Shown: positions 1 to 64,000 of the stretch, one piece after another
How positions within the stretch are numbered: the stretch's first letter is position 1
How the letters are laid out: every line of letters starts with the position of its first letter
Assembly (NCBI RefSeq): GCF_900113735.1
Contig: NZ_FOQM01000003.1
Location: 186,001-250,000, forward strand
From: Bradyrhizobium sp. Gha
Lineage (GTDB): Bacteria; Pseudomonadota; Alphaproteobacteria; Rhizobiales; Xanthobacteraceae
Length of the DNA stretch: 64,000 bases
Direction of reading: 5' to 3'
Notes under the pieces: generated by a model
Database searches by the model: none
What the model was told of the DNA's origin: nothing
The model's input: only the letters and a program-made list of their open reading frames with translations
Made by a program: the position numbers and the translations under genes

Positions 1-1079
1 TCGGCCTCGCGATCGCCGTGCAGAATCTGTTGTGGGGATTGGGCCAACCCTTGGCCGGCGCGATCGCCGATCGCTTCGGCCTGTACCGCGTGATGTGCGT
101 CGGTGCGCTGCTCTATGCCGGTGGTCTCTTGCTGATGCGTTATTCCTCGACGCCGCTGTCACTCAACATCGGTGCGGGCGTGATGATCGGCTTCGGTCTC
201 GCGGGCTGCTCGTTCAACCTGGTGCTGTCGGCGTTCACCAAGCTGCTTCCGGCCGAGAAGCGCGGACTTGCGCTCGGGGCCGGCACTGCCGCGGGCTCGC
301 TCGGCCAGTTCCTGTACGCGCCGATCGGCGTTGCCCTGATCGACAAATTCGGCTGGCAGCAAACTCTCACCGTGTTCGGCTTCCTGATGCTGTTGATCAT
401 CCCGCTGGCGCTGGCGATCTCGACGCCGCCGGTCGCAAACACGGCCAATGCGGCGCCTGCGGATGAGCAGACCATCAGCGGGGCACTCACGGAGGCGTTC
501 GGCCATCGTTCCTACGTGCTGCTGGTGCTCGGCTTCTTCACCTGCGGCTTCCAGCTCGCCTTCATCACCGTGCATCTGCCTGCGTTCCTCGTCGACCGCG
601 GCGTCTCGGCGCAAACCGGCGGCTGGGTGATCGCGGCGATCGGCCTGTTCAACATCATGGGCTCTCTGGGCGTCGGCTATCTCCAGAATAGCTTGCCGAA
701 GCGCTACATCCTCTCGACGATCTACTTCATTCGTGCGCTCGCGACGCTCGCATTCATCTCGTTCCCGATCACGCCGTTCTCGGCGATCGCGTTCGGCGCG
801 GTGTCCGGGCTGACCTGGCTCTCGACGGTGCCCCCGACCTCGGCGCTGGTGGCGCTGATGTTCGGCACGCGCTGGCTTGCGACGCTCTACGGCTTCGCCT
901 TCGTCAGCCATCAGGTCGGCGGCTTCCTCGGCGTCTGGCTAGGGGGCATCGTGTTCGAGCGATACGGTTCCTATACGCCGATCTGGTGGCTCTCGATCCT
1001 GTTCGGGGTGCTCTCGGCGCTGATCAATCTTCCGATCGTCGAAAAGCCGGTCGCACGAGCGGTTGCGCAGCCTGCCTGA
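1..1079 (+). CDS. MFS transporter, 5' end outside the window
   Basis: Integral inner-membrane permease of the major facilitator superfamily. The reading frame is open from base 3, so the true start lies upstream and only the last ~358 residues are seen. The loop sequence LAGAIADRFGLYR is the classical MFS loop 2-3 signature (G-x-x-x-D-R-x-G), and about ten hydrophobic helices follow with a central hydrophilic loop near residues 135-150. The substrate cannot be read from sequence. Such proteins in Rhizobiales often belong to the oxalate/formate antiporter-like or monocarboxylate groups. It ends 41 bp before the AcuI-type reductase on the same strand, so cotranscription is possible. Confidence 0.85.
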   Translation, partial: GLAIAVQNLLWGLGQPLAGAIADRFGLYRVMCVGALLYAGGLLLMRYSSTPLSLNIGAGVMIGFGLAGCSFNLVLSAFTKLLPAEKRGLALGAGTAAGSLGQFLYAPIGVALIDKFGWQQTLTVFGFLMLLIIPLALAISTPPVANTANAAPADEQTISGALTEAFGHRSYVLLVLGFFTCGFQLAFITVHLPAFLVDRGVSAQTGGWVIAAIGLFNIMGSLGVGYLQNSLPKRYILSTIYFIRALATLAFISFPITPFSAIAFGAVSGLTWLSTVPPTSALVALMFGTRWLATLYGFAFVSHQVGGFLGVWLGGIVFERYGSYTPIWWLSILFGVLSALINLPIVEKPVARAVAQPA

Positions 1080-1120
1080 TCGGCTAAACATCCCGGTCAA
1101 ACAAGTCAGGGAGTTCAGCC

Positions 1121-2107
1121 GTGGCCAATTTCAAGGCGATCCGGATCGACAAGGCCGACAAGGGCACCACCGCGCAGCTGACGCAGTTCGACGAAGCCGA
1201 ACTGATGGACGGCGACGTCACCGTCCGCGTGGAATGGTCGACGCTGAACTACAAGGACGGCCTTGCGCTGACAGGCAAGGCGCCGGTGGTGCGCCGCTTC
1301 CCGATGATCGCCGGCATCGATTTCGCCGGCACCGTCGAAGCCTCTTCCCATCCGCAATGGAAGGCGGGCGACAAGGTCGTCTGCACCGGCTGGGGCATGG
1401 GCGAAACCCATCTCGGCGCCTATGCCGAGAAGGCGCGGGTGAAGGGCGACTGGCTGGTCGCACTGCCGCAGGGCCTGTCGGCACGGGATGCGATGGCGAT
1501 CGGCACCGCGGGCTTCACCGCGATGCTCGCCGTGCTGGCGCTGGAGAAGCACGGCGTCTCGCCGAAAAGCGGCCCGGTCGTCGTGACGGGCGCGGCCGGC
1601 GGCGTCGGCTCGGTCGCGACCGCCGTGCTGTCGAAGCTCGGCTACCATGTCATCGCTTCGACCGGCCGCGCCTCGGAGACCGATTACCTGAAGAGCCTGG
1701 GTGCCGCCGAAATCATCAACCGCAATGAACTGTCGGGGCCGGCAAAGCCACTGGGCAAGGAGCGTTGGGCGGCTGGTATCGATAGCGTCGGCTCGACCAC
1801 GCTCGCGAATCTGCTGTCGATGACAAGCTATGGTGGCGCCATTGCCGCCTGCGGTCTGGCGGCCGGTATGGACCTGCCGTCTTCGGTCGCACCCTTCATT
1901 TTGCGTGGGGTGTGCCTTCTCGGCATCGATTCCGTCATGTGCCCGCTTCCGCCGCGAAAAGCCGCCTGGCAGCGCCTCGCTTCCGATCTGGATCGGCCAA
2001 AACTATCTGAAATAACTACAGAAATTGCGCTGGACCAGGTTCCGGAGTGGGGCGCTAAAATCCTCGCCGGCCAGGTCCGCGGTCGCATCGTGGTAAAAAT
2101 TGTCTAA
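1121..2107 (+). CDS. Acrylyl-CoA reductase-type MDR oxidoreductase (AcuI/YhdH family)
   Basis: Zinc-free medium-chain dehydrogenase/reductase of 328 aa. The AcuI/YhdH family reduces acryloyl-CoA to propionyl-CoA with NADPH in the cytoplasm. Family landmarks seen: [14 protein letters not shown] near residue 45, the nucleotide-binding glycine motif [12 protein letters not shown] near residue 152, and a C-terminal GRIVVKI ending. No structural zinc cysteines are present. It begins with GTG; the purine-rich AGGGAG eight bases upstream supports this start. Full family length and no visible damage. The specific substrate is inferred from family only. Confidence 0.88.
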
Positions 2108-2219
2108 CGGCGTTCAGACTTTACCAACCAAGCTGCTTCAATGTCGCCATGGTTGGTATGGTAAGCAGCGGGTAAAGAGATAAGGCATCGCCCGCTGCGG
2201 GGTTGGTTCGGAGTTGAGC

Positions 2220-2834
2220 ATGCTTGCGCGTATTGTGTTGGGGGCTGTCACAGCAGTCGTGACGTTTGCGCCGGCCATCGCCTTGGCCGGCAGTATGAAC
2301 GCGGATGAGGCACGCCGCTTCGTCGCCGGCAAGGTGTTCGCCTTCACCTGTTTCGACGGCACCCGCGGTGCGGGGCGTATCCTGGACGATCTCGGCGCCG
2401 CCGGCGCGGTGCAGTTCTCGGGTTCGGGCCCGGTCCGCCATCTGCGCCTGCCGGGCAACACCCTCCAGATCCGTGGCCAGAACGTCTGCGCCTCGATCAA
2501 GGGAATTCCGTTCGAGCCTTGTTTCAACCTGGAGAAGACCGACGAGCGCAGCTTCCGCGGCTCGGTCTCGGGCATGGGTTTCGCCTATTGCGACTTCCAC
2601 CATCAGGGCGGCAACCAGATGCTGATGGCGCGCGCGGTTGCGCGGCCGCGCTCGCTCCGTGCGCCGGAGCAGACCGGTTCGGTCAACGCACCGAGCACCG
2701 AGGTCGCTGCGCGCGTCGAAACACCGCGGGTCGAGAGCAGCCGGATCGAGCCGGTGAAGTCGGAAGCGAAGCCCGAACCCAAATCCGGGTCGAGGAACGA
2801 AGGGCCGCTCGAGCTGCGACGCTCGACCGAGTGA
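2220..2834 (+). CDS. Exported conserved protein, unknown function
   Basis: A 204-aa protein with an N-terminal signal peptide (MLARIVLGAVTAVVTFAPAIALAG, cleavage likely after ALA). The mature part carries cysteines near residues 43, 90, 101 and 122, which could form disulfides, then a charged, low-complexity tail rich in Glu, Arg and Ser (about residues 150-204). A TTG codon six bases upstream is in frame, but GGAG at 2210-2213 is correctly spaced for the ATG at 2220. I do not recognise the family; it looks like a Rhizobiales-restricted periplasmic protein. Confidence 0.7.
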   Translation: MLARIVLGAVTAVVTFAPAIALAGSMNADEARRFVAGKVFAFTCFDGTRGAGRILDDLGAAGAVQFSGSGPVRHLRLPGNTLQIRGQNVCASIKGIPFEPCFNLEKTDERSFRGSVSGMGFAYCDFHHQGGNQMLMARAVARPRSLRAPEQTGSVNAPSTEVAARVETPRVESSRIEPVKSEAKPEPKSGSRNEGPLELRRSTE

Positions 2835-3000
2835 TATCTCGCGCGATACTTCGCGCGCAATTTACCTGCCTTTGACGAATGCATCGCACGCCAAGCCGCG
2901 GCGCCGTAATCATACGGCCTGCGGTTTTCATGCCTTGGTAGCGACTGACGCCCCAGCCTTGCGTACCGGCCGGAAAGCGGCCCTACGCAAGGCTTCAACG

Positions 3001-3252
3001 ATGTCGCTGTACTTCTTCCGCATCAGCACCGGCCGCTATTCCGGCGCCGCCGATCAGCCGTACGAGTTCGAGGATCGCGCCGCGGCCTGGACCGAGATGA
3101 CCGAGGTGTGTGCCAATCTGCTCGGCGGCATCGCACGCAACCTGAAGCCGAATGCGAAGTGGAGCATGGAGCTGCTCGACGAGAACAAGAAACCGGTCTT
3201 TCGCATCAGCCTGGACGGCGAGGCCGTCGGATGCAAAATAACCCCGCGCTGA
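3001..3252 (+). CDS. DUF6894 family small protein
   Basis: An 83-aa protein starting MSLYFFRISTGRYSGAADQP, the typical opening of the DUF6894 family of rhizobial small cytoplasmic proteins (hydrophobic F-x-F-R strand, then a G/D turn, then an E-rich helix with a conserved W). The frame extends upstream to 2872, but the extension reads like non-coding sequence, so the ATG at 3001 is preferred; AAGG lies about ten bases upstream. Function is unknown. It stands alone between an exported protein and a chemotaxis receptor. Confidence 0.7.
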   Translation: MSLYFFRISTGRYSGAADQPYEFEDRAAAWTEMTEVCANLLGGIARNLKPNAKWSMELLDENKKPVFRISLDGEAVGCKITPR

Positions 3253-3444
3253 CTTCAGGTCGCAATTTACACCCATGACGAGATCAGGCTCCTTCAATTT
3301 CAATCATGTAGCGCAAAAAATCAGTATTTCTGCTGATCTCGCCATTAACCGTAGATGGAGCTCTGACCGATAGCCTTCCGGGTAAGGGCGATCAACGTCC
3401 AAGCGGTCGGCAATGACTGGCCGCTCGTCTCCTGGAAACGCGCC

Positions 3445-5181
3445 ATGTTGAGCCTTGTCCGGAATTTGCAGATCGGAACCAAGCTTGCGATTGCCTCCGC
3501 GCTCGCCATTCTGCTGGTGGCATCGATGATCGCGAGCGAGAAGTTCGGCAACACCAGTTTGCGGCAGTCGAACCAGAATGTACTTGGGCAGCAGGAAATC
3601 GCGCGAGACGCCGTGGAGGCGAAGGTTGCCGTTCGCGGCATGCAGCTCGCCGTGCGCGATGTTCGTCTTGCCGGAGATGCGTCCGAACTGCAGAAGGCCG
3701 GCGACGCACTTGTCGAGCGGGAGAAGTCTGTCGCAGCAATTGCCGACGCGATGCTGAGATTGTCGCGCTCTGCCGAAAATCGCGCCCGCATCGAGAAGCT
3801 GAAGACGCGCGCTGCCGACTATGTCAAGGGCGCGCAACAAATTTCCGCTGTGCGCAGCGCAGCCTTTTCGCCCGGCTCGGCCGAGGGCGGAGCTCGGCTG
3901 GCGGAAATCAACGCCGAAGCGATTCGTCGGGCACGAGAAGTGACGCTGCCCATCGCCTCCGAACTTGATGCTCTGGCGAGCCAGATCGCAGAATTTGCCA
4001 AGCACAAATCTGAACTGGAATATGCCGAGGCGGAGCAGGAAATGGCAGCCGCGGAGCGCGTTGCCATGATGATCGGAGCCTGCACGATGTTCGTGCTCAT
4101 CGGCAGCTGGCTCGTATCCTTCCTCACCATCGCGCGGCCCATCCGCGCGCTCACCATCGCTATGGACAAGCTCGCCGGCGGCGACTTTTCCGTCGTGCTG
4201 CCGGGCCTTGGCCGGAAGGACGAGGTCGGCGGCGTTGCAGCGGCCGTCGAGAAGTTCAAGATCGTCTCTGAGCAAAAGGCGCGCGAGGAAGCAGAAGCCA
4301 AGATCAGGCAGGATCAAGCCGCGGCCGCGCAGCGCAAGGCCGAGATGCACAAGCTTGCCGACAGCTTCGAATCTGCGATCGGCGAGATCGTCGAGACAGT
4401 CTCTTCAGCCGCGACGGAGCTCGAGGCTTCTGCCTCGACGCTGACCTCGACTGCCGAGCGCGGACAGGGGCTTGCCACAATGGTCGCTGCCGCCTCCGAA
4501 GAGGCGTCCACCAACGTCCAGTCGGTGGCCTCGGCGACCGAGGAGCTGTCGTCTTCGATCACCGAGATCAGCCGCCAGGTGCAGGAATCGGCGCGGGTTG
4601 CGAGCGAGGCGGTCGGCCAGGCGCGCAATACCACCGAGCGCGTCAGCGAATTGTCCAAGGCGGCAACGCGGATCGGCGACGTGGTCGAACTGATCAACAC
4701 CATCGCTGGCCAGACCAATTTGCTGGCGCTCAACGCCACGATCGAGGCGGCACGCGCCGGCGAAGCCGGCCGCGGCTTTGCCGTCGTCGCCGCCGAAGTC
4801 AAGGCGCTGGCCGAGCAGACCGCGAAAGCGACCGGCGAGATCGGCCAACAGATCTCAGGCATTCAGACCGCGACCCAGGAATCGGTCGGGGCCATCAAGG
4901 ACATCAGCGACACCATCGAAAAGCTGTCCGAGATTTCCTCGACCATCGCCGCGGCCGTGGAAGAGCAAGGCGCGGCGACGCAGGAAATCTCCCGCAACGT
5001 GCAGCAGGCTGCGCAAGGCACGCATCAGGTCTCGTCCAACATCGCTGACGTGCAGCGCGGGGCCGGGGAGACCGGATCGGCGTCGTCGCAAGTTCTCTCC
5101 GCCGCGCAGATGCTGTCTGGCGACAGCGATCGCCTCAAGCTCGAGGTCGGCAAGTTCCTGGACACCGTTCGGGCCGCCTGA
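3445..5181 (+). CDS. Methyl-accepting chemotaxis protein
   Basis: A 578-aa transmembrane chemoreceptor. Layout: TM1 at about residues 13-31, a ~170-residue helical periplasmic sensor, TM2 at about 206-229, HAMP at about 230-283, then the cytoplasmic MCP signalling hairpin. The tip carries the highly conserved [20 protein letters not shown] stretch that contacts CheA and CheW. The ligand cannot be predicted; the sensor looks like a four-helix bundle. Its signalling half is almost identical to the receptor immediately downstream, so the pair probably arose by duplication with exchange of the sensor half. There is no C-terminal CheR pentapeptide. Confidence 0.93.
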
Positions 5182-5485
5182 ACCCGGCCTGCCCGGCTTC
5201 CCGATCAACGACCGCCCTGGGCACGGCGGCCATTGGCCGTCCCTGGAGCAGCGGTGCGGCACCAGGGGATGTTCGCTGGATCGCAACCAATGTTGTGGAA
5301 GGAATAATGGCCATAATCGCACATCCGTCGTCCCACGTAGGCCTCTGTTAACGGCTGCTTGCAAGTATTGCGCAATCTTGCCGGATAAGAACCAGCCAGC
5401 ATTGTTGGAATGACACGCCCTGCCGTCCGTCTTGACGGTCGTGGCGCAAGTGACGTGTGCGTTTAGGTCTCATCGGGATTTTGTG
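5182..5485. other. Intergenic region between the two chemoreceptor genes
   Basis: A 304-bp stretch that presumably carries the promoter of the second receptor gene. I see no convincing open frame, no strong hairpin with a T-run and no recognisable sigma-28 or sigma-54 element. Confidence 0.5.
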
Positions 5486-7174
5486 ATGTCGAAGTTGTCG
5501 ATCGTCTTCAAGCTTCTGGCCGTGCTGTCGGTCCTCGTGCTCTCGCTTGCCGGCGTCGGTGTGGTGGCGATCGGCACCATGCAGAACATCAATTCGCACA
5601 CGGTCGAGATCGCGGAAAGCTGGCTGCCGAGCGTGCGTGCGCTGGGCTCGATCCGCGCCGATGTCAACGAGCTGCGCGTCGCGCTCCGTCTGCATGTGAT
5701 GCAGGATACGGCCGAGGGCAAGCAAGCTGCCGAAAAACGCCTCGCCTCGCTGCGCGAACGCATCGAGCAGACCCGTAAGATCTACGAGCCGCTGATCACG
5801 TCTGCCGAGGAGCGCTCGATCTATGGGCAATGGACCGCGGCGTGGGGCGAGTATCTCAACGGCGTGCAAGAGGTGATGGCGCTGTCGCGCAAGAGTCCGG
5901 GCAAGTTCCCGACCGAAGCGAACGAGCTGTTGCAGAGCAAGGTCGCCAAGATGGCGCAGGCCGCCGATCCGCTGTTGACGAAGGACATCGAGCTGAACAA
6001 CCGCGGCGCCGAGATGGAGACCAAGCAGGCGGCTGACAGCTACGCCTCGATCTTCCGCCTGCTGGTCGGCATCATCGTGCTCTCGGTCGTGATCGCAATC
6101 GCTGCGGCCCATTATCTGGTTCGCGACGTGTCGCGCGGCATCGCTTCGATCATTCGCCCGATGCAGTCGCTCGGTGAAGGCGATCTTTCGGCAGAGGTGC
6201 CGCATCGCGGCGAGAAGACCGAGATCGGGGCGATGGCCGACGCGCTTCAGATCTTCAAGGAGGCGCTGATCGCCAAGAGGGCTGCTGACGAAGCGGCCGG
6301 GCGCGATGCCGACGCCAAGATCGAACGCGGCCGCCGCGTCGACGCCATCACCCGCAAGTTCGAAGCGATGATCGGTGAGGTTGTCGGGACCGTGTCGTCG
6401 GCCTCGACCGAGCTCGAGGCATCCGCCTCGACGCTGACCAACACGGCGCAGCGCGGACAGGAGCTCGCGACCGTCGTCGCCGCGGCCTCCGAGGAGGCCT
6501 CCACCAACGTTCAGGCCGTGGCGTCGGCTTCGGAGGAGTTGTCGTCCTCGATCACCGAAATCAGCCGCCGCGTGCAGGATTCGGCGCGGATGGCCGCGGA
6601 GGCCGTCGAGCAGGCGACGCGGACCAACGAGCGCGTCAACGAGCTGTCGCAGGCGGCCGCCCGCATCGGCGATGTCGTCGAGCTCATCAACACCATCGCG
6701 GGCCAGACCAATTTGCTGGCGCTGAACGCGACCATCGAGGCCGCGCGGGCCGGCGAAGCCGGCCGCGGCTTCGCGGTCGTCGCCTCCGAGGTCAAGGCGT
6801 TGGCCGAGCAGACCGCGAAGGCGACCGGAGAAATCGGAGCGCAGGTCGCGGGCATCCAGACCGCGACGCAGGAATCGGTCAATGCCATCCAGGAGATCAG
6901 CGGCACGATCGAGCGGCTGTCGGAGGTGTCCGCAGCCATCGCCGCGGCCGTCGAAGAGCAGGGCGCGGCCACGCAGGAAATCTCGCGTAACGTGCAGCAG
7001 GCTTCGGTCGGCACGCAACAGGTTTCATCGAACATCAGCGATGTGCAACGCGGTGCGATCGAGACCGGCGAGGCCTCGACCGAGGTGCTATCGGCGGCGA
7101 AATCGCTGGCGACCGACAGCACCCGCCTCAAGGTCGAAGTCGCGCAGTTCCTGGATTCGGTCCGCGCGGCATGA
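5486..7174 (+). CDS. Methyl-accepting chemotaxis protein
   Basis: A 562-aa chemoreceptor. TM1 is at about residues 8-30; a periplasmic helical sensor (four-helix-bundle type, with the common opening [18 protein letters not shown]) follows; TM2 is near residues 190-212, then HAMP and the MCP signalling domain with the same [16 protein letters not shown] tip as its upstream neighbour. An in-frame ATG exists 54 bp upstream, but the residues it would add are polar and precede the natural positively charged start [11 protein letters not shown], so 5486 is preferred. Its stop codon abuts the stop codon of the convergent DUF2339 gene with no spacer. Confidence 0.92.
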
Positions 7175-9865
7175 TCAACCGCTCGTCTGTGGCGCCGGCG
7201 GTGGCGTGACCTGCCGCCGGAACAGGATGCGCTGGTAGAGCCAGCCGATTGCGACCAGCACGATGCCGAGGCCCATGAACGACAGCGCGCGATAGACGCC
7301 TGTCAGCGTCGACATGTCGATCACGAAAGCCTTCAGGATCGTCAGCGCGATGACGACGGCCGACGCCAGCCGGGCGCGTTCCGAATTGACCGCTATGCCG
7401 ATACCGAGCAGCACCACGCCGAAGGCGAGCCAGCCGATCGAATAGGTGTATTGCTCGGCCCCGGTCGTCTCACCGCTGTCGAGGAACGGACCGTGATAGA
7501 AGCGGCGGATCTCGAGCGTCAGGTACGACAGTGCAAACACCAGCGCTGTGCCTGCGATCACGTTCGCGTAGATCTTGCCGCGTTCGCCGGCCACGGCATA
7601 GGCGAGCAGCAGCATCAGCACCGACGGCAGGGCGTAGCCGAGCAGCAGCAGGTTGAAAACGGCGCCGCCGACATCGATGTGCCAGATCAGCGGGTTCTGC
7701 AGGAACAGCAGGCCGAACACGCTGATGAAGCCGGCAATCGCCGTGAGCACGACCGCGCCAACATTGTGCACGATCGAGTGGCTGCGCAGCCGCAAGCGTT
7801 CCAGCCCGATCGCCATGGCCAGCGCCATCAAGACCTGCAGGGCAGCCTCTAACAGTGACGGCGCGGCGATCATGTCGCCGTCGGTGGCGAGATGGCGGAC
7901 CTCCATGAAGGCGAGCAGCGCCGTGAACAGGATCGCCGCGGCCTCCACCATCCGCAGTGGCGCGTGATCACCCCTGCGCCGCAGGAAAAGGCTAGCGGCC
8001 CAGAACGAGGCTGCCGGCACGCCATAACCCCACAACAGCCAGTTGAAGACGGGCGTGGTGCCGACGGCATCGCCGACGATGCGCGGATCATAGCCGACGC
8101 GTGCGGTGACGATGCCGGCGAAGATCGCGGCAAGCCAGCGCAGGAATGGAATCGGCCGCCGCATCGCAATCCAGGCGGTGCCGAGCGACATCAGCGCCAG
8201 CGCGATGGTGAGCCAGCCCTTTTCGAGCGCGAAGGTCAGCGCCAGCGCCAGGGCGCCGAGCGTGCCGGTTGCAAACAACGCCGTGGAGATCGCAAGCCCC
8301 GGCCGGGTTTCGCGGCGGGTGAGCGCTTCCGTCGCCGCGCCAAAGGCGGCTGCGAGCAGTACCGCCAGGATCGCGAACGGGATCGAGCGGTCGAGATGGG
8401 CGATGCGGGCATAGAGCGCGACCAGGATCGCGATCGGCGTGGCGACGCCTGCCGCCGACCACACGACGGGAATGATCGCCGAATTCGAGCGCCCTTGCGC
8501 GAAGAAGCCGGCCAGGCCGAAGCCGGCGGCGAAGATCGCGGCCATCACCAGATGCTGTGTCACCGCGCTGTCGATTGCGGTCGGCGCGACGCCGGCCATG
8601 GGGCCGCCCGGCAGCACCAGCACATCAGGGTTGGCGCGCACCGCCCATTCGCCGAACACGATGAAGACGGTTGCAGCCGCGGCGCCCAGCGCGCCGGCGG
8701 CGGCCTCCGCGCGCCAGGCGACGGCCAGCGTCGCCGCGACAAGCAGTGTAAAGGCGATCAGCGAGAGATCGGCATGCGCGCTCGACAGCACGATCAGCAT
8801 TGCGCCGAACAGATAGGCGCCGAGCGCGCTCGACGAGACCGGCTCGATCTGCCCGTCCTCGATATCAGGACCGAACATGAAGCCGCAGACGACGAGCAAC
8901 GCGGCGAGCACGAACCCTGACATCAGGTGGAAGGCATGCGGCGCGAGGTGCCGGTCGCCGGTATCAAGGCCCGGGAAGATCCAGAGTACGGCGAAGACGA
9001 TCGTCGTGACCGCGAGCCAGCGCCACAGCCTGATGCGGGCGAGGCCAAAGCTCGCGGCGGTGACGATGGCGAGATAGACATACAGCGCCCAATAGTCCGG
9101 CTTGCCGCTGGAGACGAGCACCGGCGTCGCGAAGGCACCGACCACGCCGAGGCCCGCAAGCGCCGGCCCGTGCAGCAGCGCGGTCGCAAGCGTGCCCATC
9201 GCAACGAGGCCGAGCAGCACGAAGGCGGTGGCGGGCACGAGAAAGCCGTAGAGCGCATAGGCGGCGTAGACGGTCGCAAATGCCACCGCTGTTCCGGCGG
9301 CGGTGAGGATCGCGGGGATGTCAGCGATCGGCAGTCCCTGGATGTTGGAGATGCTTTCCCTGCGCCGCGTCCATTCGCCGGCACCGAGCAGCGCGAGCGC
9401 GAACAAGCCACCGAGGAATACGCGGACGCCGGGGCCGACAAGGCCAGCCTCGATCGAATAGCGCACCATGAAGAAGCCGCCGAGCGCGAGTGCAAGCCCG
9501 CCGATCCACACCACCCAGCGCGTGCCGAGCCGTTCTTCGAAGCCGGGGGCTGGCGTCGGCAGCGACGGCGGCGCTTCGGCTGCGGGGCTCGCCTCGATCG
9601 GGGGCGGCGCAGCCTCTTCGGTGACGGGTGGCGGTGCGGCCTCGGCTTCCGGCGCAAGCGGCGGCGGCTCTGCTGCAGGCGTGCTCGCTTGCTCCTGCAC
9701 AGGCAGCGGTGGCGGCGGCTGGACCTGCCGCAGCGCCAGCAGCGCGGCCTCCAGCGAGCCCAGCCGCCGGCGCAACTCGGTCGCCTGATTCGACGCTTTC
9801 AGCGCGATCAGGAACGCGGCGATCGCAATCATCACTGCAAAGACGTCGAACGGGGCGTCGAACAT
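7175..9865 (-). CDS. DUF2339 giant multi-pass membrane protein
   Basis: An 896-aa protein. It opens with a membrane helix and a short coiled segment, has a long Pro/Ala/Glu-rich linker at about residues 50-105 (repeated P, A, E and PPP runs), then more than twenty predicted hydrophobic helices to the C-terminus. The motif FEERLGTRWVVWIGGLALALGG after the linker is characteristic of DUF2339 membrane proteins. The function is unknown; an envelope role is only inferred. It is convergent with the chemoreceptor gene, stop codon against stop codon. It stands alone on its strand: the next minus-strand gene ends 46 bp upstream of its start. Confidence 0.85.
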   Translation of the reverse strand: MFDAPFDVFAVMIAIAAFLIALKASNQATELRRRLGSLEAALLALRQVQPPPPLPVQEQASTPAAEPPPLAPEAEAAPPPVTEEAAPPPIEASPAAEAPPSLPTPAPGFEERLGTRWVVWIGGLALALGGFFMVRYSIEAGLVGPGVRVFLGGLFALALLGAGEWTRRRESISNIQGLPIADIPAILTAAGTAVAFATVYAAYALYGFLVPATAFVLLGLVAMGTLATALLHGPALAGLGVVGAFATPVLVSSGKPDYWALYVYLAIVTAASFGLARIRLWRWLAVTTIVFAVLWIFPGLDTGDRHLAPHAFHLMSGFVLAALLVVCGFMFGPDIEDGQIEPVSSSALGAYLFGAMLIVLSSAHADLSLIAFTLLVAATLAVAWRAEAAAGALGAAAATVFIVFGEWAVRANPDVLVLPGGPMAGVAPTAIDSAVTQHLVMAAIFAAGFGLAGFFAQGRSNSAIIPVVWSAAGVATPIAILVALYARIAHLDRSIPFAILAVLLAAAFGAATEALTRRETRPGLAISTALFATGTLGALALALTFALEKGWLTIALALMSLGTAWIAMRRPIPFLRWLAAIFAGIVTARVGYDPRIVGDAVGTTPVFNWLLWGYGVPAASFWAASLFLRRRGDHAPLRMVEAAAILFTALLAFMEVRHLATDGDMIAAPSLLEAALQVLMALAMAIGLERLRLRSHSIVHNVGAVVLTAIAGFISVFGLLFLQNPLIWHIDVGGAVFNLLLLGYALPSVLMLLLAYAVAGERGKIYANVIAGTALVFALSYLTLEIRRFYHGPFLDSGETTGAEQYTYSIGWLAFGVVLLGIGIAVNSERARLASAVVIALTILKAFVIDMSTLTGVYRALSFMGLGIVLVAIGWLYQRILFRRQVTPPPAPQTSG

Positions 9866-9910
9866 GGGGCCTCCTGGCGATCGGCGCGCAGGGGCCGACG
9901 CAAACTTGAT

Positions 9911-10873
9911 CTAGCGCCGGGAGCGTACGCGCAAGCCCGGCGCGGGCCGCTCCTGGAGCACGTCACGGCGGAAGCGATAGAGCGCCGCCGGTCTCCCGCC
10001 CGTCTGTGTCGACATCACGCCGGTCGGTTCGACCAGGGCTTCGGTTTCGACCAGACGGCGGAAATTCTGCTTGTGCAGGTGGCGGCCGGAGATCGCCTCC
10101 ACCGTGTACTGCAACTCAGTGAGTGTGAACTCAGCGGGCAAAAGTTCAAACACCACAGGGCGATACTTCAGTTTTGCGCGCAGCCGCGCGATCCCCGTAG
10201 CGAGGATCCGGCGGTGGTCGAACCGCATCGAGGTGCCGAGCGCGGGCAGTGTCGTGCGCGCCCTTGCTGCCGGTCGGCCGTCGCGTCTGGCCTCCTCGAC
10301 CAGCCCGGCTTCGTACAGCAGCTCATAGCGGTCGAGCACGCGTTCCTCGTCCCAGGCCGCGCCGTCGAGCCCGAAATAGAGTCGCACGCGATCCCGGCGC
10401 GGCAACGCGCGCGTGGTCTCCGGCGTCTCTTGCGCGGCCCAGGCGGTCAGCGCCGGGACGATATCACGGCCGATGATCGCGGGCGGCGCCTCGCGCCAGT
10501 CTTCCCAGGGGAAGAAGCGATACCAGGGCTCGAAGCTCGCCGTGGTCGCAGCTCTCTCGGCAGTGCGCGTCAGCGCGAGATAGCCGATGGACACCATATG
10601 CGCGCCGGTGTCGCCGGCCTCCGCATGGCGGCCGCGATCGCCAAACGTATAGAGCTGCTCGACATACCCGAGCCGCAGGCCCGCCTGTTCCTCCACCCAG
10701 GCGCGCAGCCCGATCTCGAACGTTCGATGGCTCGGCGCATCGAACGGACCGAAGGGCAGGCCGGCGAGCCCGTCACTGCCACGCGAGGTCAGGACCAGCG
10801 GCTCATGATCCTCGATCGCGACGATCGCGGCAGTCAGGCCAATCTCGATCGGCGTGAGGAGCTTGTCGCTCAT
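9911..10873 (-). CDS. NUDIX-like/winged-helix regulator (NrtR/NadQ-type, COG4111-like)
   Basis: A 320-aa protein with an N-terminal NUDIX-like fold (residues ~10-150) that lacks a catalytic NUDIX box, followed by a winged-helix region at about 225-310 (FTLTELQYTVEAISGRHLHKQNFRRLVE), the arrangement of NrtR-type NAD regulators. In alphaproteobacteria the related NadQ group represses NAD biosynthesis genes. The absent box suggests ligand sensing and not hydrolysis. No nad genes are visible beside it, so the target is not shown here. It ends 46 bp before the DUF2339 gene start. The family call is fairly sure; the regulatory target is inference. Confidence 0.65.
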   Translation of the reverse strand: MSDKLLTPIEIGLTAAIVAIEDHEPLVLTSRGSDGLAGLPFGPFDAPSHRTFEIGLRAWVEEQAGLRLGYVEQLYTFGDRGRHAEAGDTGAHMVSIGYLALTRTAERAATTASFEPWYRFFPWEDWREAPPAIIGRDIVPALTAWAAQETPETTRALPRRDRVRLYFGLDGAAWDEERVLDRYELLYEAGLVEEARRDGRPAARARTTLPALGTSMRFDHRRILATGIARLRAKLKYRPVVFELLPAEFTLTELQYTVEAISGRHLHKQNFRRLVETEALVEPTGVMSTQTGGRPAALYRFRRDVLQERPAPGLRVRSRR

Positions 10874-10892
10874 GCGGCGGTTATTGCTGGTG

Positions 10893-11399
10893 TCATTCGA
10901 GCTCGATCGCGAAGGGGCGGCTTTCGACCATCATCTCGGCCGGGCCCATTTCGTCGAGCGCGCGCAGCATGCGGCCGTTGCGCCCCAGCGCGCGGTCGGC
11001 GAGGCTGACGATGCGCCGGTTCGGCGAGGCGATCGGAGATGCCGCGCGGATCTTCTTCGCGATCTCGATCTCGTCACGTTCGGGGTTGAGCGCGCAGACG
11101 GCTGTGAATGCACTCGCGGTGGAGCGGCTGATGCCGGCAAAGCAATGCACCACCAGCGGCGCAGTGCGGTCCCACCCGCGCACGAAGTTCAGGACCTGGC
11201 CGATATGTGCTTCCGACGGCGCGACAAAGCCGTCCATCTCCTCGGTGATGTCGTCCATCGACACCTTGAGATGATTGGCCGGCAGCACCGAGACCGGCCG
11301 CGCCACCTGCTCGACATTGGCCATTACGGTCAGCACATGGCTGGCCCCGGTGCGGCGCACGGTTTCGGGAAGAGCGGCGAGCGAGCAGACGTGGATCAT
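10893..11399 (-). CDS. Dual-specificity/tyrosine phosphatase-like protein
   Basis: A 168-aa cytoplasmic protein with the cysteine phosphatase P-loop HCFAGISRS (C-x5-R with Cys86 and Arg92) and an upstream acidic pair (Asp49/Asp50) that could act as general acid. It is the right size for the small bacterial DSP-like phosphatases often annotated as tyrosine phosphatase family proteins. The start ATG is at 11399. The gene is followed after 19 bp by the NadQ-like regulator on the same strand, so the two may be cotranscribed. The substrate is unknown. Confidence 0.8.
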   Translation of the reverse strand: MIHVCSLAALPETVRRTGASHVLTVMANVEQVARPVSVLPANHLKVSMDDITEEMDGFVAPSEAHIGQVLNFVRGWDRTAPLVVHCFAGISRSTASAFTAVCALNPERDEIEIAKKIRAASPIASPNRRIVSLADRALGRNGRMLRALDEMGPAEMMVESRPFAIELE

Positions 11400-11480
11400 G
11401 GCAAACCTTTTTGCCGCTGATTATAACCGCGGCCGCTGGGGCGGGCAAAGGCGCATCGCACCGTGCCCACCATCTCGCAC

Positions 11481-12095
11481 CTACGCAAACACGGCGCCAA
11501 ACCGCTCCAGAAACTGCTTCTCGGCCCGGGCCGCGGTCCAGGGCGTCAGATAGTCGCGCCTGATGCTGTCGGAGAGGCCGGGATCCCTGCCGAACAGACG
11601 CTTCGCCTCGCTCTCGCTGAAACCGGCAAGCTCGGTCGCCTCCAGATAGGCCGCGCCGCGGTCGGCAGCCTTGATCGCCTGTGTGATCTCCTCGGGGAGC
11701 ACCGGCGGCAAACCGAAACGGATGTGGATGGCGCCAAGCAGACGTTTCTCCACGGCCTTGTAGTGGCCGTCGAGCACGGCCTTGAACGGCGAGATCATGT
11801 CCCCGATCACATATTCAGGCGCATCATGCAGCAGTGCTGCCAGCCGCATGCGCGCGTCGACGCGCGGCATCTCGTGCCGCAGCACGGTCTCCACCAGCAG
11901 CGTGTGCTGCGCGACCGAGAAGATATGCGCCCCGGTGGTCTGCCCGTTCCAGCGAGCGACGCGCGCGAGCCCATGCGCGATGTCGCCGATCTCGACATCG
12001 AGCGGAGAGGGATCGAGCAGATCGAGCCGCCGGCCCGACAGCATGCGCTGCCAGGCGCGGGACGCCACATCGCGCGAGGTCTTCCTGGCCGTCAT
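11481..12095 (-). CDS. HD-domain hydrolase (YfbR/5'-nucleotidase-like)
   Basis: A 204-aa HD-superfamily metal-dependent phosphohydrolase. Metal ligands are visible as His57/His64 (HIFSVAQHTLLVE) and the His90-Asp91 pair in ALLHDAPEYVIGD, a pattern typical of the YfbR-like 5'-deoxynucleotidase group. The frame extends upstream into the tag gene, but the ATG at 12095 overlaps the tag stop codon by 4 bp (ATGA), which indicates translational coupling and fixes the start. It lies at the distal end of a three-gene run (ygfZ-like, tag, HD), all overlapping by 4 bp. Confidence 0.85.
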   Translation of the reverse strand: MTARKTSRDVASRAWQRMLSGRRLDLLDPSPLDVEIGDIAHGLARVARWNGQTTGAHIFSVAQHTLLVETVLRHEMPRVDARMRLAALLHDAPEYVIGDMISPFKAVLDGHYKAVEKRLLGAIHIRFGLPPVLPEEITQAIKAADRGAAYLEATELAGFSESEAKRLFGRDPGLSDSIRRDYLTPWTAARAEKQFLERFGAVFA

Positions 12096-12718
12096 TTGGA
12101 CTTGAGGCGCGGCTTGCGCTGCAGCTTGCTGCAGGTCGCGTGGCAGTGGCAGTCGACGAGATGATCGTTGACCATGCCGGTCGCCTGCATGAAGGCATAG
12201 ACGATGGTCGGGCCGACGAACTTGAAGCCGCGCGAGGACAATTCCTTGGAGATTTGGATCGACAAAGGCGTCGAAGCCGGCACGCTTGCCGTGGTCTTGA
12301 AAGTGTTGACCTTGGGCCGGCCGTCCATGAAGTCCCACAGCAGTTTTGAGAAGCCCGGCCCCTTCTCCATGATGTCGAGGTAGGACTTCGCGCTCAGGAT
12401 CGCACCGTCGATCTTGGCGCGGTTGCGCACGATGCCGACGTCGTTCATCAACGCGTGCACCTTCTTGTCGGTGTAGCGCGCGATCTTCTCCGGCTGGAAA
12501 TCGTCGAAGGCTTTGCGGAAATTGTCGCGCTTGCGCAGGATCGTGATCCAGGACAGGCCGGCCTGGAAGCCGTCGAGGATCAGCTTCTCATACAGCGCGC
12601 GGTCATCATACTCGGGCACGCCCCATTCGGTGTCGTGATAGGCGACATAGAGCGGATCTTCGCCCGGCCAGGGGCAACGCGTCTTTCCGTCGGGATGCAG
12701 GCGGGGAGCACGGCTCAT
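12092..12718 (-). CDS. tag: DNA-3-methyladenine glycosylase I
   Basis: A 208-aa base-excision repair enzyme that removes 3-methyladenine from alkylated DNA. Family landmarks: RCPWPGEDPLYVAYHDTEWG at the N-terminus, with the zinc-ligand Cys and His; the catalytic-region Glu in LYEKLILDGFQAGLSW; and the C-terminal HLVDCHCH zinc ligands. Length matches the family (about 190-210 aa). Its start overlaps the stop of the upstream ygfZ-like gene by 4 bp, and its stop overlaps the start of the HD hydrolase gene, so the three form one operon. Confidence 0.95.
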   Translation of the reverse strand: MSRAPRLHPDGKTRCPWPGEDPLYVAYHDTEWGVPEYDDRALYEKLILDGFQAGLSWITILRKRDNFRKAFDDFQPEKIARYTDKKVHALMNDVGIVRNRAKIDGAILSAKSYLDIMEKGPGFSKLLWDFMDGRPKVNTFKTTASVPASTPLSIQISKELSSRGFKFVGPTIVYAFMQATGMVNDHLVDCHCHATCSKLQRKPRLKSK

Positions 12719-13596
12719 GCAATGGGCTGCTTTGCAGGGATGCGGACGATGTCAGGTTCTGCCAGCTCAAGCGCGAGTCCGCCAGCGGCGAGCGGCTGCC
12801 CGGCATCGAGCGCGTCCGCAACGCGGTCGATGCGCACCAGCGCGATGCCCTTGCCTTTCGCCGACGAGCCCATCGTGCCGACCGGCTTGTCGCCAGCCAT
12901 GATACTGACGCCAGGCTCAGGCGAGGAGTCCTCGATCAATACTTTCACGCTGCGGGTGCGCGCGGTGCCGCGATGCTGCATGCGCGAGACGACCTCCTGG
13001 CCGACGTAGCAGCCCTTGTCGAAATCGACGCCAGCCAGGCGGTCCATGTTGGTCTCGTGCGGGAATGCGTCGCCGTACATGAAATCCAGCCCGCCGCGCG
13101 GCACGCCGAGCGCAATCCGGTGCGCCTCGTACTCGGAGGCGTCGACCAGCTCGGCACCGATCAGGTCGGACAGTTTCTGCTTGAGCTCTTCGGGGATCAG
13201 GATGCGCGTGCCGAGCGCTTCATTGCGTGGGTCGGCGAAGGCGAGGTCCGGCAGCGTCGCGGGCAGGCCGTCCCAGGCCGCAAGCACGCCGAGATCGCCG
13301 GAGAGGTTATCCACCGTCACCTTGGCGCGCAGCTTGTAGAATTTCAGCTTGGTGGCGAGGACTTCGGCCAGCGCCGTCGGGCAGTCGATCAGGAACCCGC
13401 CGCCATGGCCGGCGGGCGCTTCCGTGATCAGGAAATCCACGACGATCTTGCCCTGCGGCGTCAGCAATGCACCGAATCGCCCCAGGCCCGGCTTGAGCCT
13501 GTCGACGTCGGTGGTGATGAGGCCGTTGAGGAAGTTGCGCGCATCCTCGCCCGCGACCTTGATCACGCTCCGGTCAGGAAGAAACGCTGATTTCAT
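12715..13596 (-). CDS. YgfZ/GcvT-domain folate-binding protein
   Basis: A 293-aa homologue of YgfZ, a folate-dependent protein that helps maintain iron-sulfur enzymes and MiaB-type reactions. The signature K-G-C-Y-x-G-Q-E is present as FDKGCYVGQEVVSRMQHRG near residues 190-208. An earlier ATG exists 45 bp upstream, but MKSAFLPDRSVIKVAGEDA matches the usual N-terminus, so 13596 is chosen. It is the first gene of the tag/HD operon and is divergent from the dihydroorotase gene, with a ~100-bp spacer. Confidence 0.88.
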   Translation of the reverse strand: MKSAFLPDRSVIKVAGEDARNFLNGLITTDVDRLKPGLGRFGALLTPQGKIVVDFLITEAPAGHGGGFLIDCPTALAEVLATKLKFYKLRAKVTVDNLSGDLGVLAAWDGLPATLPDLAFADPRNEALGTRILIPEELKQKLSDLIGAELVDASEYEAHRIALGVPRGGLDFMYGDAFPHETNMDRLAGVDFDKGCYVGQEVVSRMQHRGTARTRSVKVLIEDSSPEPGVSIMAGDKPVGTMGSSAKGKGIALVRIDRVADALDAGQPLAAGGLALELAEPDIVRIPAKQPIA

Positions 13597-13697
13597 GCGA
13601 AAATCTCTTGCGACATGGTGCTTCGGAACGTAAGCCCGCAAGGCATAAACGACAAGACCTCGAGCCCTGCGCTTGGGGATGAGAGAGGCCTCCAGCC

Positions 13698-15032
13698 ATG
13701 ACCCAGCGCTTCGATGTGATCCTCAGGGGCGGCACCATCGTCAACCAGGACGGCGAGGGCGTTCGCGATATCGGCATCACCAATGGTCGCATCGCCGAGC
13801 TGGGTCCGCTGTCGCAAAGCTCCGCCGCCGAGGTGATCGACTGCAAGGGCCTGCACATCCTGCCCGGCGTGATGGATACGCAGGTGCATTTCCGCGAGCC
13901 CGGGCTGGAACAGAAGGAAGATCTCGAGACCGGCTCGCGCAGCGCCGTGATGGGCGGCGTCACCGCCGTGTTCGAAATGCCGAACACGGCGCCGCTCACG
14001 GTGACCGAGGCCACCTTCACCGACAAGGTGAAGCGTGCCCATCACCGCATGCATTGCGATTTCGCCTTCTTCATCGGCGGCACCCGCGAGAATGTGCAGG
14101 ATCTGCCGGTGCTGGAACGTGCGCCGGGCTGCGCCGGCGTAAAAGTGTTCATCGGTTCCTCGACCGGCGCGCTGCTTGTGGAGGACGACGAAAGCCTGCG
14201 CCGCATCTTCCAGGTGATCCGCCGCCGAGCCGCCTTCCACGCTGAGGACGAGTATCGTCTCAACGACCGCAAATCGCTGCGCATCGAGGGCGATCCGCGC
14301 TCGCATCCGGTCTGGCGCGACGAGACCGCGGCGCTGATGGCGACCCAGCGGCTGATCAAGCTCGCGCACGAGACCGGCAAGCGCATCCACGTGCTGCACA
14401 TCTCGACCAAGGAAGAGATCGAGTTTCTGCGCGACCATAAGGACGTCGCGTCCTGCGAGGCGACGCCGCATCATCTCACGCTGGTCGCGCCTGAATGCTA
14501 CGAGCGCCTCGGCACGCTGGCGCAGATGAACCCGCCGGTGCGATCAGCCGATCATCGCGCCGGCATCTGGCGCGGCATCGAGCAGGGCATCATCGACGTG
14601 CTCGGCTCCGACCACGCCCCGCATACGCTCGAGGAGAAGCAGAAGACCTATCCGGCGTCGCCCTCCGGCATGACCGGCGTGCAGACGCTGGTGCCGCTGA
14701 TGCTCGATCACGTCAATGCCGGCCGGCTTTCTCTCGCCCGTTTCGTCGACCTCACCAGCGCCGGCCCCGCGCGTCTCTACAATATGGCCTGCAAGGGCCG
14801 CATCGCGGCCGGCTATGATGCCGATTTCACGGTGGTGGACCTCAAGCGCAGCGAGACCATCACCAACAAATGGGTCGCGTCGAAAGCAGGCTGGACGCCG
14901 TACGACGGCGTTCGGGTGACGGGTTGGCCCGTCGGCACGTTTGTGCGTGGCAAGCGCGTGATGTGGCAGGGCGAACTGGTCTCGTCCTCGCAGGGCGAGG
15001 CAGTGCGGTTTCTGGAGACGTTGAAGCCGTAA
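13698..15032 (+). CDS. pyrC: Dihydroorotase-family amidohydrolase, first metal ligand replaced
   Basis: A 444-aa class I dihydroorotase-type protein; the family cyclises carbamoyl aspartate to dihydroorotate in pyrimidine synthesis. Lys149 (GVKVFIG) would be the carboxylated bridging lysine; His181 (FHAEDE), His234 (HVLHIST) and catalytic Asp305 (GSDHAPHT) are present. The first motif, normally D-x-H-x-H, reads D60-T-Q62-V-H64, so one zinc ligand is a glutamine. This is a known trait of a divergent branch of dihydroorotases, so activity is likely but not assured. It stands alone between a divergent operon and a palindromic repeat. The symbol is by family. Confidence 0.8.
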   Translation: MTQRFDVILRGGTIVNQDGEGVRDIGITNGRIAELGPLSQSSAAEVIDCKGLHILPGVMDTQVHFREPGLEQKEDLETGSRSAVMGGVTAVFEMPNTAPLTVTEATFTDKVKRAHHRMHCDFAFFIGGTRENVQDLPVLERAPGCAGVKVFIGSSTGALLVEDDESLRRIFQVIRRRAAFHAEDEYRLNDRKSLRIEGDPRSHPVWRDETAALMATQRLIKLAHETGKRIHVLHISTKEEIEFLRDHKDVASCEATPHHLTLVAPECYERLGTLAQMNPPVRSADHRAGIWRGIEQGIIDVLGSDHAPHTLEEKQKTYPASPSGMTGVQTLVPLMLDHVNAGRLSLARFVDLTSAGPARLYNMACKGRIAAGYDADFTVVDLKRSETITNKWVASKAGWTPYDGVRVTGWPVGTFVRGKRVMWQGELVSSSQGEAVRFLETLKP

Positions 15033-15064
15033 GGGGGTTGGGCGCGCAAGCTGCTTCCCCAGCC

Positions 15065-15142
15065 GTCATTGCGAGCGCAGCGAAGCAATCCAGAATCCCT
15101 CCGCGGGCGCAGTCTGGATTGCTTCGCTGCGCTCGCAATGAC
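15065..15142. repeat. Palindromic intergenic repeat, 30-bp perfect arms
   Basis: Arms 15065-15094 and 15113-15142 are exact reverse complements over 30 bp with an 18-bp loop. The arm begins GTCATTGCGAGCGCAGCGAA and contains GAAGCAATCCAGA. Elements of this kind recur in intergenic DNA of Bradyrhizobium and Rhodopseudomonas genomes. Lying 32 bp after the dihydroorotase stop, it may act on mRNA 3' ends. It has no coding potential. Confidence 0.85.
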
Positions 15143-15186
15143 GAGGGGAGAGAGCTACACTTCCCCTCGAACGGGAGTGCAGTGCG

Positions 15187-16062
15187 ATGTCCCAGCCGTC
15201 AGCCCTCATCACCACCGAGCAACTCGCTAGCATCCTCGGCCATCCCAACCTCCGCCTCTACGATTGCACGACCTATAACGAACCTGTCCCACCAGGCAGC
15301 AACGTGCCGTATCGCGCCGTCCCCGGCGACAAGACCTTCGCCGCCGGCCACATCCCGGGCGCCGATTTCCTCGATTTGCAAGGCGAATTCTCCGACACCT
15401 CCGCGCAGCAGTTTTTCATGATGCCTGAAGTGGCCCAGCTCGAAGCCGCCTTCGGCCGCCATGGGCTCGATGCCAAGAAGACCATCGTGCTCTACAGCAT
15501 CGGCGCCATGATGTGGGCGACGCGATTCTGGTGGATGCTGCGCTCGCTCGGCGTCGATGCGCAGGTGCTCGACGGCGGCTTCGACAAATGGAAGGACGAG
15601 GGGCGGGCGGTCGAGACGGGTGCGCCGAAGGGCTATCCGGCCACGGTTTTCGAAGCCGCGCCGCGCGCTGGCTTCTTCGTCGACAAGACCTTTGTGAAGG
15701 CGCGGATCGGCGACCCATCGACCGTTATCGTCAATGCCCTCGGACCGCAATTTCACGGAGGTCTCGAGCCGAGCCGTTACGGCCGGCCGGGTCGCGTGCC
15801 CGGCAGCGTCAACGTACCAGCCGCAACGCTCACCAATGCCGACAAGACGCTGACGACGCTTGCGGACGCCGAAGCCAAGTTCACCGCGTTGGGCGTCACG
15901 CGCGACAAGAATGTGATCCTCTATTGCGGCGGCGGCATCTCCGCGACGGTCGATCTGCTGATGCTGACGCAGCTCGGCTACGACAAGCTGATGCTGTACG
16001 ATGCCTCGATGGGCGAATGGGCGAGGGACGCGGCGCTGCCGATCGAGACGGATGAAAGGTAA
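15187..16062 (+). CDS. Thiosulfate/3-mercaptopyruvate sulfurtransferase, two rhodanese domains
   Basis: A 291-aa cytoplasmic sulfurtransferase made of two rhodanese domains (about residues 10-140 and 165-285). The N-terminal domain lacks a catalytic cysteine, having YSIGAMMWATR at the loop, while the C-terminal domain has the active loop YCGGGISAT with Cys247. That is the usual layout of the family, which moves a sulfane sulfur to cyanide or another thiophile. The CGGGISAT loop is nearer thiosulfate- than mercaptopyruvate-type loops, but substrate choice is not certain. The ECF sigma gene follows on the same strand after 73 bp. Confidence 0.88.
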   Translation: MSQPSALITTEQLASILGHPNLRLYDCTTYNEPVPPGSNVPYRAVPGDKTFAAGHIPGADFLDLQGEFSDTSAQQFFMMPEVAQLEAAFGRHGLDAKKTIVLYSIGAMMWATRFWWMLRSLGVDAQVLDGGFDKWKDEGRAVETGAPKGYPATVFEAAPRAGFFVDKTFVKARIGDPSTVIVNALGPQFHGGLEPSRYGRPGRVPGSVNVPAATLTNADKTLTTLADAEAKFTALGVTRDKNVILYCGGGISATVDLLMLTQLGYDKLMLYDASMGEWARDAALPIETDER

Positions 16063-16135
16063 GAAAAAGTCGGGAACCTTCGTCGCCATCCTGCATCCAA
16101 TGTCTGGAACCAAGCTGAACGAGCAGGTGACCGCC

Positions 16136-16825
16136 ATGCAACGGACCGTAGCCGGCCAGACAGCCGCCATCAGGACATCGGAAGCCGAGCTGATCGACCG
16201 GGCGCGGGGCCGGGACGAGGCCGCGCTCCGCCAGATCATGCAGGCCAACAACCGCAGGCTCTACCGCCTTGCACGCGGCATTCTGCGCAGCGACAGCGAG
16301 GCCGAGGATGTGGTGCAGGAAACCTATGTCCGCGCCTTCACCCATCTCGATGGCTTCAAGGGTGAATCCGCGCTGTCGACCTGGCTGTCGCGCATTGCCA
16401 TCAACGAAGCGCTGGGCCGGGTGCGAAGTGCAAAACCCGACGTCGAGCTCGGCGCGGTTGGCGAAGAGGCGCTCGAGGCGCAAATCATCAAATTTCCCGT
16501 CTCTCCTCCAGGCGATCCGGAAAGGACCATGGCCCAGCGTGAAATCCAGCGCGTCGTCGAGCGCGCCATCGACGAGTTGCCTGACGTTTTTCGCATGGTT
16601 TTCGTCGCACGCGTGATGGAAGGGATGACCATCGAGGAGACCGCCGATCTGCTCGCCGTCAAGCCCGAGACCGTGAAGACGCGCCTGCACCGCGCGCGAA
16701 CCATGCTGCGCGAGATCGTCGAGAAGGAGATCGGACCGGTGATGATGGACGCCTTCCCGTTTGCGGGCTGGCGTTGCGAGCGCCTGACCCTGGCGGTGCT
16801 GAAGCGTCTTGGAATCGGCGGCTGA
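16136..16825 (+). CDS. ECF-family RNA polymerase sigma factor
   Basis: A 229-aa sigma-70 family ECF factor. Region 2 lies at about residues 25-95 (RLYRLARGILRSDSEAEDVVQETYVRAF) and region 4 at about 150-205 (MTIEETADLLAVKPETVKTRLHRAR, the helix-turn-helix). Several in-frame ATGs exist from 16052; AGGTGA at 16125-16130 with five-base spacing favours 16136. The C-terminal ~30 residues after region 4 include one Cys. No obvious anti-sigma gene follows. The next genes encode a DUF4142 exported protein and a cupredoxin, which could be its targets, but no -35/-10 pair was confirmed. Confidence 0.88.
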   Translation: MQRTVAGQTAAIRTSEAELIDRARGRDEAALRQIMQANNRRLYRLARGILRSDSEAEDVVQETYVRAFTHLDGFKGESALSTWLSRIAINEALGRVRSAKPDVELGAVGEEALEAQIIKFPVSPPGDPERTMAQREIQRVVERAIDELPDVFRMVFVARVMEGMTIEETADLLAVKPETVKTRLHRARTMLREIVEKEIGPVMMDAFPFAGWRCERLTLAVLKRLGIGG

Positions 16826-16914
16826 ATTATTCGGGAACGTCTGGCCGAAAATTCCATCCAATTCCTGTGGAGCAACGCCGGCACAACCATCCGGCAGCAC
16901 AGGAGTGTCACATC

Positions 16915-17448
16915 ATGTTCGTTCGTTGGAGCGCGGCGGTCGCCGCAGCCATTCTGTTGTCCAGCCCCGTGCTGCTGCAAGGCGCGCGCGCTGCCGACAA
17001 GCTCATCGATCCGCAGATCGCCCACATCGCCTACACCGCCGGCGTGATCGACATCAACGCGGCCAAGCAGGCGCAGAAAAAGGCCAAGAACAAGGACGTC
17101 AAGGCGTTCGCCGACGACATGCTGCGCGACCACGAGGCGGTCAACGAGCAGGCGCTCGCGCTGGTCAAGAAGCTCAACGTCACACCTGAGGACAACGATA
17201 CCAGCAAGGCGCTGTCGAAGCAGGCGAGCGACAAGCTGGCCGAGCTCGACAAGCTGGACGGTGCTGCGTTCGATAAGGCCTATGTCGCCAACGAGGTCGC
17301 CTACCACAAGACGGTCAATGGCGCGCTGGAGACCCAGCTGATTCCCTCCGCCAGCAATCCCGAGCTGAAGAGCCTGTTGCAGACCGGCTTGAAGATTTTC
17401 CAGGGCCATCAGCAGCATGCCGAGCATGTCGCGGCCGAGCTCAAATAG
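16915..17448 (+). CDS. DUF4142 exported protein
   Basis: A 177-aa protein with a signal peptide (cleavage probably after ARA, residue 26) and a DUF4142 helical domain, a ferritin-like four-helix fold typically found in periplasmic proteins of rhizobia. The conserved helices D-I-N-A-A-x-Q-A and D-D-M-x-x-D-H-x-x-x-N are clear near residues 45-80. The frame extends upstream, but AGGAG at 16901-16905 fixes the ATG at 16915. A cupredoxin gene follows after 10 bp, so the two form an operon behind the sigma gene. No catalytic function is known. Confidence 0.85.
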   Translation: MFVRWSAAVAAAILLSSPVLLQGARAADKLIDPQIAHIAYTAGVIDINAAKQAQKKAKNKDVKAFADDMLRDHEAVNEQALALVKKLNVTPEDNDTSKALSKQASDKLAELDKLDGAAFDKAYVANEVAYHKTVNGALETQLIPSASNPELKSLLQTGLKIFQGHQQHAEHVAAELK

Positions 17449-17458
17449 GGCGCATGTG

Positions 17459-17779
17459 ATGATGTCGGGACGCCTCGCTTCGATCGCGCTGGCAGCCGCC
17501 GTCCTGTCGATGTCGGTCCCGGCACACGCCGCGACCATCGAGATCACGATGGAAAATCTCGTGATCTCACCGGCCGAAATGTTGGCGAAGGTCGGTGACA
17601 CCGTCACCTGGATCAACAGGGACGTCTTCGCCCACACCGCCACCGCGAAGAACGGCGACTTCGACGTGACTCTGCCGCCGAAGACATCGGCGACCTCAGT
17701 CCTGAAGAAGGCCGGGGTGGTCGATTATTATTGTCGCTATCATCCAAACATGAAAGCGACGCTCAACATCGAGCCGTGA
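17459..17779 (+). CDS. Periplasmic cupredoxin (amicyanin/pseudoazurin-like)
   Basis: A 106-aa secreted type 1 copper protein. After a signal peptide ending AHA (residue 24), the copper ligands are all visible: His59 (FAHTA), Cys92 (YYC), His95 and Met98 (C-x2-H-x2-M). This tight loop resembles amicyanin, so it should carry electrons or bind copper in the periplasm. The start could be either of two adjacent ATGs (17459, 17462). It sits 10 bp behind the DUF4142 gene. A hairpin follows the stop. Confidence 0.85.
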   Translation: MMSGRLASIALAAAVLSMSVPAHAATIEITMENLVISPAEMLAKVGDTVTWINRDVFAHTATAKNGDFDVTLPPKTSATSVLKKAGVVDYYCRYHPNMKATLNIEP

Positions 17780-17781
17780 TG

Positions 17782-17810
17782 AACGGCCCTGCTCGTGTGG
17801 CGGGGCCGTT
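17782..17810. terminator. Hairpin between convergent genes
   Basis: AACGGCCC (17782-17789) pairs with GGGCCGTT (17803-17810) across a 13-base loop, two bases after the cupredoxin stop and 11 bases before the convergent gene's stop. No strong T-run follows, so terminator activity is tentative; by position it could serve both strands. Confidence 0.45.
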
Positions 17811-17820
17811 GCGGCCGCAC

Positions 17821-18087
17821 TTACTGCCGCGCGAGGCAGACCGAGAATTCGCCGTTGCGAATGCGCGCGGGAAAACCCTCGACGAATTTCGCCACCGCGT
17901 CCTCGCCATAGGTGCCGACAAGTTCGGCAAGCGCGGCAAACAGGCTCGCCTGCGCCAGGCAGTCACCGTCGACGCCGTCATGGCGCGCTTCGGCCCAGGC
18001 CTCGTTGAGATAACTCAGTGCTGCCTGTTTCTGCTCATGATCGGGCAGCGGCGCGCGGGCGGGGGCGTAGGAAATCGGCTGGCTCAT
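17821..18087 (-). CDS. Conserved small protein, unknown function
   Basis: An 88-aa acidic, helical cytoplasmic protein (MSQPISYAPARAPLPDHEQK...) with two cysteines and no signal or membrane segment. Codon usage is GC-rich at third positions and the frame is intact, supporting a real gene. I do not recognise a named domain. It is convergent with the cupredoxin gene, and no operon partner is visible. Confidence 0.6.
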   Translation of the reverse strand: MSQPISYAPARAPLPDHEQKQAALSYLNEAWAEARHDGVDGDCLAQASLFAALAELVGTYGEDAVAKFVEGFPARIRNGEFSVCLARQ

Positions 18088-18225
18088 GAAACTCGATCAG
18101 GCTGGGCGCGATCCACGGCGATGCGCTGTGCAAGAGGTGTAGCACGCGCATTAACGTCCGCTAGGCCACATCTTTAAGAACGGTTAACGGCTGTGAATAA
18201 AGTCGATGACAAAGTTCCCGCGAAC

Positions 18226-18603
18226 TCAGTTCGCGTAGCGCGCCGTGAGATCGCGCGAGATCTTCGAACCTTCCTCGATGGAACGGCGGATCGCCACCGT
18301 CGCGGCCGGCGTGCAGCTGCGATAGGTCTGTTGAAAGCCGTTATAGCCGCGATTGAAGCCCGCGATCATGCGGGTGCGGCGCTCGCCGGAGGGGGTTTCG
18401 GCATCGATCAGCGCCTGCATCTCGCTGCGCCATTTGTTGCCCTCGTTGGTGCCGCAGATGCCGCGCAGATAGTGCAGGCCGCCGAGGATCTCGGCCAGCC
18501 GCTGCAAATCGCCGTCGAACGGTGCCGCCACGTCCTGGGCCCGGGTGGGCGCAGAGGCGCAGGCGAGGATCAGGGCAAGGATGGCCAGAAATCGCGTCGA
18601 CAT
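18226..18603 (-). CDS. TIGR02301 family exported protein
   Basis: A 125-aa protein with a signal peptide (MSTRFLAILALILACASAPTRA) and the TIGR02301 pattern: AEILGGLHYLRGICG near residue 40, a central R-R-T-R-M-I-A-G-F-N-R-G-Y segment, and a second conserved Cys (YRSC). These are small periplasmic proteins of Rhizobiales with unknown function; the two conserved cysteines probably form a disulfide. A ~100-bp gap separates it from the NUDIX gene upstream on the same strand. Confidence 0.85.
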   Translation of the reverse strand: MSTRFLAILALILACASAPTRAQDVAAPFDGDLQRLAEILGGLHYLRGICGTNEGNKWRSEMQALIDAETPSGERRTRMIAGFNRGYNGFQQTYRSCTPAATVAIRRSIEEGSKISRDLTARYAN

Positions 18604-18706
18604 CGGCGGGCTGTATGCCCCGTCGCGGCCGGGGAAGCAAGGCGAGCCGGGCGGGCGATGCGCTCCCTCTCGCGCTTGCGGAGAGGGACCGGAGCTCGGG
18701 GCTCGT

Positions 18707-19141
18707 TCAGAGGCCGATCAGCCGCGCAGCCGCCTGGATGATCTCCTCCAGGCCCCCGGTCATCTTGAGGTCGCCGAGGCTGCCCAGCGGATCCGGGGCG
18801 ACCCACCTGAAATCATCGAGCTCGTCGTTCAGGGCCGGTTCCCGTGCCACCCAGCGGGCGGCAAAGGACATGATCAGGTAGTGACCGGCGCCCGGATCGG
18901 CCGGCAGCACCTCGCGCCAGCCGGCCAGGCCGATGATCTCGATCTCGAGCCCGGTCTCCTCGTCGACCTCGCGCCTGAGGGCCTGGTGCAGCGATTCGCC
19001 GAATTCGACCCGGCCGCCCGGCAGCGAATAGAACCCTTTGGCGGGCGAACGGGCCCGGCGGGTCAGCAGCACCTTGCCCTCGCGGAAAATCGCCGCGCTG
19101 ACCGCGATCTGGGGATGGGTGGGCTGGGCGACCGAGGGCAT
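18707..19141 (-). CDS. NUDIX hydrolase
   Basis: A 144-aa cytoplasmic NUDIX hydrolase. The catalytic box GX5EX7REUXEEXGU is complete in GGRVEFGESLHQALRRE-VDEETGLE near residues 42-65. The N-terminal AAIFREGKVLLTRRARSPAKGFYSLPGG and the short length are like ADP-ribose pyrophosphatase/MutT-type housecleaning enzymes. The substrate is not predictable. It starts 17 bp downstream of the end of the 166-aa gene on the same strand, so the two are probably cotranscribed. Confidence 0.88.
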   Translation of the reverse strand: MPSVAQPTHPQIAVSAAIFREGKVLLTRRARSPAKGFYSLPGGRVEFGESLHQALRREVDEETGLEIEIIGLAGWREVLPADPGAGHYLIMSFAARWVAREPALNDELDDFRWVAPDPLGSLGDLKMTGGLEEIIQAAARLIGL

Positions 19142-19158
19142 CTTTTCAGCAACCCTGG

Positions 19159-19659
19159 CTAATTCGCCATGATGGTGTCGACGTCGGCTTCCGCGCCGCC
19201 ATTGATGATGCCGCCGCAGGCCGCGATCAGCGGCTTGACCCAGAGGGTGGCCTGCTCGGCCAGCCGAACGCGGGTCGTGTCCTTCTCGACGTCGCGCATC
19301 GCGGAACCGACCGCAATCAGGATCGACGTCATGCTGTCGGTGAGGTGGTCGAACTGGGCGCGCACGTTTGGATCGGCCTTCTCATAGGCTTCGATGGCCA
19401 GGTCCCGCGCCTTGAAGTTCGAGGCCGTGAAATGCTCGGCATAGGACAGCGGCGACCAGGTCAGAAAGTCCTCAGCGCATTCCGGCATATCCGGGATCAT
19501 CTCCAGGAGCATCACGGCTTCATTGAAATGGTTGAGATAGTCAGTGGCAAGCCCGGTCCGCGGGTTGATGTTGGCCACGCGCAGCCGTTCGGCCCAGGCT
19601 TGCGCCTCGGAGGCCGTCTCTGCATGCGTCCGCGCGGATTGCGAGGCCATTGAGCTCAT
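19159..19659 (-). CDS. Conserved hypothetical protein (Rhizobiales type)
   Basis: A 166-aa, largely helical soluble protein (WAERLRVANINPRTGLATDYLNHFNEAVMLLEM...) with two cysteines near the middle and end, no signal peptide and no membrane segment. I recognise it only as a conserved rhizobial protein without a named function. The start at 19659 has a second in-frame ATG nine bases later. The gene is divergent from the YedK homologue with a 62-bp spacer, and the NUDIX gene follows it. Confidence 0.65.
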   Translation of the reverse strand: MSSMASQSARTHAETASEAQAWAERLRVANINPRTGLATDYLNHFNEAVMLLEMIPDMPECAEDFLTWSPLSYAEHFTASNFKARDLAIEAYEKADPNVRAQFDHLTDSMTSILIAVGSAMRDVEKDTTRVRLAEQATLWVKPLIAACGGIINGGAEADVDTIMAN

Positions 19660-19721
19660 CCACCGCAGTGTTAACGTTCGGGGTTAAAAGGACCTGAACG
19701 GACCCTATATAGACGCCTGAG

Positions 19722-20480
19722 ATGTGTGGACGCTTCGTCATAACTTCGGCCCCCGCGGCTTTACGGCAACTGTTCGGATACGTCGAGCAGCCGAATTTCC
19801 CTCCCCGGTACAATGTCGCGCCGACGCAACCGATTCCGGTCGTGTTGCTCGAGAACGGCGCGCGCCATTTCCGCCTGATGCGCTGGGGCCTGTTGCCGAG
19901 CTGGGTCAAGGACCCCAAAGGCTTTACGCTGCTGATCAACGCCCGTTCCGAGACGGTGCTGGAGAAGCCTGCGTTCAAGAAGGCCATACGCCGGCGCCGT
20001 GGGCTGATCCCGGCCGATGGTTATTACGAATGGAAGTCTCTCGACGGCCGCAAGCAGCCGTTCTTCATCCATCGCGCGGACGGTGCGCCGCTCGGCTTCG
20101 CTGCGGTGTTCGAGACCTGGATCGGGCCGAACGGTGAGGAGCTCGACACGGTGGCAATCGTCACGGCTGCAGCAGGCGAGGATCTCGCCGCGTTGCATGA
20201 CCGCGTGCCCGTGACCATCAGCCCGCGCGACTTCGAGCGCTGGCTCGACAGCCGGAGCGACGAGATCGATCCGGTCCTGCCGCTGATGGCGCCACCACGT
20301 ATCGGCGAATTCGCCTGGCACCCGGTCTCCACCCGCGTCAATCGCGTCGCCAACGACGATGAGCAGCTGCTCTTGCCGATCAGCGCCGAGGAGATGGAAG
20401 CCGACGCTGCGAGGCCGAAGAAAGCGGTGCGAAAAGTTGCGGCCAGCTCGGCCGACGACGGGCAGGGCTCGTTGTTCTAG
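19722..20480 (+). CDS. SOS response-associated peptidase (YedK/HMCES family)
   Basis: A 252-aa homologue of HMCES/YedK, which shields abasic sites in single-stranded DNA by a covalent link through its N-terminal cysteine. The key residues are present: Cys2 after Met removal, Asn73 in NARSET, Glu103 in GYYEWK and His159 in LHDRVPV. The last ~30 residues are a lysine/alanine-rich tail. The gene starts MCGRF, as the chemistry requires, so the start at 19722 is secure. It is not beside other SOS genes here, and no LexA box was confirmed. Confidence 0.93.
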   Translation: MCGRFVITSAPAALRQLFGYVEQPNFPPRYNVAPTQPIPVVLLENGARHFRLMRWGLLPSWVKDPKGFTLLINARSETVLEKPAFKKAIRRRRGLIPADGYYEWKSLDGRKQPFFIHRADGAPLGFAAVFETWIGPNGEELDTVAIVTAAAGEDLAALHDRVPVTISPRDFERWLDSRSDEIDPVLPLMAPPRIGEFAWHPVSTRVNRVANDDEQLLLPISAEEMEADAARPKKAVRKVAASSADDGQGSLF

Positions 20481-20505
20481 CTCAGCTTGAGCCATTCACT
20501 CCGAC

Positions 20506-20624
20506 GTCGTCCCGGCGAAGCCGGGACCTATACCCCAGGGAGTAGTTATGAGGCGAGATGGCAGTGAGCAATCTTCGCCAAATTGAATTCGGTGGTTATG
20601 GGTCCGGGCCTTCGCCGGGACGAC
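20506..20624. repeat. Imperfect inverted intergenic repeat
   Basis: GTCGTCCCGGCGAAG at 20506-20520 is matched in reverse complement by CTTCGCCGGGACGAC at 20610-20624, and the adjoining bases (GGGACCTATACCC against GTTATGGGTCCGGG) pair imperfectly. This is a common type of rhizobial intergenic repeat between convergent genes. No gene is seen in the ~85-bp centre. Confidence 0.6.
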
Positions 20625-20645
20625 ATCGAGCTTGGGATGCCGCCT

Positions 20646-21839
20646 TCACACAATCTCCCGAGCCTTCAACTCAGCGATCCCAGCTGCATCAAACCCGAGC
20701 TCGCCCAGCACCGCATCCGTATCCGCGCCAAGCTCCGGCGCCATCCGGTCGAGCTTGCCGCCGCCATGGGCGAGCTTGAACCCGCTGCCGGCAAATCGCA
20801 GGCGGCCGTAGGGTGTGTCGAGCTCCTGGATCGCACCGCGCGCCTTGATCTGCGGATGATCGATGATCTCCTCGATCTTCCAGATGCTGGCGCAGGGCGC
20901 GCCGGCGTCCTCGAGGATTTTTTCCCACTCGCGTGCCGGCTTTGCCGCAAGTGCTTGCTCGATGATGGCGCGGAGCGCGGGCTCGTTCTCGTTGCGGGAA
21001 AACCAGTCGGCGAAGCGGGGATCGGCGAGCGTATCCTCGCGGCCGAGCGTGGACATCAGCACGCGGTACTGCTTCTCATTGTTGACGGCGAGCAGGATGT
21101 GACCGTCGCCGCATTTGAACAGGTTTGCGGTGGTCCGGCGGCTGACCGCCTGATTTCCCGAGAGTTGCTGCCGGTGGCCGGCGACCGACCAGTCCGCGAT
21201 TTGCCCCGAGAGAAATGCCATTGTTGCCTCCAGCATGGAGACGTCGATGAGCTGGCCCTTGCCGGTGCGGTCGCGCTGATAGAGCGCGCTCGACACCCCG
21301 AACGCGGCCGTCGCGCCCGAGAGCACGTCGCACACCGCAAAACCCGCGCGCGTCGGCCCTGTTTCGGGGTGACCGGTGATCGCCATGATGCCTGATAGCG
21401 CCTGCATCTTGCCGTCATAGCCCGGCCGCAATCGATCCGGGCCGGTCTGGCCAAAGCCCGAGACCGCGCAATAGATCAGCTTTGGATTGATCGCCGACAG
21501 CGCCTCGTAGCCGATGCCGAGCTTGTCCATCACGCCCGGACGGAAGTTCTCCATGACGACGTCGACCTGGGCAGCAAGCTTCTTCACGATCGCGATCGCG
21601 TCGGGTTTTTGCAGATCGAGCGTCAGGCTGCGCTTGTTGCCGTTGATGGCCTGGAACGCCGGCGCCAGCCCGCGCTCGGCCCATTCGCGTGAGAGCGGCG
21701 TCCGGCGCATGTCCTCGCCCTCGCGCCGCTCGACCTTGATGACATCGGCGCCCAGCAATGCGAGCTGATAGCTCGCATAGGGGCCGGCCAGAACTTGGGT
21801 GAAGTCCAGGATCTTCACGCCCTCGAACGGTCGCGTCAC
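20646..21839 (-). CDS. Class III CoA-transferase (CaiB/BaiF family)
   Basis: A 397-aa family III acyl-CoA transferase. The N-terminus MTRPFEGVKILDFTQVLAGPY, the VMENFRPGVMDKLGIGYE motif and the catalytic-aspartate region GYDGKMQALSG (about residue 140) are all typical; the aspartate forms an acyl anhydride with the CoA donor. Acceptor and donor cannot be deduced. It lies 35 bp downstream of the GrdB-like gene on the same strand, suggesting a shared catabolic transcript. Confidence 0.9.
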   Translation of the reverse strand: MTRPFEGVKILDFTQVLAGPYASYQLALLGADVIKVERREGEDMRRTPLSREWAERGLAPAFQAINGNKRSLTLDLQKPDAIAIVKKLAAQVDVVMENFRPGVMDKLGIGYEALSAINPKLIYCAVSGFGQTGPDRLRPGYDGKMQALSGIMAITGHPETGPTRAGFAVCDVLSGATAAFGVSSALYQRDRTGKGQLIDVSMLEATMAFLSGQIADWSVAGHRQQLSGNQAVSRRTTANLFKCGDGHILLAVNNEKQYRVLMSTLGREDTLADPRFADWFSRNENEPALRAIIEQALAAKPAREWEKILEDAGAPCASIWKIEEIIDHPQIKARGAIQELDTPYGRLRFAGSGFKLAHGGGKLDRMAPELGADTDAVLGELGFDAAGIAELKAREIV

Positions 21840-21874
21840 GTCTCTCTCCCGTTGTTTGTCGTTATTGGAGGACG

Positions 21875-22804
21875 TCAGGCGGCGCGGTTGCCGCGCGCGA
21901 TCTCCTTCTGCTTGTCGAATTCGGCGCGGCGGCGCGCCAGCTCCTCGGGCGAGAGCTGCGCGACATTGTTGTAGTCGAGCTTCCAGGACGCATCCTCGCT
22001 CCAGCGCAGCGGCGACTGCATGGTCGTCTGCGGGCCGCTCGCGGTCTCCAACAGCGTGAGCGCCAGCTCCAGCGTCTGCGCCTGCGAGGCGACGTCGTGC
22101 GGCTTGCCGGCGGAATTGCCGAGGGGGAAATCCGAGAACAAAAAGCGCGGGACAGCGGCGTGCTCGATGATGTCCTTGGCGCAGCCCATGATCACGGTCG
22201 GAATGCCATTGGTCTCCAGATGCCGCGCCACCAGCGCCGTGGTCTGATGGCAGACCGGGCAGTTCGGCACCAGCACGGCGACGTCGACCTCGTCGGCAAG
22301 GCAGCGCGCCAAAATCTCCGGCGCGTCGGTGTCGAGTGTGACGCGATGGCTGCGGTTGGTCGGCGCGCCGAAGAAGCGCGGCGCAACTTCGCCTATGCGG
22401 GCCGCGGCGCGTGCCTTCAAGAGTTGCGGCAGCGGAAACCAGGTGCCGTTGTCGGTGGCCGTGGTGTGCTTGCGGTCGTAGCCGATATGCGAGATGCGCA
22501 GATCGTGCTGCTGCGACGTGTCGCCGTCATAGACCTGATAAAATTTCGCGCTGCCATTATACGCCGCGCCTGGTCCCTGGTCGCCCTTGGCGGGATCGTA
22601 GGGCGCCGCCGTGGTGATGATGGTGACGCGCGACTGCGCCAGTTTCTTCTTCAACGGCTGGAACGGCGCTTCGGTGTAATGCGCCCAGCGATACGGCGTG
22701 GTGTAACCGATCGCGCTATAATAATCCCGCGTGCGCTGCATATAGGGGACCGGGGAATCATAGTCGGGCGCAAAGCCGAATTCGTCGTCGCGCGGAGCGG
22801 ACAT
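21875..22804 (-). CDS. GrdB-like (glycine/sarcosine/betaine reductase component B) protein
   Basis: A 309-aa protein related to the selenoprotein B group of glycine/betaine reductases. Where the selenoprotein has U-x-x-C, this protein has a plain C-x-x-C in VPNCPVCHQTTALVARHLE near residues 180-200, so it is a cysteine version. No grdA, grdC or thioredoxin partner is nearby and the host looks respiratory, so a true Stickland reductase is unlikely; a thiol-redox step with the neighbouring CoA-transferase substrate is possible but unproven. The tail is charged and helical. Confidence 0.65.
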   Translation of the reverse strand: MSAPRDDEFGFAPDYDSPVPYMQRTRDYYSAIGYTTPYRWAHYTEAPFQPLKKKLAQSRVTIITTAAPYDPAKGDQGPGAAYNGSAKFYQVYDGDTSQQHDLRISHIGYDRKHTTATDNGTWFPLPQLLKARAAARIGEVAPRFFGAPTNRSHRVTLDTDAPEILARCLADEVDVAVLVPNCPVCHQTTALVARHLETNGIPTVIMGCAKDIIEHAAVPRFLFSDFPLGNSAGKPHDVASQAQTLELALTLLETASGPQTTMQSPLRWSEDASWKLDYNNVAQLSPEELARRRAEFDKQKEIARGNRAA

Positions 22805-22906
22805 GGGCGCGTCTCCAGGTTCTTGTTGAGCCCAGATTAGAGATAGTCGGTGGTTTGCTCAACAGCCGCCACGGGCGCGCAGGCCAGAATTGTCGTCCCG
22901 GTGGGG

Positions 22907-23488
22907 CTATCGGAAAATATGCAGCGCCGCGTATTGCAGCAGCATGATCGCCTTGGCGTCGATGATCCGCCCGTCGGCGATCATCGCGAGCGCCTCGTCG
23001 ATACCGAGCTCCAGCACCTCGATATCCTCGCCCTCATGCGCGAGGCCGCCGCCGGCGCTGACGCGCATCGAAGGCTCGTATTCGGCGACGAAGAAATGCA
23101 GCTTCTCGGTGATGGCGCCGGGGCTCATGAACGCCTCGAACACCTTGTGGACGTCGTGCAGGCGATAACCGGTTTCCTCCTCGGCCTCGGCGCGGATGCG
23201 CACCTCGGGCGCGGCGTCGTCCAGCACGCCGGCGGCCGCCTCGATCAGCAGATCGTCGTAGCCCCGGATGAACGCCGGCAGGCGGAATTGGCGCACCAGG
23301 ATCACGGTGCGGCCAGCGCGATTATAGGGCAGCACGGCGGCGGCATTGTCGCGCTCATAGGTCTCGCGGTGCTGCGTTTGCCACTCGCCATTGGCGCGGC
23401 GGTAGTCGAACGTCGTGGTCTTCAGCGGGGTCCAGCCGTCCGAGAGCACGCGGACGTCCTTGATGCGGACGCGGTTGGAAATGGTCAT
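22907..23488 (-). CDS. NUDIX hydrolase, NudK-like
   Basis: A 193-aa NUDIX protein resembling GDP-mannose pyrophosphatase NudK and ADP-ribose pyrophosphatases (SNRVRIKDVRVLSDGWTPLKTTTFDYRR, then VLPYNRAGRTVILVRQFRLPA). The box region AAAGVLDDAAPEVRIRAEAE-EETG keeps the EExxG-type core but has alanines where the first Glu and the Arg are expected, so part of the catalytic box is altered; compare closely before assigning activity. It is followed by the GNAT and FAD-oxidase genes on the same strand, but they lie upstream, so it may be the last gene of that run. Confidence 0.8.
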   Translation of the reverse strand: MTISNRVRIKDVRVLSDGWTPLKTTTFDYRRANGEWQTQHRETYERDNAAAVLPYNRAGRTVILVRQFRLPAFIRGYDDLLIEAAAGVLDDAAPEVRIRAEAEEETGYRLHDVHKVFEAFMSPGAITEKLHFFVAEYEPSMRVSAGGGLAHEGEDIEVLELGIDEALAMIADGRIIDAKAIMLLQYAALHIFR

Positions 23489-23497
23489 GACTTGATC

Positions 23498-23935
23498 TCA
23501 GTTGCTTGCAGTGGTCTCGCGGCCGTCGAGCCACTTCTGGAACATCACCGACGTCGATTCCTCGAAGCCGAGCGACTGGTAGAACGCATTGGCCTGCGCA
23601 TTCTCGCGGCGCACGAGGAGCTGCAGCTTTGCGATGCCGGCTTGGCGCAGCCACTCTTCGGCCGCCGCCATGATGGCGCGGCCATAGCCGCGCTTGCGCC
23701 CATCAGGATCAACGGCGACGTAGTAGACCCAGCCGCGATGACCGTCATGGCCGACCATGACGGACGCAACGATCGCAGCGGCGTCGCGGCCGATCAGCAC
23801 GGTGGAGTTCTCGCGCCGGCGCGCCAGCGCGATGTCGGCATGCGGATCGTTCCACGGCCGGGTCAGGCCGCAACGCTGCCACAGCGCAACGACGGTCTCG
23901 ACATCGGCATCATCGATGGCGTCAATCGCAAGCAT
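23498..23935 (-). CDS. GNAT family acetyltransferase
   Basis: A 145-aa GCN5-related acetyltransferase similar to the RimI/YpeA group. The acetyl-CoA binding loop is VDPDGRKRGYGRAIM (R-x-x-G-x-G/A) near residues 75-90, and the C-terminal NAQANAFYQSLGFEE motif is typical. The frame runs upstream far into the next gene, but the ATG at 23935 begins two bases after that gene's stop and gives the family length. Its acceptor is unknown. It sits between the FAD oxidase (upstream) and the NUDIX gene (downstream) and is probably cotranscribed with both. Confidence 0.85.
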   Translation of the reverse strand: MLAIDAIDDADVETVVALWQRCGLTRPWNDPHADIALARRRENSTVLIGRDAAAIVASVMVGHDGHRGWVYYVAVDPDGRKRGYGRAIMAAAEEWLRQAGIAKLQLLVRRENAQANAFYQSLGFEESTSVMFQKWLDGRETTASN

Positions 23936-23937
23936 GC

Positions 23938-25365
23938 TCACAGCACCTTCCCCGGATTCATGATGCCGTGCGGATCGAGCATCGCCTTGATCGACCGCAT
24001 CAGCTCGATCGCGGTCTTGTCCTTGACCTCGGGCAGCTCGTCGCGTTTGAGCACGCCGATGCCGTGCTCGGCCGAGATCGAGCCGCCCATGCGCAGCACG
24101 ATCTCGAACACGACGGCGTTCACCTCGTGCCAGCGCGCCAGATAATCCGCGGTGTCGGCGCCGATGGGCTGGCTGACATTGTAGTGCAGATTGCCGTCGC
24201 CGAGATGGCCGAACGGCACCGGCCGCGCACCCGGGATCAGCTTGACGACGGCGGCGTTCGCCTCCGCGATAAATTCGGGCACGGCGGCTACGGGAACGGA
24301 AATGTCGTGCTTGATCGAGCCGCCCTCGGGCTTCTGTGCCGCCGACATCTCTTCGCGCAGCTTCCAGAAGGCGTTGCGCTGGGTCAGGTTGGCCGCGATC
24401 ACGGCGTCGTCGACGATCCCGTTTTCCATGGCGCGGGTGAGGATCGTCTCCAGCGGGGTGCGCGCGTCCTCGCCGGGCGATGACAATTCCATCAGCACGT
24501 ACCACGGATGCTTCTCAGCGAGCGGATCGCGCACGTCGATGCCGTGGCGAACGGAGAAGTCCACCGCCATCTCCGACAGCAGCTCGAAGCTCGTCAGTGC
24601 GTTCGCAGCCTCGCCTTGCGCGATGCTCAGTAGTTTCAGCGCCGCCGCTGGCGACTTCAGCCCGACATAGGCGGTCTCGACCGCCCGCGGCTTCGGAAAC
24701 AGCTTCAATGTTGCCGCAGTGATGATGCCGAGGGTGCCTTCCGCGCCGATGAACAGATTGTGCAGATTGTAGCCGGTGTTGTCCTTCTTCAGCTTCGACA
24801 GCACGTTGAGCACGCGGCCGTCGGCGAGCACGACTTCCAGCCCCAGCGCCATCTCGCGCGCGACGCCATAGGCGAGCGCGGCGGTGCCGCCGGCGTTGGT
24901 CGAGAGATTGCCGCCGATGGTGCAGCTGCCTTCGGCGCCGAGCGACAGCGGAAACAGCCGGTCGACGTCGGATGCCTTCGCTTGCGCGATCTGCAGCACC
25001 ACGCCGGCTTCGACCGTCATGGTGTTGGAGGCGGTGTCGACCTCGCGGATCTTGTCCAGGCGCCGCAGCGACACCACCACCTCGCCATTGTGCGGCGTCT
25101 GCCCACCGACGAGCCCGGTGTTGCCGCCCTGCGGCACCAGCGCGATTTTATGCGCGGAGGCGAGCTTGCAGATCGCGGAGACTTCCGCCGTCGAGCCCGG
25201 GCGCAGCACCAGGGGCGAGCGGCCGTGGAACAGATTGCGCTCCTCGGTGACGTAAGCCTCGATGTCGGTCGCGTCGGTGATCGCGTGGCGATCGCCGACG
25301 ATCTCGCGGAATTGGTCGATCAGCTCGGGCGCAAGCGGCGGAATGGCGGATTGATTGATGTTCAT
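23938..25365 (-). CDS. FAD-binding oxidase, D-2-hydroxyacid dehydrogenase type
   Basis: A 475-aa flavoprotein of the vanillyl-alcohol-oxidase fold. The FAD PP-loop is ALVPQGGNTGLVGG (residues ~77-90) and a second phosphate loop is LSTNAGGTAALAYG (~155-170). C-terminal conserved regions GHLGDGNLHYN and AEHGIG(V) carry the histidines and glutamate of the substrate and metal site seen in D-2-hydroxyglutarate and D-lactate dehydrogenases. D-2-hydroxyglutarate dehydrogenase is the best guess, but glycolate oxidase-like roles are possible. It opens the three-gene minus-strand run. Confidence 0.88.
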   Translation of the reverse strand: MNINQSAIPPLAPELIDQFREIVGDRHAITDATDIEAYVTEERNLFHGRSPLVLRPGSTAEVSAICKLASAHKIALVPQGGNTGLVGGQTPHNGEVVVSLRRLDKIREVDTASNTMTVEAGVVLQIAQAKASDVDRLFPLSLGAEGSCTIGGNLSTNAGGTAALAYGVAREMALGLEVVLADGRVLNVLSKLKKDNTGYNLHNLFIGAEGTLGIITAATLKLFPKPRAVETAYVGLKSPAAALKLLSIAQGEAANALTSFELLSEMAVDFSVRHGIDVRDPLAEKHPWYVLMELSSPGEDARTPLETILTRAMENGIVDDAVIAANLTQRNAFWKLREEMSAAQKPEGGSIKHDISVPVAAVPEFIAEANAAVVKLIPGARPVPFGHLGDGNLHYNVSQPIGADTADYLARWHEVNAVVFEIVLRMGGSISAEHGIGVLKRDELPEVKDKTAIELMRSIKAMLDPHGIMNPGKVL

Positions 25366-25382
25366 CGTCTCGTCTCTGTTTC

Positions 25383-26366
25383 TTATCTCGCCACCGCGGC
25401 CCGGCGCAGCCGGTCATTGATCGCTTCACCGAGGCCTTCTTCGGGGATCGTCATCACCGCGATCGCCCGCGGTGCTTTCGCATCAAGCGCTCGAAGATAG
25501 CCGAACAGATTGGCCGCGGCCTCATCGAGATCAGCGGTGGGCGACAAATTCATGACGGCGGCGGTCGCCTCCTGGCCAGGCAGGCGATCAGGCCCGAACG
25601 CCAGCAGCGCTTCATCGGGGGCAACGTCCCGCGCATCGAGCCGCACCTGGGCGCGCGGCGCGTAATGCGAGGCCATCATGCCCGGCGCCAGCGGCTGGCT
25701 GTCGTCGCTCTCGGTCTCTACGGGCGGTCGCGCCAAGGGCAGGCCCAGCACGGCCTCGATCCGCTCGCGCGATAATCCGCCCGGGCGAAGCAGGGTCGGC
25801 GCCTCGAAGCATCCGACGATGGTCGATTCCACGCCGACCGCAACAGGCCCGCCGTCGATGATCAGGTCGATCCGCCCCGCAAGGTCGCTCGCGACATGCG
25901 CGGCCAGCGTCGGAGAGACGTGGCCGGAGATGTTGGCCGACGGCGCCACCACCGCGCCGCCAAAGGCGCGCAGGATCGCCTCCGCCACGGGGTGGGCGGG
26001 CATGCGGATCGCGACCGTGTCGAGGCCCGCTGTGGCGAGATCGGAGACCGGACAATGGTCGGTCTTCGGCACCACCAGCGTCAACGGCCCCGGCCAGAAC
26101 GCTTCCGCGAGCTTCAACGCGCACGCGTCGAACCGCCCGATCCGCCGTGCCGCGGCGAGGTCGGCGACATGGGCGATCAGCGGATTGAAGGCCGGCCGGC
26201 CCTTGGCGGCGTAGAGATGGGTGATCGCGGCCGCGTTCGCCGCGTCGGCCCCGAGCCCGTAGACGGTCTCGGTCGGAAACGCGACCAGCCCGCCTGCGGC
26301 TAAAGTCCGGGCGGCGGCTTCCGCGCCGGCTTGGCCGGCCGGCAAAATCGACGTTTCAAGACCCAT
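25383..26366 (-). CDS. Threonylcarbamoyl-AMP synthase (TsaC/Sua5 type)
   Basis: A 327-aa enzyme making threonylcarbamoyl-adenylate for the t6A37 tRNA modification. The YrdC domain (about residues 10-200) contains the conserved KGRPAFNPLIAHV loop and the PSANISGHVSPT motif. A Sua5-type C-terminal domain (about 215-325) marks the long form. The frame continues upstream through antisense tRNA-Pro sequence, so the far N-terminal extension is spurious; the ATG at 26366 is preferred and one at 26390 is possible. It lies just left of the island. Confidence 0.9.
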   Translation of the reverse strand: MGLETSILPAGQAGAEAAARTLAAGGLVAFPTETVYGLGADAANAAAITHLYAAKGRPAFNPLIAHVADLAAARRIGRFDACALKLAEAFWPGPLTLVVPKTDHCPVSDLATAGLDTVAIRMPAHPVAEAILRAFGGAVVAPSANISGHVSPTLAAHVASDLAGRIDLIIDGGPVAVGVESTIVGCFEAPTLLRPGGLSRERIEAVLGLPLARPPVETESDDSQPLAPGMMASHYAPRAQVRLDARDVAPDEALLAFGPDRLPGQEATAAVMNLSPTADLDEAAANLFGYLRALDAKAPRAIAVMTIPEEGLGEAINDRLRRAAVAR

Positions 26367-26440
26367 TTTCACAGGGACAAAATTCCTCATAACGGCCGCT
26401 TGCGGTGCGCCAAACCCGACGCTATAAGCCGGCCTCTTGT

Positions 26441-26517
26441 CGGAGTGTGGCTCAGCCCGGTAGAGCACTGCGTTCGGGACGCAGGGGTCGCAGGTTCGAA
26501 TCCTGCCACTCCGACCA
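26441..26517 (+). tRNA. tRNA-Pro (anticodon CGG)
   Basis: A complete 77-nt cloverleaf with encoded CCA. The acceptor arm CGGAGTG pairs with CACTCCG (26507-26513), the discriminator base is A, and CCA is 26515-26517. The anticodon stem is CTGCG/CGCAG around loop TTCGGGA, giving anticodon CGG (proline, codon CCG). The T arm is GCAGG/CCTGC with loop TTCGAAT. An integrase remnant faces its 3' end, and a degraded copy of its 3' half lies at 43588-43628, so this gene is the integration target of the island. Confidence 0.97.
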
Positions 26518-26802
26518 GAAATCATTAGGTTTTTCCTTCTGATCTGTGGTCCTTCCCGAGTCAACCATCGTTTCAACCACGGAAACATACCGGCTTTTTT
26601 GGCCAATGACGGTGGCCGCCCCCTGCAAAAAGTCCGGGTGTGGTGGTCCGTAGGTGTCCTCTAGGACCTCGGGACACACGCCTGGGATCCCTGCCGCCTC
26701 CCAGATTGGCACGCCACGTGGCATTAGCCATGTTGCAGCGGTATGGCGCAGGGTGTGGCGTGTGACCCTGCCGGGCAGACGGGCAAGCCCTACGACATTC
26801 AA
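26452..26802 (-). pseudogene. Tyrosine recombinase/integrase, C-terminal remnant
   Basis: The minus-strand frame carries the end of a phage-type integrase: VTRHTLRHTAATWLMPRG (box II His-x-x-Arg-His) followed by PEVLEDTYGPPHPDF, whose Tyr is the expected nucleophile. The N-terminal domain and the first catalytic Arg are absent: the cytochrome gene ends 37 bp beyond, so the front of the gene has been deleted. The usual GH before the tyrosine is replaced by GV. The last ~20 codons read antisense through the tRNA and are probably not biologically meaningful. Confidence 0.8.
26471..26517 (+). other. attL: tRNA-Pro 3' half, left end of island
   Basis: The 47 bp from the anticodon stem to CCA. The first 17 bp and the last 20 bp recur at 43588-43628 (one mismatch in the last 20), with a 6-bp deletion between. 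Integration next to a tRNA 3' end with int immediately inside is the usual geometry of tyrosine-recombinase islands. Confidence 0.75.
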
Positions 26803-26838
26803 ACGGGGGAGAATCCGTTCTGCAGCTCCGTCATTCTG

Positions 26839-27150
26839 TCACTTGAGTGAGCGGATGTAGTCGGCCAAATCCGATATTTCTGATCGCTGGAGCGACAGGC
26901 TTGGCATATTGGGGTGCGGCTTGAGCAGCAGGAACGCGAGTTTGTTCTGATCGAACTCGGGCGTTCGCGCGATCTGGCTGAATGGCGGCGCATGGTCGAT
27001 GGCATTCGTCTGGCCGGACTCGACGATATGACAGATTGAGCACCAGCGTTTTGCGATGTCCTTGCCGTGTTGGGGATCGGCCACCGCGGATTGCGCCAGA
27101 ATCGCGCACGCGAGCAATACCACGAAGGAGGATTTAAGCGTTTCGGACAT
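26839..27150 (-). CDS. Small exported class I cytochrome c
   Basis: A 103-aa periplasmic cytochrome. A signal peptide (MSETLKSSFVVLLACAILAQSAVA) precedes one heme motif, Cys37-Ser-Ile-Cys40-His41; the methionine ligand is likely in HPNMPSLSL. It resembles short soluble electron-shuttle cytochromes that feed terminal oxidases or nitrogen-oxide reductases. A longer frame exists but MSETLK at 27150 gives a proper signal peptide. It is the first intact gene inside the left end of the island; the hemerythrin gene lies upstream on the same strand with a 94-bp gap. Confidence 0.88.
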   Translation of the reverse strand: MSETLKSSFVVLLACAILAQSAVADPQHGKDIAKRWCSICHIVESGQTNAIDHAPPFSQIARTPEFDQNKLAFLLLKPHPNMPSLSLQRSEISDLADYIRSLK

Positions 27151-27244
27151 GGTAGGCCTTTTACGTTCGGCGAGGTGGCTTGTCCGCCCGGCTGCATTTG
27201 GTCGGCGTATTGCTGCTGGGAACCTTATGGCCAAGAAAACGCGG

Positions 27245-27808
27245 CTACTTTCGTTCGGCTTCAGCCTCTTGCTCCAGCCGCAGAATATGGGCGCGCAGCG
27301 CATCGAACCGCTCTTCGGCAACGTCGCTGAACAGCGGATCCTTGAGACCGGTTTCCGCCGAGGCGATCTCGGTCCAATCCTGTGGCTTGAGTGCCTTGAG
27401 CGCAGCGGGAAAGAAATCGCGATCTTCCATCATCACGTGACGGCGCTCGTGCGCGATAAAATCGCGAACGATGATATCCACATTTTCGCGAAGCATTTCC
27501 CGATCCGCGAGTACGCCGTCGACCACCCGAGCGACGCGGCGTAGAAGCTGGGCCCCTTTCTGGTGTTCGCGAGCCAGATCACCGATCTTCGCAGCAGCAG
27601 CTGGATCGCGTGTTTTTAGCTTGGCAAAGACGCGGTCTTCCTGGGGATGGTGATACACTTCCGGGTAGACTTCGAAATAACTGATCACCGCGCGAATGAC
27701 CTCGTAGTCGGGACGTTCTCCGCGGTCGAACACCTCGAGTTCCCGCTCGAGGATGGTGAGCAGTGTCTCGATATTGCGATGCTCTTGGGACAGGCGTTCA
27801 ATGATCAT
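27245..27808 (-). CDS. Hemerythrin HHE-domain protein
   Basis: A 187-aa cytoplasmic non-heme diiron protein. Candidate iron ligands: His10 (QEHRNIE), His53/His54 and Glu57 (VYHHPQED), His82 (REHQ), His120 and His124 (IAHERRHVMMEDRDFFP) and Glu128, fitting the HHE repeat. Such proteins bind oxygen or nitric oxide or protect iron-sulfur proteins. A FixK-type box (TTGCGACAGATCAA, 27866-27879) lies 58 bp upstream of the start at class II distance, so oxygen-controlled expression is inferred. The gene is divergent from the zinc-ribbon gene. Confidence 0.9.
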   Translation of the reverse strand: MIIERLSQEHRNIETLLTILERELEVFDRGERPDYEVIRAVISYFEVYPEVYHHPQEDRVFAKLKTRDPAAAAKIGDLAREHQKGAQLLRRVARVVDGVLADREMLRENVDIIVRDFIAHERRHVMMEDRDFFPAALKALKPQDWTEIASAETGLKDPLFSDVAEERFDALRAHILRLEQEAEAERK

Positions 27809-27865
27809 GGCAACACTCCACTGAGTGAACCGTTTCGAAGAATGATCCTCTGGCCTGCATCTGCT

Positions 27866-27879
27866 TTGCGACAGATCAA
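27866..27879. promoter_or_regulatory. FixK/FNR-type box ahead of the hemerythrin gene
   Basis: TTGCGACAGATCAA fits the rhizobial FixK2 consensus TTG[A/C]-N6-[T/G]CAA. Its centre is ~64 bp from the hemerythrin ATG, leaving room for a class II (-41.5) promoter and a short leader. Confidence 0.6.
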
Positions 27880-27947
27880 ATCTCGTCAGATTAGTATGCA
27901 GCCACGTACGCTGAAATGACCTCAGCTGCCGGAGAACGAGGAAATCG

Positions 27948-27961
27948 TTGATCTAGATCAT
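27948..27961. promoter_or_regulatory. FixK/FNR-type box ahead of the zinc-ribbon gene
   Basis: TTGATCTAGATCAT differs from the perfect TTGA-N6-TCAA dyad only at the last base. It lies 54 bp before the zinc-ribbon ATG, again at class II distance. Together with the box at 27866 it makes this a two-box divergent control region. Confidence 0.6.
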
Positions 27962-28015
27962 TTCACCATGCCGCCAACATCGCATGCTGCTCACCGGACA
28001 CGAGGGAGGTTCCAT

Positions 28016-28231
28016 ATGGCACCGTTCTCAGCACTACACGAAAGATGCCCTCGCTGTGGTTCCGGGTTGATGCACCTCGAGTGGCACGAACGCATTAATG
28101 CTCAGGAAGCGCAAGAGCTCTGGCGCTGCTGGAATTGTAAAAGCGAATTTGTCACCGCTGCCGAGCCGGACAGGACGGAGCCGTCAGCCGCCGACATCAC
28201 CGAACCGTTCTTTACGAACCTGCTCGTCTGA
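28016..28231 (+). CDS. Small zinc-ribbon protein
   Basis: A 71-aa cytoplasmic protein with two CxxC knuckles, Cys11-x2-Cys14 (ERCPRCGSG) and Cys38-x2-Cys41 (RCWNCKSEF), a simple zinc ribbon. The ATG at 28016 follows a strong GGGAGG; an upstream in-frame ATG lacks this. No catalytic domain is present, so it may be a regulator or protein-binding adaptor. The diheme cytochrome gene follows 58 bp later on the same strand and is probably cotranscribed from the box at 27948. Confidence 0.75.
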   Translation: MAPFSALHERCPRCGSGLMHLEWHERINAQEAQELWRCWNCKSEFVTAAEPDRTEPSAADITEPFFTNLLV

Positions 28232-28289
28232 TCAGATAGGCCCGGCCGATCCAGAAGGACGCTATCGTGCCTCATCCATTTCAAGCGCC

Positions 28290-29012
28290 ATGAAGTTGCG
28301 GACTCTGATGATCGTCGTGATTGCTGCGATACTCCCGCCATTCAATGCGGGAGCACAGCTGAACTTGCCTGCTGGCAGCACGTCAACCCAACTATCCGAC
28401 CTGATGATCGCGCTACAATTCCAACACATCAAATTATGGTTTGCCGGAAAGTTCAGCAACTGGGATCTGGCGAATTATGAGCTTCGACAGATCCAGACAA
28501 ACTTGCGGAAGGTAATGCCGTCCCCCTCCGAAAGCTTGCGATCGTCTCAAGGTACCGAAGAGCTGCAAGCTCTGGATCGCGCGATCCAACAGAAAGATGG
28601 TGCAGCTTTTTCCAAGGCCTACTCGGATCTCACGAACGAATGCAACGCCTGCCACCGCGCCAGCGGATTCGGTTCGATCGCCATCCAGGTGCCGGCCAAC
28701 TCGCCGTTCAGCGATCAGCTGTTCGTGGATCAGGTCGCGCAGGGGCGCGCGCTCGCTCACGGGACCTGTGGCCTCTGTCACGTCGTCTCGGATTCCTCAA
28801 GGGAGACGCCTGCCTTTCGTTTCCCCGCGCCAAGCTTCGGCGAAATTGCCAGCCGACCATCTTTTTCAGCCAACGATCTCCGACAACTATTGACGTCAAA
28901 TCACCGTCGCGTCGGCCCGAACCAGGCAATGCTCAACCCAAAGCTCGTCGAATACCAGATTGACGCGATCGTGGCGTTCTTCGAGACCTTGCAAGCCGAC
29001 CGGGCTCGCTAA
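28290..29012 (+). CDS. Exported diheme cytochrome c
   Basis: A 240-aa periplasmic protein. After the signal peptide (cleavage near AGA, residue 22) there is a helical N-terminal domain holding the first heme motif, Cys118-Asn-Ala-Cys121-His122, and a class I cytochrome domain with a second, Cys160-Gly-Leu-Cys163-His164. The helical part with NECNACHRASGF near its end resembles cytochrome c-prime-like four-helix folds, and the second half is a conventional cytochrome c. It may relay electrons to a peroxidase, oxidase or NO-handling enzyme. A longer frame upstream is rejected because MKLRTLMIVVIAAIL starts a signal peptide. Confidence 0.85.
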   Translation: MKLRTLMIVVIAAILPPFNAGAQLNLPAGSTSTQLSDLMIALQFQHIKLWFAGKFSNWDLANYELRQIQTNLRKVMPSPSESLRSSQGTEELQALDRAIQQKDGAAFSKAYSDLTNECNACHRASGFGSIAIQVPANSPFSDQLFVDQVAQGRALAHGTCGLCHVVSDSSRETPAFRFPAPSFGEIASRPSFSANDLRQLLTSNHRRVGPNQAMLNPKLVEYQIDAIVAFFETLQADRAR

Positions 29013-29031
29013 GTTCTCAGCTTGCAGCTCT

Positions 29032-29484
29032 TTAGCACGCGATGAGGTCGGTATGTCCAAATCCCCGTGAGTAGTCGAGCAGTGAGACGATCGTGGGTGT
29101 CAGGCGAAAGACGCAGACCTGCGAGGTTTTCGGCATGGGGAGATCGAGGCCTTTCTGGTTCGGATATCGCGAGATCAGGAGCCGCAAGGCTTTTTCGAAT
29201 TCGGCGGGATCCGTTACGAGGTTCGCGCGTGCCGCCATCGACAAACCCGCGATGTCCAATACCTGGGCGGGATCGTCGTCCACCGTTAGCGAGACCCGAT
29301 CGTCCCTCGCCAGGTTGGCTGCCTTCTGGCTGTCCGCTCCGCAAAGAAAATAGATGACGAGTCCATCGTTGGCGTAGCCGACGGTAGTCACCTGGGGCCA
29401 CCCGTCGGGTCGTACCGTAGCGATCCTCGCGGTCCGGTGCTGATTCAAAAGCCGAAGGATCTTCCGCCTGAACTTTTCGTCCAT
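29032..29484 (-). CDS. Pyridoxamine 5'-phosphate oxidase-family flavoprotein
   Basis: A 150-aa split-barrel protein of the PPOX family that binds FMN or F420. Typical opening: RRKILRLLNQHRTARIATVRPDGWPQVTTVGY, then VIYFLCGADSQKAANLARDDRVSLTV. The ATG at 29484 has GAGG eight bases upstream; two ATGs at 29496-29499 have none. Its substrate is unknown. It follows the 70-aa gene by 46 bp on the same strand, so both are probably read from the FixK-type box at 29798. Confidence 0.82.
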   Translation of the reverse strand: MDEKFRRKILRLLNQHRTARIATVRPDGWPQVTTVGYANDGLVIYFLCGADSQKAANLARDDRVSLTVDDDPAQVLDIAGLSMAARANLVTDPAEFEKALRLLISRYPNQKGLDLPMPKTSQVCVFRLTPTIVSLLDYSRGFGHTDLIAC

Positions 29485-29530
29485 TGGTTGCCTCATCATG
29501 AACGTGGTGATGGCGGTGTTCAAACCGTAC

Positions 29531-29743
29531 TCAGCTTGGGAAATCCGCCGGCTCCACGGCGATGCGATCGGCGTGAAGTGACCAGTCTCGAATCGCGCGC
29601 CCCTCGCAAAATGTCTGCTGGGCCAGCAGGGCTGCTTCCGTCTCGTCGCGCGCATCGATGTCGATCGTGTGTTGGCACGCTTCACAAGGCTGTCCCTGGT
29701 CGCCAACCACGTCCTTGAGAAAGCGGACGACAAAATGTGCCAT
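29531..29743 (-). CDS. Conserved small protein with paired cysteines
   Basis: A 70-aa protein (MAHFVVRFLKDVVGDQGQPC...) with Cys20 and Cys23 (CEAC) and a third Cys near residue 46. The compact alpha/beta pattern and the absence of a signal peptide suggest a soluble cytoplasmic protein. I do not recognise the family. A perfect FixK-type box (29798-29811) lies 54 bp upstream of its start, and the PPOX gene follows. Confidence 0.65.
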   Translation of the reverse strand: MAHFVVRFLKDVVGDQGQPCEACQHTIDIDARDETEAALLAQQTFCEGRAIRDWSLHADRIAVEPADFPS

Positions 29744-29996
29744 GGTCTCTCACTTTCGATTTGCCCGGCATCTTGCCGGATCTGCCAGCAGTCCAGATTG
29801 ATCAGGATCAAGCGATGGAGCTCCGCCAAGCGGTAAGAATTACCGACCTCCGCCCGAGCTTGCGAAGGACCTCACGAGGCACCCGTTCGGCGACATCGAA
29901 AAGCACTTGCTGGACGAGTAGCGCAGGCCGTTGGAGCAGCCTGCGTGACGTGGCAGCTCCGACTACCGGCTTGGCGATTCCGATGGGAGAGAAACG
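29744..29996. other. Intergenic region with FixK-type box and a possible gene remnant
   Basis: It holds the box at 29798-29811. On the plus strand an open, GC3-rich stretch ends in TAG at 29919-29921 and reads ...ELAKDLTRHPFGDIEKHLLDE, without any start codon after the preceding TGA at 29799. That looks like the tail of a deleted gene, but it is short. Confidence 0.35.
29798..29811. promoter_or_regulatory. FixK/FNR-type box (perfect dyad)
   Basis: TTGATCAGGATCAA is a perfect TTGA-N6-TCAA dyad. Its centre is ~61 bp from the ATG of the minus-strand 70-aa gene, matching a class II promoter; the plus-strand CBS gene starts 186 bp away, so control of the minus-strand pair is more likely. Confidence 0.7.
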
Positions 29997-30458
29997 ATGC
30001 GGGCGTCAGATATCATGCGGACCTCGTTCGCAACTGTGAGGCCGGAAGCACCGCTGCTGGAGGCCCTCCATCTCCTTCTCGAGACCAATCAACGTGGCCT
30101 GCCGGTTCTCAATCGCGAAGGGGCCTTGGTCGGCATCATTGCCGAAGGCGACTTCCTCCATCGTCGCGAGCTGGGCGTCACCTATCCCGAAGGGTGTTGG
30201 CTCGAATGGCTGCTGGGGAAGCAGGAAGGCGAACTTGCTCGTGAGCGAACCAGGGGACTGCGGGTCGAAGCAGTCATGAGCCGTCATCCCGTTTGCGTCG
30301 AGGAGAATGCCACGATCGATGCTGTCGTCAAGGAAATGGATGTCTACCAGATCTCGCAGCTGCCGGTGCTCCGCAAGAGAAAGGTCGTGGGTATCGTTGG
30401 CCGGATGCAGATCCTCACGGCGCTGGCAAGCTGTCTTGGGAAGCCTGGCAAGCCTTGA
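29997..30458 (+). CDS. CBS-domain protein
   Basis: A 153-aa cytoplasmic protein made of two CBS motifs (about residues 1-60 and 85-145: RASDIMRTSFATVRPEAPLLEA and VEAVMSRHPVCVEENATIDAVV), separated by a short acidic helix. Such stand-alone pairs bind adenine nucleotides such as AMP, ATP or NAD and report energy state to partners. The target is unknown. The OpgC-like gene begins 41 bp after its stop, so the two are probably one transcript. Confidence 0.88.
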   Translation: MRASDIMRTSFATVRPEAPLLEALHLLLETNQRGLPVLNREGALVGIIAEGDFLHRRELGVTYPEGCWLEWLLGKQEGELARERTRGLRVEAVMSRHPVCVEENATIDAVVKEMDVYQISQLPVLRKRKVVGIVGRMQILTALASCLGKPGKP

Positions 30459-30499
30459 GAGAACAGGTCAGCCGAGCGGCGGTTTTTCGAGCTTTTGAG

Positions 30500-31612
30500 A
30501 TGGGTCCACTCGACAAGATGCCTGACCGAGACATTCGGCTCGATGCCTGCAGAGGCATTGCACTCTGGTTCGTCTTCATCAACCACATCCCCGGGAATAT
30601 CTGTAGTTGGCTTACGTTGAGCCATTATGGATTCAGCGACACCTCTGAAGTCTTCATGTTTGTCTCGGGGCTGACGTGCACGATGGCATATGGGCACGTG
30701 TTCAGAAGCGCCGGGACTTGGGCAACCATCTGTCATACGGTACGGCGGAGCTGGGAGATTTATTCGGCATTTCTGCTGTTGACGCTATGTCTGGTAGTGA
30801 CCGTTCATTGGATGGATGCCGACCTCGCAGACGAGACAAATGTGGCGATCGTCCTGCAGAAGCCGGGAGAAGCTCTGTCGCGTGCGGCAATCCTGCAATA
30901 CCGGCCCGTCAATACGGACGTGCTGCCGACTTTCGTGCTCTTCCATTTGCTGTTTGCGCCGTGGCTCCTGCTTTTGCTCAGATGGCCAAATGCGACCTTG
31001 GCGCTTTCGGCTCTCCTGTACGGCTTGGTCCAGACTTACGGTTGGAACCTGCGGGGATGGCCGACGAACGACTGGTATTTCAACCCGTTCGCCTGGCAAT
31101 TCCTCGTCACGATCGGTGGATGGTGGGCGGTGGTGGGGCGTGGGCGGTTGGCGCCATTCGTGATGTCGCGTCCGGCGATCATGCTTTCGGCCGCATACCT
31201 GATTTGGTCACTGGCTGTTACAATGAGTTGGATCGATCCGGCGCTCGAGCTTGCAGTTCCTCAGTTCATGAAGGGCTGGATCTACCCAATAGACAAGTCG
31301 GATCTTGATCCGCTGCGGCTTCTGCATTTCCTTGCGCTTGCGGTGTGTGTCGCCAATATCGTGCCGGCGCATTGGGCCGCCTTACGGTCGCGCGCGCTGT
31401 TGGGCGCTGTTCGTTGTGGAGAGAATTCGCTCGAGGTTTACTGTGTGGGAGTTTTGCTCTCGGTTGCCGCTTACTTCCTTCTGAGGACTGCATCCGACGA
31501 CGTGCTTGCTCAAATTATGGTCAGCGGCATGGGGATCGCGCTTCTCACAGTCGTTGCCACCGTGTTGACCCGAACCACGGACCTGGCCGCGTCTCGAATG
31601 AGATTGCTCTGA
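30500..31612 (+). CDS. OpgC-domain membrane acyltransferase-like protein
   Basis: A 370-aa multi-pass inner-membrane protein of the OpgC group (membrane-bound acyltransferase 3 relatives), which succinylate periplasmic glucans or modify surface sugars. It opens DRDIRLDACRGIALWFVFINHIPGN with the DxxRGxALxxVxxxH pattern of the family, and has about ten hydrophobic helices. A GEKS-like ENSLEVYCVGV segment near residue 305 also fits. The upstream extension to 30293 overlaps the CBS gene and is rejected. The acceptor is not known. Confidence 0.82.
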   Translation: MGPLDKMPDRDIRLDACRGIALWFVFINHIPGNICSWLTLSHYGFSDTSEVFMFVSGLTCTMAYGHVFRSAGTWATICHTVRRSWEIYSAFLLLTLCLVVTVHWMDADLADETNVAIVLQKPGEALSRAAILQYRPVNTDVLPTFVLFHLLFAPWLLLLLRWPNATLALSALLYGLVQTYGWNLRGWPTNDWYFNPFAWQFLVTIGGWWAVVGRGRLAPFVMSRPAIMLSAAYLIWSLAVTMSWIDPALELAVPQFMKGWIYPIDKSDLDPLRLLHFLALAVCVANIVPAHWAALRSRALLGAVRCGENSLEVYCVGVLLSVAAYFLLRTASDDVLAQIMVSGMGIALLTVVATVLTRTTDLAASRMRLL

Positions 31613-31665
31613 CTCCATCTCTCTTCGGCCTTCGCACGCATCCGAGCCGGTATCGGCCAGCAGCC

Positions 31666-32007
31666 TCATTGCTGCAACGTCTTCAAGAACGCCATGAAGT
31701 CGCCGACCTGATCGGCTTCGAAACGAAATTCCGGCATTGCCGGATGCCCCGTGACGATGCCCTCGGCCAGGGCCTCTTGCAGCATCTCGATTGGATATCG
31801 TTCGTGTAACGTCCTGAATGGGGGAGCGATTTTGAGGGGGCTGAGGCTGACCTTGTCGGTCGAGTGGCACTTCGCACAATACAGCAGTGCAAGGCGCCGG
31901 CCTTGTTCGACGCTTGAAGCCACAGTTGGGCTCGAGGGGAGAAGCAAATTCGCAGCGAGCATGGCGCCCGCGATCGCGCGTACGGGTCTCCTCACGTCGC
32001 GCTCCAT
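31666..32007 (-). CDS. Small exported class I cytochrome c
   Basis: A 113-aa periplasmic cytochrome with an N-terminal signal (RAIAGAMLAANLLLPSSPTVA) and one heme motif, Cys44-Ala-Lys-Cys47-His48; the methionine ligand is likely in HPAMPEFRF. It is related in layout to the cytochrome at the left end of the island. Its ATG overlaps the stop codon of the universal stress protein gene by one base (TGATG), so translation is coupled and the box at 32899 should control both. Confidence 0.88.
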   Translation of the reverse strand: MERDVRRPVRAIAGAMLAANLLLPSSPTVASSVEQGRRLALLYCAKCHSTDKVSLSPLKIAPPFRTLHERYPIEMLQEALAEGIVTGHPAMPEFRFEADQVGDFMAFLKTLQQ

Positions 32008-32840
32008 CAATGCGACATCATGACCGGAACGGTCATGCTGCGGAACGTCTCCTGCGTGACACCGCCGAACACCGCTTCCTGGAATCGAGAATGGCCGTAA
32101 CCGCCCATGACCAGGAGGTCGAGGCCTTCATCCGCAGCGATCGACAGGATGCTCGCTTGCAGATTACTGCGGTCGGATTGAAGCGAAACGGTCTTTGCCG
32201 GCAAGCCCTTCCGCGCGAGGTGCCTCAGGAGGTGTTCGGGCGATGCGTCGGACGGTACCTCGGATGCATTGAGGGTGATGGTGGTCAGAGCGTCTGCCCG
32301 GATGATGAATGGCATCGCGTCACGTAAGGCGCGGGCGGCAAGGCGACTGCCGTCCCAGCAGATGCCGACGCGTGCCGCCTTGAACGTACCCCGGAAAGTA
32401 TAAGGTATGAACAGCAAAGGCCCACCCGACTGCAACAGGAGCTCCTTAGGAAGCTGGTTGTCGAACGTATCGCAATCCGGATCGCCTTGTGACACGATCG
32501 TCAAATCATAGAGGCGAGCCGCTGCCCCGGCTTTCGAGACGATCTCGGCAGGAGTCTCGCTCAGTGCGTATGTCCCGTAGTCGATTCGGGCGTTCTTCGC
32601 CTCGATCTCGAAAATGCGCAGTGCAGCTTGGGCGCGTTCCAGCGCACGTTCGTACTCGACTTGCAGCGATGCTGCGATGGCCGCGCCGCCTTCCGCAACA
32701 AACGGCACGTTCGTCGAGGCATATCCTGTCGCAAGTGCATCCAGATGCGCGCCGGCACTCATCGCCAGGGAAACGGACGCATCGATGACGGGGCGCGGCG
32801 AGCGCTCTGTTGGAATATGCACCAGTAGATCCTTGAACAT
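32007..32840 (-). CDS. Universal stress protein, two UspA domains
   Basis: A 277-aa cytoplasmic protein with two UspA-like halves (about residues 1-145 and 150-277). The second half has the ATP-binding pattern LDLLVMGGYGHSRFQEAVFGGVT (G-x2-G-x9-G-[S/T]), while the first half has only a weak version. USP tandems are typical members of low-oxygen regulons. The ATG at 32840 follows GGAGGCACGC; longer upstream frames are discarded. A perfect FixK-type box (32899-32912) lies 58 bp upstream and is shared with the divergent SDR gene. Confidence 0.88.
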   Translation of the reverse strand: MFKDLLVHIPTERSPRPVIDASVSLAMSAGAHLDALATGYASTNVPFVAEGGAAIAASLQVEYERALERAQAALRIFEIEAKNARIDYGTYALSETPAEIVSKAGAAARLYDLTIVSQGDPDCDTFDNQLPKELLLQSGGPLLFIPYTFRGTFKAARVGICWDGSRLAARALRDAMPFIIRADALTTITLNASEVPSDASPEHLLRHLARKGLPAKTVSLQSDRSNLQASILSIAADEGLDLLVMGGYGHSRFQEAVFGGVTQETFRSMTVPVMMSH

Positions 32841-32898
32841 GCGTGCCTCCCGTTTCGATCTTGCCGTCAAAGAGCAGCACATGTCGCCATTGGGAGAC

Positions 32899-32912
32899 TT
32901 GACGCACGTCAA
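32899..32912. promoter_or_regulatory. FixK/FNR-type box shared by USP and SDR genes
   Basis: TTGACGCACGTCAA is a perfect dyad placed almost midway between the two divergent starts (58 bp to the USP ATG, 55 bp to the SDR ATG), so it can serve as a class II site for both. Confidence 0.75.
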
Positions 32913-32967
32913 AGCGGCAGCAGGAACTGCGGATATCCTCCTGACCGTGTAGGCGGGAGTGCCGGAC

Positions 32968-33693
32968 ATGGCGCGGGTGGCATTGGTGACGGGCGGTACC
33001 AGAGGTATTGGTGCCGCCGTATCGCAAGCGCTTCAGACGGCGGGCTACCGGGTAGCTGCCACCTACGCCGGAAACGCCGAGGCGGCCAAAGCCTTCATGA
33101 GCCGAACGGGCATCTCGTCCTATCAATGGGACATTGGTGATTTCGATGCTTGCGCCATCGGCGTGAAATCCGTTGAGTCCTCGCTCGGACCAATCGACGT
33201 TCTTGTCAACAATGCCGGAATCGTTCGTGACGCGACGCTTCACAAGATGAGCCGGACGCAATGGGATGCTGTGATCCGCACCAATCTCGACGGTGCGTTC
33301 AACATGTGCCGACAGGTCATCGACGGCATGCGTGCGCGACGATACGGTCGAATCATCAACATCTCGTCGATCAACGGACAAAAAGGCCAGTTCGGTCAGA
33401 CCAACTATTCCGCCGCGAAAGCCGGCGAGCTTGGGTTCACCAGGGCGTTGGCGCTGGAAACAGCGCGCCTCGGAATCACGGTCAACGCCATCTGCCCGGG
33501 CTATATCCATACCGAGATGCTGGATGCTGTGCCGCGAGATGTTCTGGAGAACAGCATTCTGCCGCAAATTCCGGTCGGCCGTCTCGGTCGACCAGAAGAG
33601 ATTGCGCGCGCCGTCGTGTTTTTGGCGGCAGAAGACGCGGGTTTCATCACTGGATCGACAATGTCGATCAATGGCGGCCAGTACATGATCTGA
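32968..33693 (+). CDS. phaB: SDR oxidoreductase, acetoacetyl-CoA reductase-like
   Basis: A 241-aa short-chain dehydrogenase. It has the nucleotide motif TGGTRGIG (residues 9-16), the N-N-A-G strand (VLVNNAGIVRD), catalytic Ser (NISSINGQKGQFGQ) and the Tyr-x-x-x-Lys (NYSAAKAG). This pattern is typical of PhaB, which reduces acetoacetyl-CoA to (R)-3-hydroxybutyryl-CoA for PHA synthesis; FabG is the main alternative. GGGAG at 32954-32958 favours the ATG at 32968 over a GTG nine bases earlier. A PHA synthase gene lies 2.7 kb downstream. Confidence 0.8.
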   Translation: MARVALVTGGTRGIGAAVSQALQTAGYRVAATYAGNAEAAKAFMSRTGISSYQWDIGDFDACAIGVKSVESSLGPIDVLVNNAGIVRDATLHKMSRTQWDAVIRTNLDGAFNMCRQVIDGMRARRYGRIINISSINGQKGQFGQTNYSAAKAGELGFTRALALETARLGITVNAICPGYIHTEMLDAVPRDVLENSILPQIPVGRLGRPEEIARAVVFLAAEDAGFITGSTMSINGGQYMI

Positions 33694-33749
33694 GCTTCGA
33701 CCGACCGTTGTCGCTTCCAACTCGCGCAAGCTGTTTACTCCCGGGGGCC

Positions 33750-36293
33750 TTATAGAATTGAAACTGCGAGGCGCTTGGCAATCTCCGCGGAGACGAGATA
33801 AGCGAGCGCGATAGCGATGATCGTCGCCACGAGTGCCGCAGAAGGAGCGGTAAAGCCGAACAGTTGGCCCCATGGGCCGAGCGCAAGTCCTACGCCCACG
33901 ATGAGCGCGCCGAAGGACGTCGCGATCAAGATGGGGTGGGGACCGTTTGCGCGCCACGGCATCCGGCGAGACCTGATTACGAAAATCACCAGGATCTGCG
34001 TCGATATTGATTCCACGAACCAGCCGGTCTGAAACAGTGCTGCATCAGCTTCAAATAGCTTGAGAAGAACGGCAAAGGTGACCACGTCGAAGAGGGAAGA
34101 GACCATTCCCATCACAATCGTGAAGCGGAGGATATTTGCCATGTTCCAGGTTTCCGGTCGCGCGACATCTTCGCGGTCGACCTCATCGAAAGGAATGCCA
34201 ACTTCGGAGAGGTCGTAGATCAGGTTGTTCAACAGAATTTGCAGCGGTAGCAGTGGCAGGAACGGAAGAACGATCGAGGCCAAGGCCATCGAAAGCATGT
34301 TGCCGAAGTTGGAGCTTGTTCCCATTCGGACATACTTCAGGATGTTGGCAAACGTTCTGCGGCCTTCGCGCACGCCGGCCGCAAGGACTGAAAGGTCGGG
34401 AGCGAGCAGGATCATGTCGGCGGCTGCGCGGGCGACTTCGGTCGCCCCCGTGACGGATATGCCGACATGGGCTGCATGGATCGCCGGGGCGTCGTTGACG
34501 CCGTCTCCCATAAAGCCGACCACGTGCTGGCGATGGCGGAGTGCGGCAATGATCCGTCGCTTCTGATCAGGATCGATGCGGGCAAACAGATCGATATTAT
34601 CGACCTGGGCCGCGAGCGCTGCATCGGTGAGCCCGGAGATCTCAATTCCGGTCATGATACGATTCGACTGAAGACCGACCGAACGAGCGACGTGAGAGAC
34701 AACTGCGCCGTGGTCACCCGAGAGGATCTTTATCGTCACGCCGAGCGAGGTAAGGGTTTTGATGGCTGAGGCTGCATCCTGCTTCGGCGGGTCGGCGAAG
34801 ACACAGAACCCAATCATGGTCAGATCCATCTCGTCGCCGACGGCAATCGTCTGCTGTCCAAGCGGAATGGATCTGACTGCGACAGCTAGAAGCCGAAAGC
34901 CGTCGCGGGCATATCGATCCTGTATGTCTTCCATCTTTTTCTGCCAGGCGGGATCGAGCGGATGGGCCAGACCATCGATGTCCACGGCGACGCAGCGCGC
35001 CAGGATGGCTTCCGGAGCGCCTTTTGCGATCAAGATGTGTTCGTCGTTCCGTGCCACCAGCACCGACAGGCACCTCCGCTCGAAGTCGAACGGCACCTCC
35101 GCGAGTCGAACCCAGCCATCCATGCCGCCGTCTTTCGCTGAGAGTATCGCATGATCGAGGGGACTTCTGACCCCGGCTTGGAAGGTGCTGTTGAGATACG
35201 CGAGGCTCAGAACGCGGTCACTGGGTCGCCCCTTCGGATCGACCCGCGCTTCAAGCGTTATTCTCGCTTCCGTCAGCGTGCCGGTTTTGTCCACGCAAAG
35301 CGTCTCCATGGCGCCCAGATCATGGATTGCGGACAGTCGCTTGACGATAACCTTGCGGTCGGCCATGCGCAGCGCGCCGCGGGCGAGCGTCACCGTCATC
35401 ACCATGGGAAGCAGCTCGGGTGTCAGCCCCACTGCGAGCGCGACCGCGAACAGGAACGATTCCAGCGCGGGGCGTTGCGCGATGAGATGAGCCATCAAGA
35501 CGAAGAGGGTGAGAAACAAGGTAAGCCGAAGGATCAATAGTCCGAGCTTGCGCACGCCCTGTTCGAGAGCCGTTGGCGGAGCGTTTGCCGCCAATGCGGC
35601 AGCGATCCCGCCGAACCGGGTTTGTCCTCCGGTTTTCACCACCAACATCGTGCCGCTGCCGCCCACGGTGCTGGTTCCGGCGAACAGGGCATTGGTCGCT
35701 TCCGCCGGCGACGCCGCGGAGCAGGGAGCGGCCGTCTTGAGGGCCGGAAACGGCTCTCCGGTCATCAAGGCCTCATTGACCTGCAATTCTTGGGCCTCGA
35801 GGACGATGCCATCGGCGGGTATGAGGTCGCCGATCCGGAGCTTCACGATGTCGCCGGGCACGAGCCCCGTCGCCGGTATTGTAATGTCCTTGCTATCCCG
35901 GACGGCGTCGGTCTGAATGGCAACCGAGTCCCGCAACGCTTCGGCGGTCCGCTCGGCGCGATGTTCCTGAACGATGTCCAGCGTGAGGGACAGAGAGAGC
36001 ACGGTTGCGATAATCGCGAAGCTTCCAACGTCGCCGCTAAGTCCGGATACGAGCGCGGCCGCCAGGAGCATCGCAATCAAGGGGTTCCAAAGGCGTTGCC
36101 CGAGCTTGCGCAGGACCGATCGGCTTGGAGAGGCGTCAGCGTGGTTTGCTCCGAATATCGCGAGGCGCCGGTCCGCTTCGACCTGCGAAAGCCCGTTGGG
36201 GCCAGAGCCTAGCGCGCGGTAGAGGGCGTCTTTTGGTGTTTGCCAGAAGTCGGCTGCGGCCAAAGCCGTGGCCGCGCTAGGCTGCTCGATCAT
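33750..36293 (-). CDS. P-type cation-transporting ATPase (MgtA/P3-like)
   Basis: An 847-aa inner-membrane P-type ATPase. The phosphorylation site is Asp335 in CVDKTGTLT; the ATP-hinge has GDGVNDAPAI near residue 595; the M4 stretch GLTPELLPMVM resembles magnesium-transporting P3B pumps. The actuator loop reads LMTGEP (TGE at 178-180), the normal TGES having Ser replaced by Pro; the catalytic Glu is kept. Substrate could be Mg2+ or another divalent cation. No MgtC gene is nearby. The start at 36293 has only a weak ribosome site; a box at 36357 lies upstream. Confidence 0.88.
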   Translation of the reverse strand: MIEQPSAATALAAADFWQTPKDALYRALGSGPNGLSQVEADRRLAIFGANHADASPSRSVLRKLGQRLWNPLIAMLLAAALVSGLSGDVGSFAIIATVLSLSLTLDIVQEHRAERTAEALRDSVAIQTDAVRDSKDITIPATGLVPGDIVKLRIGDLIPADGIVLEAQELQVNEALMTGEPFPALKTAAPCSAASPAEATNALFAGTSTVGGSGTMLVVKTGGQTRFGGIAAALAANAPPTALEQGVRKLGLLILRLTLFLTLFVLMAHLIAQRPALESFLFAVALAVGLTPELLPMVMTVTLARGALRMADRKVIVKRLSAIHDLGAMETLCVDKTGTLTEARITLEARVDPKGRPSDRVLSLAYLNSTFQAGVRSPLDHAILSAKDGGMDGWVRLAEVPFDFERRCLSVLVARNDEHILIAKGAPEAILARCVAVDIDGLAHPLDPAWQKKMEDIQDRYARDGFRLLAVAVRSIPLGQQTIAVGDEMDLTMIGFCVFADPPKQDAASAIKTLTSLGVTIKILSGDHGAVVSHVARSVGLQSNRIMTGIEISGLTDAALAAQVDNIDLFARIDPDQKRRIIAALRHRQHVVGFMGDGVNDAPAIHAAHVGISVTGATEVARAAADMILLAPDLSVLAAGVREGRRTFANILKYVRMGTSSNFGNMLSMALASIVLPFLPLLPLQILLNNLIYDLSEVGIPFDEVDREDVARPETWNMANILRFTIVMGMVSSLFDVVTFAVLLKLFEADAALFQTGWFVESISTQILVIFVIRSRRMPWRANGPHPILIATSFGALIVGVGLALGPWGQLFGFTAPSAALVATIIAIALAYLVSAEIAKRLAVSIL

Positions 36294-36356
36294 CGGAAGG
36301 CTCGCCGGCTTGTTGGTCGCTCGACCAGCAAGGTAAGAGGCAGGTCAATCCTTGGG

Positions 36357-36370
36357 TTGATGCAGCTCAA
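36357..36370. promoter_or_regulatory. FixK/FNR-type box between the ATPase and PHA synthase genes
   Basis: TTGATGCAGCTCAA is a perfect dyad, 63 bp from the ATPase ATG and 49 bp from the phaC ATG. Both distances allow a class II promoter, so it may serve both divergent genes. Confidence 0.75.
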
Positions 36371-36419
36371 TTCGGTCTCAGACAACACAGTTAGGTTGCG
36401 GAGCCCAAAGGAGTTCACC

Positions 36420-38249
36420 ATGTCGCCTCCTGCATCCGTCAACCGCCTTCCCATGGCTTCGAATTCTGACGAGGTCCCCATCGAGCCTCAGGCGGTCGAG
36501 GCAATGGTGCCAATGCAGCCGTCCGGCTCCGATCCAGCCGTCGATGACATCGATCGATTCTTCCACGCGGCGCTGGCGCGGTTGACCGGCGGCGTCTCGC
36601 CGGCAGCGCTGGCGCTGGCTTTTGCCGACTGGCAACTGCACCTTCTGGCTTCACCCGGTAAGCGGGCCAGCCTTGCCGGCCGGGCGATCCAGAATGCGTT
36701 TGATCTCGTCGATGCCATGGTGCCGAGGCATGCGGTATTCGAGCCTTGGTCCGTGATCCGGCCGCCGGAGAACGATCGCCGTTTCACGGGCCCCGATTGG
36801 GAGCTGCCATCCTTCAATCTCCTGGCCCAGGCTTTCCTGCTGAACCAACAATGGTGGCATTCGACGACGACCGGTATTCACGGACTGGCCCATTCGAACG
36901 CGGCGATCGCCGACTTCGCGCTGCGCCAATGCCTGGACACGGTGGCCCCGACGAATTTCGCCGTCAGCAATCCTGAAGTTCTGCGCAAGATCATGGAGAC
37001 TGGCGGCGGCAACTTCGTCTATGGCCTGCACAACTTTGTCGAGGACTGGCAAGCCCTGCTCGCTGGTGCAAGGCTCAGGAGCGATCAGACGTATGTGGTG
37101 GGTAAGGACGTTGCCATCACACCCGGCAAGGTCGTCTATCGCAACGAGCTGATCGAGCTCATCCAGTATTCCCCGACGACGCCGACCGTGCGGCCCGAAC
37201 CCGTTCTGATCGTGCCTGCCTGGATCATGAAGTACTACATTCTCGATCTGACGCCGCGTAATTCTCTCGTCCGTTATCTGGTCGAGAGCGGCTTCACTGT
37301 CTTCATGATTTCATGGAAGAACCCCACACCCGAATATCGCAATTTCAGTCTCGAAGATTACCGCGAGCGCGGAGTGGATGCCGCGATCACTACCATCAAC
37401 TCGCTTCGGCCTGGACAGGCTATTCACGCCGCCGGCTATTGCCTTGGCGGCACCCTGTTGTCGATCGCGGCGGCCGGGTTGGTTCGCGAGCGGCCCGAAT
37501 GCCTGCGAACGGTGACGCTGCTCGCGGCGCAAACCGATTTCACGGAAGCCGGCGAGCTCACCTTGTTCATCAACGAAAGCCAGGTCGCGTTCCTGGAGGA
37601 TATGATGTGGCGGCAGGGGCTGCTCGCAACGGCACAGATGGCAGGGGCCTTTCAGATGTTGCGGACAAATGACCTGCTTTGGTCGCGCGTCGTACGGGAC
37701 TATCTGATCGGAGAGCGGGCCGCGCCAAGCGAACTGATGTCGTGGAACGCCGATGCCACGCGTTTACCCTACCAAATGCATTCGGACTATTTGCGGCGCC
37801 TGTTTCTCAACAATGATCTCGCCGAGGGCCGATATCAGGTCAGTGGCAGGCCGGTCTCGCTCGCGGATCTGCACATCCCGATGTTTGTCGTCGGCACCTT
37901 GCGCGACCACGTCGCGCCGTGGAAGTCGACATACAAGATCAACTTCCTTGCCGATGCAGACATCACCTACGTTCTGACGAGCGGCGGACACAATGCCGGC
38001 ATTGTCGCGCCTCCCGGCCAAGAGGGGCACAGCTATCAGGTGCATACGAAGAAGGCTCATGATCCCTATCTCGGTCCGGACGAATGGATCAAGCGCGCAC
38101 CGTCCCACGAGGGATCATGGTGGACGGAGTGGACGCGATTTCTCGCCGCGCATTCCGGTCAGTCTGTTCCGAGCTGCTTGACGGCAGATTTGGGACAGAA
38201 GAGCGCGCCGTCGGATGAGGCACCTGGCTCTTACGTGCTCGAGCCGTAG
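36420..38249 (+). CDS. phaC: Poly(3-hydroxyalkanoate) synthase (class I-like)
   Basis: A 609-aa polymerase that joins hydroxyacyl-CoA units into storage polyester on carbonosome granules. The lipase-like box is GYCLGG with nucleophile Cys341; Asp496 (RDHVAPW) and His524 (GGHNAGI) complete the triad. A ~40-residue N-terminal tail precedes the PHA synthase N-domain. AAAGGAG at 36407-36413 gives an ideal start at 36420. It stands alone, without phaA or phasin, but a PhaB-like SDR is in the same island. Its box is at 36357. Confidence 0.95.
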   Translation: MSPPASVNRLPMASNSDEVPIEPQAVEAMVPMQPSGSDPAVDDIDRFFHAALARLTGGVSPAALALAFADWQLHLLASPGKRASLAGRAIQNAFDLVDAMVPRHAVFEPWSVIRPPENDRRFTGPDWELPSFNLLAQAFLLNQQWWHSTTTGIHGLAHSNAAIADFALRQCLDTVAPTNFAVSNPEVLRKIMETGGGNFVYGLHNFVEDWQALLAGARLRSDQTYVVGKDVAITPGKVVYRNELIELIQYSPTTPTVRPEPVLIVPAWIMKYYILDLTPRNSLVRYLVESGFTVFMISWKNPTPEYRNFSLEDYRERGVDAAITTINSLRPGQAIHAAGYCLGGTLLSIAAAGLVRERPECLRTVTLLAAQTDFTEAGELTLFINESQVAFLEDMMWRQGLLATAQMAGAFQMLRTNDLLWSRVVRDYLIGERAAPSELMSWNADATRLPYQMHSDYLRRLFLNNDLAEGRYQVSGRPVSLADLHIPMFVVGTLRDHVAPWKSTYKINFLADADITYVLTSGGHNAGIVAPPGQEGHSYQVHTKKAHDPYLGPDEWIKRAPSHEGSWWTEWTRFLAAHSGQSVPSCLTADLGQKSAPSDEAPGSYVLEP

Positions 38250-38258
38250 ACGCGGCAG

Positions 38259-39242
38259 TCACGGCCGCAAAACGGCTGCGCCAGTCAGCTTGCCGTCCCT
38301 CAGACGGGCGAGCGCTTCATTGGTCTCGACGAGCGGGAATACCGTCGTGTGTGTCTGGATATCGATCTTTGCGGCGGCGGCGAGAAAATCGATGCCGTCC
38401 TTTCGCGTGAGATTGGCAACCGATACGATCTGCCGTTCGCCCCAAAGAATACGATAGGGGAACGTCGGAATGTCGGACATATGAATGCCGGCGCATACAA
38501 CGCGACCGCCCTTGCGCACCGCGCGCAGGGCAAGCGGCACCAACGCTCCGACCGGCGCGTAGATGATGGCGGCATCGAGTTCGGTCGGCGGAATGTCCTC
38601 TGAAGCGCCGGCCCAGTCAGCGCCGAGCGAAAGCGCAAGTTGCTGCGCTTCCTTGTCGCCCTCACGGGTGAAGGCGTAAACTTTCCGTCCCTGCGAGTTG
38701 GCCACCTGCGCGACGATATGGCCGGCCGCGCCGAAGCCGTAAATGCCAAGCGTTTCGCCGTCGCCGGCCATCACCAGGGATCGCCAGCCGATCAGGCCGG
38801 CGCAAAGCAGCGGCGAAAGGTCTGCGTCCTCGCCATGCTCGCCGAGCGGAAAGCAATATCGGGCATTGGCGATAAGATGGCTGGCAAAGCCGCCATCGCG
38901 TGTGTAGCCGGTGAATTCAGGACGATCGCAGAGATTTTCCTTGTCGGCGCGGCAATAAATGCACTCGCCACAGGTGAAGCCGAGCCATGGAACTCCTACG
39001 CGCATGCCCAACTCCAGCGCATTGACGCCTGCACCGAGTGCATCGATGCGGCCCACGACTTCATGTCCCGGGATGATGGGATAGGAAACATCGGGTAGCT
39101 CGCCATCGACCACGTGCAGGTCGGTCCGGCATACGCCACACGCGCTGACTTTGACGCGAACCTCGCCGGGGCTGGGGACCGGGTCGGGTCGTTGCTGCAA
39201 CGTCAGCGGCGCGCCGCGCGCGGAGAGAGCCATCGCGTACAT
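38259..39242 (-). CDS. Zinc-dependent alcohol dehydrogenase
   Basis: A 327-aa NAD(P)-dependent medium-chain alcohol dehydrogenase. The catalytic zinc site is C-x2-C-R-T-D-x-H ([10 protein letters not shown]) with the GHEVVG motif; the structural zinc lobe has C-x2-C-x2-C-x7-C ([15 protein letters not shown]). The Rossmann motif [10 protein letters not shown] is near residue 168. It should interconvert short alcohols and aldehydes, a fermentative role consistent with the island theme. It is convergent with phaC (9 bp between stops). No FixK-type box was found upstream of its start. Confidence 0.9.
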
Positions 39243-39381
39243 GTCGTATTCTCGCGGCTCGTCGTGCGTCGTCCGGGTCTTGTCTCGCCGGATCTGAAGT
39301 CAGTGTGCGCCGTTCGCGACGCGAGCGCAAGATGCGACTGCCCACAGGTTCTCGAAGGGGCCCACATATCGGGACGTCAAA

Positions 39382-39522
39382 TCAGGCGTCGAGATGGTGC
39401 AGGCGCTGGCGGTTGCGCAGCACGATCCGGCGGGCACCGGAGAAACCGAGAACCTCAAGGCTCGCGCGCTTCACCAGGCGTACCGCTGTTTCGATGATGG
39501 CCCGGCGGCAAGCCGCCGTGAG
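39382..39522 (-). pseudogene. Possible CRP/FNR-regulator C-terminal remnant
   Basis: A minus-strand open stretch of 46 codons between the stop of the phage-holin-family gene and a TGA at 39382-39384. It has high GC at third positions and ends GARRIVLRNRQRLHHLDA, the kind of wing and tail found at the end of Crp/Fnr-family winged-helix proteins. There is no start codon of its own and it shares the frame of the upstream gene. If real, it is a leftover of a deleted regulator. The remaining ~140 bp to the ADH start show nothing. Confidence 0.3.
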
Positions 39523-39984
39523 CTAGGGGGGTGCAACAGGCGGCTTCCGCAGGCTCTTGACTGCGATCGCAACTAGCGGCGTGAGAAGCGGTAGCAGGCC
39601 GCTCAGCGGGTGGTGGATCGTCCCCCTCACTTGAGCGTGGAGCGCGCGCGCCTCGAGCTGAATGGCTTCGATAGCTGCACCATGGATTTCATTGGCGAGC
39701 TCGATTTCGCGTCCTGACGGCGGCCGCCCCGCGACGAGGAACAGCATTGCGGCGATGACGAAATTGATCGCGCCGAGAATGGCCGCCGCGACGATTGCGC
39801 TCCAGATCTGGACCAGGGCGAAATAGGCCGACAATTCGAGCATCAGCAGACCAAAGGTGGCGATCAGCGCTGCGAAGGCCCGCAGGCCCAGCCCGATCAG
39901 GAGGTGCCGTAGTCTGATGTCGGCGATGATCCTGTCGGTGCGCCAGAGCACGCGCAGGTGTTTGATGATATTTTCCGTAGCCAC
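39523..39984 (-). CDS. Phage holin-family (Phage_holin_3_6/DUF1469-like) membrane protein
   Basis: A 153-aa membrane protein with two adjacent hydrophobic helices (about residues 28-55 and 60-85), an amphipathic tail, and a third short hydrophobic stretch near 130-145. The pattern is that of the actinobacterial/proteobacterial Phage_holin_3_6 proteins, which are not phage holins in function and often travel with DUF883 proteins. The start is GTG at 39984, directly after the stop of the 91-aa gene, so the two are translationally coupled. Confidence 0.7.
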   Translation of the reverse strand: MATENIIKHLRVLWRTDRIIADIRLRHLLIGLGLRAFAALIATFGLLMLELSAYFALVQIWSAIVAAAILGAINFVIAAMLFLVAGRPPSGREIELANEIHGAAIEAIQLEARALHAQVRGTIHHPLSGLLPLLTPLVAIAVKSLRKPPVAPP

Positions 39985-40260
39985 CTAGTGTCTCCTCAGC
40001 ATGAATCCGACGACCACGCCAAGTGCGAAGGTCGACGCGAGCGACGCCACCGGACGCTCTGCGAGGAGGCTATGGAGCTGCTCTTGCTCCTCACTGACGG
40101 TCTCGCCGAGTTCGGTCAGCGCGGCCTTGATCTGGTCGGCCAAGGCCTCGGCACAGTCTTCCGGCGCATTGGGCATCTGCTCGCCGGCCTTGCTCAGCAG
40201 GCGCGCAACATCGACCTTCATCGCGTTCAGTTCGTCGTTCATGCTGCCGGTGTCGAACAT
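39985..40260 (-). CDS. DUF883/YqjD-like tail-anchored protein
   Basis: A 91-aa protein: an acidic amphipathic helix region (residues ~7-65) followed by one C-terminal membrane helix with a basic end (ASLASTFALGVVVGFMLRRH). This is the layout of YqjD/ElaB/DUF883 proteins, which are inner-membrane and ribosome-associated in enterics. A second ATG lies six codons inside. The phage-holin-family gene follows with no gap. Two FixK-type boxes lie between it and the divergent Mla-type operon. Confidence 0.75.
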   Translation of the reverse strand: MFDTGSMNDELNAMKVDVARLLSKAGEQMPNAPEDCAEALADQIKAALTELGETVSEEQEQLHSLLAERPVASLASTFALGVVVGFMLRRH

Positions 40261-40311
40261 TGGCGGCCTCCATTCAATGGAAGAAGCCTATGCGAGCCGG
40301 CGCGTTGGCAA

Positions 40312-40325
40312 TTGATTTGCGTCAA
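40312..40325. promoter_or_regulatory. FixK/FNR-type box, proximal to the DUF883-like gene
   Basis: TTGATTTGCGTCAA is a perfect TTGA-N6-TCAA dyad, centred 58 bp from the start of the minus-strand DUF883-like gene, at class II distance. Confidence 0.72.
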
Positions 40326-40340
40326 CGGCGTGTTCCGGTC

Positions 40341-40354
40341 TTGACGCAGGTCAA
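40341..40354. promoter_or_regulatory. FixK/FNR-type box, proximal to the Mla-type operon
   Basis: TTGACGCAGGTCAA is a second perfect dyad 15 bp after the first. Its centre is 72 bp from the GTG start of the permease gene, so each divergent gene appears to own a box. Confidence 0.72.
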
Positions 40355-40419
40355 TCCAGGTGCGTGGCCGTGACCTAGAAACCTGGACGGATCAGGAGCG
40401 ATCCCATGAGGATACAGGC

Positions 40420-41556
40420 GTGAACTCGGAACCAATGCTGCTGGCGACGCCGTCTGGCGACGGGCTCGAACTGCGGCCTGAGGGGCCATGGATCGCCGCC
40501 AACGTGTCGAGGCTCGAAGCGCTCTCTCTGGCGGCAAGAGCGGCCGTCGATCGATCGAAGGCCGTGACGCTTGATATGGCCGGTGTCAGCGAGCTCGACA
40601 CGCTCGGCGCCTGGCTTCTGGAGAAACTGTCGCGTAGGGCTGCATCCTCCAGCCGATCGGTCGAGGTGGTCGGAATAGCCGACAATTTCGCCGGCCTGCT
40701 GGACGAAGTGCGTCAGGTCAATCGGCACAATCCAGTGCCGCCACCGACGCCCAACCCGGTTTTGCACGGGCTGCACGATCTCGGCAAGTCGACGGTCGAT
40801 GCGCGGGAAGACATCAGGATCTTCCTTCAGATGCTCGGCGCACTGTTCATGTCTGTGGCGGCGGTCCTGCGCCGGCCGCGGTCGTTGCGGCTGACGTCGC
40901 TGGTTTACCAGCTCTATCGGATCGGCTGGCAGGCGATCCCGATCGTGATGCTCATCACCTTCCTGATCGGCGCGATCATCGCGCAGCAGGGCTTTTTTCA
41001 TTTCCGCAGGTTCGGCGCCGAGTCCTACACGGTCGATATGGTCGGCATCCTGGTGCTGCGCGAGCTCGGCGTCCTGATTGTCGCCATCATGGTCGCCGGG
41101 CGCTCGGGCAGCGCCTATACAGCTGAGCTGGGCTCGATGAAGATGCGCGAGGAGATCGATGCGCTCTCGACCATGGGGCTCGATCCGGTCGATGTCCTGA
41201 TCCTACCCCGGGTGGCTGCGTTGGTCATCGCACTGCCGATCCTCGCCTTCATCGGCTCGATCGCGGCGCTCTATGGCGGCGGCCTGGTCGCGCAGCTTTA
41301 CGGCGACATGGGCCCGGCAATCTACATTGCGCGCCTGCATGAGGCCATTTCCGTCACCCATTTCGAGGTCGGCATCCTGAAAGCGCCGTTCATGGCGCTG
41401 GTGATCGGGATCGTCGCCTGCAGTGAGGGATTGCGCGTCAAAGGCAGCGCTGAATCGCTTGGCAGGCAGACGACGACCTCGGTGGTGAAGTCGATCTTTC
41501 TGGTGATCGTGCTCGACGGCCTGTTCGCGATCTTTTTTGCCTCGATCGGAATGTGA
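40420..41556 (+). CDS. MlaE-type ABC permease with N-terminal STAS-like domain
   Basis: A 378-aa permease subunit of an MCE/Mla-type phospholipid transporter in the inner membrane. Residues ~10-105 form a STAS-like domain (LDMAGVSELDTLGAWLLEKL); the MlaE domain (~120-378) has the family motif VMVAGRSGSAYTAELGSMKM-REEIDAL and ends GLFAIFFASIGM. Start is GTG at 40420, with GAGG at 40408-40411. The fused STAS domain is a variant of the MlaB partner, so no separate mlaB is needed. The ATPase gene follows after two bases. Confidence 0.88.
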   Translation: MNSEPMLLATPSGDGLELRPEGPWIAANVSRLEALSLAARAAVDRSKAVTLDMAGVSELDTLGAWLLEKLSRRAASSSRSVEVVGIADNFAGLLDEVRQVNRHNPVPPPTPNPVLHGLHDLGKSTVDAREDIRIFLQMLGALFMSVAAVLRRPRSLRLTSLVYQLYRIGWQAIPIVMLITFLIGAIIAQQGFFHFRRFGAESYTVDMVGILVLRELGVLIVAIMVAGRSGSAYTAELGSMKMREEIDALSTMGLDPVDVLILPRVAALVIALPILAFIGSIAALYGGGLVAQLYGDMGPAIYIARLHEAISVTHFEVGILKAPFMALVIGIVACSEGLRVKGSAESLGRQTTTSVVKSIFLVIVLDGLFAIFFASIGM

Positions 41557-41558
41557 CG

Positions 41559-42338
41559 ATGTTGGATTCAGTGCAGGAGTCTGCGATCCGCGTCCGTGAC
41601 CTCGTGGTCGGATTCGGTCGGCAGACCGTGCTGGACGATCTGTCGCTTGACGTCCGCCGCGGGGAAATCCTGGGTCTGGTCGGAGCTTCCGGCGGCGGCA
41701 AGTCGGTCCTGATGCGCACCATCATCGGGCTCGTTCCGCGACGAGGGGGCACTATCGAAGTCATGGGGCAGCCGATTGGAAGTGCGCACGACCGCAGCGC
41801 ACATGGAGCGGCGGGCACATGGGGCATCCTGTTCCAGCAGGGCGCGCTGTTCTCCTCGCTGACGGTCCGGCAGAACATCCAGTTTCCGCTACGCGAAAAC
41901 CTCGTCCTGTCTCAGGATCTGATGGACGAAATCGCGATCGCCAAGCTCGAGATGGTCGGACTACGGGCGGAGGACGCCGACAAATATCCGTCCGAGCTGT
42001 CCGGCGGCATGACCAAACGCGTCGCGCTGGCGCGCGCCCTGGCGCTCGATCCGCCAATCCTGTTCCTGGACGAGCCGACCTCCGGTCTCGATCCGATTGC
42101 GGCCGGTGACTTCGATGTCCTGATCAAGACCTTGCAGAAGACCCTGGGGCTCACTGTGCTCATGGTGACCCATGATCTCGCGAGCTTGACCACAGTCTGC
42201 GACCGCGTCGCGGCGCTGGCCGACGGCAAGATCGTGGCGATCGGTCCGATGCGCGAACTTCTTCAATCCGAGCATCCCTGGGTGCGTGCCTATTTCCACG
42301 GCAAGCGTTCCCAGATGCTGCAACCTCACATGAGATGA
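41559..42338 (+). CDS. MlaF-type ABC transporter ATPase
   Basis: A 259-aa cytoplasmic ATP-binding subunit. Walker A is GASGGGKS (residues ~40-47), the signature is LSGGM (~144), Walker B is ILFLDEPTSGLDP (~165), and the H-loop His is in MVTHD. The Q-loop falls in WGILFQQGALFSS. The start could be GTG 41553 or ATG 41559, which overlaps or follows the permease stop. It drives lipid movement by the permease/MCE complex. It lies between the MlaE-type and MCE genes. Confidence 0.92.
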   Translation: MLDSVQESAIRVRDLVVGFGRQTVLDDLSLDVRRGEILGLVGASGGGKSVLMRTIIGLVPRRGGTIEVMGQPIGSAHDRSAHGAAGTWGILFQQGALFSSLTVRQNIQFPLRENLVLSQDLMDEIAIAKLEMVGLRAEDADKYPSELSGGMTKRVALARALALDPPILFLDEPTSGLDPIAAGDFDVLIKTLQKTLGLTVLMVTHDLASLTTVCDRVAALADGKIVAIGPMRELLQSEHPWVRAYFHGKRSQMLQPHMR

Positions 42339-42341
42339 GAC

Positions 42342-43472
42342 ATGGAAACCCGCGCTCCCTATGTGCTGATCGGCGCCTTCGTGCTGGCTGCGATCCTTGC
42401 GGTCTTCGGCTTCGTCTATTGGCTGAACAATACGGGCGGCATTGGGCCGCGCACGACCTATCGGGTGCAGTTTCAGGGACCGGTGCCCGGCCTCCTGGTC
42501 GGCGCCGGCGTGTTGTTCAACGGCATCCGCGTCGGCGAGGTAACCGAACTGGGTCTCGCGCAGGACAATCCGCGTTTCGTCAATGCGACGATTTCGGTCG
42601 CGTCTGCGACCCCCGTACGGGCCGACACGAGGGTTGGCCTCGATTTCCAGGGGCTGACCGGCGTGCCGGTGGTGGCGCTGGAAGGCGGCACGAGCCTCGC
42701 CAAGCCGGGCGAGGTTGGAACCTTGATCGCCGACGCCGGCGCGGGGCAGAGCATGACTCAGGCGGCGCGCGATGCGCTGCGGCGGGTCGATTCCGTGCTG
42801 GAGGACAACGCCGGTCCGCTGAAGGATACGATCGCGAATTTCAAGACGTTCTCGGACGGGCTTGCGCGTAACACCGGCAAGCTCGACGGCATCGTTGCAG
42901 GCATCGAGAAGATGACGGGTGGCGGAGCTTCGGCGCCGAAGATAACCTATGACCTGCGCGCACCCCAGGATATCGGGCCGGTCGGCAAGACGCTTTCCGC
43001 CTCCCTGGCAATTCCCGAGCCGACCGCGGTCGCGATGCTCCAGACGCAACGCATGCTGTTCTCACCGGTTCGGGACGTCCCGGGCTTTGCCGAGTTCCTG
43101 TGGTCCGACAGCATTCCAAAGCTGGTGCAGGCGCGTCTGATCGACAGTTTCGAGAACTACGACATTGCCCACGCTCCGTTGCGCACGACGGACCTCGGCC
43201 AGCCGGATTATCAGCTGCTGATCGATATCAGGCGCTTCCGCATCGCCGCGGATGACGAGCCGCGAGCGGAGATAGGGCTGTCGGTGCGGATCGTCGACAA
43301 GAACGGCGGGGTGATCGCATCACGCATCATCGAGCGGAGCGAGAAGCTCGAAAAGGTCGAGCCTGCCGCTTCAGTTGAGGCATTCGACTCCGCGTTTGCG
43401 CGCATCGCCAAGGAGTTAGTTCATTGGACCGTGGCGTCAGCCGTGATGAAGGATAGCGCAATCAAAGAATAG
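42342..43472 (+). CDS. MCE (MlaD) protein fused to an ABC auxiliary lipoprotein (PqiC-like) domain
   Basis: A 376-aa protein: one N-terminal membrane helix (APYVLIGAFVLAAILAVFGFVYWL), an MCE domain at about residues 40-115 (YRVQFQGPVPGLLVGAGVLFNGIRVGEV), a helical segment at ~130-190, and a C-terminal domain at ~200-370 that matches the ABC-type transport auxiliary lipoprotein/DUF330 pattern (PQRMLFSP-like ...TQRMLFSPVRD, then ...YQLLIDIRRF). Normally the auxiliary protein is a separate outer-membrane lipoprotein; here no lipobox remains because it is fused. The gene starts four bases after the MlaF-type stop and is the last cargo gene before attR. Confidence 0.85.
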   Translation: METRAPYVLIGAFVLAAILAVFGFVYWLNNTGGIGPRTTYRVQFQGPVPGLLVGAGVLFNGIRVGEVTELGLAQDNPRFVNATISVASATPVRADTRVGLDFQGLTGVPVVALEGGTSLAKPGEVGTLIADAGAGQSMTQAARDALRRVDSVLEDNAGPLKDTIANFKTFSDGLARNTGKLDGIVAGIEKMTGGGASAPKITYDLRAPQDIGPVGKTLSASLAIPEPTAVAMLQTQRMLFSPVRDVPGFAEFLWSDSIPKLVQARLIDSFENYDIAHAPLRTTDLGQPDYQLLIDIRRFRIAADDEPRAEIGLSVRIVDKNGGVIASRIIERSEKLEKVEPAASVEAFDSAFARIAKELVHWTVASAVMKDSAIKE

Positions 43473-43587
43473 GCTTGCTTTGTGCTTCTGATCGCGAGCG
43501 GCCTGGAAGGGGCCGTTGCGCCAACAACTGTTCGTAAGCCGCGATTGCATCGGCAGCGTACATCGGTGATGGTCCGCCAAGCCGGTA

Positions 43588-43628
43588 CGTTCGGGACGCA
43601 GGGGGGGAGAATGCTGCCACTCCGACCA
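43588..43628 (+). other. attR: degraded copy of the tRNA-Pro 3' half
   Basis: CGTTCGGGACGCAGGGG matches the tRNA anticodon region exactly; after a 6-bp deletion, GAATGCTGCCACTCCGACCA matches the tRNA 3' end with one change (C to G). A few bases upstream (CAAGCCGGTA) also resemble the D-arm region CAGCCCGGTA. It cannot fold as a full tRNA. The gap 43473-43728 holds nothing else recognisable. Confidence 0.75.
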
Positions 43629-43728
43629 TTGTCCCAAAAGTCGACGTTTTCCAAAGGCTTGGCGACTGGCCGCCAGCGCGCCTCGCGATGTGCTACCTAG
43701 CGACATCGCCTTTGGTTCGGAAGCCTCG

Positions 43729-45516
43729 ATGCAACCTCCACGTCCAGCCCTGCTAAGACACGCGCTGATCGCAATATTCGCACTCGCGGCGATCGCGGCG
43801 GCGGGTTGGCTGGCTTACGTTCTGGCGCTCGATGCCGGCTTTGCGCGCATGCAGCGCGAGGCCAATGACAGGCTTGCGCTGATCGCCAGCACCTTCGATG
43901 CGACGGTCGCGCGGTATCGCTATCTGCCGGCGGTGCTGTCGCTCGCCGATCCCATCCGTGAGCTTTATCGCAGGCCAAACGACGCCGCGGCGATCGCCGC
44001 CGCCAATCGCTACCTGCAATCCCTCAACCAGAGTGCGCGATCCGCGGAGCTGTATGTGCTCGACAGCACCGGCCTCGCGCTGGCAGCGAGCAATTTCGAT
44101 CAGGAGTCCAGTTTCGTCGGGCACGGCTACGCCTTCCGCGGCTACTTCGTCGATGCCATGCGCTCCGGCGAGGGCCATTATTACGCGGTCGGTGCAACGA
44201 CCGGACAGCCCGGCTATTTCCTGTCGCATCGGATCACCGAGGGCGGCAAGACCCTCGGCGTCGCCGTGGTCAAGATCGATCTCTCCGCGCTCGAGGCCGA
44301 GTGGGCGCGTGCGGGCGACCTCGTGGCGATGGAGGATGAGAACGGCGTGATCTTTCTCGCAAGCCGCGAGGACTGGAAATATCGCCCGCTGGTACCGGTC
44401 CCCGCCGCGCGCCTCGCAGAGCTGAACGCTGTGCAGCAATTCGGTCAGGCCATCGACCCCGCGCCGGTCTTCGTGCCCAAGGGCAATCGTCAACGCATCC
44501 AGATCGGTCACGCGCGCGGCCGCGGCAATATCGAGCTCGGTGAGTACGCGCTTCAGATCCGTCCCGGCGACCAGGGCTGGAAGCTGCTGCTGTTCTCTGA
44601 TGTCGTGGACTCCAGGCGCAACGCGGCGACCGTCGCGATCGCCGGCATGTTCGCCCTCATCGCGTCGCTGCTGGTGGTGCTGGTTGCCTATCAGCGGCGT
44701 CAGGTCGTCAGGGCCAAGCTCGACGCGCATGACGTTCTCGAGCGGCGGGTAGCCGAGCGCACGGAGGAGCTGCGCCGCACGATGGAAAGCCTCGTACAGA
44801 GCGCCAAGCTCGCCAGCCTCGGTCAGGCGCTTGCCGGTGTCGCGCACGAGATCAACCAGCCGCTGGCGGCGCTGATCACGTACCTGGCGAGCAGCCGCGT
44901 CCTGCTCCGCCGCAACGAGGTCGATCGGGCGGCCGAAAACCTCGATCTGATGTCGTCGATCGCCGAACGCATGAAGGCGCTGATCGATCATTTGCGGACG
45001 TTCGCGCGCAAGGAAACCGGAACGCGCAGCGCCGTCGCGCTCGCGCCCGTCATCGACAACGCGGTCCGCCTGCTGCAATACCGCATCGACCACGAGCAGA
45101 TCGAGGTGGAGCGCCCCGCGCCGGCCGAGCCGCTCTATAGCCTCGCCAACCCGATCCGGCTCGAGCAGGTCGTGGTCAATCTGTTGTCGAATGCGATCGA
45201 TGCGATGCGCGAGTCCGACCGGCGGGTGCTCCGGATCGCGCTCGGCAGCGAAGGTACCCGTGCCATGATCGAGGTCGGCGACACCGGCGCCGGCATCGCA
45301 CCCGAGCACCTCAAGGCGCTGTTCGACCCGTTCTTCACCACCAAGGAGACCGGCGAGGGGCTTGGCCTCGGGCTCTCGATCTCGTACGGGATCGTCAGGG
45401 AATTCGGAGGAGATATCTTGGTGGACAGCGCGCCGGGCAAGGGCTCGACTTTCAAGATCGTCATCCCGCTCATGGATATCGCGCCGGGTGCGCAGCGACA
45501 GGAAGTGCAGGCATGA
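43729..45516 (+). CDS. dctB: C4-dicarboxylate sensor histidine kinase DctB
   Basis: A 595-aa inner-membrane sensor kinase. TM1 is at about residues 10-30, a periplasmic double-PAS-like sensor follows to ~300 (typical SSFVGHGYAFRGYFVDAM motif of DctB), TM2 is ~305-325, then a coiled coil, HisKA with HEINQP (phospho-accepting His), and a HATPase domain with N and G boxes (LLSNAIDAM; GLGLGLS). GGAAG just upstream supports the ATG at 43729 over a GTG at 43690. It overlaps dctD by 4 bp. Here the transporter it should control is an MHS-family gene instead of dctA. Confidence 0.9.
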   Translation: MQPPRPALLRHALIAIFALAAIAAAGWLAYVLALDAGFARMQREANDRLALIASTFDATVARYRYLPAVLSLADPIRELYRRPNDAAAIAAANRYLQSLNQSARSAELYVLDSTGLALAASNFDQESSFVGHGYAFRGYFVDAMRSGEGHYYAVGATTGQPGYFLSHRITEGGKTLGVAVVKIDLSALEAEWARAGDLVAMEDENGVIFLASREDWKYRPLVPVPAARLAELNAVQQFGQAIDPAPVFVPKGNRQRIQIGHARGRGNIELGEYALQIRPGDQGWKLLLFSDVVDSRRNAATVAIAGMFALIASLLVVLVAYQRRQVVRAKLDAHDVLERRVAERTEELRRTMESLVQSAKLASLGQALAGVAHEINQPLAALITYLASSRVLLRRNEVDRAAENLDLMSSIAERMKALIDHLRTFARKETGTRSAVALAPVIDNAVRLLQYRIDHEQIEVERPAPAEPLYSLANPIRLEQVVVNLLSNAIDAMRESDRRVLRIALGSEGTRAMIEVGDTGAGIAPEHLKALFDPFFTTKETGEGLGLGLSISYGIVREFGGDILVDSAPGKGSTFKIVIPLMDIAPGAQRQEVQA

Positions 45517-46871
45517 GCGGCTCCGTGCTCGTCGTCGATGACGAGGAGATCGTCCGCAATTCGGTGCGGCAATGGCTGGAACTCGGCGGCTTCACGGTTC
45601 GCGCCGCCGCCGGCGCCGACCAGGCCATGCGCCTGGTGAAAGACCTCCCGCCCGACGCCGTCCTGACCGATTTTCGCATGCCGCAGCGATCCGGCCTTGA
45701 ATTGATGCGCGACATTCACCGCGCCGACCCTGATATTCCCGTGGTGCTCCTGACCGCGCATGGCGACGTGCCGCTGGCGGTGGCCGCGATGCGCGACGGC
45801 GCCTACGATCTCTTGCAGAAGCCTCACGATCCCGAGCTGCTCTCGGCGGTCATGACGCGCGCGGTCGAGCGGCGGCAGCTGAAATTGCAGCTTCGCCAGC
45901 TCGCGGATCGTCTCGCCGCGCCCGGCGCGATCGATGCGCGCCTGATCGGCCTGTCCAAGCCGACGGAAGCGGTGCGGGCCAGCGTGCTCGAGCTCGCCAG
46001 CCATGATCGCGACGTGATCATCACCGGCGAGACCGGGACCGGCAAGGAGGTGGTGGCGCGGGCCCTGCACGATTTCGGGCCGCGCGCGAAGGCCCCGTTT
46101 GTCGCCGTGAACTGCGCCGCGATTCCGGCCGAGCTGTTCGAGAGCGAATTGTTCGGCCATGAGGCCGGCGCTTTCACCGGCGCACGTGGCCCGCGCATCG
46201 GAAAATTCGAGCACGCCCATGGCGGCACGCTGCTGCTGGACGAGATCGAGAGCATGCCGCTTCCGTTCCAGGCCAAGATCCTGCGCGCCCTCCAGGAGCG
46301 CACGATCGAGCGGGTCGGCTCCAACAAGCTCCTGCCCGTCGATGTTCGCGTGGTCGCGGCCGCCAAGGGCGATCTTTCGGCCGCGAGCCGCCAGGGACGC
46401 TTTCGCTCCGACCTCTATTTCCGACTTGCGGCGGCGGAGATCCACCTGCCGCCATTGCGCGAGCGCGGCAACGACGTCCTGCTGCTGTTCGAGCATTTTG
46501 CCGCCGCTGCAGCCAAGGGCGCGGGTCGCGCGCTGTCGCCGCTGCGGGCGGACGATCTCGATGCGCTGCTCGCCCATGACTGGCCGGGCAATGTGCGCGA
46601 GTTGAAGAACGTTGCCGAGCGTTATGCGCTGGGGCTCGCGGCGACCGGCCGCAGCGTTGCCGAGATCCTTCGGCGCGGCGAGCCGGGAGCGCCGCAGCGG
46701 TCGCTCGCCGATCGTGTCGCGGCCTATGAACGCGCGCTGATCGAGGCCGCCTTGCGCGAGCACGATTGGTCGATTGCCGCCGTCACCGAGGAGCTCGGCG
46801 TGCCGCGCCGGACCCTGAACGAGAAGATGGCGAAATACGCCTTGGCGCGGCCCGGCCGCAAGGAGCCCTGA
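45513..46871 (+). CDS. dctD: Sigma-54-dependent response regulator DctD
   Basis: A 452-aa NtrC-family activator: receiver domain (residues ~1-120, phospho-acceptor Asp53 in LTDFRMP), AAA+ ATPase (~145-380) with Walker A GETGTGKE and the sigma-54 contact GAFTGA, and a Fis-type HTH at the C-terminus (AAVTEELGVPRRTLNEKMAKY). The start codon overlaps the dctB stop. It should activate the sigma-54 promoter at 47019-47034 from the dyads at 46880-46936. No separate termination signal is evident after it. Confidence 0.93.
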   Translation: MSGSVLVVDDEEIVRNSVRQWLELGGFTVRAAAGADQAMRLVKDLPPDAVLTDFRMPQRSGLELMRDIHRADPDIPVVLLTAHGDVPLAVAAMRDGAYDLLQKPHDPELLSAVMTRAVERRQLKLQLRQLADRLAAPGAIDARLIGLSKPTEAVRASVLELASHDRDVIITGETGTGKEVVARALHDFGPRAKAPFVAVNCAAIPAELFESELFGHEAGAFTGARGPRIGKFEHAHGGTLLLDEIESMPLPFQAKILRALQERTIERVGSNKLLPVDVRVVAAAKGDLSAASRQGRFRSDLYFRLAAAEIHLPPLRERGNDVLLLFEHFAAAAAKGAGRALSPLRADDLDALLAHDWPGNVRELKNVAERYALGLAATGRSVAEILRRGEPGAPQRSLADRVAAYERALIEAALREHDWSIAAVTEELGVPRRTLNEKMAKYALARPGRKEP

Positions 46872-46879
46872 GCCGGGAA

Positions 46880-46936
46880 GCCGTCGGCGGAAATCCGCCG
46901 ACGGCGGCATTCGCATCGGCGGATTCTTGCCGATGC
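46880..46936. promoter_or_regulatory. Two tandem dyads, candidate DctD binding sites
   Basis: Dyad 1 (46880-46905) has perfect 12-bp arms, GCCGTCGGCGGA and its complement, with a 2-bp spacer. Dyad 2 (46913-46936) has 8-bp arms (GCATCGGC/GCCGATGC) with an 8-bp spacer. Their centres are 32 bp apart and about 120-150 bp upstream of the expected start of transcription at the sigma-54 promoter, the usual enhancer geometry. Dyad 1 could also act as a hairpin after dctD, but lacks a T-run. Confidence 0.6.
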
Positions 46937-47018
46937 TTTGGCCCTCGCGAGGCGATCCTTCTCGAAAATCTACCCAATTTCCAGCAAACGTCCGTGTTTC
47001 CGCCGCGCCCCTCACGCT

Positions 47019-47034
47019 TGGCATGGCCGTTGCT
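47019..47034 (+). promoter_or_regulatory. Sigma-54 (-24/-12) promoter
   Basis: TGGCATGGCCGTTGCT fits the consensus TGGCAC-N5-TTGC[A/T], with the obligatory GG-N10-GC spacing. It lies 52 bp before the transporter's GTG start and directly downstream of the dctBD genes. Confidence 0.85.
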
Positions 47035-47085
47035 GAAGCAGCGACGAAACCATCCGGTTTTCCAATAAATCAGCGGAGGAATGTC

Positions 47086-48429
47086 GTGAGTTCACAGGAA
47101 GCCTCAATTCAAACTGTCGGCGCACCCGTCACGGAGGGGCGCGCGAACACCGCCGACATGAAGCGCCGGCTGCGCGCGATCTTCGTCGGCTCGGTCGGCA
47201 ATCTCGTCGAGTGGTACGATTTCTACGCTTATGCGGCGTTCTCGCTCTATTTCGCCAAGGCGTTTTTCCCTGATGGCGACGAGGTGGTGCAACAGCTCAA
47301 TGCGGCGCTGCTGTTCGCGGCGGGCTTTCTGGTGCGCCCGCTCGGTGGCTGGCTGTTCGGCCATCTCGCTGATCGCCACGGCCGGCGCAATGCGCTGACA
47401 CTGTCCGTCGTGATGATGTGCTTCGGCTCGCTGATCATCGCGGTGACGCCGACCTATGCCTCGATTGGCCTGGCCGCTCCTATCGTCCTCGGCCTTGCGC
47501 GAGTCCTGCAGGGGCTGAGCCTGGGCGGCGAATACGGCACCAGCGCCACCTATCTCAGCGAGGTCGCCGACGCGAAGAACCGCGGCTTCTACTCCAGCTT
47601 CCAGTACGTGACGCTGATCGGCGGACAGCTCTGCGCCATCCTCGTGCTGCTTCTCCTGCAGAAGGTGTTTCTCTCGACCGACGAGATCCGCGCCTGGGGC
47701 TGGCGCGTGCCGTTCGCCTTCGGCGCCGTGCTCGCGGTCGTCGCCGCACTGATGCGGAGCAACCTTCACGAGACCGATGCCTTCAGGAGCAGCCAGGGTG
47801 CGACGAAGAGATCAGGCTCCATCCGCGCATTGCTGAACTATCCGCGCGAGCTGATGCTGGTGGTGGGCTTGACCATGGGCGGCACGGCGGCGTTCTACAC
47901 CTACACCACCTATATGCAGAAATTTCTCCGTCTCTCGGTGAAGCTGACGGATGATCAGACCACCATGGTGACGGCGGGCAGCCTCGTCTTCGCAATGGTG
48001 CTGCAGCCGGTCTATGGTGCGATCTCCGACCGCATCGGGCGCAAATGGCTGCTGATCGGCTTCGGTGTGTCGGGCACGTTGTTCACCATCCCCTTGTTGA
48101 CGTCGCTGCAGTCCGCTCACGATGCATTTTCGGCGTTCCTGCTGATTGCCGCCGCCTGGATGATCGTGTCGGGCTACACCGCGATCAATGCGGTGGTGAA
48201 GGCCGAGCTGTTTCCGACCAGCGTCCGCGCGACGGGGGTCGGGGTGCCCTATGCGCTGACGGTCTCGATCTTCGGCGGCACCGCCGAATCGATTGCCTTG
48301 TGGTTCAAGTCCATCGGGCACGAAAGCTGGTTCTACTGGTACCTGACCGGCTGCATCGCAGTGTCGCTGCTGGTCTACCTGACGATGCGGGACACGAGGA
48401 CGATGTCTGCGATGGACCGCCACGAATAG
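47086..48429 (+). CDS. MHS-family MFS transporter (dicarboxylate/2-oxoglutarate type)
   Basis: A 447-aa, twelve-helix inner-membrane permease of the metabolite:H+ symporter family, resembling KgtP-type 2-oxoglutarate permeases and ShiA (RAIFVGSVGNLVEWYDFYAY; LADRHGRRNAL in loop 2-3; the GRKWLL loop). Start is GTG at 47086, with GGAGGA at 47075-47080; the ATG at 47081 is immediately followed by a stop. The sigma-54 promoter and the preceding dctBD genes suggest control by C4-dicarboxylate sensing. Confidence 0.9.
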   Translation: MSSQEASIQTVGAPVTEGRANTADMKRRLRAIFVGSVGNLVEWYDFYAYAAFSLYFAKAFFPDGDEVVQQLNAALLFAAGFLVRPLGGWLFGHLADRHGRRNALTLSVVMMCFGSLIIAVTPTYASIGLAAPIVLGLARVLQGLSLGGEYGTSATYLSEVADAKNRGFYSSFQYVTLIGGQLCAILVLLLLQKVFLSTDEIRAWGWRVPFAFGAVLAVVAALMRSNLHETDAFRSSQGATKRSGSIRALLNYPRELMLVVGLTMGGTAAFYTYTTYMQKFLRLSVKLTDDQTTMVTAGSLVFAMVLQPVYGAISDRIGRKWLLIGFGVSGTLFTIPLLTSLQSAHDAFSAFLLIAAAWMIVSGYTAINAVVKAELFPTSVRATGVGVPYALTVSIFGGTAESIALWFKSIGHESWFYWYLTGCIAVSLLVYLTMRDTRTMSAMDRHE

Positions 48430-48456
48430 GTGCGTAATAGGTTTGTCCAGGCAAAC

Positions 48457-48480
48457 GGCGCGGCCGAGATCGACCGCGCC
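48457..48480. terminator. Possible hairpin after the MHS transporter gene
   Basis: GGCGCGG pairs with CCGCGCC around a 10-base loop, 28 bases after the stop codon. There is no T-run, so it is only a possible transcription end. Confidence 0.3.
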
Positions 48481-48556
48481 GTCCTGAACCCCGGTCGCGG
48501 TGCACGCGCCCGGACGCCGCGATCCCTTTATGCGAGCATTCGCCGAGCGCGCGACG

Positions 48557-48883
48557 TCATCTGCGCGCCACCAATACGCCCATCAGGAACGCCACCATCA
48601 AAGATGGCAGCGGCGCCTCTCGCACCATGCCGCGAACGATGTCGGACCAGTGCTGATCCGGAACGAGTCTCGGCGACCTGACTTCGGCGACCGGCTTGAT
48701 GCCCCACTCTGATGCCAGGTCGGCGATTTCGCTTGCGGCCAGGCGCACGCCGTCACGGACACGGAAGATCGCCGCATCCGCACGTTGGCGCGGCGCAAGC
48801 GGCATCACCGTCGCAACCGCTGTGCGCAACGTCATCTCGCCGTAACCTTGCAGCCTTACCAATTCCTCGGGGTCGGAGGTCAT
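48557..48883 (-). CDS. Tail-anchored small protein, unknown function
   Basis: A 108-aa protein with a mixed N-terminal domain (MTSDPEELVRLQGYGEMTLR...) and one C-terminal membrane helix ending in two arginines (SLMVAFLMGVLVARR), so probably tail-anchored. I do not recognise it. A 37-aa peptide gene ends 13 bp upstream of its start on the same strand. Confidence 0.6.
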   Translation of the reverse strand: MTSDPEELVRLQGYGEMTLRTAVATVMPLAPRQRADAAIFRVRDGVRLAASEIADLASEWGIKPVAEVRSPRLVPDQHWSDIVRGMVREAPLPSLMVAFLMGVLVARR

Positions 48884-48895
48884 GCGATTGTTTCC

Positions 48896-49009
48896 TCACA
48901 GCGCGAAGTGGCGCGCGATGGTGAAAACCATCGTCGCACATAGCACCAGCGTGGAAACCGCGCCGGCCACACCGCGTGCGAGATGGGCTCGCGTCAGGTG
49001 CCTGGTCAT
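48896..49009 (-). CDS. Short membrane peptide, 37 aa
   Basis: The minus-strand frame MTRHLTRAHLARGVAGAVST... ends in TGA and holds one hydrophobic helix (about residues 14-30) with a basic N-terminus. GGAG lies seven bases before the ATG at 49009. The high GC at third positions fits a real gene. It would be the first gene of a two-gene unit with the 108-aa protein. No homology is recognised. Confidence 0.5.
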   Translation of the reverse strand: MTRHLTRAHLARGVAGAVSTLVLCATMVFTIARHFAL

Positions 49010-49088
49010 GATTCTGCTCCATGCTCACCATGGAAATGGCCGGGCTGGATGTTGGTTCCCTGAGCCGAGCCGAATCATCGCGGCCTGA

Positions 49089-49313
49089 CTACTTCCGCAG
49101 CAATTCCCCCAGCGCCGCCGTCGCCTCCGCGCAGCGGATGTCGTCGATCTCCCGCGACAGGCTGAGCGCGCTCGATTTCAGCTCGTCGATCTTCCAGCTT
49201 TCCGGATGCTGGTTTTCGAGCTGACGGAGACGCTTGTTCAAATCGTCCAATTTCGATTGAAGCTGCCCGATGCTGGCGGCCCCATTCACGTTCCAAACGC
49301 GCTGTGCACGCAT
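49089..49313 (-). CDS. Short coiled-coil protein
   Basis: A 74-aa hydrophilic helical protein (IGQLQSKLDDLNKRLRQLENQHPES), apparently a coiled coil of leucine-rich heptads, with one Cys near the C-terminus and no signal peptide. The ATG at 49313 has AGGGG seven bases upstream; another ATG at 49319 is too near to that site. Longer frames upstream are not coding-like. Function is unknown. Confidence 0.6.
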   Translation of the reverse strand: MRAQRVWNVNGAASIGQLQSKLDDLNKRLRQLENQHPESWKIDELKSSALSLSREIDDIRCAEATAALGELLRK

Positions 49314-49588
49314 TCTCATTCCCCTGAAAGTCTCACGGTCTTGTGAGCAGGGTTCGTGGCGGCAATGGGCGTTTCTTTTGTCCAGTCTTAGATCGTCGGG
49401 AACCGTTGCAGATCGGCAACGGACGCGGCGCTCCGCGCGAGCAGGGGCCGTGACCCCCGGAGGACGGCCCGGCTGCATCGGGCGCCGTTCACCCTTCGAG
49501 GCTCCCGGCGCGATGCTGGTGCATCGCGCCACTCGGCCCTCAGGACGACGGGTCCGGCAGAAGCAATCACAACGTCGTGTCTTTATTC

Positions 49589-49604
49589 GGAAACGATCGT
49601 TTCC
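49589..49604. promoter_or_regulatory. TetR-type operator 1
   Basis: GGAAACGATCGTTTCC is a perfect 16-bp palindrome, extending imperfectly to 24 bp (ATT-C/A-...-T/G-AAT). It ends 12 bp before the TetR start codon, so it should autoregulate that gene. A near-identical dyad lies before the MFS gene. Confidence 0.75.
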
Positions 49605-49616
49605 TAATATCTCGCA

Positions 49617-50237
49617 ATGCAAAAAGTCGCCGCAAAGTCCGCGCCATCAACCCATCCGCCCGGCCGCCCCCGGGAGTTTGACATGGATACCGCGCTGGAC
49701 GGTGCCATCAGGGTATTTTGCGAGCGCGGCTATCATGCCACCTCGATCGGAGACCTCACCGCGGCCATGCGTCTTGCGACGGGCAGCGTCTACAAGGCAT
49801 TTCGCGACAAGCATGCCGTTTTCCTGGCCGCATTCGAGCGTTACGTCGCGGTGCGTGGGGAGCAAACCCGCAGGGCGGCCGCGAGCGGTGCGAACGGCCG
49901 CGACAAGGTGCGCCATCTGCTCCTGTCCTATGTCGAGCACTCCCAGGGCAGCGAGGGACGCCGCGGCTGCATCGTGGTCGGCAGTGCGATCGAGCTGTCG
50001 GCGGTCGATCCGGTGATGCGTGCGCGCGTCACGGCGCAGCTCAAGACCAACGAGGACTTCATCGCCAGTCTGATTCGCGAAGGCCAGGCTGACGGCTCGA
50101 TTCCGGACCGTGTCGAAGCCGAGGCCACCGCGCGGCTGATGATCTGCATGACGCAGGGCCTGCGCGTCGTCGGCAAGGCACGCGTGCCGCTCGACGGCGA
50201 CCGCCTGGTCGGCGTCGCGATGAAGCTGCTCGCCTGA
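49617..50237 (+). CDS. TetR-family transcriptional repressor
   Basis: A 206-aa repressor. The N-terminal HTH (residues ~20-65: DGAIRVFCERGYHATSIGDLTAAM...) is the AcrR/TetR type, and the helical ligand domain carries Cys near residue 118 (RRGCIVVG), typical of a subgroup that regulates drug pumps. The MFS gene follows after 55 bp on the same strand. Matching palindromes before both genes suggest that the repressor controls its own gene and the transporter. The effector is unknown. Confidence 0.88.
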   Translation: MQKVAAKSAPSTHPPGRPREFDMDTALDGAIRVFCERGYHATSIGDLTAAMRLATGSVYKAFRDKHAVFLAAFERYVAVRGEQTRRAAASGANGRDKVRHLLLSYVEHSQGSEGRRGCIVVGSAIELSAVDPVMRARVTAQLKTNEDFIASLIREGQADGSIPDRVEAEATARLMICMTQGLRVVGKARVPLDGDRLVGVAMKLLA

Positions 50238-50249
50238 ACTTTTGAAAAA

Positions 50250-50273
50250 TTAGGGAATGAACGTTTCCTATAA
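50250..50273. promoter_or_regulatory. TetR-type operator 2
   Basis: ATTAGGGAATGAACGTTTCCTATA matches operator 1 closely, the GTTTCCTA half being the same and the left half slightly decayed (GGGAATGAAC for GGAAACGATC). It lies just before the MFS start at 50293, and a spurious ATG is inside it. Confidence 0.65.
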
Positions 50274-50292
50274 GGAAATCGGAGACTCTGGA

Positions 50293-51486
50293 ATGACGAT
50301 GAATGCCACGATCGACGCCACGCCAGAGACGGATGCGGTGTCGCAGCGACTGACCTTCGTGCTCGCCGCGGCCTGTGGCATGGTCGCCGCCAACATCTAC
50401 TATGCCCAGCCGCTGATCGCCCCGATCAGTGCCGCGCTCGGCCTGTCGCATGCCGCCGCCGGCCTCATCGTGACCATGACGCAGATCGGCTACGGCACGG
50501 GCTTGCTCTTCATCGTGCCGCTCGGCGATCTCGTCGAGAACCGAACGTTGATCTGCACCGTCATTGCGCTCGGCGCGGCGGCCCTCGTCGCGGCCGGGTT
50601 TACGACCCATGCGTTGCCGTTCCTGATCGCGGCGCTGTTCATCGGGCTCGGCTCGGTCGCGGTGCAGATCATCATCCCCTATGCCGCGCATCTCGCGCCG
50701 GAAGCCATTCGCGGCCGCGTCGTCGGCAACGTTTCGACCGGGTTGATGCTGGGCATCATGCTGGCGCGACCGGCCTCGAGCTTCGTCACCGCGGCGCTGT
50801 CCTGGCACGCGGTGTTCTTCTGCTCGGCAGCATTGATGGTCTCACTGATTGCTGTGCTTCGCCTCACGCTGCCGAAGCGCAAACCGGTTGCGCGGATGCA
50901 TTACGGCACGCTGCTGCTGTCGATGCCGCATCTGGTGCGCACCATGCCGCTGCTCCGGCGGCGCGCGCTTTACCAGGCCGGCCTGTTCGGCGCCTTCACC
51001 TTGTTCTGGACGGTGGTGCCGCTCCAGCTCGCGAGCCAATTCGGCTTCACCCAGAGCGGCATCGCGCTGTTCGCGCTCGCCGGCGTCTCCGGTGTGTTCG
51101 CGGCGCCGATCGCGGGACGGCTGGCCGATCGTGGTCATAGCCGCAGCGCCACGATCGCCGCGATGCTGTCCGTCGCGCTTGGCTTCCTGACGACCCATAT
51201 CGGCGCGGCCGGATCGATGCTCAACCTCGCCAGTCTCGCGGCGGCCGCCATCGCGATCGATTTCGGCGTGCAGGGCAATGTCGTGCTCGGCTTCCGTGCC
51301 ATCTTCGTGCTCGGGCACGAGCATCGCAGCCGCCTGAACGGGCTCTATATGGCGACGTTCTTCGCCGCCGGCGCGGCCGGATCCGCGCTCGGCACCTGGG
51401 CGTTCGCGCAAGGCGGCTGGACGCTGGCCTCGGCCATTGGCCTTGCGGTGCCGGTCGCCAGCCTGCTCTACGCGGCCACCGAATAG
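50293..51486 (+). CDS. MFS efflux transporter
   Basis: A 397-aa, twelve-helix major facilitator of the drug:H+ antiporter type (N-terminal AANIYYAQPLIAPISAALG, GYGTGLLFIVPLGDLVENR and the PAPIAGRLADRGHSR-like loop). The substrate is unknown, probably a toxic or phenolic compound sensed by the TetR repressor. GGAG eight bases before 50293 sets the start; the ATG at 50257 falls inside operator 2. Confidence 0.88.
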   Translation: MTMNATIDATPETDAVSQRLTFVLAAACGMVAANIYYAQPLIAPISAALGLSHAAAGLIVTMTQIGYGTGLLFIVPLGDLVENRTLICTVIALGAAALVAAGFTTHALPFLIAALFIGLGSVAVQIIIPYAAHLAPEAIRGRVVGNVSTGLMLGIMLARPASSFVTAALSWHAVFFCSAALMVSLIAVLRLTLPKRKPVARMHYGTLLLSMPHLVRTMPLLRRRALYQAGLFGAFTLFWTVVPLQLASQFGFTQSGIALFALAGVSGVFAAPIAGRLADRGHSRSATIAAMLSVALGFLTTHIGAAGSMLNLASLAAAAIAIDFGVQGNVVLGFRAIFVLGHEHRSRLNGLYMATFFAAGAAGSALGTWAFAQGGWTLASAIGLAVPVASLLYAATE

Positions 51487-51623
51487 CGGTACGATTGTGC
51501 GGGGACCGTTTACCAAGCACGGGATCGGGCGGTTTGGAGGAGGCAATTTCCATCTCGCGATTTCCCAGCATCTGTAGTACTTTGGTCGCAAGCGGCCGGG
51601 TTAACGGCGGCACGGGAGGCCTT

Positions 51624-52043
51624 ATGAGGCGTGCGGGACTGGTTGGCGTACCGCGAGTACGGCCATGGTCGTGGCAGGCATTTCTGCTCGGATTTGTGGT
51701 CGTCGCAGCATCGGCTGCGCTTCAAGGCGTCTGCGTCGCGCTCGGCGCAAAGCTCTATTTCGCGGCGTTCCTGCCGAGCCTGTTCGTGCTCGGTATCGTC
51801 GCGGGCGCACCGGCAGCGGTGTTCGCGGCGCTGCTCACCATTCCCCTGGTATGGTGGGCGTTCATCCCGCCATTCTTCGAGTTCACGCCGCTCTCCAGCG
51901 CGAATGCGGATTCCGTCAATCTGTTCTGCCTCCTGGCCGTGCTCCTGATCGGCCTTGCCGATCTCTGCCGCGTGAGCATGACCATCAACGGGAGCGGCGG
52001 CTTGAAGTCGTCGGGCGAGAGCGCGGCCACGAATTCGCAGTAA
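51624..52043 (+). CDS. DUF4118-like membrane protein
   Basis: A 139-aa membrane protein with three to four hydrophobic helices (about residues 18-40, 42-60, 62-82, 98-115). The arrangement resembles the DUF4118 sensor segment found at the N-terminus of KdpD-type and other kinases, but no kinase follows. GGGAGG five bases before the ATG at 51624 is a strong ribosome site. It may be a stand-alone membrane sensor or a truncated kinase; I cannot tell. Confidence 0.6.
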   Translation: MRRAGLVGVPRVRPWSWQAFLLGFVVVAASAALQGVCVALGAKLYFAAFLPSLFVLGIVAGAPAAVFAALLTIPLVWWAFIPPFFEFTPLSSANADSVNLFCLLAVLLIGLADLCRVSMTINGSGGLKSSGESAATNSQ

Positions 52044-52179
52044 AAAGCTGCAGGTGCAGAGGGCGCGTTGCGCTTGCGCAACAGTCCGGCAACCATGCGC
52101 AGAGCTGCATCGCGGCGCTAACTTTTCAAAAAAGATTTGGCCGCAATTTCTCCCGCGGGATTACGAGGGAGCTTTCGAC

Positions 52180-52377
52180 ATGAACGGACCCGCCATTTTC
52201 GAGAACGTGCGCCGCTATCGCGGCATCGCATCGCTCTATCGCCAGACCGCGGCGTTTCGGCCGGGCCAGCGCTGGTCGCTGCTGCAGCAGGCCGGCGAGT
52301 GGGAAGCTCGCGCGCTCTCGGAGCTGGAAGCCTATTTCGCCGCCCGCGCCGATCACGCTGCTCCGCGCGCTGCCTGA
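52180..52377 (+). CDS. Small basic-helical protein, paralogue A
   Basis: A 65-aa soluble protein, MNGPAIFENVRRYRGIASLYRQ..., with a shared core FENVRRYRGIASLYRQTAAFRP that recurs in the 70-aa protein at 53002. Ribosome site GAGGGAG seven bases upstream. Function unknown; no signal peptide. It probably forms one long amphipathic helix. Confidence 0.6.
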   Translation: MNGPAIFENVRRYRGIASLYRQTAAFRPGQRWSLLQQAGEWEARALSELEAYFAARADHAAPRAA

Positions 52378-52471
52378 AGCGTTGGCCCATACCCGTGGCT
52401 ATTACGGAGTTACCCCGGCATCTGCGTGTGCTAGCGACCTGCCGGGATCTCCACGACGGCCGGGACGCGCG

Positions 52472-52564
52472 ATGACCACCTTCAACCGCATTTTCACGAC
52501 AGAGCGCCTGCTCCAGATCATCGTCATTCTGGCGGCCACGATCGCGATGAAGCTGATGGCCTGA
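52472..52564 (+). CDS. Short membrane peptide, 30 aa
   Basis: ATG at 52472 opens MTTFNRIFTTERLLQIIVIL..., one hydrophobic helix, stop TGA at 52562. The ribosome site (GGGA) is modest. This is a possible short membrane protein, but chance cannot be excluded. Confidence 0.35.
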   Translation: MTTFNRIFTTERLLQIIVILAATIAMKLMA

Positions 52565-52654
52565 ACGCTCGCGGAAGCGCTATCGCTCGCCGAGATCGGG
52601 CACCTCGGACACGTGTGCGCCGAGATGAAGCGATGCCGAGCCCCGCGATCGCCG

Positions 52655-52803
52655 CCTCTCTACTTGCAGCCGCAGGCGCGGATGGACAGCGAGATCATCG
52701 GATTCGAAGCGCTGCTGCGCCGGAACCATCGACGCGCGGCTTATGCAGGGCTATCTCATCGCCCGCCCCGACCGATCGAACATTATTTCGATTTGATCGG
52801 CCT
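52655..52803 (+). pseudogene. EAL-domain (c-di-GMP phosphodiesterase) remnant
   Basis: One plus-strand frame reads LYLQPQARMDSEIIGFEALLR, the start of an EAL domain. About 50 bp on, a different frame reads MQGYLIARP, the conserved end of an EAL domain, followed by TGA. The intervening ~180 residues are gone and the frame is shifted. The gap 52565-53001 holds nothing else I can recognise. Confidence 0.7.
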
Positions 52804-53001
52804 CAACGTCGAACGCCGCCGCTACGCCTAAACACCTTGTGAGTTCCGATCGCGTCGTCCGATAGGAACCAATGCGCCTCTGCGCATTTCCCAAAAGTTA
52901 ACGCAGGTTAAGCGATGGGCGCGCAAAAAATGTTTTGCACAACCGCCATCGGCGTGACGCAAATCAGGGTAATAAGATCTGGAATTGCGAGGGAGGGTCT
53001 C

Positions 53002-53214
53002 ATGGAGAACGTACGTCGCTACCGCGCGCTGGCGTCCCTCTGTCGCCAGCAGGCGGCCTATCGGCCGCTCCAGAACTGGCAGCTGCTCGGTCAGGCCGAA
53101 CATTTCGAACATCTCGCCGAGATCGCATTGAAGGCGCATTTCGACGCGTGCAATGCGCAACCCGAAGAGGACGCCACCGGCGGCGCGGCATGGGAACATC
53201 CCGCTGCGGCCTGA
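53002..53214 (+). CDS. Small protein, paralogue B
   Basis: A 70-aa protein, MENVRRYRALASLCRQQAAYRPLQNWQLL..., clearly related to the 65-aa protein at 52180 (shared ENVRRYR-x-I/L-ASL-x-RQ core). GAGGGAGGG lies just upstream. It may be soluble and helical, with acidic C-terminal residues. It immediately precedes the HtrA protease gene but has its own leader. Confidence 0.6.
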   Translation: MENVRRYRALASLCRQQAAYRPLQNWQLLGQAEHFEHLAEIALKAHFDACNAQPEEDATGGAAWEHPAAA

Positions 53215-53362
53215 GGGTGCTTTCGTCATGGCTCGAAAGAATTCCCCTGCGGCGGCCCGCCGCACGACCTTTGCCAAGAATTAATCGCGTGGACGGGACG
53301 TCGTAAGGTGACGATCTCCATGTTGGGTGCAAGGCGACTTACCCAAACATGGAGATTTCGAC

Positions 53363-54886
53363 ATGACCGATCGCGAGAATTCCGACACCACCAGGACCCG
53401 TAGAATCCTGAAGCCCCGCCGGCTTGCGCTGCTCGGCACCGTGGCCGCGCTTGGCATGGCCGTGCTGGTTGCTTCTCCCGCGTCAACGCCGTTCGGCGTG
53501 AGTTCCCTGATTTCGCCGGCGCAGGCGGCTGACAGCGCAGCGACGCCGCCCGGCTTCGCCGACCTCGTCAGCAAGGTCAAGCCGGCCGTCATCTCCGTGC
53601 GGGTGAAGATCGACCGCGACAACGACAAGAGCGCGATGCTGCAACAGAACCGGATGGATCAGGACGAGGATTCTCCGTTCGAGCAGTTCGGCTTCCGCTT
53701 CCCGGGTGGGATGAATGGCATGCCGCACCAGCATCATCAGGTGATCACGGGCGAGGGCTCCGGCTTCTTCATCTCCGCAGACGGCTATGCCGTGACCAAT
53801 AACCACGTCGTCGACCACGCCGAGTCGGTGCAGGTGACGACGGACGATGGCACGATTTACACCGCGAAGGTGGTCGGCACCGACCCGAAGACCGATCTCG
53901 CGTTGATCAAGGTCGAGGGCAAGACGAACTTCCCGTTCGTGAAATTCTCCGATCAGAAGCCGCGGATCGGCGACTGGGTGGTCGCTGTCGGCAATCCCTT
54001 CGGTCTCGGCGGCACCGTGACGGCCGGCATCGTCTCGGCCAACGGCCGCGATATCGGCAACGGTCCTTACGACGACTTCATCCAGATCGATGCGCCGATC
54101 AACAAGGGCAATTCCGGCGGTCCGGCCTTCGACATGAACGGCAATGTGATCGGCGTGAACACTGCGATCTATTCGCCGTCGGGCGGCTCGGTCGGCATCG
54201 GCTTCGATATTCCGTCCGCGACTGCAAAGCTTGTCGTCGCGCAGCTGAAGGACAAGGGTTCAGTGACCCGCGGCTGGCTCGGCGTGCAGGTGCAGCCGGT
54301 GACCGCGGAGATCGCCGACAGCCTCGGCCTCAAGGCGGCGCGCGGCGCGATCGTCGACAACCCGCAGGATGGCAGCCCGGCGGCGAAGGCGGGCATCGAG
54401 GCGGGCGACGTCATCACCGCCGTCAACGGCACGGCGATCAAGGACTCCCGCGATCTCGCGCGCACCATCGCCGGGTTGGCGCCGGGCACATCGGTGAAGC
54501 TCGACGTCATCCACAAGGGCGACAGCAAGACCGTGACCCTTGCGCTTGGCGAGCTGCCGAATGAACGGCAGGCCAAAGCCGACGAGGGCAAAACGCAGCA
54601 GGCGCCCGGCACGCCGCGCCTCGGCCTCAGCCTGGCGCCGGCCGGCGAGGTTCAGGGCGCAGGCCAGAAGGGCGTCGTGGTCACCGAGGTCGATCCGGAG
54701 GGACCGGCGGCACAGCATGGCATCCAGACCGGCGACGTCATTCTCAATGTCGGCGGCAAGGCGGTCGCCAATGTCGGCGACGTTCGCTCCGAGTTGGCGC
54801 AGGCCAAATCATCGGGCAAGAAAACCGTGCTGTTGCAGGTGAAGAACGCGGAGGCGACCCGCTTCGTCGCAGTGCCGCTCGCATAG
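53363..54886 (+). CDS. degP: Do-type periplasmic serine protease/chaperone
   Basis: A 507-aa HtrA-family protein. An N-terminal membrane/signal segment (LALLGTVAALGMAVLVASP) is followed by the protease domain with catalytic His148 (NNHVVD), Asp178 (KTDLALI) and Ser251 (GNSGGP), then two PDZ domains (about 290-385 and 425-500). A glutamine/methionine-rich loop at 90-130 is typical of the LA-loop region. The ATG at 53363 follows GGAGA. Functions in envelope protein quality control. Symbol by family; DegQ or MucD naming is equally fair. Confidence 0.93.
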   Translation: MTDRENSDTTRTRRILKPRRLALLGTVAALGMAVLVASPASTPFGVSSLISPAQAADSAATPPGFADLVSKVKPAVISVRVKIDRDNDKSAMLQQNRMDQDEDSPFEQFGFRFPGGMNGMPHQHHQVITGEGSGFFISADGYAVTNNHVVDHAESVQVTTDDGTIYTAKVVGTDPKTDLALIKVEGKTNFPFVKFSDQKPRIGDWVVAVGNPFGLGGTVTAGIVSANGRDIGNGPYDDFIQIDAPINKGNSGGPAFDMNGNVIGVNTAIYSPSGGSVGIGFDIPSATAKLVVAQLKDKGSVTRGWLGVQVQPVTAEIADSLGLKAARGAIVDNPQDGSPAAKAGIEAGDVITAVNGTAIKDSRDLARTIAGLAPGTSVKLDVIHKGDSKTVTLALGELPNERQAKADEGKTQQAPGTPRLGLSLAPAGEVQGAGQKGVVVTEVDPEGPAAQHGIQTGDVILNVGGKAVANVGDVRSELAQAKSSGKKTVLLQVKNAEATRFVAVPLA

Positions 54887-54910
54887 TCTCGCGCTCGCGA
54901 CGGCAAAGTC

Positions 54911-54937
54911 AAAAGGCGGCCTGTGGGCCGCCTTTTT
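54911..54937 (+). terminator. Rho-independent terminator of the HtrA gene
   Basis: AAAAGGCGGCC (54911-54921) pairs with GGCCGCCTTTT (54926-54936) across a 4-base loop and ends in a T-run, 25 bp after the protease stop. The rest of the gap to 55160 shows nothing. Confidence 0.9.
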
Positions 54938-55160
54938 CGTGCGCGCCCGCGAGATACCCACAGGGCATCGATAACATTCTCGTTAACGGCAGCAATGGTG
55001 ACCGGTTCGCCCGAAAAAGCCGCGTTCGCAAGTCAGACTTTCGGAATAGTGTGTTGTGCTTCGGCTGCAATGAAGCCGCCGAGGTGAATTGCAAGAGTGA
55101 AACGTCACGTCCGGCTGTTTTGTGGAACCGACCGGCGGTTCGCATTTGATCGGTGCCGAC

Positions 55161-55523
55161 ATGGATCGATTGAAGCTCTCGCTGAAGCTTGCGCTGCTCG
55201 TAGCGCCGCTTGTGCTGTGGACTGGAAGCGCCTTGGGGCGCGATGACGGCCGCTTCACCGACTCGCCGCTCAAGCCCTGGTTCGACAGCCTGCGCAGCCA
55301 TCTTGGTCCGTGCTGCTCCGATGCCGACGGCGTTGCCGTGGCCGATCCCGACTGGGAATCCCACAATGGGCACTATCGAGTCCGCCTCGACGGGGAGTGG
55401 GTGGAGGTGCCCGACGAAGCCGTGATCACCGAGCCGAACCGCGCCGGCCGCACCATGGTCTGGCCGGTCAAGACGGTTTTCGGTGTTTCGATCCGCTGCT
55501 TCATGCCCGGCAGCATGATCTGA
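55161..55523 (+). CDS. Exported conserved protein, unknown function
   Basis: A 120-aa protein with a signal peptide (LKLALLVAPLVLWTGSALG) and a mature part containing CCSDADGVAVADPDW, a short pattern with paired cysteines, and a further Cys near the end (IRCFMPG). I associate it with Rhizobiales exported proteins but no domain name is certain. Start chosen at 55161, the Met right before the signal peptide. Convergent with the lysine-rich gene. Confidence 0.65.
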   Translation: MDRLKLSLKLALLVAPLVLWTGSALGRDDGRFTDSPLKPWFDSLRSHLGPCCSDADGVAVADPDWESHNGHYRVRLDGEWVEVPDEAVITEPNRAGRTMVWPVKTVFGVSIRCFMPGSMI

Positions 55524-55534
55524 CGCCGCCAGCG

Positions 55535-55831
55535 TCATCGCTTGCTGGACTTGCGCTTCGAGCTCTTCCTGGTCGTCTTTCTCTTGGTCGCCTTCTTGGA
55601 CGTCTTCTTTTTCTTGGACGTCTTCCGCTTCGATGCCTTCTTCGGGACCTTCTTGCCCTTCGCGCGCGCTTCCGACAGACCGATTGCGATCGCCTGCTTG
55701 CGGCTCTTCACGCGTCCGCCGCGACCGCCCGGTCCGCTCTTGGCGGTCCCCTTCTTGTAGCGGCGCATCTCGCGCTCGACGTCGCTGCCGGCACTGCGTG
55801 AGTAGCGGCGCTTCTTTGCCTTGCGTGCCAT
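55535..55831 (-). CDS. DUF6496 lysine-rich histone-like protein
   Basis: A 98-aa protein. The N-terminal half (MARKAKKRRYSRSAGSDVER, then MRRYKKGTAKSGPGG) matches DUF6496; the second half from about residue 60 is nearly all Lys/Thr/Ser/Arg (repeats of the type KKxSKK), like the tail of histone H1. It would bind nucleic acids strongly. The start at 55831 gives the family N-terminus. Function inferred only from composition. Confidence 0.8.
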   Translation of the reverse strand: MARKAKKRRYSRSAGSDVEREMRRYKKGTAKSGPGGRGGRVKSRKQAIAIGLSEARAKGKKVPKKASKRKTSKKKKTSKKATKRKTTRKSSKRKSSKR

Positions 55832-55901
55832 CAACTCTCTCCCTTGGCCCAGGGAAAGAACCGTATTGCTGACGCAACGTTCCAAGGGCGCCGGCAGCGC
55901 T

Positions 55902-56096
55902 TCAGAACGAGTTCGCGAGCTCGATCTCCGCCTCCAGCACCTGGATGCGGCGCGCGGCTTCGGCAAAAGACAGAGCGCGATCGTACTGGGCTGGCTGGTA
56001 GGCCTCTTCGCTGAGCCGTTTCAGCCGCAGCCCCTGCGCCCGGGTCATCTGCTCCGTGAGAAAAGCCTTGGCCTGATATTGACCGTGAACTTGCAT
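55902..56096 (-). CDS. DUF3072-like small protein
   Basis: A 64-aa protein with the DUF3072 pattern: MTRAQGLRLKRLSEEAYQP (T-x-x-Q-x-x-x-L-x-x-L-x-E-E-A) and a C-terminal helix with AEAARRIQVLEAEIE. GGAG lies just upstream of the ATG at 56096. Function unknown. It is divergent from the 91-aa gene; the lysine-rich gene lies 70 bp further on the same strand. Confidence 0.7.
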   Translation of the reverse strand: MQVHGQYQAKAFLTEQMTRAQGLRLKRLSEEAYQPAQYDRALSFAEAARRIQVLEAEIELANSF

Positions 56097-56157
56097 GTCC
56101 GCTCTCCATCTCGAAATCGTGGCTTGACTATATGTTCTTATTTTGTTCTAACAAGCC

Positions 56158-56433
56158 ATGGACAACCGAATCAATGAAATTCGACGCAAAATCAGGGCCT
56201 TCAGGCTTGAGATGGCCGATATCGAGGCGACCGTGCGCGATCTCGTCAATCGCGACCGAGACTGCACCGAACGGGTTCAGGCGCAGATGGATCTGCGCCG
56301 GAAAATCACTCTGCTGATCGCCGAATGGAAAGCCGCAGGCGGCGGCGAGGTGTTGCCCGACATCCGTGACCGGGCGCGCCTTGGTCCGCCGAAGAGCGAG
56401 AGCAAAGCGGCAAGCGTGGCTGCGCGGCGCTGA
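56158..56433 (+). CDS. Conserved helical small protein
   Basis: A 91-aa charged helical protein (MDNRINEIRRKIRAFRLEMADIEATVRDL...) with coiled-coil character over residues 1-60 and a basic tail. One Cys near residue 36. No signal or membrane segment. Codon usage supports a real gene. It opens a run of three short plus-strand genes spaced by 30-40 bp, probably one transcript. Confidence 0.65.
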   Translation: MDNRINEIRRKIRAFRLEMADIEATVRDLVNRDRDCTERVQAQMDLRRKITLLIAEWKAAGGGEVLPDIRDRARLGPPKSESKAASVAARR

Positions 56434-56467
56434 AGCAGACGACGCATGTGGTGGATGGAGGCTTGTG

Positions 56468-56677
56468 GTGGAGGAAGGCCCGGACACCTACCGGATTCTG
56501 AAACTGCGCGCCGAGATCCTCGAATTGGGCTCCGCGATCCGGCAGTTGCAGCGCGAGGGCCTCGATGATGCTGCGGCCCAGATCCTGATCATGCGCAAGC
56601 GGGCCCAGCTTGATCATCTCGTCAAGACAGCCTCCGCGGGCGGCTCCCTTAACATCACTGACATCCGACGCAGCTAA
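56468..56677 (+). CDS. Conserved helical small protein
   Basis: A 69-aa helical protein (GPDTYRILKLRAEILELGSA...) starting with GTG; GGAGG lies a few bases upstream and a GTG three bases earlier is the alternative. It has no signal peptide. Function unknown. Second gene of the short plus-strand run. Confidence 0.6.
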   Translation: MEEGPDTYRILKLRAEILELGSAIRQLQREGLDDAAAQILIMRKRAQLDHLVKTASAGGSLNITDIRRS

Positions 56678-56712
56678 AGCGGTCGCGTAACGCGACATGC
56701 TGGAGCTCGTCC

Positions 56713-56913
56713 ATGCCGCATGCCGACATGACCGCCGCGCTGCAGGCGGTGCTCGATGAAGTCTGCGCGGACATTCCCCCGTGGGATACGACGCTGCGCG
56801 AGCGCGTCGCCGCGAGATTGCGTGCAGTCGCGCGCGAGCACAATTGCTCTCTTGAGGATTTGAAACAGGCCGCCCGGCACGCTCTGACCCGCCCGCCGAC
56901 GATGTGGCGTTAA
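56713..56913 (+). CDS. Conserved small protein
   Basis: A 66-aa soluble helical protein (MPHADMTAALQAVLDEVCADIPPWD...) with two cysteines and a conserved-looking PPW motif. I know similar proteins only as Bradyrhizobium hypotheticals. It is the last of three short plus-strand genes and is followed by a hairpin. Confidence 0.6.
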   Translation: MPHADMTAALQAVLDEVCADIPPWDTTLRERVAARLRAVAREHNCSLEDLKQAARHALTRPPTMWR

Positions 56914-56931
56914 GGGGAATTCCGGCCGGAA

Positions 56932-56955
56932 AGCCCCGCGTCACCGCGGGGCTTC
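56932..56955. terminator. Hairpin between convergent genes
   Basis: AAGCCCCGC pairs with GCGGGGCTT around a 6-base loop. It lies 19 bp past the plus-strand stop and 12 bp before the minus-strand stop, so it probably ends transcription from both sides; the minus-strand direction is followed by a short T-run. Confidence 0.65.
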
Positions 56956-56966
56956 TATTGCGGCGC

Positions 56967-57200
56967 TTACTTGCTCATGCCGTTCTGGGGCTTGGTCATG
57001 CTGCCGCCCTGGTCGCTGCCGGGGCCGGCGCCACCCTGGCCGGACGCGTCGGGAGCAACGTTCTTCTTCATGTTTGCTCCCGTCGTGGTCTGCGACATCG
57101 AGGAATGGTGCTTCTTGTGCGACTTGGCCTGCGCGGCGAACGGCGCGGCGGCGAGGCCGGTGGCCAGCATCACGGCAAGAGCGAGCTTGGTCGTCTTCAT
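56967..57200 (-). CDS. Small exported protein, Gly/Ser/Gln-rich tail
   Basis: A 77-aa protein: signal peptide MKTTKLALAVMLATGLAAAPFAAQA, a basic segment KSHKKHHS, and a low-complexity tail rich in Gly, Ser, Gln and Met. AGGGAG lies nine bases upstream. Likely a periplasmic protein; the His/Met-rich parts could bind metal, but that is a guess. Its frame upstream of 57200 is not coding-like. Confidence 0.65.
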   Translation of the reverse strand: MKTTKLALAVMLATGLAAAPFAAQAKSHKKHHSSMSQTTTGANMKKNVAPDASGQGGAGPGSDQGGSMTKPQNGMSK

Positions 57201-57273
57201 GTGAAGGAACTCCCTGGGTTGAATTGACGCAGGCAGCCAACCGCTTGCGGTCGCAGGAGTTCCGAACAAAGTG

Positions 57274-57531
57274 TCAAGATTGCTTGTCTTCGCTCAGGAT
57301 GAATACAATTCCCGTCAGCGCTGCGCCAATCGCAAACGTCGTCACGAACGTCGCGGCGAAGACGAAGACAGCCGAGCTACCGCCCTGGTTCAGCAACTCG
57401 GCGACCGCAGGATTGGCCAGAATGAGCGCGAGCGTGAAGGCAAGACCGAGTGCCGCGCCCATCATCGCGTGCGTCATCAACTTGATGATGCCGGTGGAAG
57501 AGATCAGGCCTGAGGATTTTTTTGCGCGCAT
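57274..57531 (-). CDS. Two-helix membrane protein, unknown function
   Basis: An 85-aa inner-membrane protein with two hydrophobic helices (about residues 22-40 and 52-78). Gly-rich helix faces (MGAALGLAF, IGAALTGIVF) suggest helix packing. No family recognised. It is the upstream neighbour of the 77-aa exported-protein gene on the same strand, with a 73-bp gap. Confidence 0.6.
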   Translation of the reverse strand: MRAKKSSGLISSTGIIKLMTHAMMGAALGLAFTLALILANPAVAELLNQGGSSAVFVFAATFVTTFAIGAALTGIVFILSEDKQS

Positions 57532-57674
57532 GGCTCTGCCGCTCGATCTGGCATGGAAACGCGAGTCGCGATCGCGGGTTCCGTCCGCATGAAAGAATTG
57601 TCATGACCCGTTTTCATGCGGCGTTCATCCCGGCCTTGCGAAGATGGATCGGCGTCAACACGGGAACATCTGAG

Positions 57675-57896
57675 ATGGGTAAAGTGGTCTTTCTCTATCG
57701 CTCGTTGGCCTACCGTAACGCGGCGGCCGACATGCTGCGCAAGGCCCGCAAGCTGCCGCGCGGTCCCGAGCGCAGCGCGGCCCTCCGTTATGCGACGGCC
57801 TTGCGCGATCTTGCGCAGACGGAAGCCTGGCTCGAGGGACGCGTCGCCGACGAGCCGCGGCCGATGTCCCGATTGAAACTCGCGGCGTCGCGTTAA
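57675..57896 (+). CDS. Conserved small protein
   Basis: A 73-aa basic helical protein (MGKVVFLYRSLAYRNAAADM...). GGGAA lies about nine bases before the ATG at 57675; an ATG at 57603 would add 24 residues but has a weak site. The gene end overlaps the convergent kinase gene by four bases. Function unknown. Confidence 0.55.
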   Translation: MGKVVFLYRSLAYRNAAADMLRKARKLPRGPERSAALRYATALRDLAQTEAWLEGRVADEPRPMSRLKLAASR

Positions 57897-59386
57897 CCCG
57901 AGGCGCGCTGAAGCTCCAGAGAGTCGCTGGCCTCAAACTTGTCCAGCGCTTCCGATGTTGCCGCGCTCTTGCGCGTCAACGGAACATCGAGGCGGCACAA
58001 CAGGCCCTCCGAACGCCAATCAAATTGCGCCTGTCCGCCGAGCTGGGATTCCACGCTGGCCAGCAGGCTTCTCGTTCCGAAGCCACGCGCTTTCGGCGCT
58101 CTGACCAGGGGACCGCCGGTTTCTTCCCAGGTCAAGGTGAGGAGATCGTTCTCGGCCTGCCAGCCGATCGTGAGCCGTCCCGACCGTGTCGAGAGCGCGC
58201 CATACTTCGCCGAATTGGTGAAGAGCTCGTGCAGCGCCAGCGCAAGTGTCTGCGCCGTCGCCGGCAGCAATTGCACCTCCGGGCCCGCAAACTTGATCTG
58301 TCCGCTCAGCGAGTAGGGTGCAAGCTCTTCCTCGATCAGCCTCGAGAGCTCGGCGCCCCGCCAGCTGGACAGCGACAGGATGGTGTGCACGCGCGCGAGC
58401 GCGTTGATGCGGCCCTCGACCGCGTTGACATAAGCCTTGACCTCGTCGGCGCGGGTCAGGCGCACGATCGACTGTGCGAGCGCGAGTGCGTTCTTGGCGC
58501 GATGATCGACTTCACGCGCCAGCAGGTTCTGCCGCTCCTCGGCGCGCTTGCGTTCGGTGATGTCGACCGTGACGCCGCTCACCCGCACGACGCGGCCGTT
58601 GGGATCAACGGTGGCGGCCGCCGTGCCGACGCACCAGCGCACCTCGCCATCCGGCCGGCGGATACGAAACTCACCTTCATAGGCGTGAGAGCCGGTGTTG
58701 AAGGCGGCAATGGCCCGGCTGAACTGGTCGGCGTCGTCGGGATGCAGCAGTGCCTGGACGTTGGCCGAGGTGACGTTGAAGGTCTCCGGCGTCACGCCGA
58801 AAATGCGGTACTGGCCCTCGTCCCACATCCAGTCGCCGTTGATCCAATCCCAATCCCAGGATCCCATCTTGCCGGCAGCGATCGCCATGCTGCGACGCTC
58901 TTCGCTCTCGCGCAGCTTTGCGGTGGAATTCTCGAGCTCGGCCGTGCGGGCGCGGACGCGATCCTCGAGGTCCTGGTTCAGCCGTTCGAGCTCGCGCGTC
59001 TTGCGGTACAGCTCGGCAAACACCTTGACCTTGGCACGCAGCACCTCCGGTATGACGGGCACCGGCACGTAGTCGACCGCACCCATCTCGTAGCCGCGCA
59101 AGCGGTCGATGTCGCTGACTTGAATCGCCGAGATGAAGATCATCGCGGTCTTCTGGAAGCGCGGATGCTCGCGGATCATCGCGGCGAGCTCGAAGCCATC
59201 GAGCTCGGGCATGCAGACGTCGACCAGGATCACCGCGATCTCGGTCTTGAGCAGCACCTCCAGCGCCTCGCGGCCTGACGAGGCGATCACGAGGTTCTCG
59301 CCGAGTTCCTTCAGGATCACCTCGTAAGCAAGCAGCTTGGCCGGCTGGTCGTCGACGAGGAGGATATTGACCTTTTCATGGTCCAT
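57893..59386 (-). CDS. Response regulator with PAS and HWE histidine kinase domains
   Basis: A 497-aa cytoplasmic signalling protein: receiver domain at about residues 5-125 (Asp in VILVDVCMPELDG), coiled-coil linker ~130-165, PAS domain with PAC motif ~170-295 (ITERKRAEE at its end), and an HWE/HisKA_2-type kinase (~300-475; phospho-acceptor His in EVDHRAKNALALAQ, N box LHELFTNSAKYGA). Such proteins commonly act in general stress or light signalling. It starts 13 bp after the stop of the HAMP-array kinase, so the two likely form a phosphorelay. No membrane segment. Confidence 0.9.
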   Translation of the reverse strand: MDHEKVNILLVDDQPAKLLAYEVILKELGENLVIASSGREALEVLLKTEIAVILVDVCMPELDGFELAAMIREHPRFQKTAMIFISAIQVSDIDRLRGYEMGAVDYVPVPVIPEVLRAKVKVFAELYRKTRELERLNQDLEDRVRARTAELENSTAKLRESEERRSMAIAAGKMGSWDWDWINGDWMWDEGQYRIFGVTPETFNVTSANVQALLHPDDADQFSRAIAAFNTGSHAYEGEFRIRRPDGEVRWCVGTAAATVDPNGRVVRVSGVTVDITERKRAEERQNLLAREVDHRAKNALALAQSIVRLTRADEVKAYVNAVEGRINALARVHTILSLSSWRGAELSRLIEEELAPYSLSGQIKFAGPEVQLLPATAQTLALALHELFTNSAKYGALSTRSGRLTIGWQAENDLLTLTWEETGGPLVRAPKARGFGTRSLLASVESQLGGQAQFDWRSEGLLCRLDVPLTRKSAATSEALDKFEASDSLELQRASG

Positions 59387-59399
59387 TCGCGGATCCCAC

Positions 59400-62300
59400 T
59401 CAGCGATGCAGCCACATGCGGATTGCAAGCAGCAATTGATCGGTATTGACGGGCTTTGCCAGATAGTCCGAGGCGCCGGCCTCGAGGCATTTCTCGCGGT
59501 CGCCCTTCATCGCCTTCGCCGTCAGCGCGATGATCGGCAGGCGCAGCAAGGCCGGGTTCTCCCGGATCACGCCGATGGTCTGATAGCCATCCATCTGCGG
59601 CATCATGATGTCCATGAGCACGATGGCGATTTCCGGGTTGGATTCGACCAGCGTCACCGCCTCGCGGCCGGTGGTCGCCGTCAGCACTTTCATGCCGCGC
59701 CGCTCCAGCACGCTCGATAGCGCGAAGATGTTGCGGGCATCGTCGTCGACGAGCAGTGCCGTCTTGCCGATCAGATCCTCGTCGGAACTGTTCAGCTTCT
59801 CCAGCATGCGCTGCTTCTCGACCGGCAGCTCCGTGATGACGCGATGCAGGAACAACGCAGTCTCGTCGAGCAGGCGCTCGGGCGATTCCACGCCCTTGAC
59901 CACGATGCTGCGCGCCATGGTGTGGAGTTCGGCATCCTCCTCCGCGGAAAGCTCACGGCCGGTGAACACCACCACGGGAACGTTCGACAGCGCATCGTCG
60001 CGGCGGATCTGGTCCAGCACCTCGAAGCCGCTCATGTCGGGCAGCCTGAGATCGAGCACCACGCAATCGCAGGGCACCTCGCGCAGCGTCGAGAGCGCGC
60101 CGGCACCGGTGTCGGTGGTGACGATCTCGATGTCGTCGTGATGCAGCAGCTCCCGGATCGACAGCTGCTCGGCTTCATTGTCCTCGACGATCAGGAGCCG
60201 CTTGCGCCTGGGACGCGCATATTCCTTGATCTGGGTCAGCGCTGCGGCAACGCCCTCGGTCGTCGTCGGCTTGTTGACGAAGGAGAACGCGCCGCGGGCC
60301 AGCGCATGCTGGCGGTCCTCGTCCAGGGTAATGATCTGCACGGGAATGTGGCGCGTCAGCGGGTTGTGCTTGAGCTGGCTCAGCACCGTCCAGCCGAGCA
60401 TGTCGGGCAGGAACACGTCCAGCGAAACGGCGCTCGGCTGGTATTGCTTGGCAAGCTCGAGCGCTTCGGCGCCGCGCGCGGCCACGAGCACCTTGAACCC
60501 CTTGTCGCGCGCAAGATCCACCAGGATGCGGGCATAGTGCGGATCGTCCTCGACGATCAGGAGGATGCTGTCGCCGGGTTCGAGATTGAGCCGGTCGTCG
60601 GGTAGCTGCTCGATGACGCGTTCGGGCGCAGCGGCGATCGGCTGAAGCGCCGGCGTCTGATTGTATTGCTGCGCCGGCGTCGCGCGGGACGCCAATGTCG
60701 GGCCCGAATATTTCAGCGGCAGATACAGCGTGAAGGTCGAGCCTTTGCCCGGGAAGCTGCGCAGATGGATCTCGCCGCCGAGCAGGCTCGCGAGCTCGCG
60801 GCTGATGGCAAGGCCGAGACCGGTGCCGCCGTATTTGCGGCTGGTGCCGGCATCCGCCTGCTGGAACGCCTCGAAGATCAGCTTTTGCTTCTCCGGCGGA
60901 ATGCCGATCCCGGTATCGGAGACCTCGAAGGCGATGACGGCCGCCGCGGCGTTCAGCACCGGATGATCCGTGCTCCAGCCGCCGAGCGCGCCGGCGACCT
61001 TCAGCCGTACCTCGCCTTCGGCGGTGAACTTGAAGGCGTTGGAGAGCAGGTTCTTCAACACCTGCTGCAAGCGCTTGGAGTCGGTGACGATGCTGCGCGC
61101 GAGGTTCGGATCGACGTCGATCTTGAACGAGAGATTGCGGTTCTCCGCCTCATGGCGGAACGGCCGCCCGACCGTCTCGAGCAGGTTCGTCGTGAGGATT
61201 TCCTCGGCGTCGACGGTCACCGTGCCGGATTCGATCTTGGAGAGATCGAGAATGTCGCTGATGAGGTTGAGGAGATCGGTGCCGGCGCCATGGATGGTGC
61301 GGGCGAATTCGACCTGCTTGGCGGAGAGGTTGCCGTCCGGATTGTCGGTGAGCTGCTGGCCGAGGATCAGGATCGAGTTCAGCGGCGTGCGCAGCTCGTG
61401 GCTCATATTGGCCAGGAATTCCGACTTGTACTTCGAGGTCAGGGCGAGCTCGGTCGCCTTTTCCTCGAGCGCGCGGCGGGCCTGCTCGATTTCCTGATTC
61501 TTGCGCTCGACCTCGACGTTACGCTCGGCGAGCTGCTGGGCCTTCTGCTCGAGCTGGTCGTTGGTCTGCTGCAATTCGCGCTGCTGCGTCTGCAGCTCGC
61601 CGGCGAGTTGCTGCGACTGCTTGAGCAGGCCCTCGGTCTGCATCGTCGCTTCGATCGAATTGAGCACGATGCCGATGGAGTCCGTCAGCTGCTCCAGGAA
61701 CGTCATCTGCGAGGTCGTGAACGAGGTGAGCGAGGCGAGCTCGATCACCGCCTTGACCTGGCCTTCGAACAGCACAGGCAGCACCACGAGGTTCTTCGGC
61801 GCGACGCGGAGCAGCGCCGAATTGATCGGCACCACGTCGGCGGGAATGTCGGCGACCACGCGGGGACGCCGGTCGACCGCGCACTGGCCGATCAGGCCAT
61901 CGCCGAACGGCACCACGCGCGGATAGGGATAAATGCCGTCCCCGGCATAGGAGGCGAGCAGCAGCAGCCGCGGATTGTCCTCGCTCTCGACCTGGTAGAT
62001 CACGCCGGTATGCGCGTTCACCAATGGCGACAGCTCGGTCAGCAGCAGCCGGCCGACGGTGGTCAGATCGCGTTGGCCCTGCAGCATGTTGGTGAATTTC
62101 GCGAGGTTGGTCTTCAGCCAATCCTGCTCGGTGTTCAGCTCCGTCGTCAGACGGAGGTTCGTGATCATCGTGTTGATGTTGTCTTTCAGCTCGGCAACTT
62201 CGCCGCGGGCGTCGACCTGAATAGACCGCGTCAAGTCGCCCTTGGTCACGGCGGTCGCCACTTCCGCGATCGCGCGCACCTGCGAGGTGAGGTTGGCTGC

Positions 62301-64000
62301 CAGCAGGTTGACGTTGCCGGTCAGGTCTTTCCAGGTGCCGGCCGCGCCGGGCACGTCGGCCTGACCGCCCAATCGACCTTCGACGCCGACCTCGCGCGCC
62401 ACCGAGCTCACCTGATCGGCGAAGGTCGCGAGCGTCTCGGTCATGTTGTTGATGGTATCGGCAAGCGCTGCGACTTCGCCCTTCGACTTCACGGTGAGAT
62501 TTTGCTTCAAATCACCGTTGGCAACGGCGGTCACCACCTTGACGATGCCGCGGACCTGCTCGGTCAGGTTCGCCGCCATGAAGTTGACGGTGTCAGTGAG
62601 ATCCTTCCAGGTGCCGGCCACTCCGGGCACCTGCGCCTGACCCCCGAGCTCGCCTTCGGTGCCGACTTCGCGCGCCACGCGGGTGACTTCACCGGCAAAG
62701 GCGTTGAGCTGGTCGACCATGGTGTTGATCGTGTTTTTCAGCTCGAGGATCTCGCCCTTCACGTCCACGGTGATCTTGCGCGACAAGTCGCCGCGCGCCA
62801 CGGCAGTGGTGACTTCGGCGATATTGCGGACCTGCGTGGTGAGGTTTGCGGCGAGCAGGTTGACGTTGTCGGTGAGGTCCTTCCAGGTGCCGCCGACGCC
62901 GGGCACCACGGCCTGACCGCCGAGCCGGCCTTCGGTGCCGACCTCGCGCGCGACGCGCGTCACTTCGGCGGCGAAGGAGCGGAGCTGCTCCACCATGGTG
63001 TTGAGGGTGTCCTTGAGCAGCAGGATTTCGCCGCGCACGTCCACCGTGATCTTCTTCGACAAATCGCCGCCGGCGATCGCCGTCGCGACCTCGGCGATGT
63101 TGCGGACCTGGGCCGTCAGGTTGGAGGCCATGAAGTTGACGTTGTCGGTGAGGTCCTTCCAGGTGCCGGCAACGCCTGGCACTTCGGCCTGGCCACCGAG
63201 CTTGCCTTCGGTGCCGACCTCGCGTGCGACGCGCGTGACTTCGCCGGCAAACCCGTTGAGCTGGTCCACCATGGTGTTGATGGTGTTTTTCAGCTCGAGG
63301 ATTTCGCCCTTCACGTCGACGGTGATCTTGCGCGACAAGTCGCCGCGCGCCACGGCTGTCGTCACCTCGGCGATGTTGCGGACCTGCGCGGTGAGGTTGC
63401 CGGCCATCGAATTCACGGAATCCGTCAGATCCTTCCAGGTGCCGGCGACGCCGGGCACGTTGGCTTGGCCCCCCAAACGGCCTTCGGTGCCGACCTCGCG
63501 CGCGACGCGCGTCACCTCGCCGGCGAAGCGGTTGAGCTGGTCGACCATCGTGTTGAGGGTGTCCTTCAGCTGAAGGATCTCGCCGCGCACGTCCACCGTG
63601 ATCTTGCGCGAGAGGTCGCCGCCGGCGATCGCGGTCGCGACCTCGGCGATGTTGCGGACCTGGGCCGTGAGGTTGCCCGCCATCGAGTTCACGTTGTCGG
63701 TGAGATCCTTCCAGGTGCCGGCGACGCCCGTCACCTGGGCCTGACCGCCGAGCTTGCCTTCGGTGCCGACCTCGCGCGCGACGCGGGTGACTTCGCCGGC
63801 GAAGGCGTTGAGCTGGTCCACCATCGTGTTGAGCGTTTCCTTCAGCTGAAGGATTTCGCCCGATACGTTCACCGTGATCTTCTTGGACAGATCGCCCTTG
63901 GCGACGGCAGTGGCGACCTCGGCGATGTTGCGGACCTGACCGGTCAGGTTCGAGGCCATCGAGTTGACGGAGTCGGTCAGGTCCTTCCAGGTGCCGGCGA
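59400..64000 (-). CDS. HAMP-array hybrid histidine kinase, 5' end outside the window
   Basis: At least 1532 residues are seen and the frame is still open at 64000. Order in the protein: at least six-and-a-half HAMP repeats of 92 residues, a GAF domain, a coiled coil, HisKA (His in [11 protein letters not shown]), HATPase with [10 protein letters not shown], then three receiver domains (phospho-acceptor Asp in [17 protein letters not shown] and LMDIMMPQ). It is a soluble or peripheral hybrid kinase of the type found in Rhizobiales and Myxococcus-like genomes. It probably passes phosphate to the adjacent HWE protein. No membrane segment is seen in the visible part. Confidence 0.92.
62190..64000 (-). 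repeat. Tandem 276-bp repeats encoding HAMP units
   Basis: Six complete 92-codon units plus partial ones at each side, each with the framework [20 protein letters not shown], [12 protein letters not shown] and [11 protein letters not shown]. Adjacent units agree over most of their length at DNA level. The array continues off the right edge. Confidence 0.9.

Follow-up and report, generated by a model that had tools for sequence, protein, structure and literature searches.

A tRNA-Pro-linked island of Bradyrhizobium with FixK/FNR-type boxes: a predicted low-oxygen regulon and the relic of a fixK2 gene

Genes and boundaries of the island

The stretch of DNA analyzed (the window, 64,000 nucleotides of a Bradyrhizobium genome) harbors a genomic island of 17.1 kb (26518-43628), flanked on one side by a tRNA-Pro gene and on the other by an imperfect repeat of its 3' end. 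The seven sites listed below are located within it. Its features are the following.

26441..26517, plus strand: tRNA-Pro(CGG), found with ARAGORN; its 3' end is the left attachment site
26518..26838, minus strand: probable C-terminal remnant of a tyrosine integrase (weak match)
26839..27150, minus strand: c-type cytochrome downstream of hemerythrin (PF00034)
27245..27808, minus strand: hemerythrin-domain protein (PF01814)
28016..28231, plus strand: small zinc-ribbon-like protein (weak PF13248, below cut-off)
28290..29012, plus strand: cytochrome c (PF00034)
29032..29484, minus strand: pyridoxamine-phosphate-oxidase-like (PPOX) protein (PF01243)
29531..29743, minus strand: open reading frame for a 70-aa protein, no family found
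29997..30458, plus strand: CBS-domain protein (PF00571)
30518..31612, plus strand: OpgC-family membrane protein (PF10129)
31666..32010, minus strand: c-type cytochrome (PF00034)
32007..32840, minus strand: universal stress protein, USP (PF00582)
32968..33693, plus strand: short-chain dehydrogenase, SDR (PF13561/PF00106)
33750..36293, minus strand: magnesium-type (IIIB) P-type ATPase (TIGR01524, 782 bits, cut-off 611)
36420..38249, plus strand: PhaC-family poly-hydroxyalkanoate synthase (PF07167; NCBIfam class I, 513 bits, below the cut-off of 623)
38259..39242, minus strand: zinc alcohol dehydrogenase, adh_fam_2 (TIGR02822, above cut-off)
39381..39515, minus strand: relic of a fixK2-like gene in two pieces (about codons 112-132 and 221-243 of the gene in sister species G021)
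39523..39984, minus strand: holin-superfamily-III-like membrane protein (PF07332)
39985..40260, minus strand: 91-aa protein, DUF883-like according to the earlier note (no family at threshold)
40420..43472, plus strand: lipid transport operon of the mlaE-mlaF-mlaD type (PF02405, PF00005, PF02470)
43588..43628, plus strand: right attachment site, the degenerate copy of the tRNA-Pro 3' end

All 19 genes called on the island have reading frames free of internal stop codons, and a homologue of the 91-aa protein precedes the holin gene in relatives. Both boundaries are well defined: position 26517 is the exact end of the best homology piece in 43 out of 59 other genomes of the genus, and the repeat at 43588-43628 reaches a local score of 51, against a maximum of 28 in 500 shuffles. 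One of seven relatives examined (G005) displays an empty site. The integrase remnant matches Phage_integrase with E=0.002, below the Pfam cut-off, and a PHROG integrase with E=0.0009. The tRNA-Pro gene as a general home of such islands was rejected, since the tRNA-Pro loci of seven relatives (six scanned over 20 kb, one over 6.5 kb) contain no perfect box.

Box occurrence and enrichment

An earlier note on this DNA listed seven FixK/FNR-type sites, and a string search of the window recovers all of them, five being perfect TTGA-N6-TCAA dyads, as claimed.

27866..27879: FixK2-type box, TTGA-N6-GCAA towards hemerythrin; site kept in homologues
27948..27961: weak candidate box 5' of zinc-ribbon/cytochrome, one end mismatch
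29798..29811: perfect FixK/FNR box of the 70-aa/PPOX unit; the CBS-OpgC start is 185 bp off on the opposite side
32899..32912: perfect box positioned for both USP-cytochrome and SDR, as judged from homologue upstream regions and distances
36357..36370: perfect box positioned for both ATPase and phaC
40312..40325: perfect box towards DUF883-holin(-alcohol dehydrogenase)
40341..40354: perfect box towards the mlaEFD-type operon

The five perfect dyads and the site at 27866 are intergenic, and these six fit the FixK2 box TTG[A/C]-N6-[T/G]CAA, as defined in PMC9104804 and PMC5582078. The seventh, at 27948 (TTGA...TCAT), does not fit and is otherwise found only in one close relative, G021; it is a weak candidate. 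Regarding the genes that the boxes were said to precede, two of ten transcription-unit assignments, those of CBS-OpgC and zinc-ribbon/cytochrome, are uncertain.

The window contains six perfect dyads where 0.56 are expected, a number that none of 100 shuffles reaches, and when the intergenic DNA of the island (2,033 bp) is simulated 2,000 times with a first-order Markov model, perfect dyads average 0.03 and never exceed 2. The proposed enrichment of the island with respect to the genome is borne out as well: the whole genome (8.25 Mb) holds 158 perfect dyads, compared with 36 for the reversed pattern, and five of them fall within these 17.1 kb (Poisson probability about 2e-5). Box clusters are also present elsewhere in the genome, at least on contig C82 among the places listed. 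The statement that the motif was not seen in the larger intergenic regions of the flanks needs a small correction, since the sixth perfect dyad is located in the right flank (52793, within a doubtful 49-aa open reading frame). Weaker TTGM-N6-KCAA matches occur in flank intergenic DNA at 49406, 52068 and 55821, and two more are intragenic (4720 and 36622). Among hand-picked loci, 11 of the island type carry 82 boxes, while 11 flank loci carry none.

Box conservation and promoter geometry

Conservation was analyzed in regions from -160 to +60 upstream of homologous genes, counting identical regions once and using identity cut-offs that we chose for each family. Genes for the Bradyrhizobium-type ATPase (at least 65% identity) show a box with up to one mismatch in 25 of 26 cases, 22 of them perfect, the lone exception being a decayed copy on contig C82; for relatives below 52% identity the proportion is 8/20. 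All ten USP genes have a perfect box upstream, half of these boxes being more than 90 bp away from the gene, and SDR genes show one within one mismatch in seven of eight cases (six perfect), as do mlaE (3/3) and DUF883 (3/3). Of 20 hemerythrin homologues, the window counted, 19 display TTGA-N6-[G/A]CAA between -60 and -75, and 18 have the GCAA half-site. The CBS, holin and cytochrome genes, located within or behind other units, fail box conservation, and none of seven CBS upstream regions has a perfect box. As to a conserved CBS-OpgC box, the upstream alignment with G021 spans the gene start only, which leaves the CBS assignment uncertain. Of 80 loci retrieved, 35 were used for box counts; the other 45 are more distant and hold eight perfect boxes altogether.

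The distance from box to start, one of the properties put forward previously, is 49-65 bp in all nine promoters with the start codons assigned here; the 72.5 bp of the permease is the distance measured from the box centre to the start. Of the 51 non-redundant box-bearing promoters of these families, 31 have a TAnnnT element at a distance of exactly 21 or 22 nt past the box, and 20 other offsets yield a single match in total. With start sites being predicted, this spacing is the class-II geometry, placing the box centre at about -41.5. Within the window, a complete TAnnnT is present at +21 in four of nine promoters. Standard sigma-70 promoters number two in the island, compared with 4.1 expected, and neither is at an assigned promoter. 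Terminator-like sites (15, with 12.8 expected) were left out of the argument.

Regulators and the fixK2 relic

The earlier description of the island as self-contained is not borne out by this copy, on which neither an intact CRP/FNR gene (with 150 of 185 own-genome candidates scored) nor a match to FixL-like or FixLJ genes was found, the fixK2 relic being the only regulator sequence there. Its pieces are 85% and 89% identical by blastn to the corresponding locus of the sister species G021, which at the relic's position has an intact fixL-fixJ-receiver-fixK2 cassette; for the sister cluster, the term is apt. The relic shows that a fixK2 sequence was once present in the window lineage, and the G021 gene order suggests that fixL, fixJ and the receiver gene most likely were too; less probably, fixK2 alone was inserted. 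The view that fixLJK is ancestral to the gene order was rejected in the light of genomes G096 and G245, where the alcohol dehydrogenase and holin genes adjoin without it; hence, fixLJK may have been inserted in the common ancestor of the window and G021.

FixL, FixJ and FixK2 are all present in the genome. Two fixK2 loci lie outside the island, on contigs C82 (92% identity to PDB 4i2o) and C84 (83%), each adjoining a receiver gene and fixJ, with FixL frames cut at contig ends. As no intact regulator was found on the island, control of this copy has to come in trans, probably from the fixLJ-fixK2 loci elsewhere. Other CRP/FNR proteins are encoded in the genome as well, with at least 33 HTH_Crp_2 matches among the candidates scored, 26 of them above cut-off.

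Proposed mechanism and alternative explanations

The proposal of one low-oxygen regulon of FixK/FNR type with class-II promoters is strongly supported by the conserved boxes, the -10 spacing and the analogy with B. diazoefficiens. We consider it very probable that a FixK2-type activator reads the boxes, apart from the weak one at 27948, of this tRNA-Pro island, which has lost its own fixK2, as a predicted low-oxygen regulon. Following the B. diazoefficiens order, at low oxygen the heme kinase FixL would phosphorylate FixJ, which would turn on fixK2; FixK2 dimers would bind each dyad, its centre at about -41.5, and bring RNA polymerase to promoters having the -10 element 21-22 nt past the box and lacking a standard -35. 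The dyads at 32899 and 36357 would each drive two divergent genes, and the pair at 40312/40341 would serve DUF883-holin(-alcohol dehydrogenase) and mlaEFD, respectively. The ancestral unit would have held fixK2, in all likelihood accompanied by fixL, fixJ and the receiver gene, between the holin and alcohol dehydrogenase genes, and with fixK2 now in pieces, the island would be driven by the resident fixLJ-fixK2 loci. Binding, low-oxygen induction, the FixK that acts and the loss of fixLJ in the window are what we infer.

That the sites reflect chance or base composition could be argued from the perfect dyad and three weaker matches in the flanks, but the excess over controls, the conservation and the fixed -10 spacing make this reading hardly credible; chance is refuted for 27866 and, taken together, for the perfect sites of the island, whereas 27948 may be a chance match. 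An unlikely, though weightier, alternative is that oxygen is sensed directly rather than via FixLJ, with a FixK1/AadR-like protein of the FNR type that carries an iron-sulphur cluster, or another CRP/FNR member, acting as the main activator. Contig C82 carries such an FNR-like gene with N-terminal cysteines (C82:56008) beside a second, decayed island-type gene set, four additional species were read, three of which (L255-L257, not L254) have an FNR-type gene adjoining mla genes, and perfect TTGA dyads suit FNR as well as FixK; against it, the conserved hemerythrin GCAA half-site suits the FixK2 box, and like-named B. diazoefficiens genes are reported as FixK2-dependent in the sources cited below. 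Less probable still, the boxes could be inherited features of a decaying island that, deprived of its own regulator, has lost meaningful control. The fixK2 relic, the probable integrase remnant and the decayed set on C82 point in that direction, whereas the uninterrupted genes, the preserved boxes, the largely preserved -10 spacing and the FixK2 genes elsewhere argue against it.

A broader reading, which we put forward tentatively and with somewhat less than even confidence, is that Bradyrhizobium harbors mobile oxygen islands, low-oxygen genes that travel with their own fixL-fixJ-fixK2 cassette and matching boxes. The duplicate sensor would become deletable after arrival because resident FixK2 reads the same boxes, and the window would stand just past this hand-over, with the scar still readable. 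If so, a newly acquired module would be oxygen-regulated at once, a tangible example of newcomer genes joining the network of a host: they bring a sensor and lose it when that of the host can read their sites. In soil and nodules, modules of this type could influence the response of rhizobia to low oxygen.

Comparison with known systems

The mycobacterial DosR regulon comprises USP, CBS, P-type ATPase and storage polymer genes, and its likeness to the window is one of similar gene kinds only. DosR-like convergence is not supported by a scan of 46 loci (L119-L164, of which L125 is from Bradyrhizobium and 45 belong to distant ATPase relatives) for the genes of the island and a DosR motif: four loci have one motif match each, at four mismatches. 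L125 excepted, no locus gave a USP, CBS or phaC match, with queries that might miss very distant homologues; actinobacterial ATPase neighbourhoods show no USP, CBS or phaC match and the DosR-like motif is almost absent.

Alphaproteobacterial FnrL/FNR regulons share the site class (TTGAT-N4-ATCAA), and the targets described in PMC2908626 include a USP and a (heavy-metal) P-type ATPase; the same source sets FixK2 apart from FNR by the absence of four cluster cysteines. In comparison with these regulons, the window activator is most likely FixK2. With respect to the core fixL-fixJ-receiver-fixK2 locus of Bradyrhizobium, the sister cluster (L054) has the same gene order and is a second copy within a box-dense cluster, its proteins being 72-89% identical to those of the other such locus in that genome (L266), whereas the window keeps only fixK2 pieces.

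The closest counterpart is the part of the B. diazoefficiens FixK2 regulon at bll6060-blr6074, with phaC2, CBS, USP, Zn-alcohol dehydrogenase, holin, MCE/MlaE/ABC and CRP/FNR genes, to which the window is linked by product names, neighbourhood and a shared 14-mer rather than by gene alignment. According to Table 2 of PMC9104804, where the boxes are listed, deleting fixK2 lowers expression of the phaC2, CBS and holin-unit genes 21- to 93-fold, and the box given for phaC2 is identical to the 14-mer at 36357. PMC2908626 describes the Zn-alcohol dehydrogenase and CBS genes as FixK2-dependent, and PMC6515984 lists the MCE, MlaF, MlaE, USP, PhaC2 and CBS products as induced in microoxia, the MCE, ABC and MlaE genes being induced yet unmarked there as direct FixK2 targets. 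This dependence of like-named genes, together with the shared 14-mer, makes a FixK2-type low-oxygen regulon most likely for the window; the likeness is one of gene families and box type, the dependence having been measured in B. diazoefficiens only. Both clusters place a single box between divergent genes, phaC2/CBS there and phaC/ATPase here, the CBS gene differing in position relative to phaC. Unlike in the B. diazoefficiens cluster, the genes of the window sit on a tRNA-Pro island with attachment repeats, a magnesium-type ATPase, hemerythrin, PPOX and several cytochromes, and with a relic fixK2 but no intact regulator found on it. The regulation is known in kind; what is new is the packaging beside a tRNA gene and the scar of the sensor: global low-oxygen targets on a tRNA-linked island, with a strict common promoter geometry and the fossil of their own regulator.

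A genomic island at tRNA-Pro

The box-bearing stretch is a genomic island (26518-43628) with a GC content of 60.5% vs 64.9% in its flanks. Its gene families were assigned by Pfam and NCBIfam, and its features in order are:

26441-26517: tRNA-Pro(CGG), left island end
First genes: cytochrome c, hemerythrin, Zn-ribbon-like protein (weak), cytochrome c, PPOX, 70-aa protein
Next genes: CBS protein, OpgC, cytochrome c, USP, SDR, magnesium-type P-type ATPase (TIGR01524, over cut-off)
Last genes: PhaC, Zn-alcohol dehydrogenase (ADH), holin-like protein, 91-aa protein (the DUF883 of the earlier note, without a family match in either database), MlaE, MlaF, MlaD
43588-43628: degenerate copy of the tRNA 3' end

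Of 59 other genomes of the genus, 43 have their best homology piece stop exactly at 26517. At least 9 of the 59 repeat the last 40-50 bases of the tRNA on the same contig and within about 40 kb, so that tRNA-Pro(CGG) resembles a hotspot of integration in this genus. The degenerate copy of the window scores 51, the maximum in 500 shuffles being 28, and an integrase remnant, seen as a weak match, probably lies directly after the tRNA. Seven relatives were read at this locus, and only G005 offers a clean empty site, in which a single tRNA stands between the left flank and the right flank (43588 onward), with about 180 extra bases. The corresponding right flank starts near 48560 in G021, G056, G013 (which additionally retains the 43590-43679 stretch) and G027, and no match to it was found within 20 kb in G036 and G014. 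A histidine kinase (Cache match below cut-off) and a response regulator, located just outside the island (43729-46871), are present at the G005 empty site and absent from the six other tRNA-Pro loci read. No description of a tRNA-linked island of this kind was found in the literature searched, which consisted chiefly of titles and the starts of abstracts.

FixK/FNR-type boxes and their conservation

The seven boxes of the earlier note (27866, 27948, 29798, 32899, 36357, 40312 and 40341) are all present, five being perfect TTGA-N6-TCAA dyads as it claimed, and 52793 is the sixth perfect dyad of the window; a shuffled window carries 0.56, and each of the 100 shuffles stayed below 6. The whole genome (8,253,313 bp) holds 158 perfect dyads vs 36 of the reversed pattern, hence the motif is enriched genome-wide, and the Poisson chance of five dyads in 17.1 kb is near 2e-5. 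The FixK2 form TTG[A/C]-N6-[T/G]CAA occurs at 12 places in the window. Six are in island intergenic DNA (2,033 bp); the intergenic DNA of the flanks (4,839 bp) has another three, at 49406, 52068 and 55821, none of which combines two TTGA halves; the remaining three (4720, 36622 and 52793) fall within called ORFs. The earlier statement that larger intergenic regions of the flanks have no sites thus overlooks three weaker matches, while its seven sites do all fall inside the island. The dyad at 52793-52806 is in the right flank, within a doubtful 49-aa ORF, and relatives' loci of that flank have no perfect box. Clusters of four (C39:112183-118602) and three (C35:34858-35388) perfect boxes on other contigs of the same genome likely mark further FixK/FNR-controlled gene groups.

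A survey of ATPase relatives returned 80 loci, of which 35 (648 kb) hold 128 perfect dyads vs 2 of a control pattern; the other 45, more distant loci hold 8 perfect dyads. The distinct regions upstream of ATPase genes number 46; a box with at most one mismatch is present in 33, and in 24 of these it is perfect; these counts are 25 and 22 for the 26 genes of at least 65% identity, and 8 and 2 for the 20 more distant genes.

Upstream regions with a perfect box, other genes
USP: 10/10 (five at over 90 bp from the gene)
SDR: 6/8
phaC: 4/6
ADH: 4/6 (no such box in the window)
mlaE, DUF883: 3/3 each
70-aa gene: 1/2
OpgC: 1/5
CBS: 0/7 (4 within one mismatch)
Third cytochrome: 0/7
Holin: 0/3
Hemerythrin, Zn-ribbon, second cytochrome, flanking kinase: 0/1 each

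The hemerythrin site is the clearest block common to the upstream DNA of 20 homologues (their loci were retrieved from the 59 genomes that gave a match in a search of 146), reading TTGA-N6-GCAA in 18 and TTGA-N6-ACAA in one.

Promoter geometry also agrees with the class II arrangement proposed earlier. The gap from box to start codon, as assigned in this analysis, is 49-65 bp in all nine assigned promoters. In 73 box-aligned promoters TAnnnT is found 21 nt beyond the box in 31 and 22 nt beyond in 14, vs a total of 4 at the remaining offsets between 5 and 39; adding four loci and removing near-duplicates left 51 promoters, with 21, 10 and, at offsets 5-20 and 23-26, 1. This places the box centre near -41.5/-40.5, the distance mapped for nosR in B. 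diazoefficiens being the same, 40.5 (PMC5582078, in excerpt). TAnnnT stands at +21 in four of the nine window promoters (SDR, ATPase, phaC and DUF883), and partial forms of it are seen for the 70-aa gene, Zn-ribbon, hemerythrin, USP and mlaE.

A regulator scar in the island

The most interesting part of these findings is the scar of a regulator. The earlier note called the cassette self-contained, which is wrong for the window copy: Pfam and NCBIfam identify no regulator among its 19 genes, and searches of the own genome gave no FixL-like match and, with 150 of 185 candidates scored, no CRP/FNR domain match in the island. The description does hold for the cluster of the sister species G021, ordered holin, fixL, fixJ, receiver, fixK2, ADH, whose FixL has its heme PAS region and kinase matched by solved chains of Sensor protein FixL, and whose FixK2 matches 4i2o. 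The ADH-holin gap of the window (39243-39523) aligns to this fixK2-like gene with 85% identity at its end and 89% in an inner piece; hence, the window lineage once had fixK2 sequence, most of which is now gone, and fixL, fixJ and the receiver would have been lost along with it. As ADH and holin adjoin in G096 and G245, where the cassette is absent, it is not claimed to be ancestral to all such clusters. The window ADH (38259-39242) has no box of its own, and its transcription may now start at the DUF883-holin promoter.

The G021 reading (L054, L170, L171 and L265) covered about 6.08-6.18 Mb except 6.126-6.160 Mb, and most window genes occur there in broadly the same order, inverted; their counterparts span about 85 kb, with many more boxes and CBS/USP-like genes, and these pieces showed no orthologue of SDR or OpgC. 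Elsewhere, G021 has a second fixK2 (89%), accompanied by a receiver, fixJ and fixL of its own.

Two close FixK2 genes are found elsewhere in the own genome, on contigs C82 (92% to 4i2o) and C84 (83%), each beside a receiver and fixJ, with fixL cut by the contig end; two FixL reading frames run to contig ends on C5 and C20. Both FixK2 proteins retain the cysteine at the C183S position, a serine in the solved variant (PMC9104804, in excerpt). C54 carries a third FixK-like gene, with 64% identity. From sequence we infer that FixK2 genes on other contigs would serve the window island in trans. A second, decayed island gene set (C82:40523-60522), with an ATPase fragment, a broken phaC and DUF883-holin-mla, adjoins an FNR-type gene and the fixK2-receiver-fixJ-fixL locus, and has 9 perfect boxes.

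Comparison with the FixK2 regulon of B. diazoefficiens

The comparison with B. diazoefficiens relies on the consulted portions of the cited papers, and on likeness by product name, neighbourhood and box. According to Table 2 of PMC9104804, fixK2 deletion lowers phaC2 (bll6073, box TTGATGCAGCTCAA) 27.9-fold, the CBS gene blr6074 90.9-fold and bsr6066-blr6067 (hypothetical, holin) 92.6/20.9-fold. The blr6074 box is the reverse complement of the phaC2 box, and both may be read as one site; the window 36357 box is the same 14-mer. FixK2 dependence is reported for blr6070 (Zn-ADH) and blr6074 (PMC2908626), and PhaC2 is named as a FixK2 target also in PMC10888616. Genes for MCE, ABC, MlaE, USP, PhaC2 and CBS proteins are induced in microoxia, with USP, PhaC2 and CBS marked as direct FixK2 targets and the Mla-type genes unmarked (PMC6515984). 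Together with the conserved boxes and the -10 spacing, the FixK2-dependent like-named genes make the single low-oxygen FixK/FNR-type regulon of the earlier note a well supported prediction. These parallels also indicate that, in kind, both the regulation and divergent genes that share a single box are already known from B. diazoefficiens.
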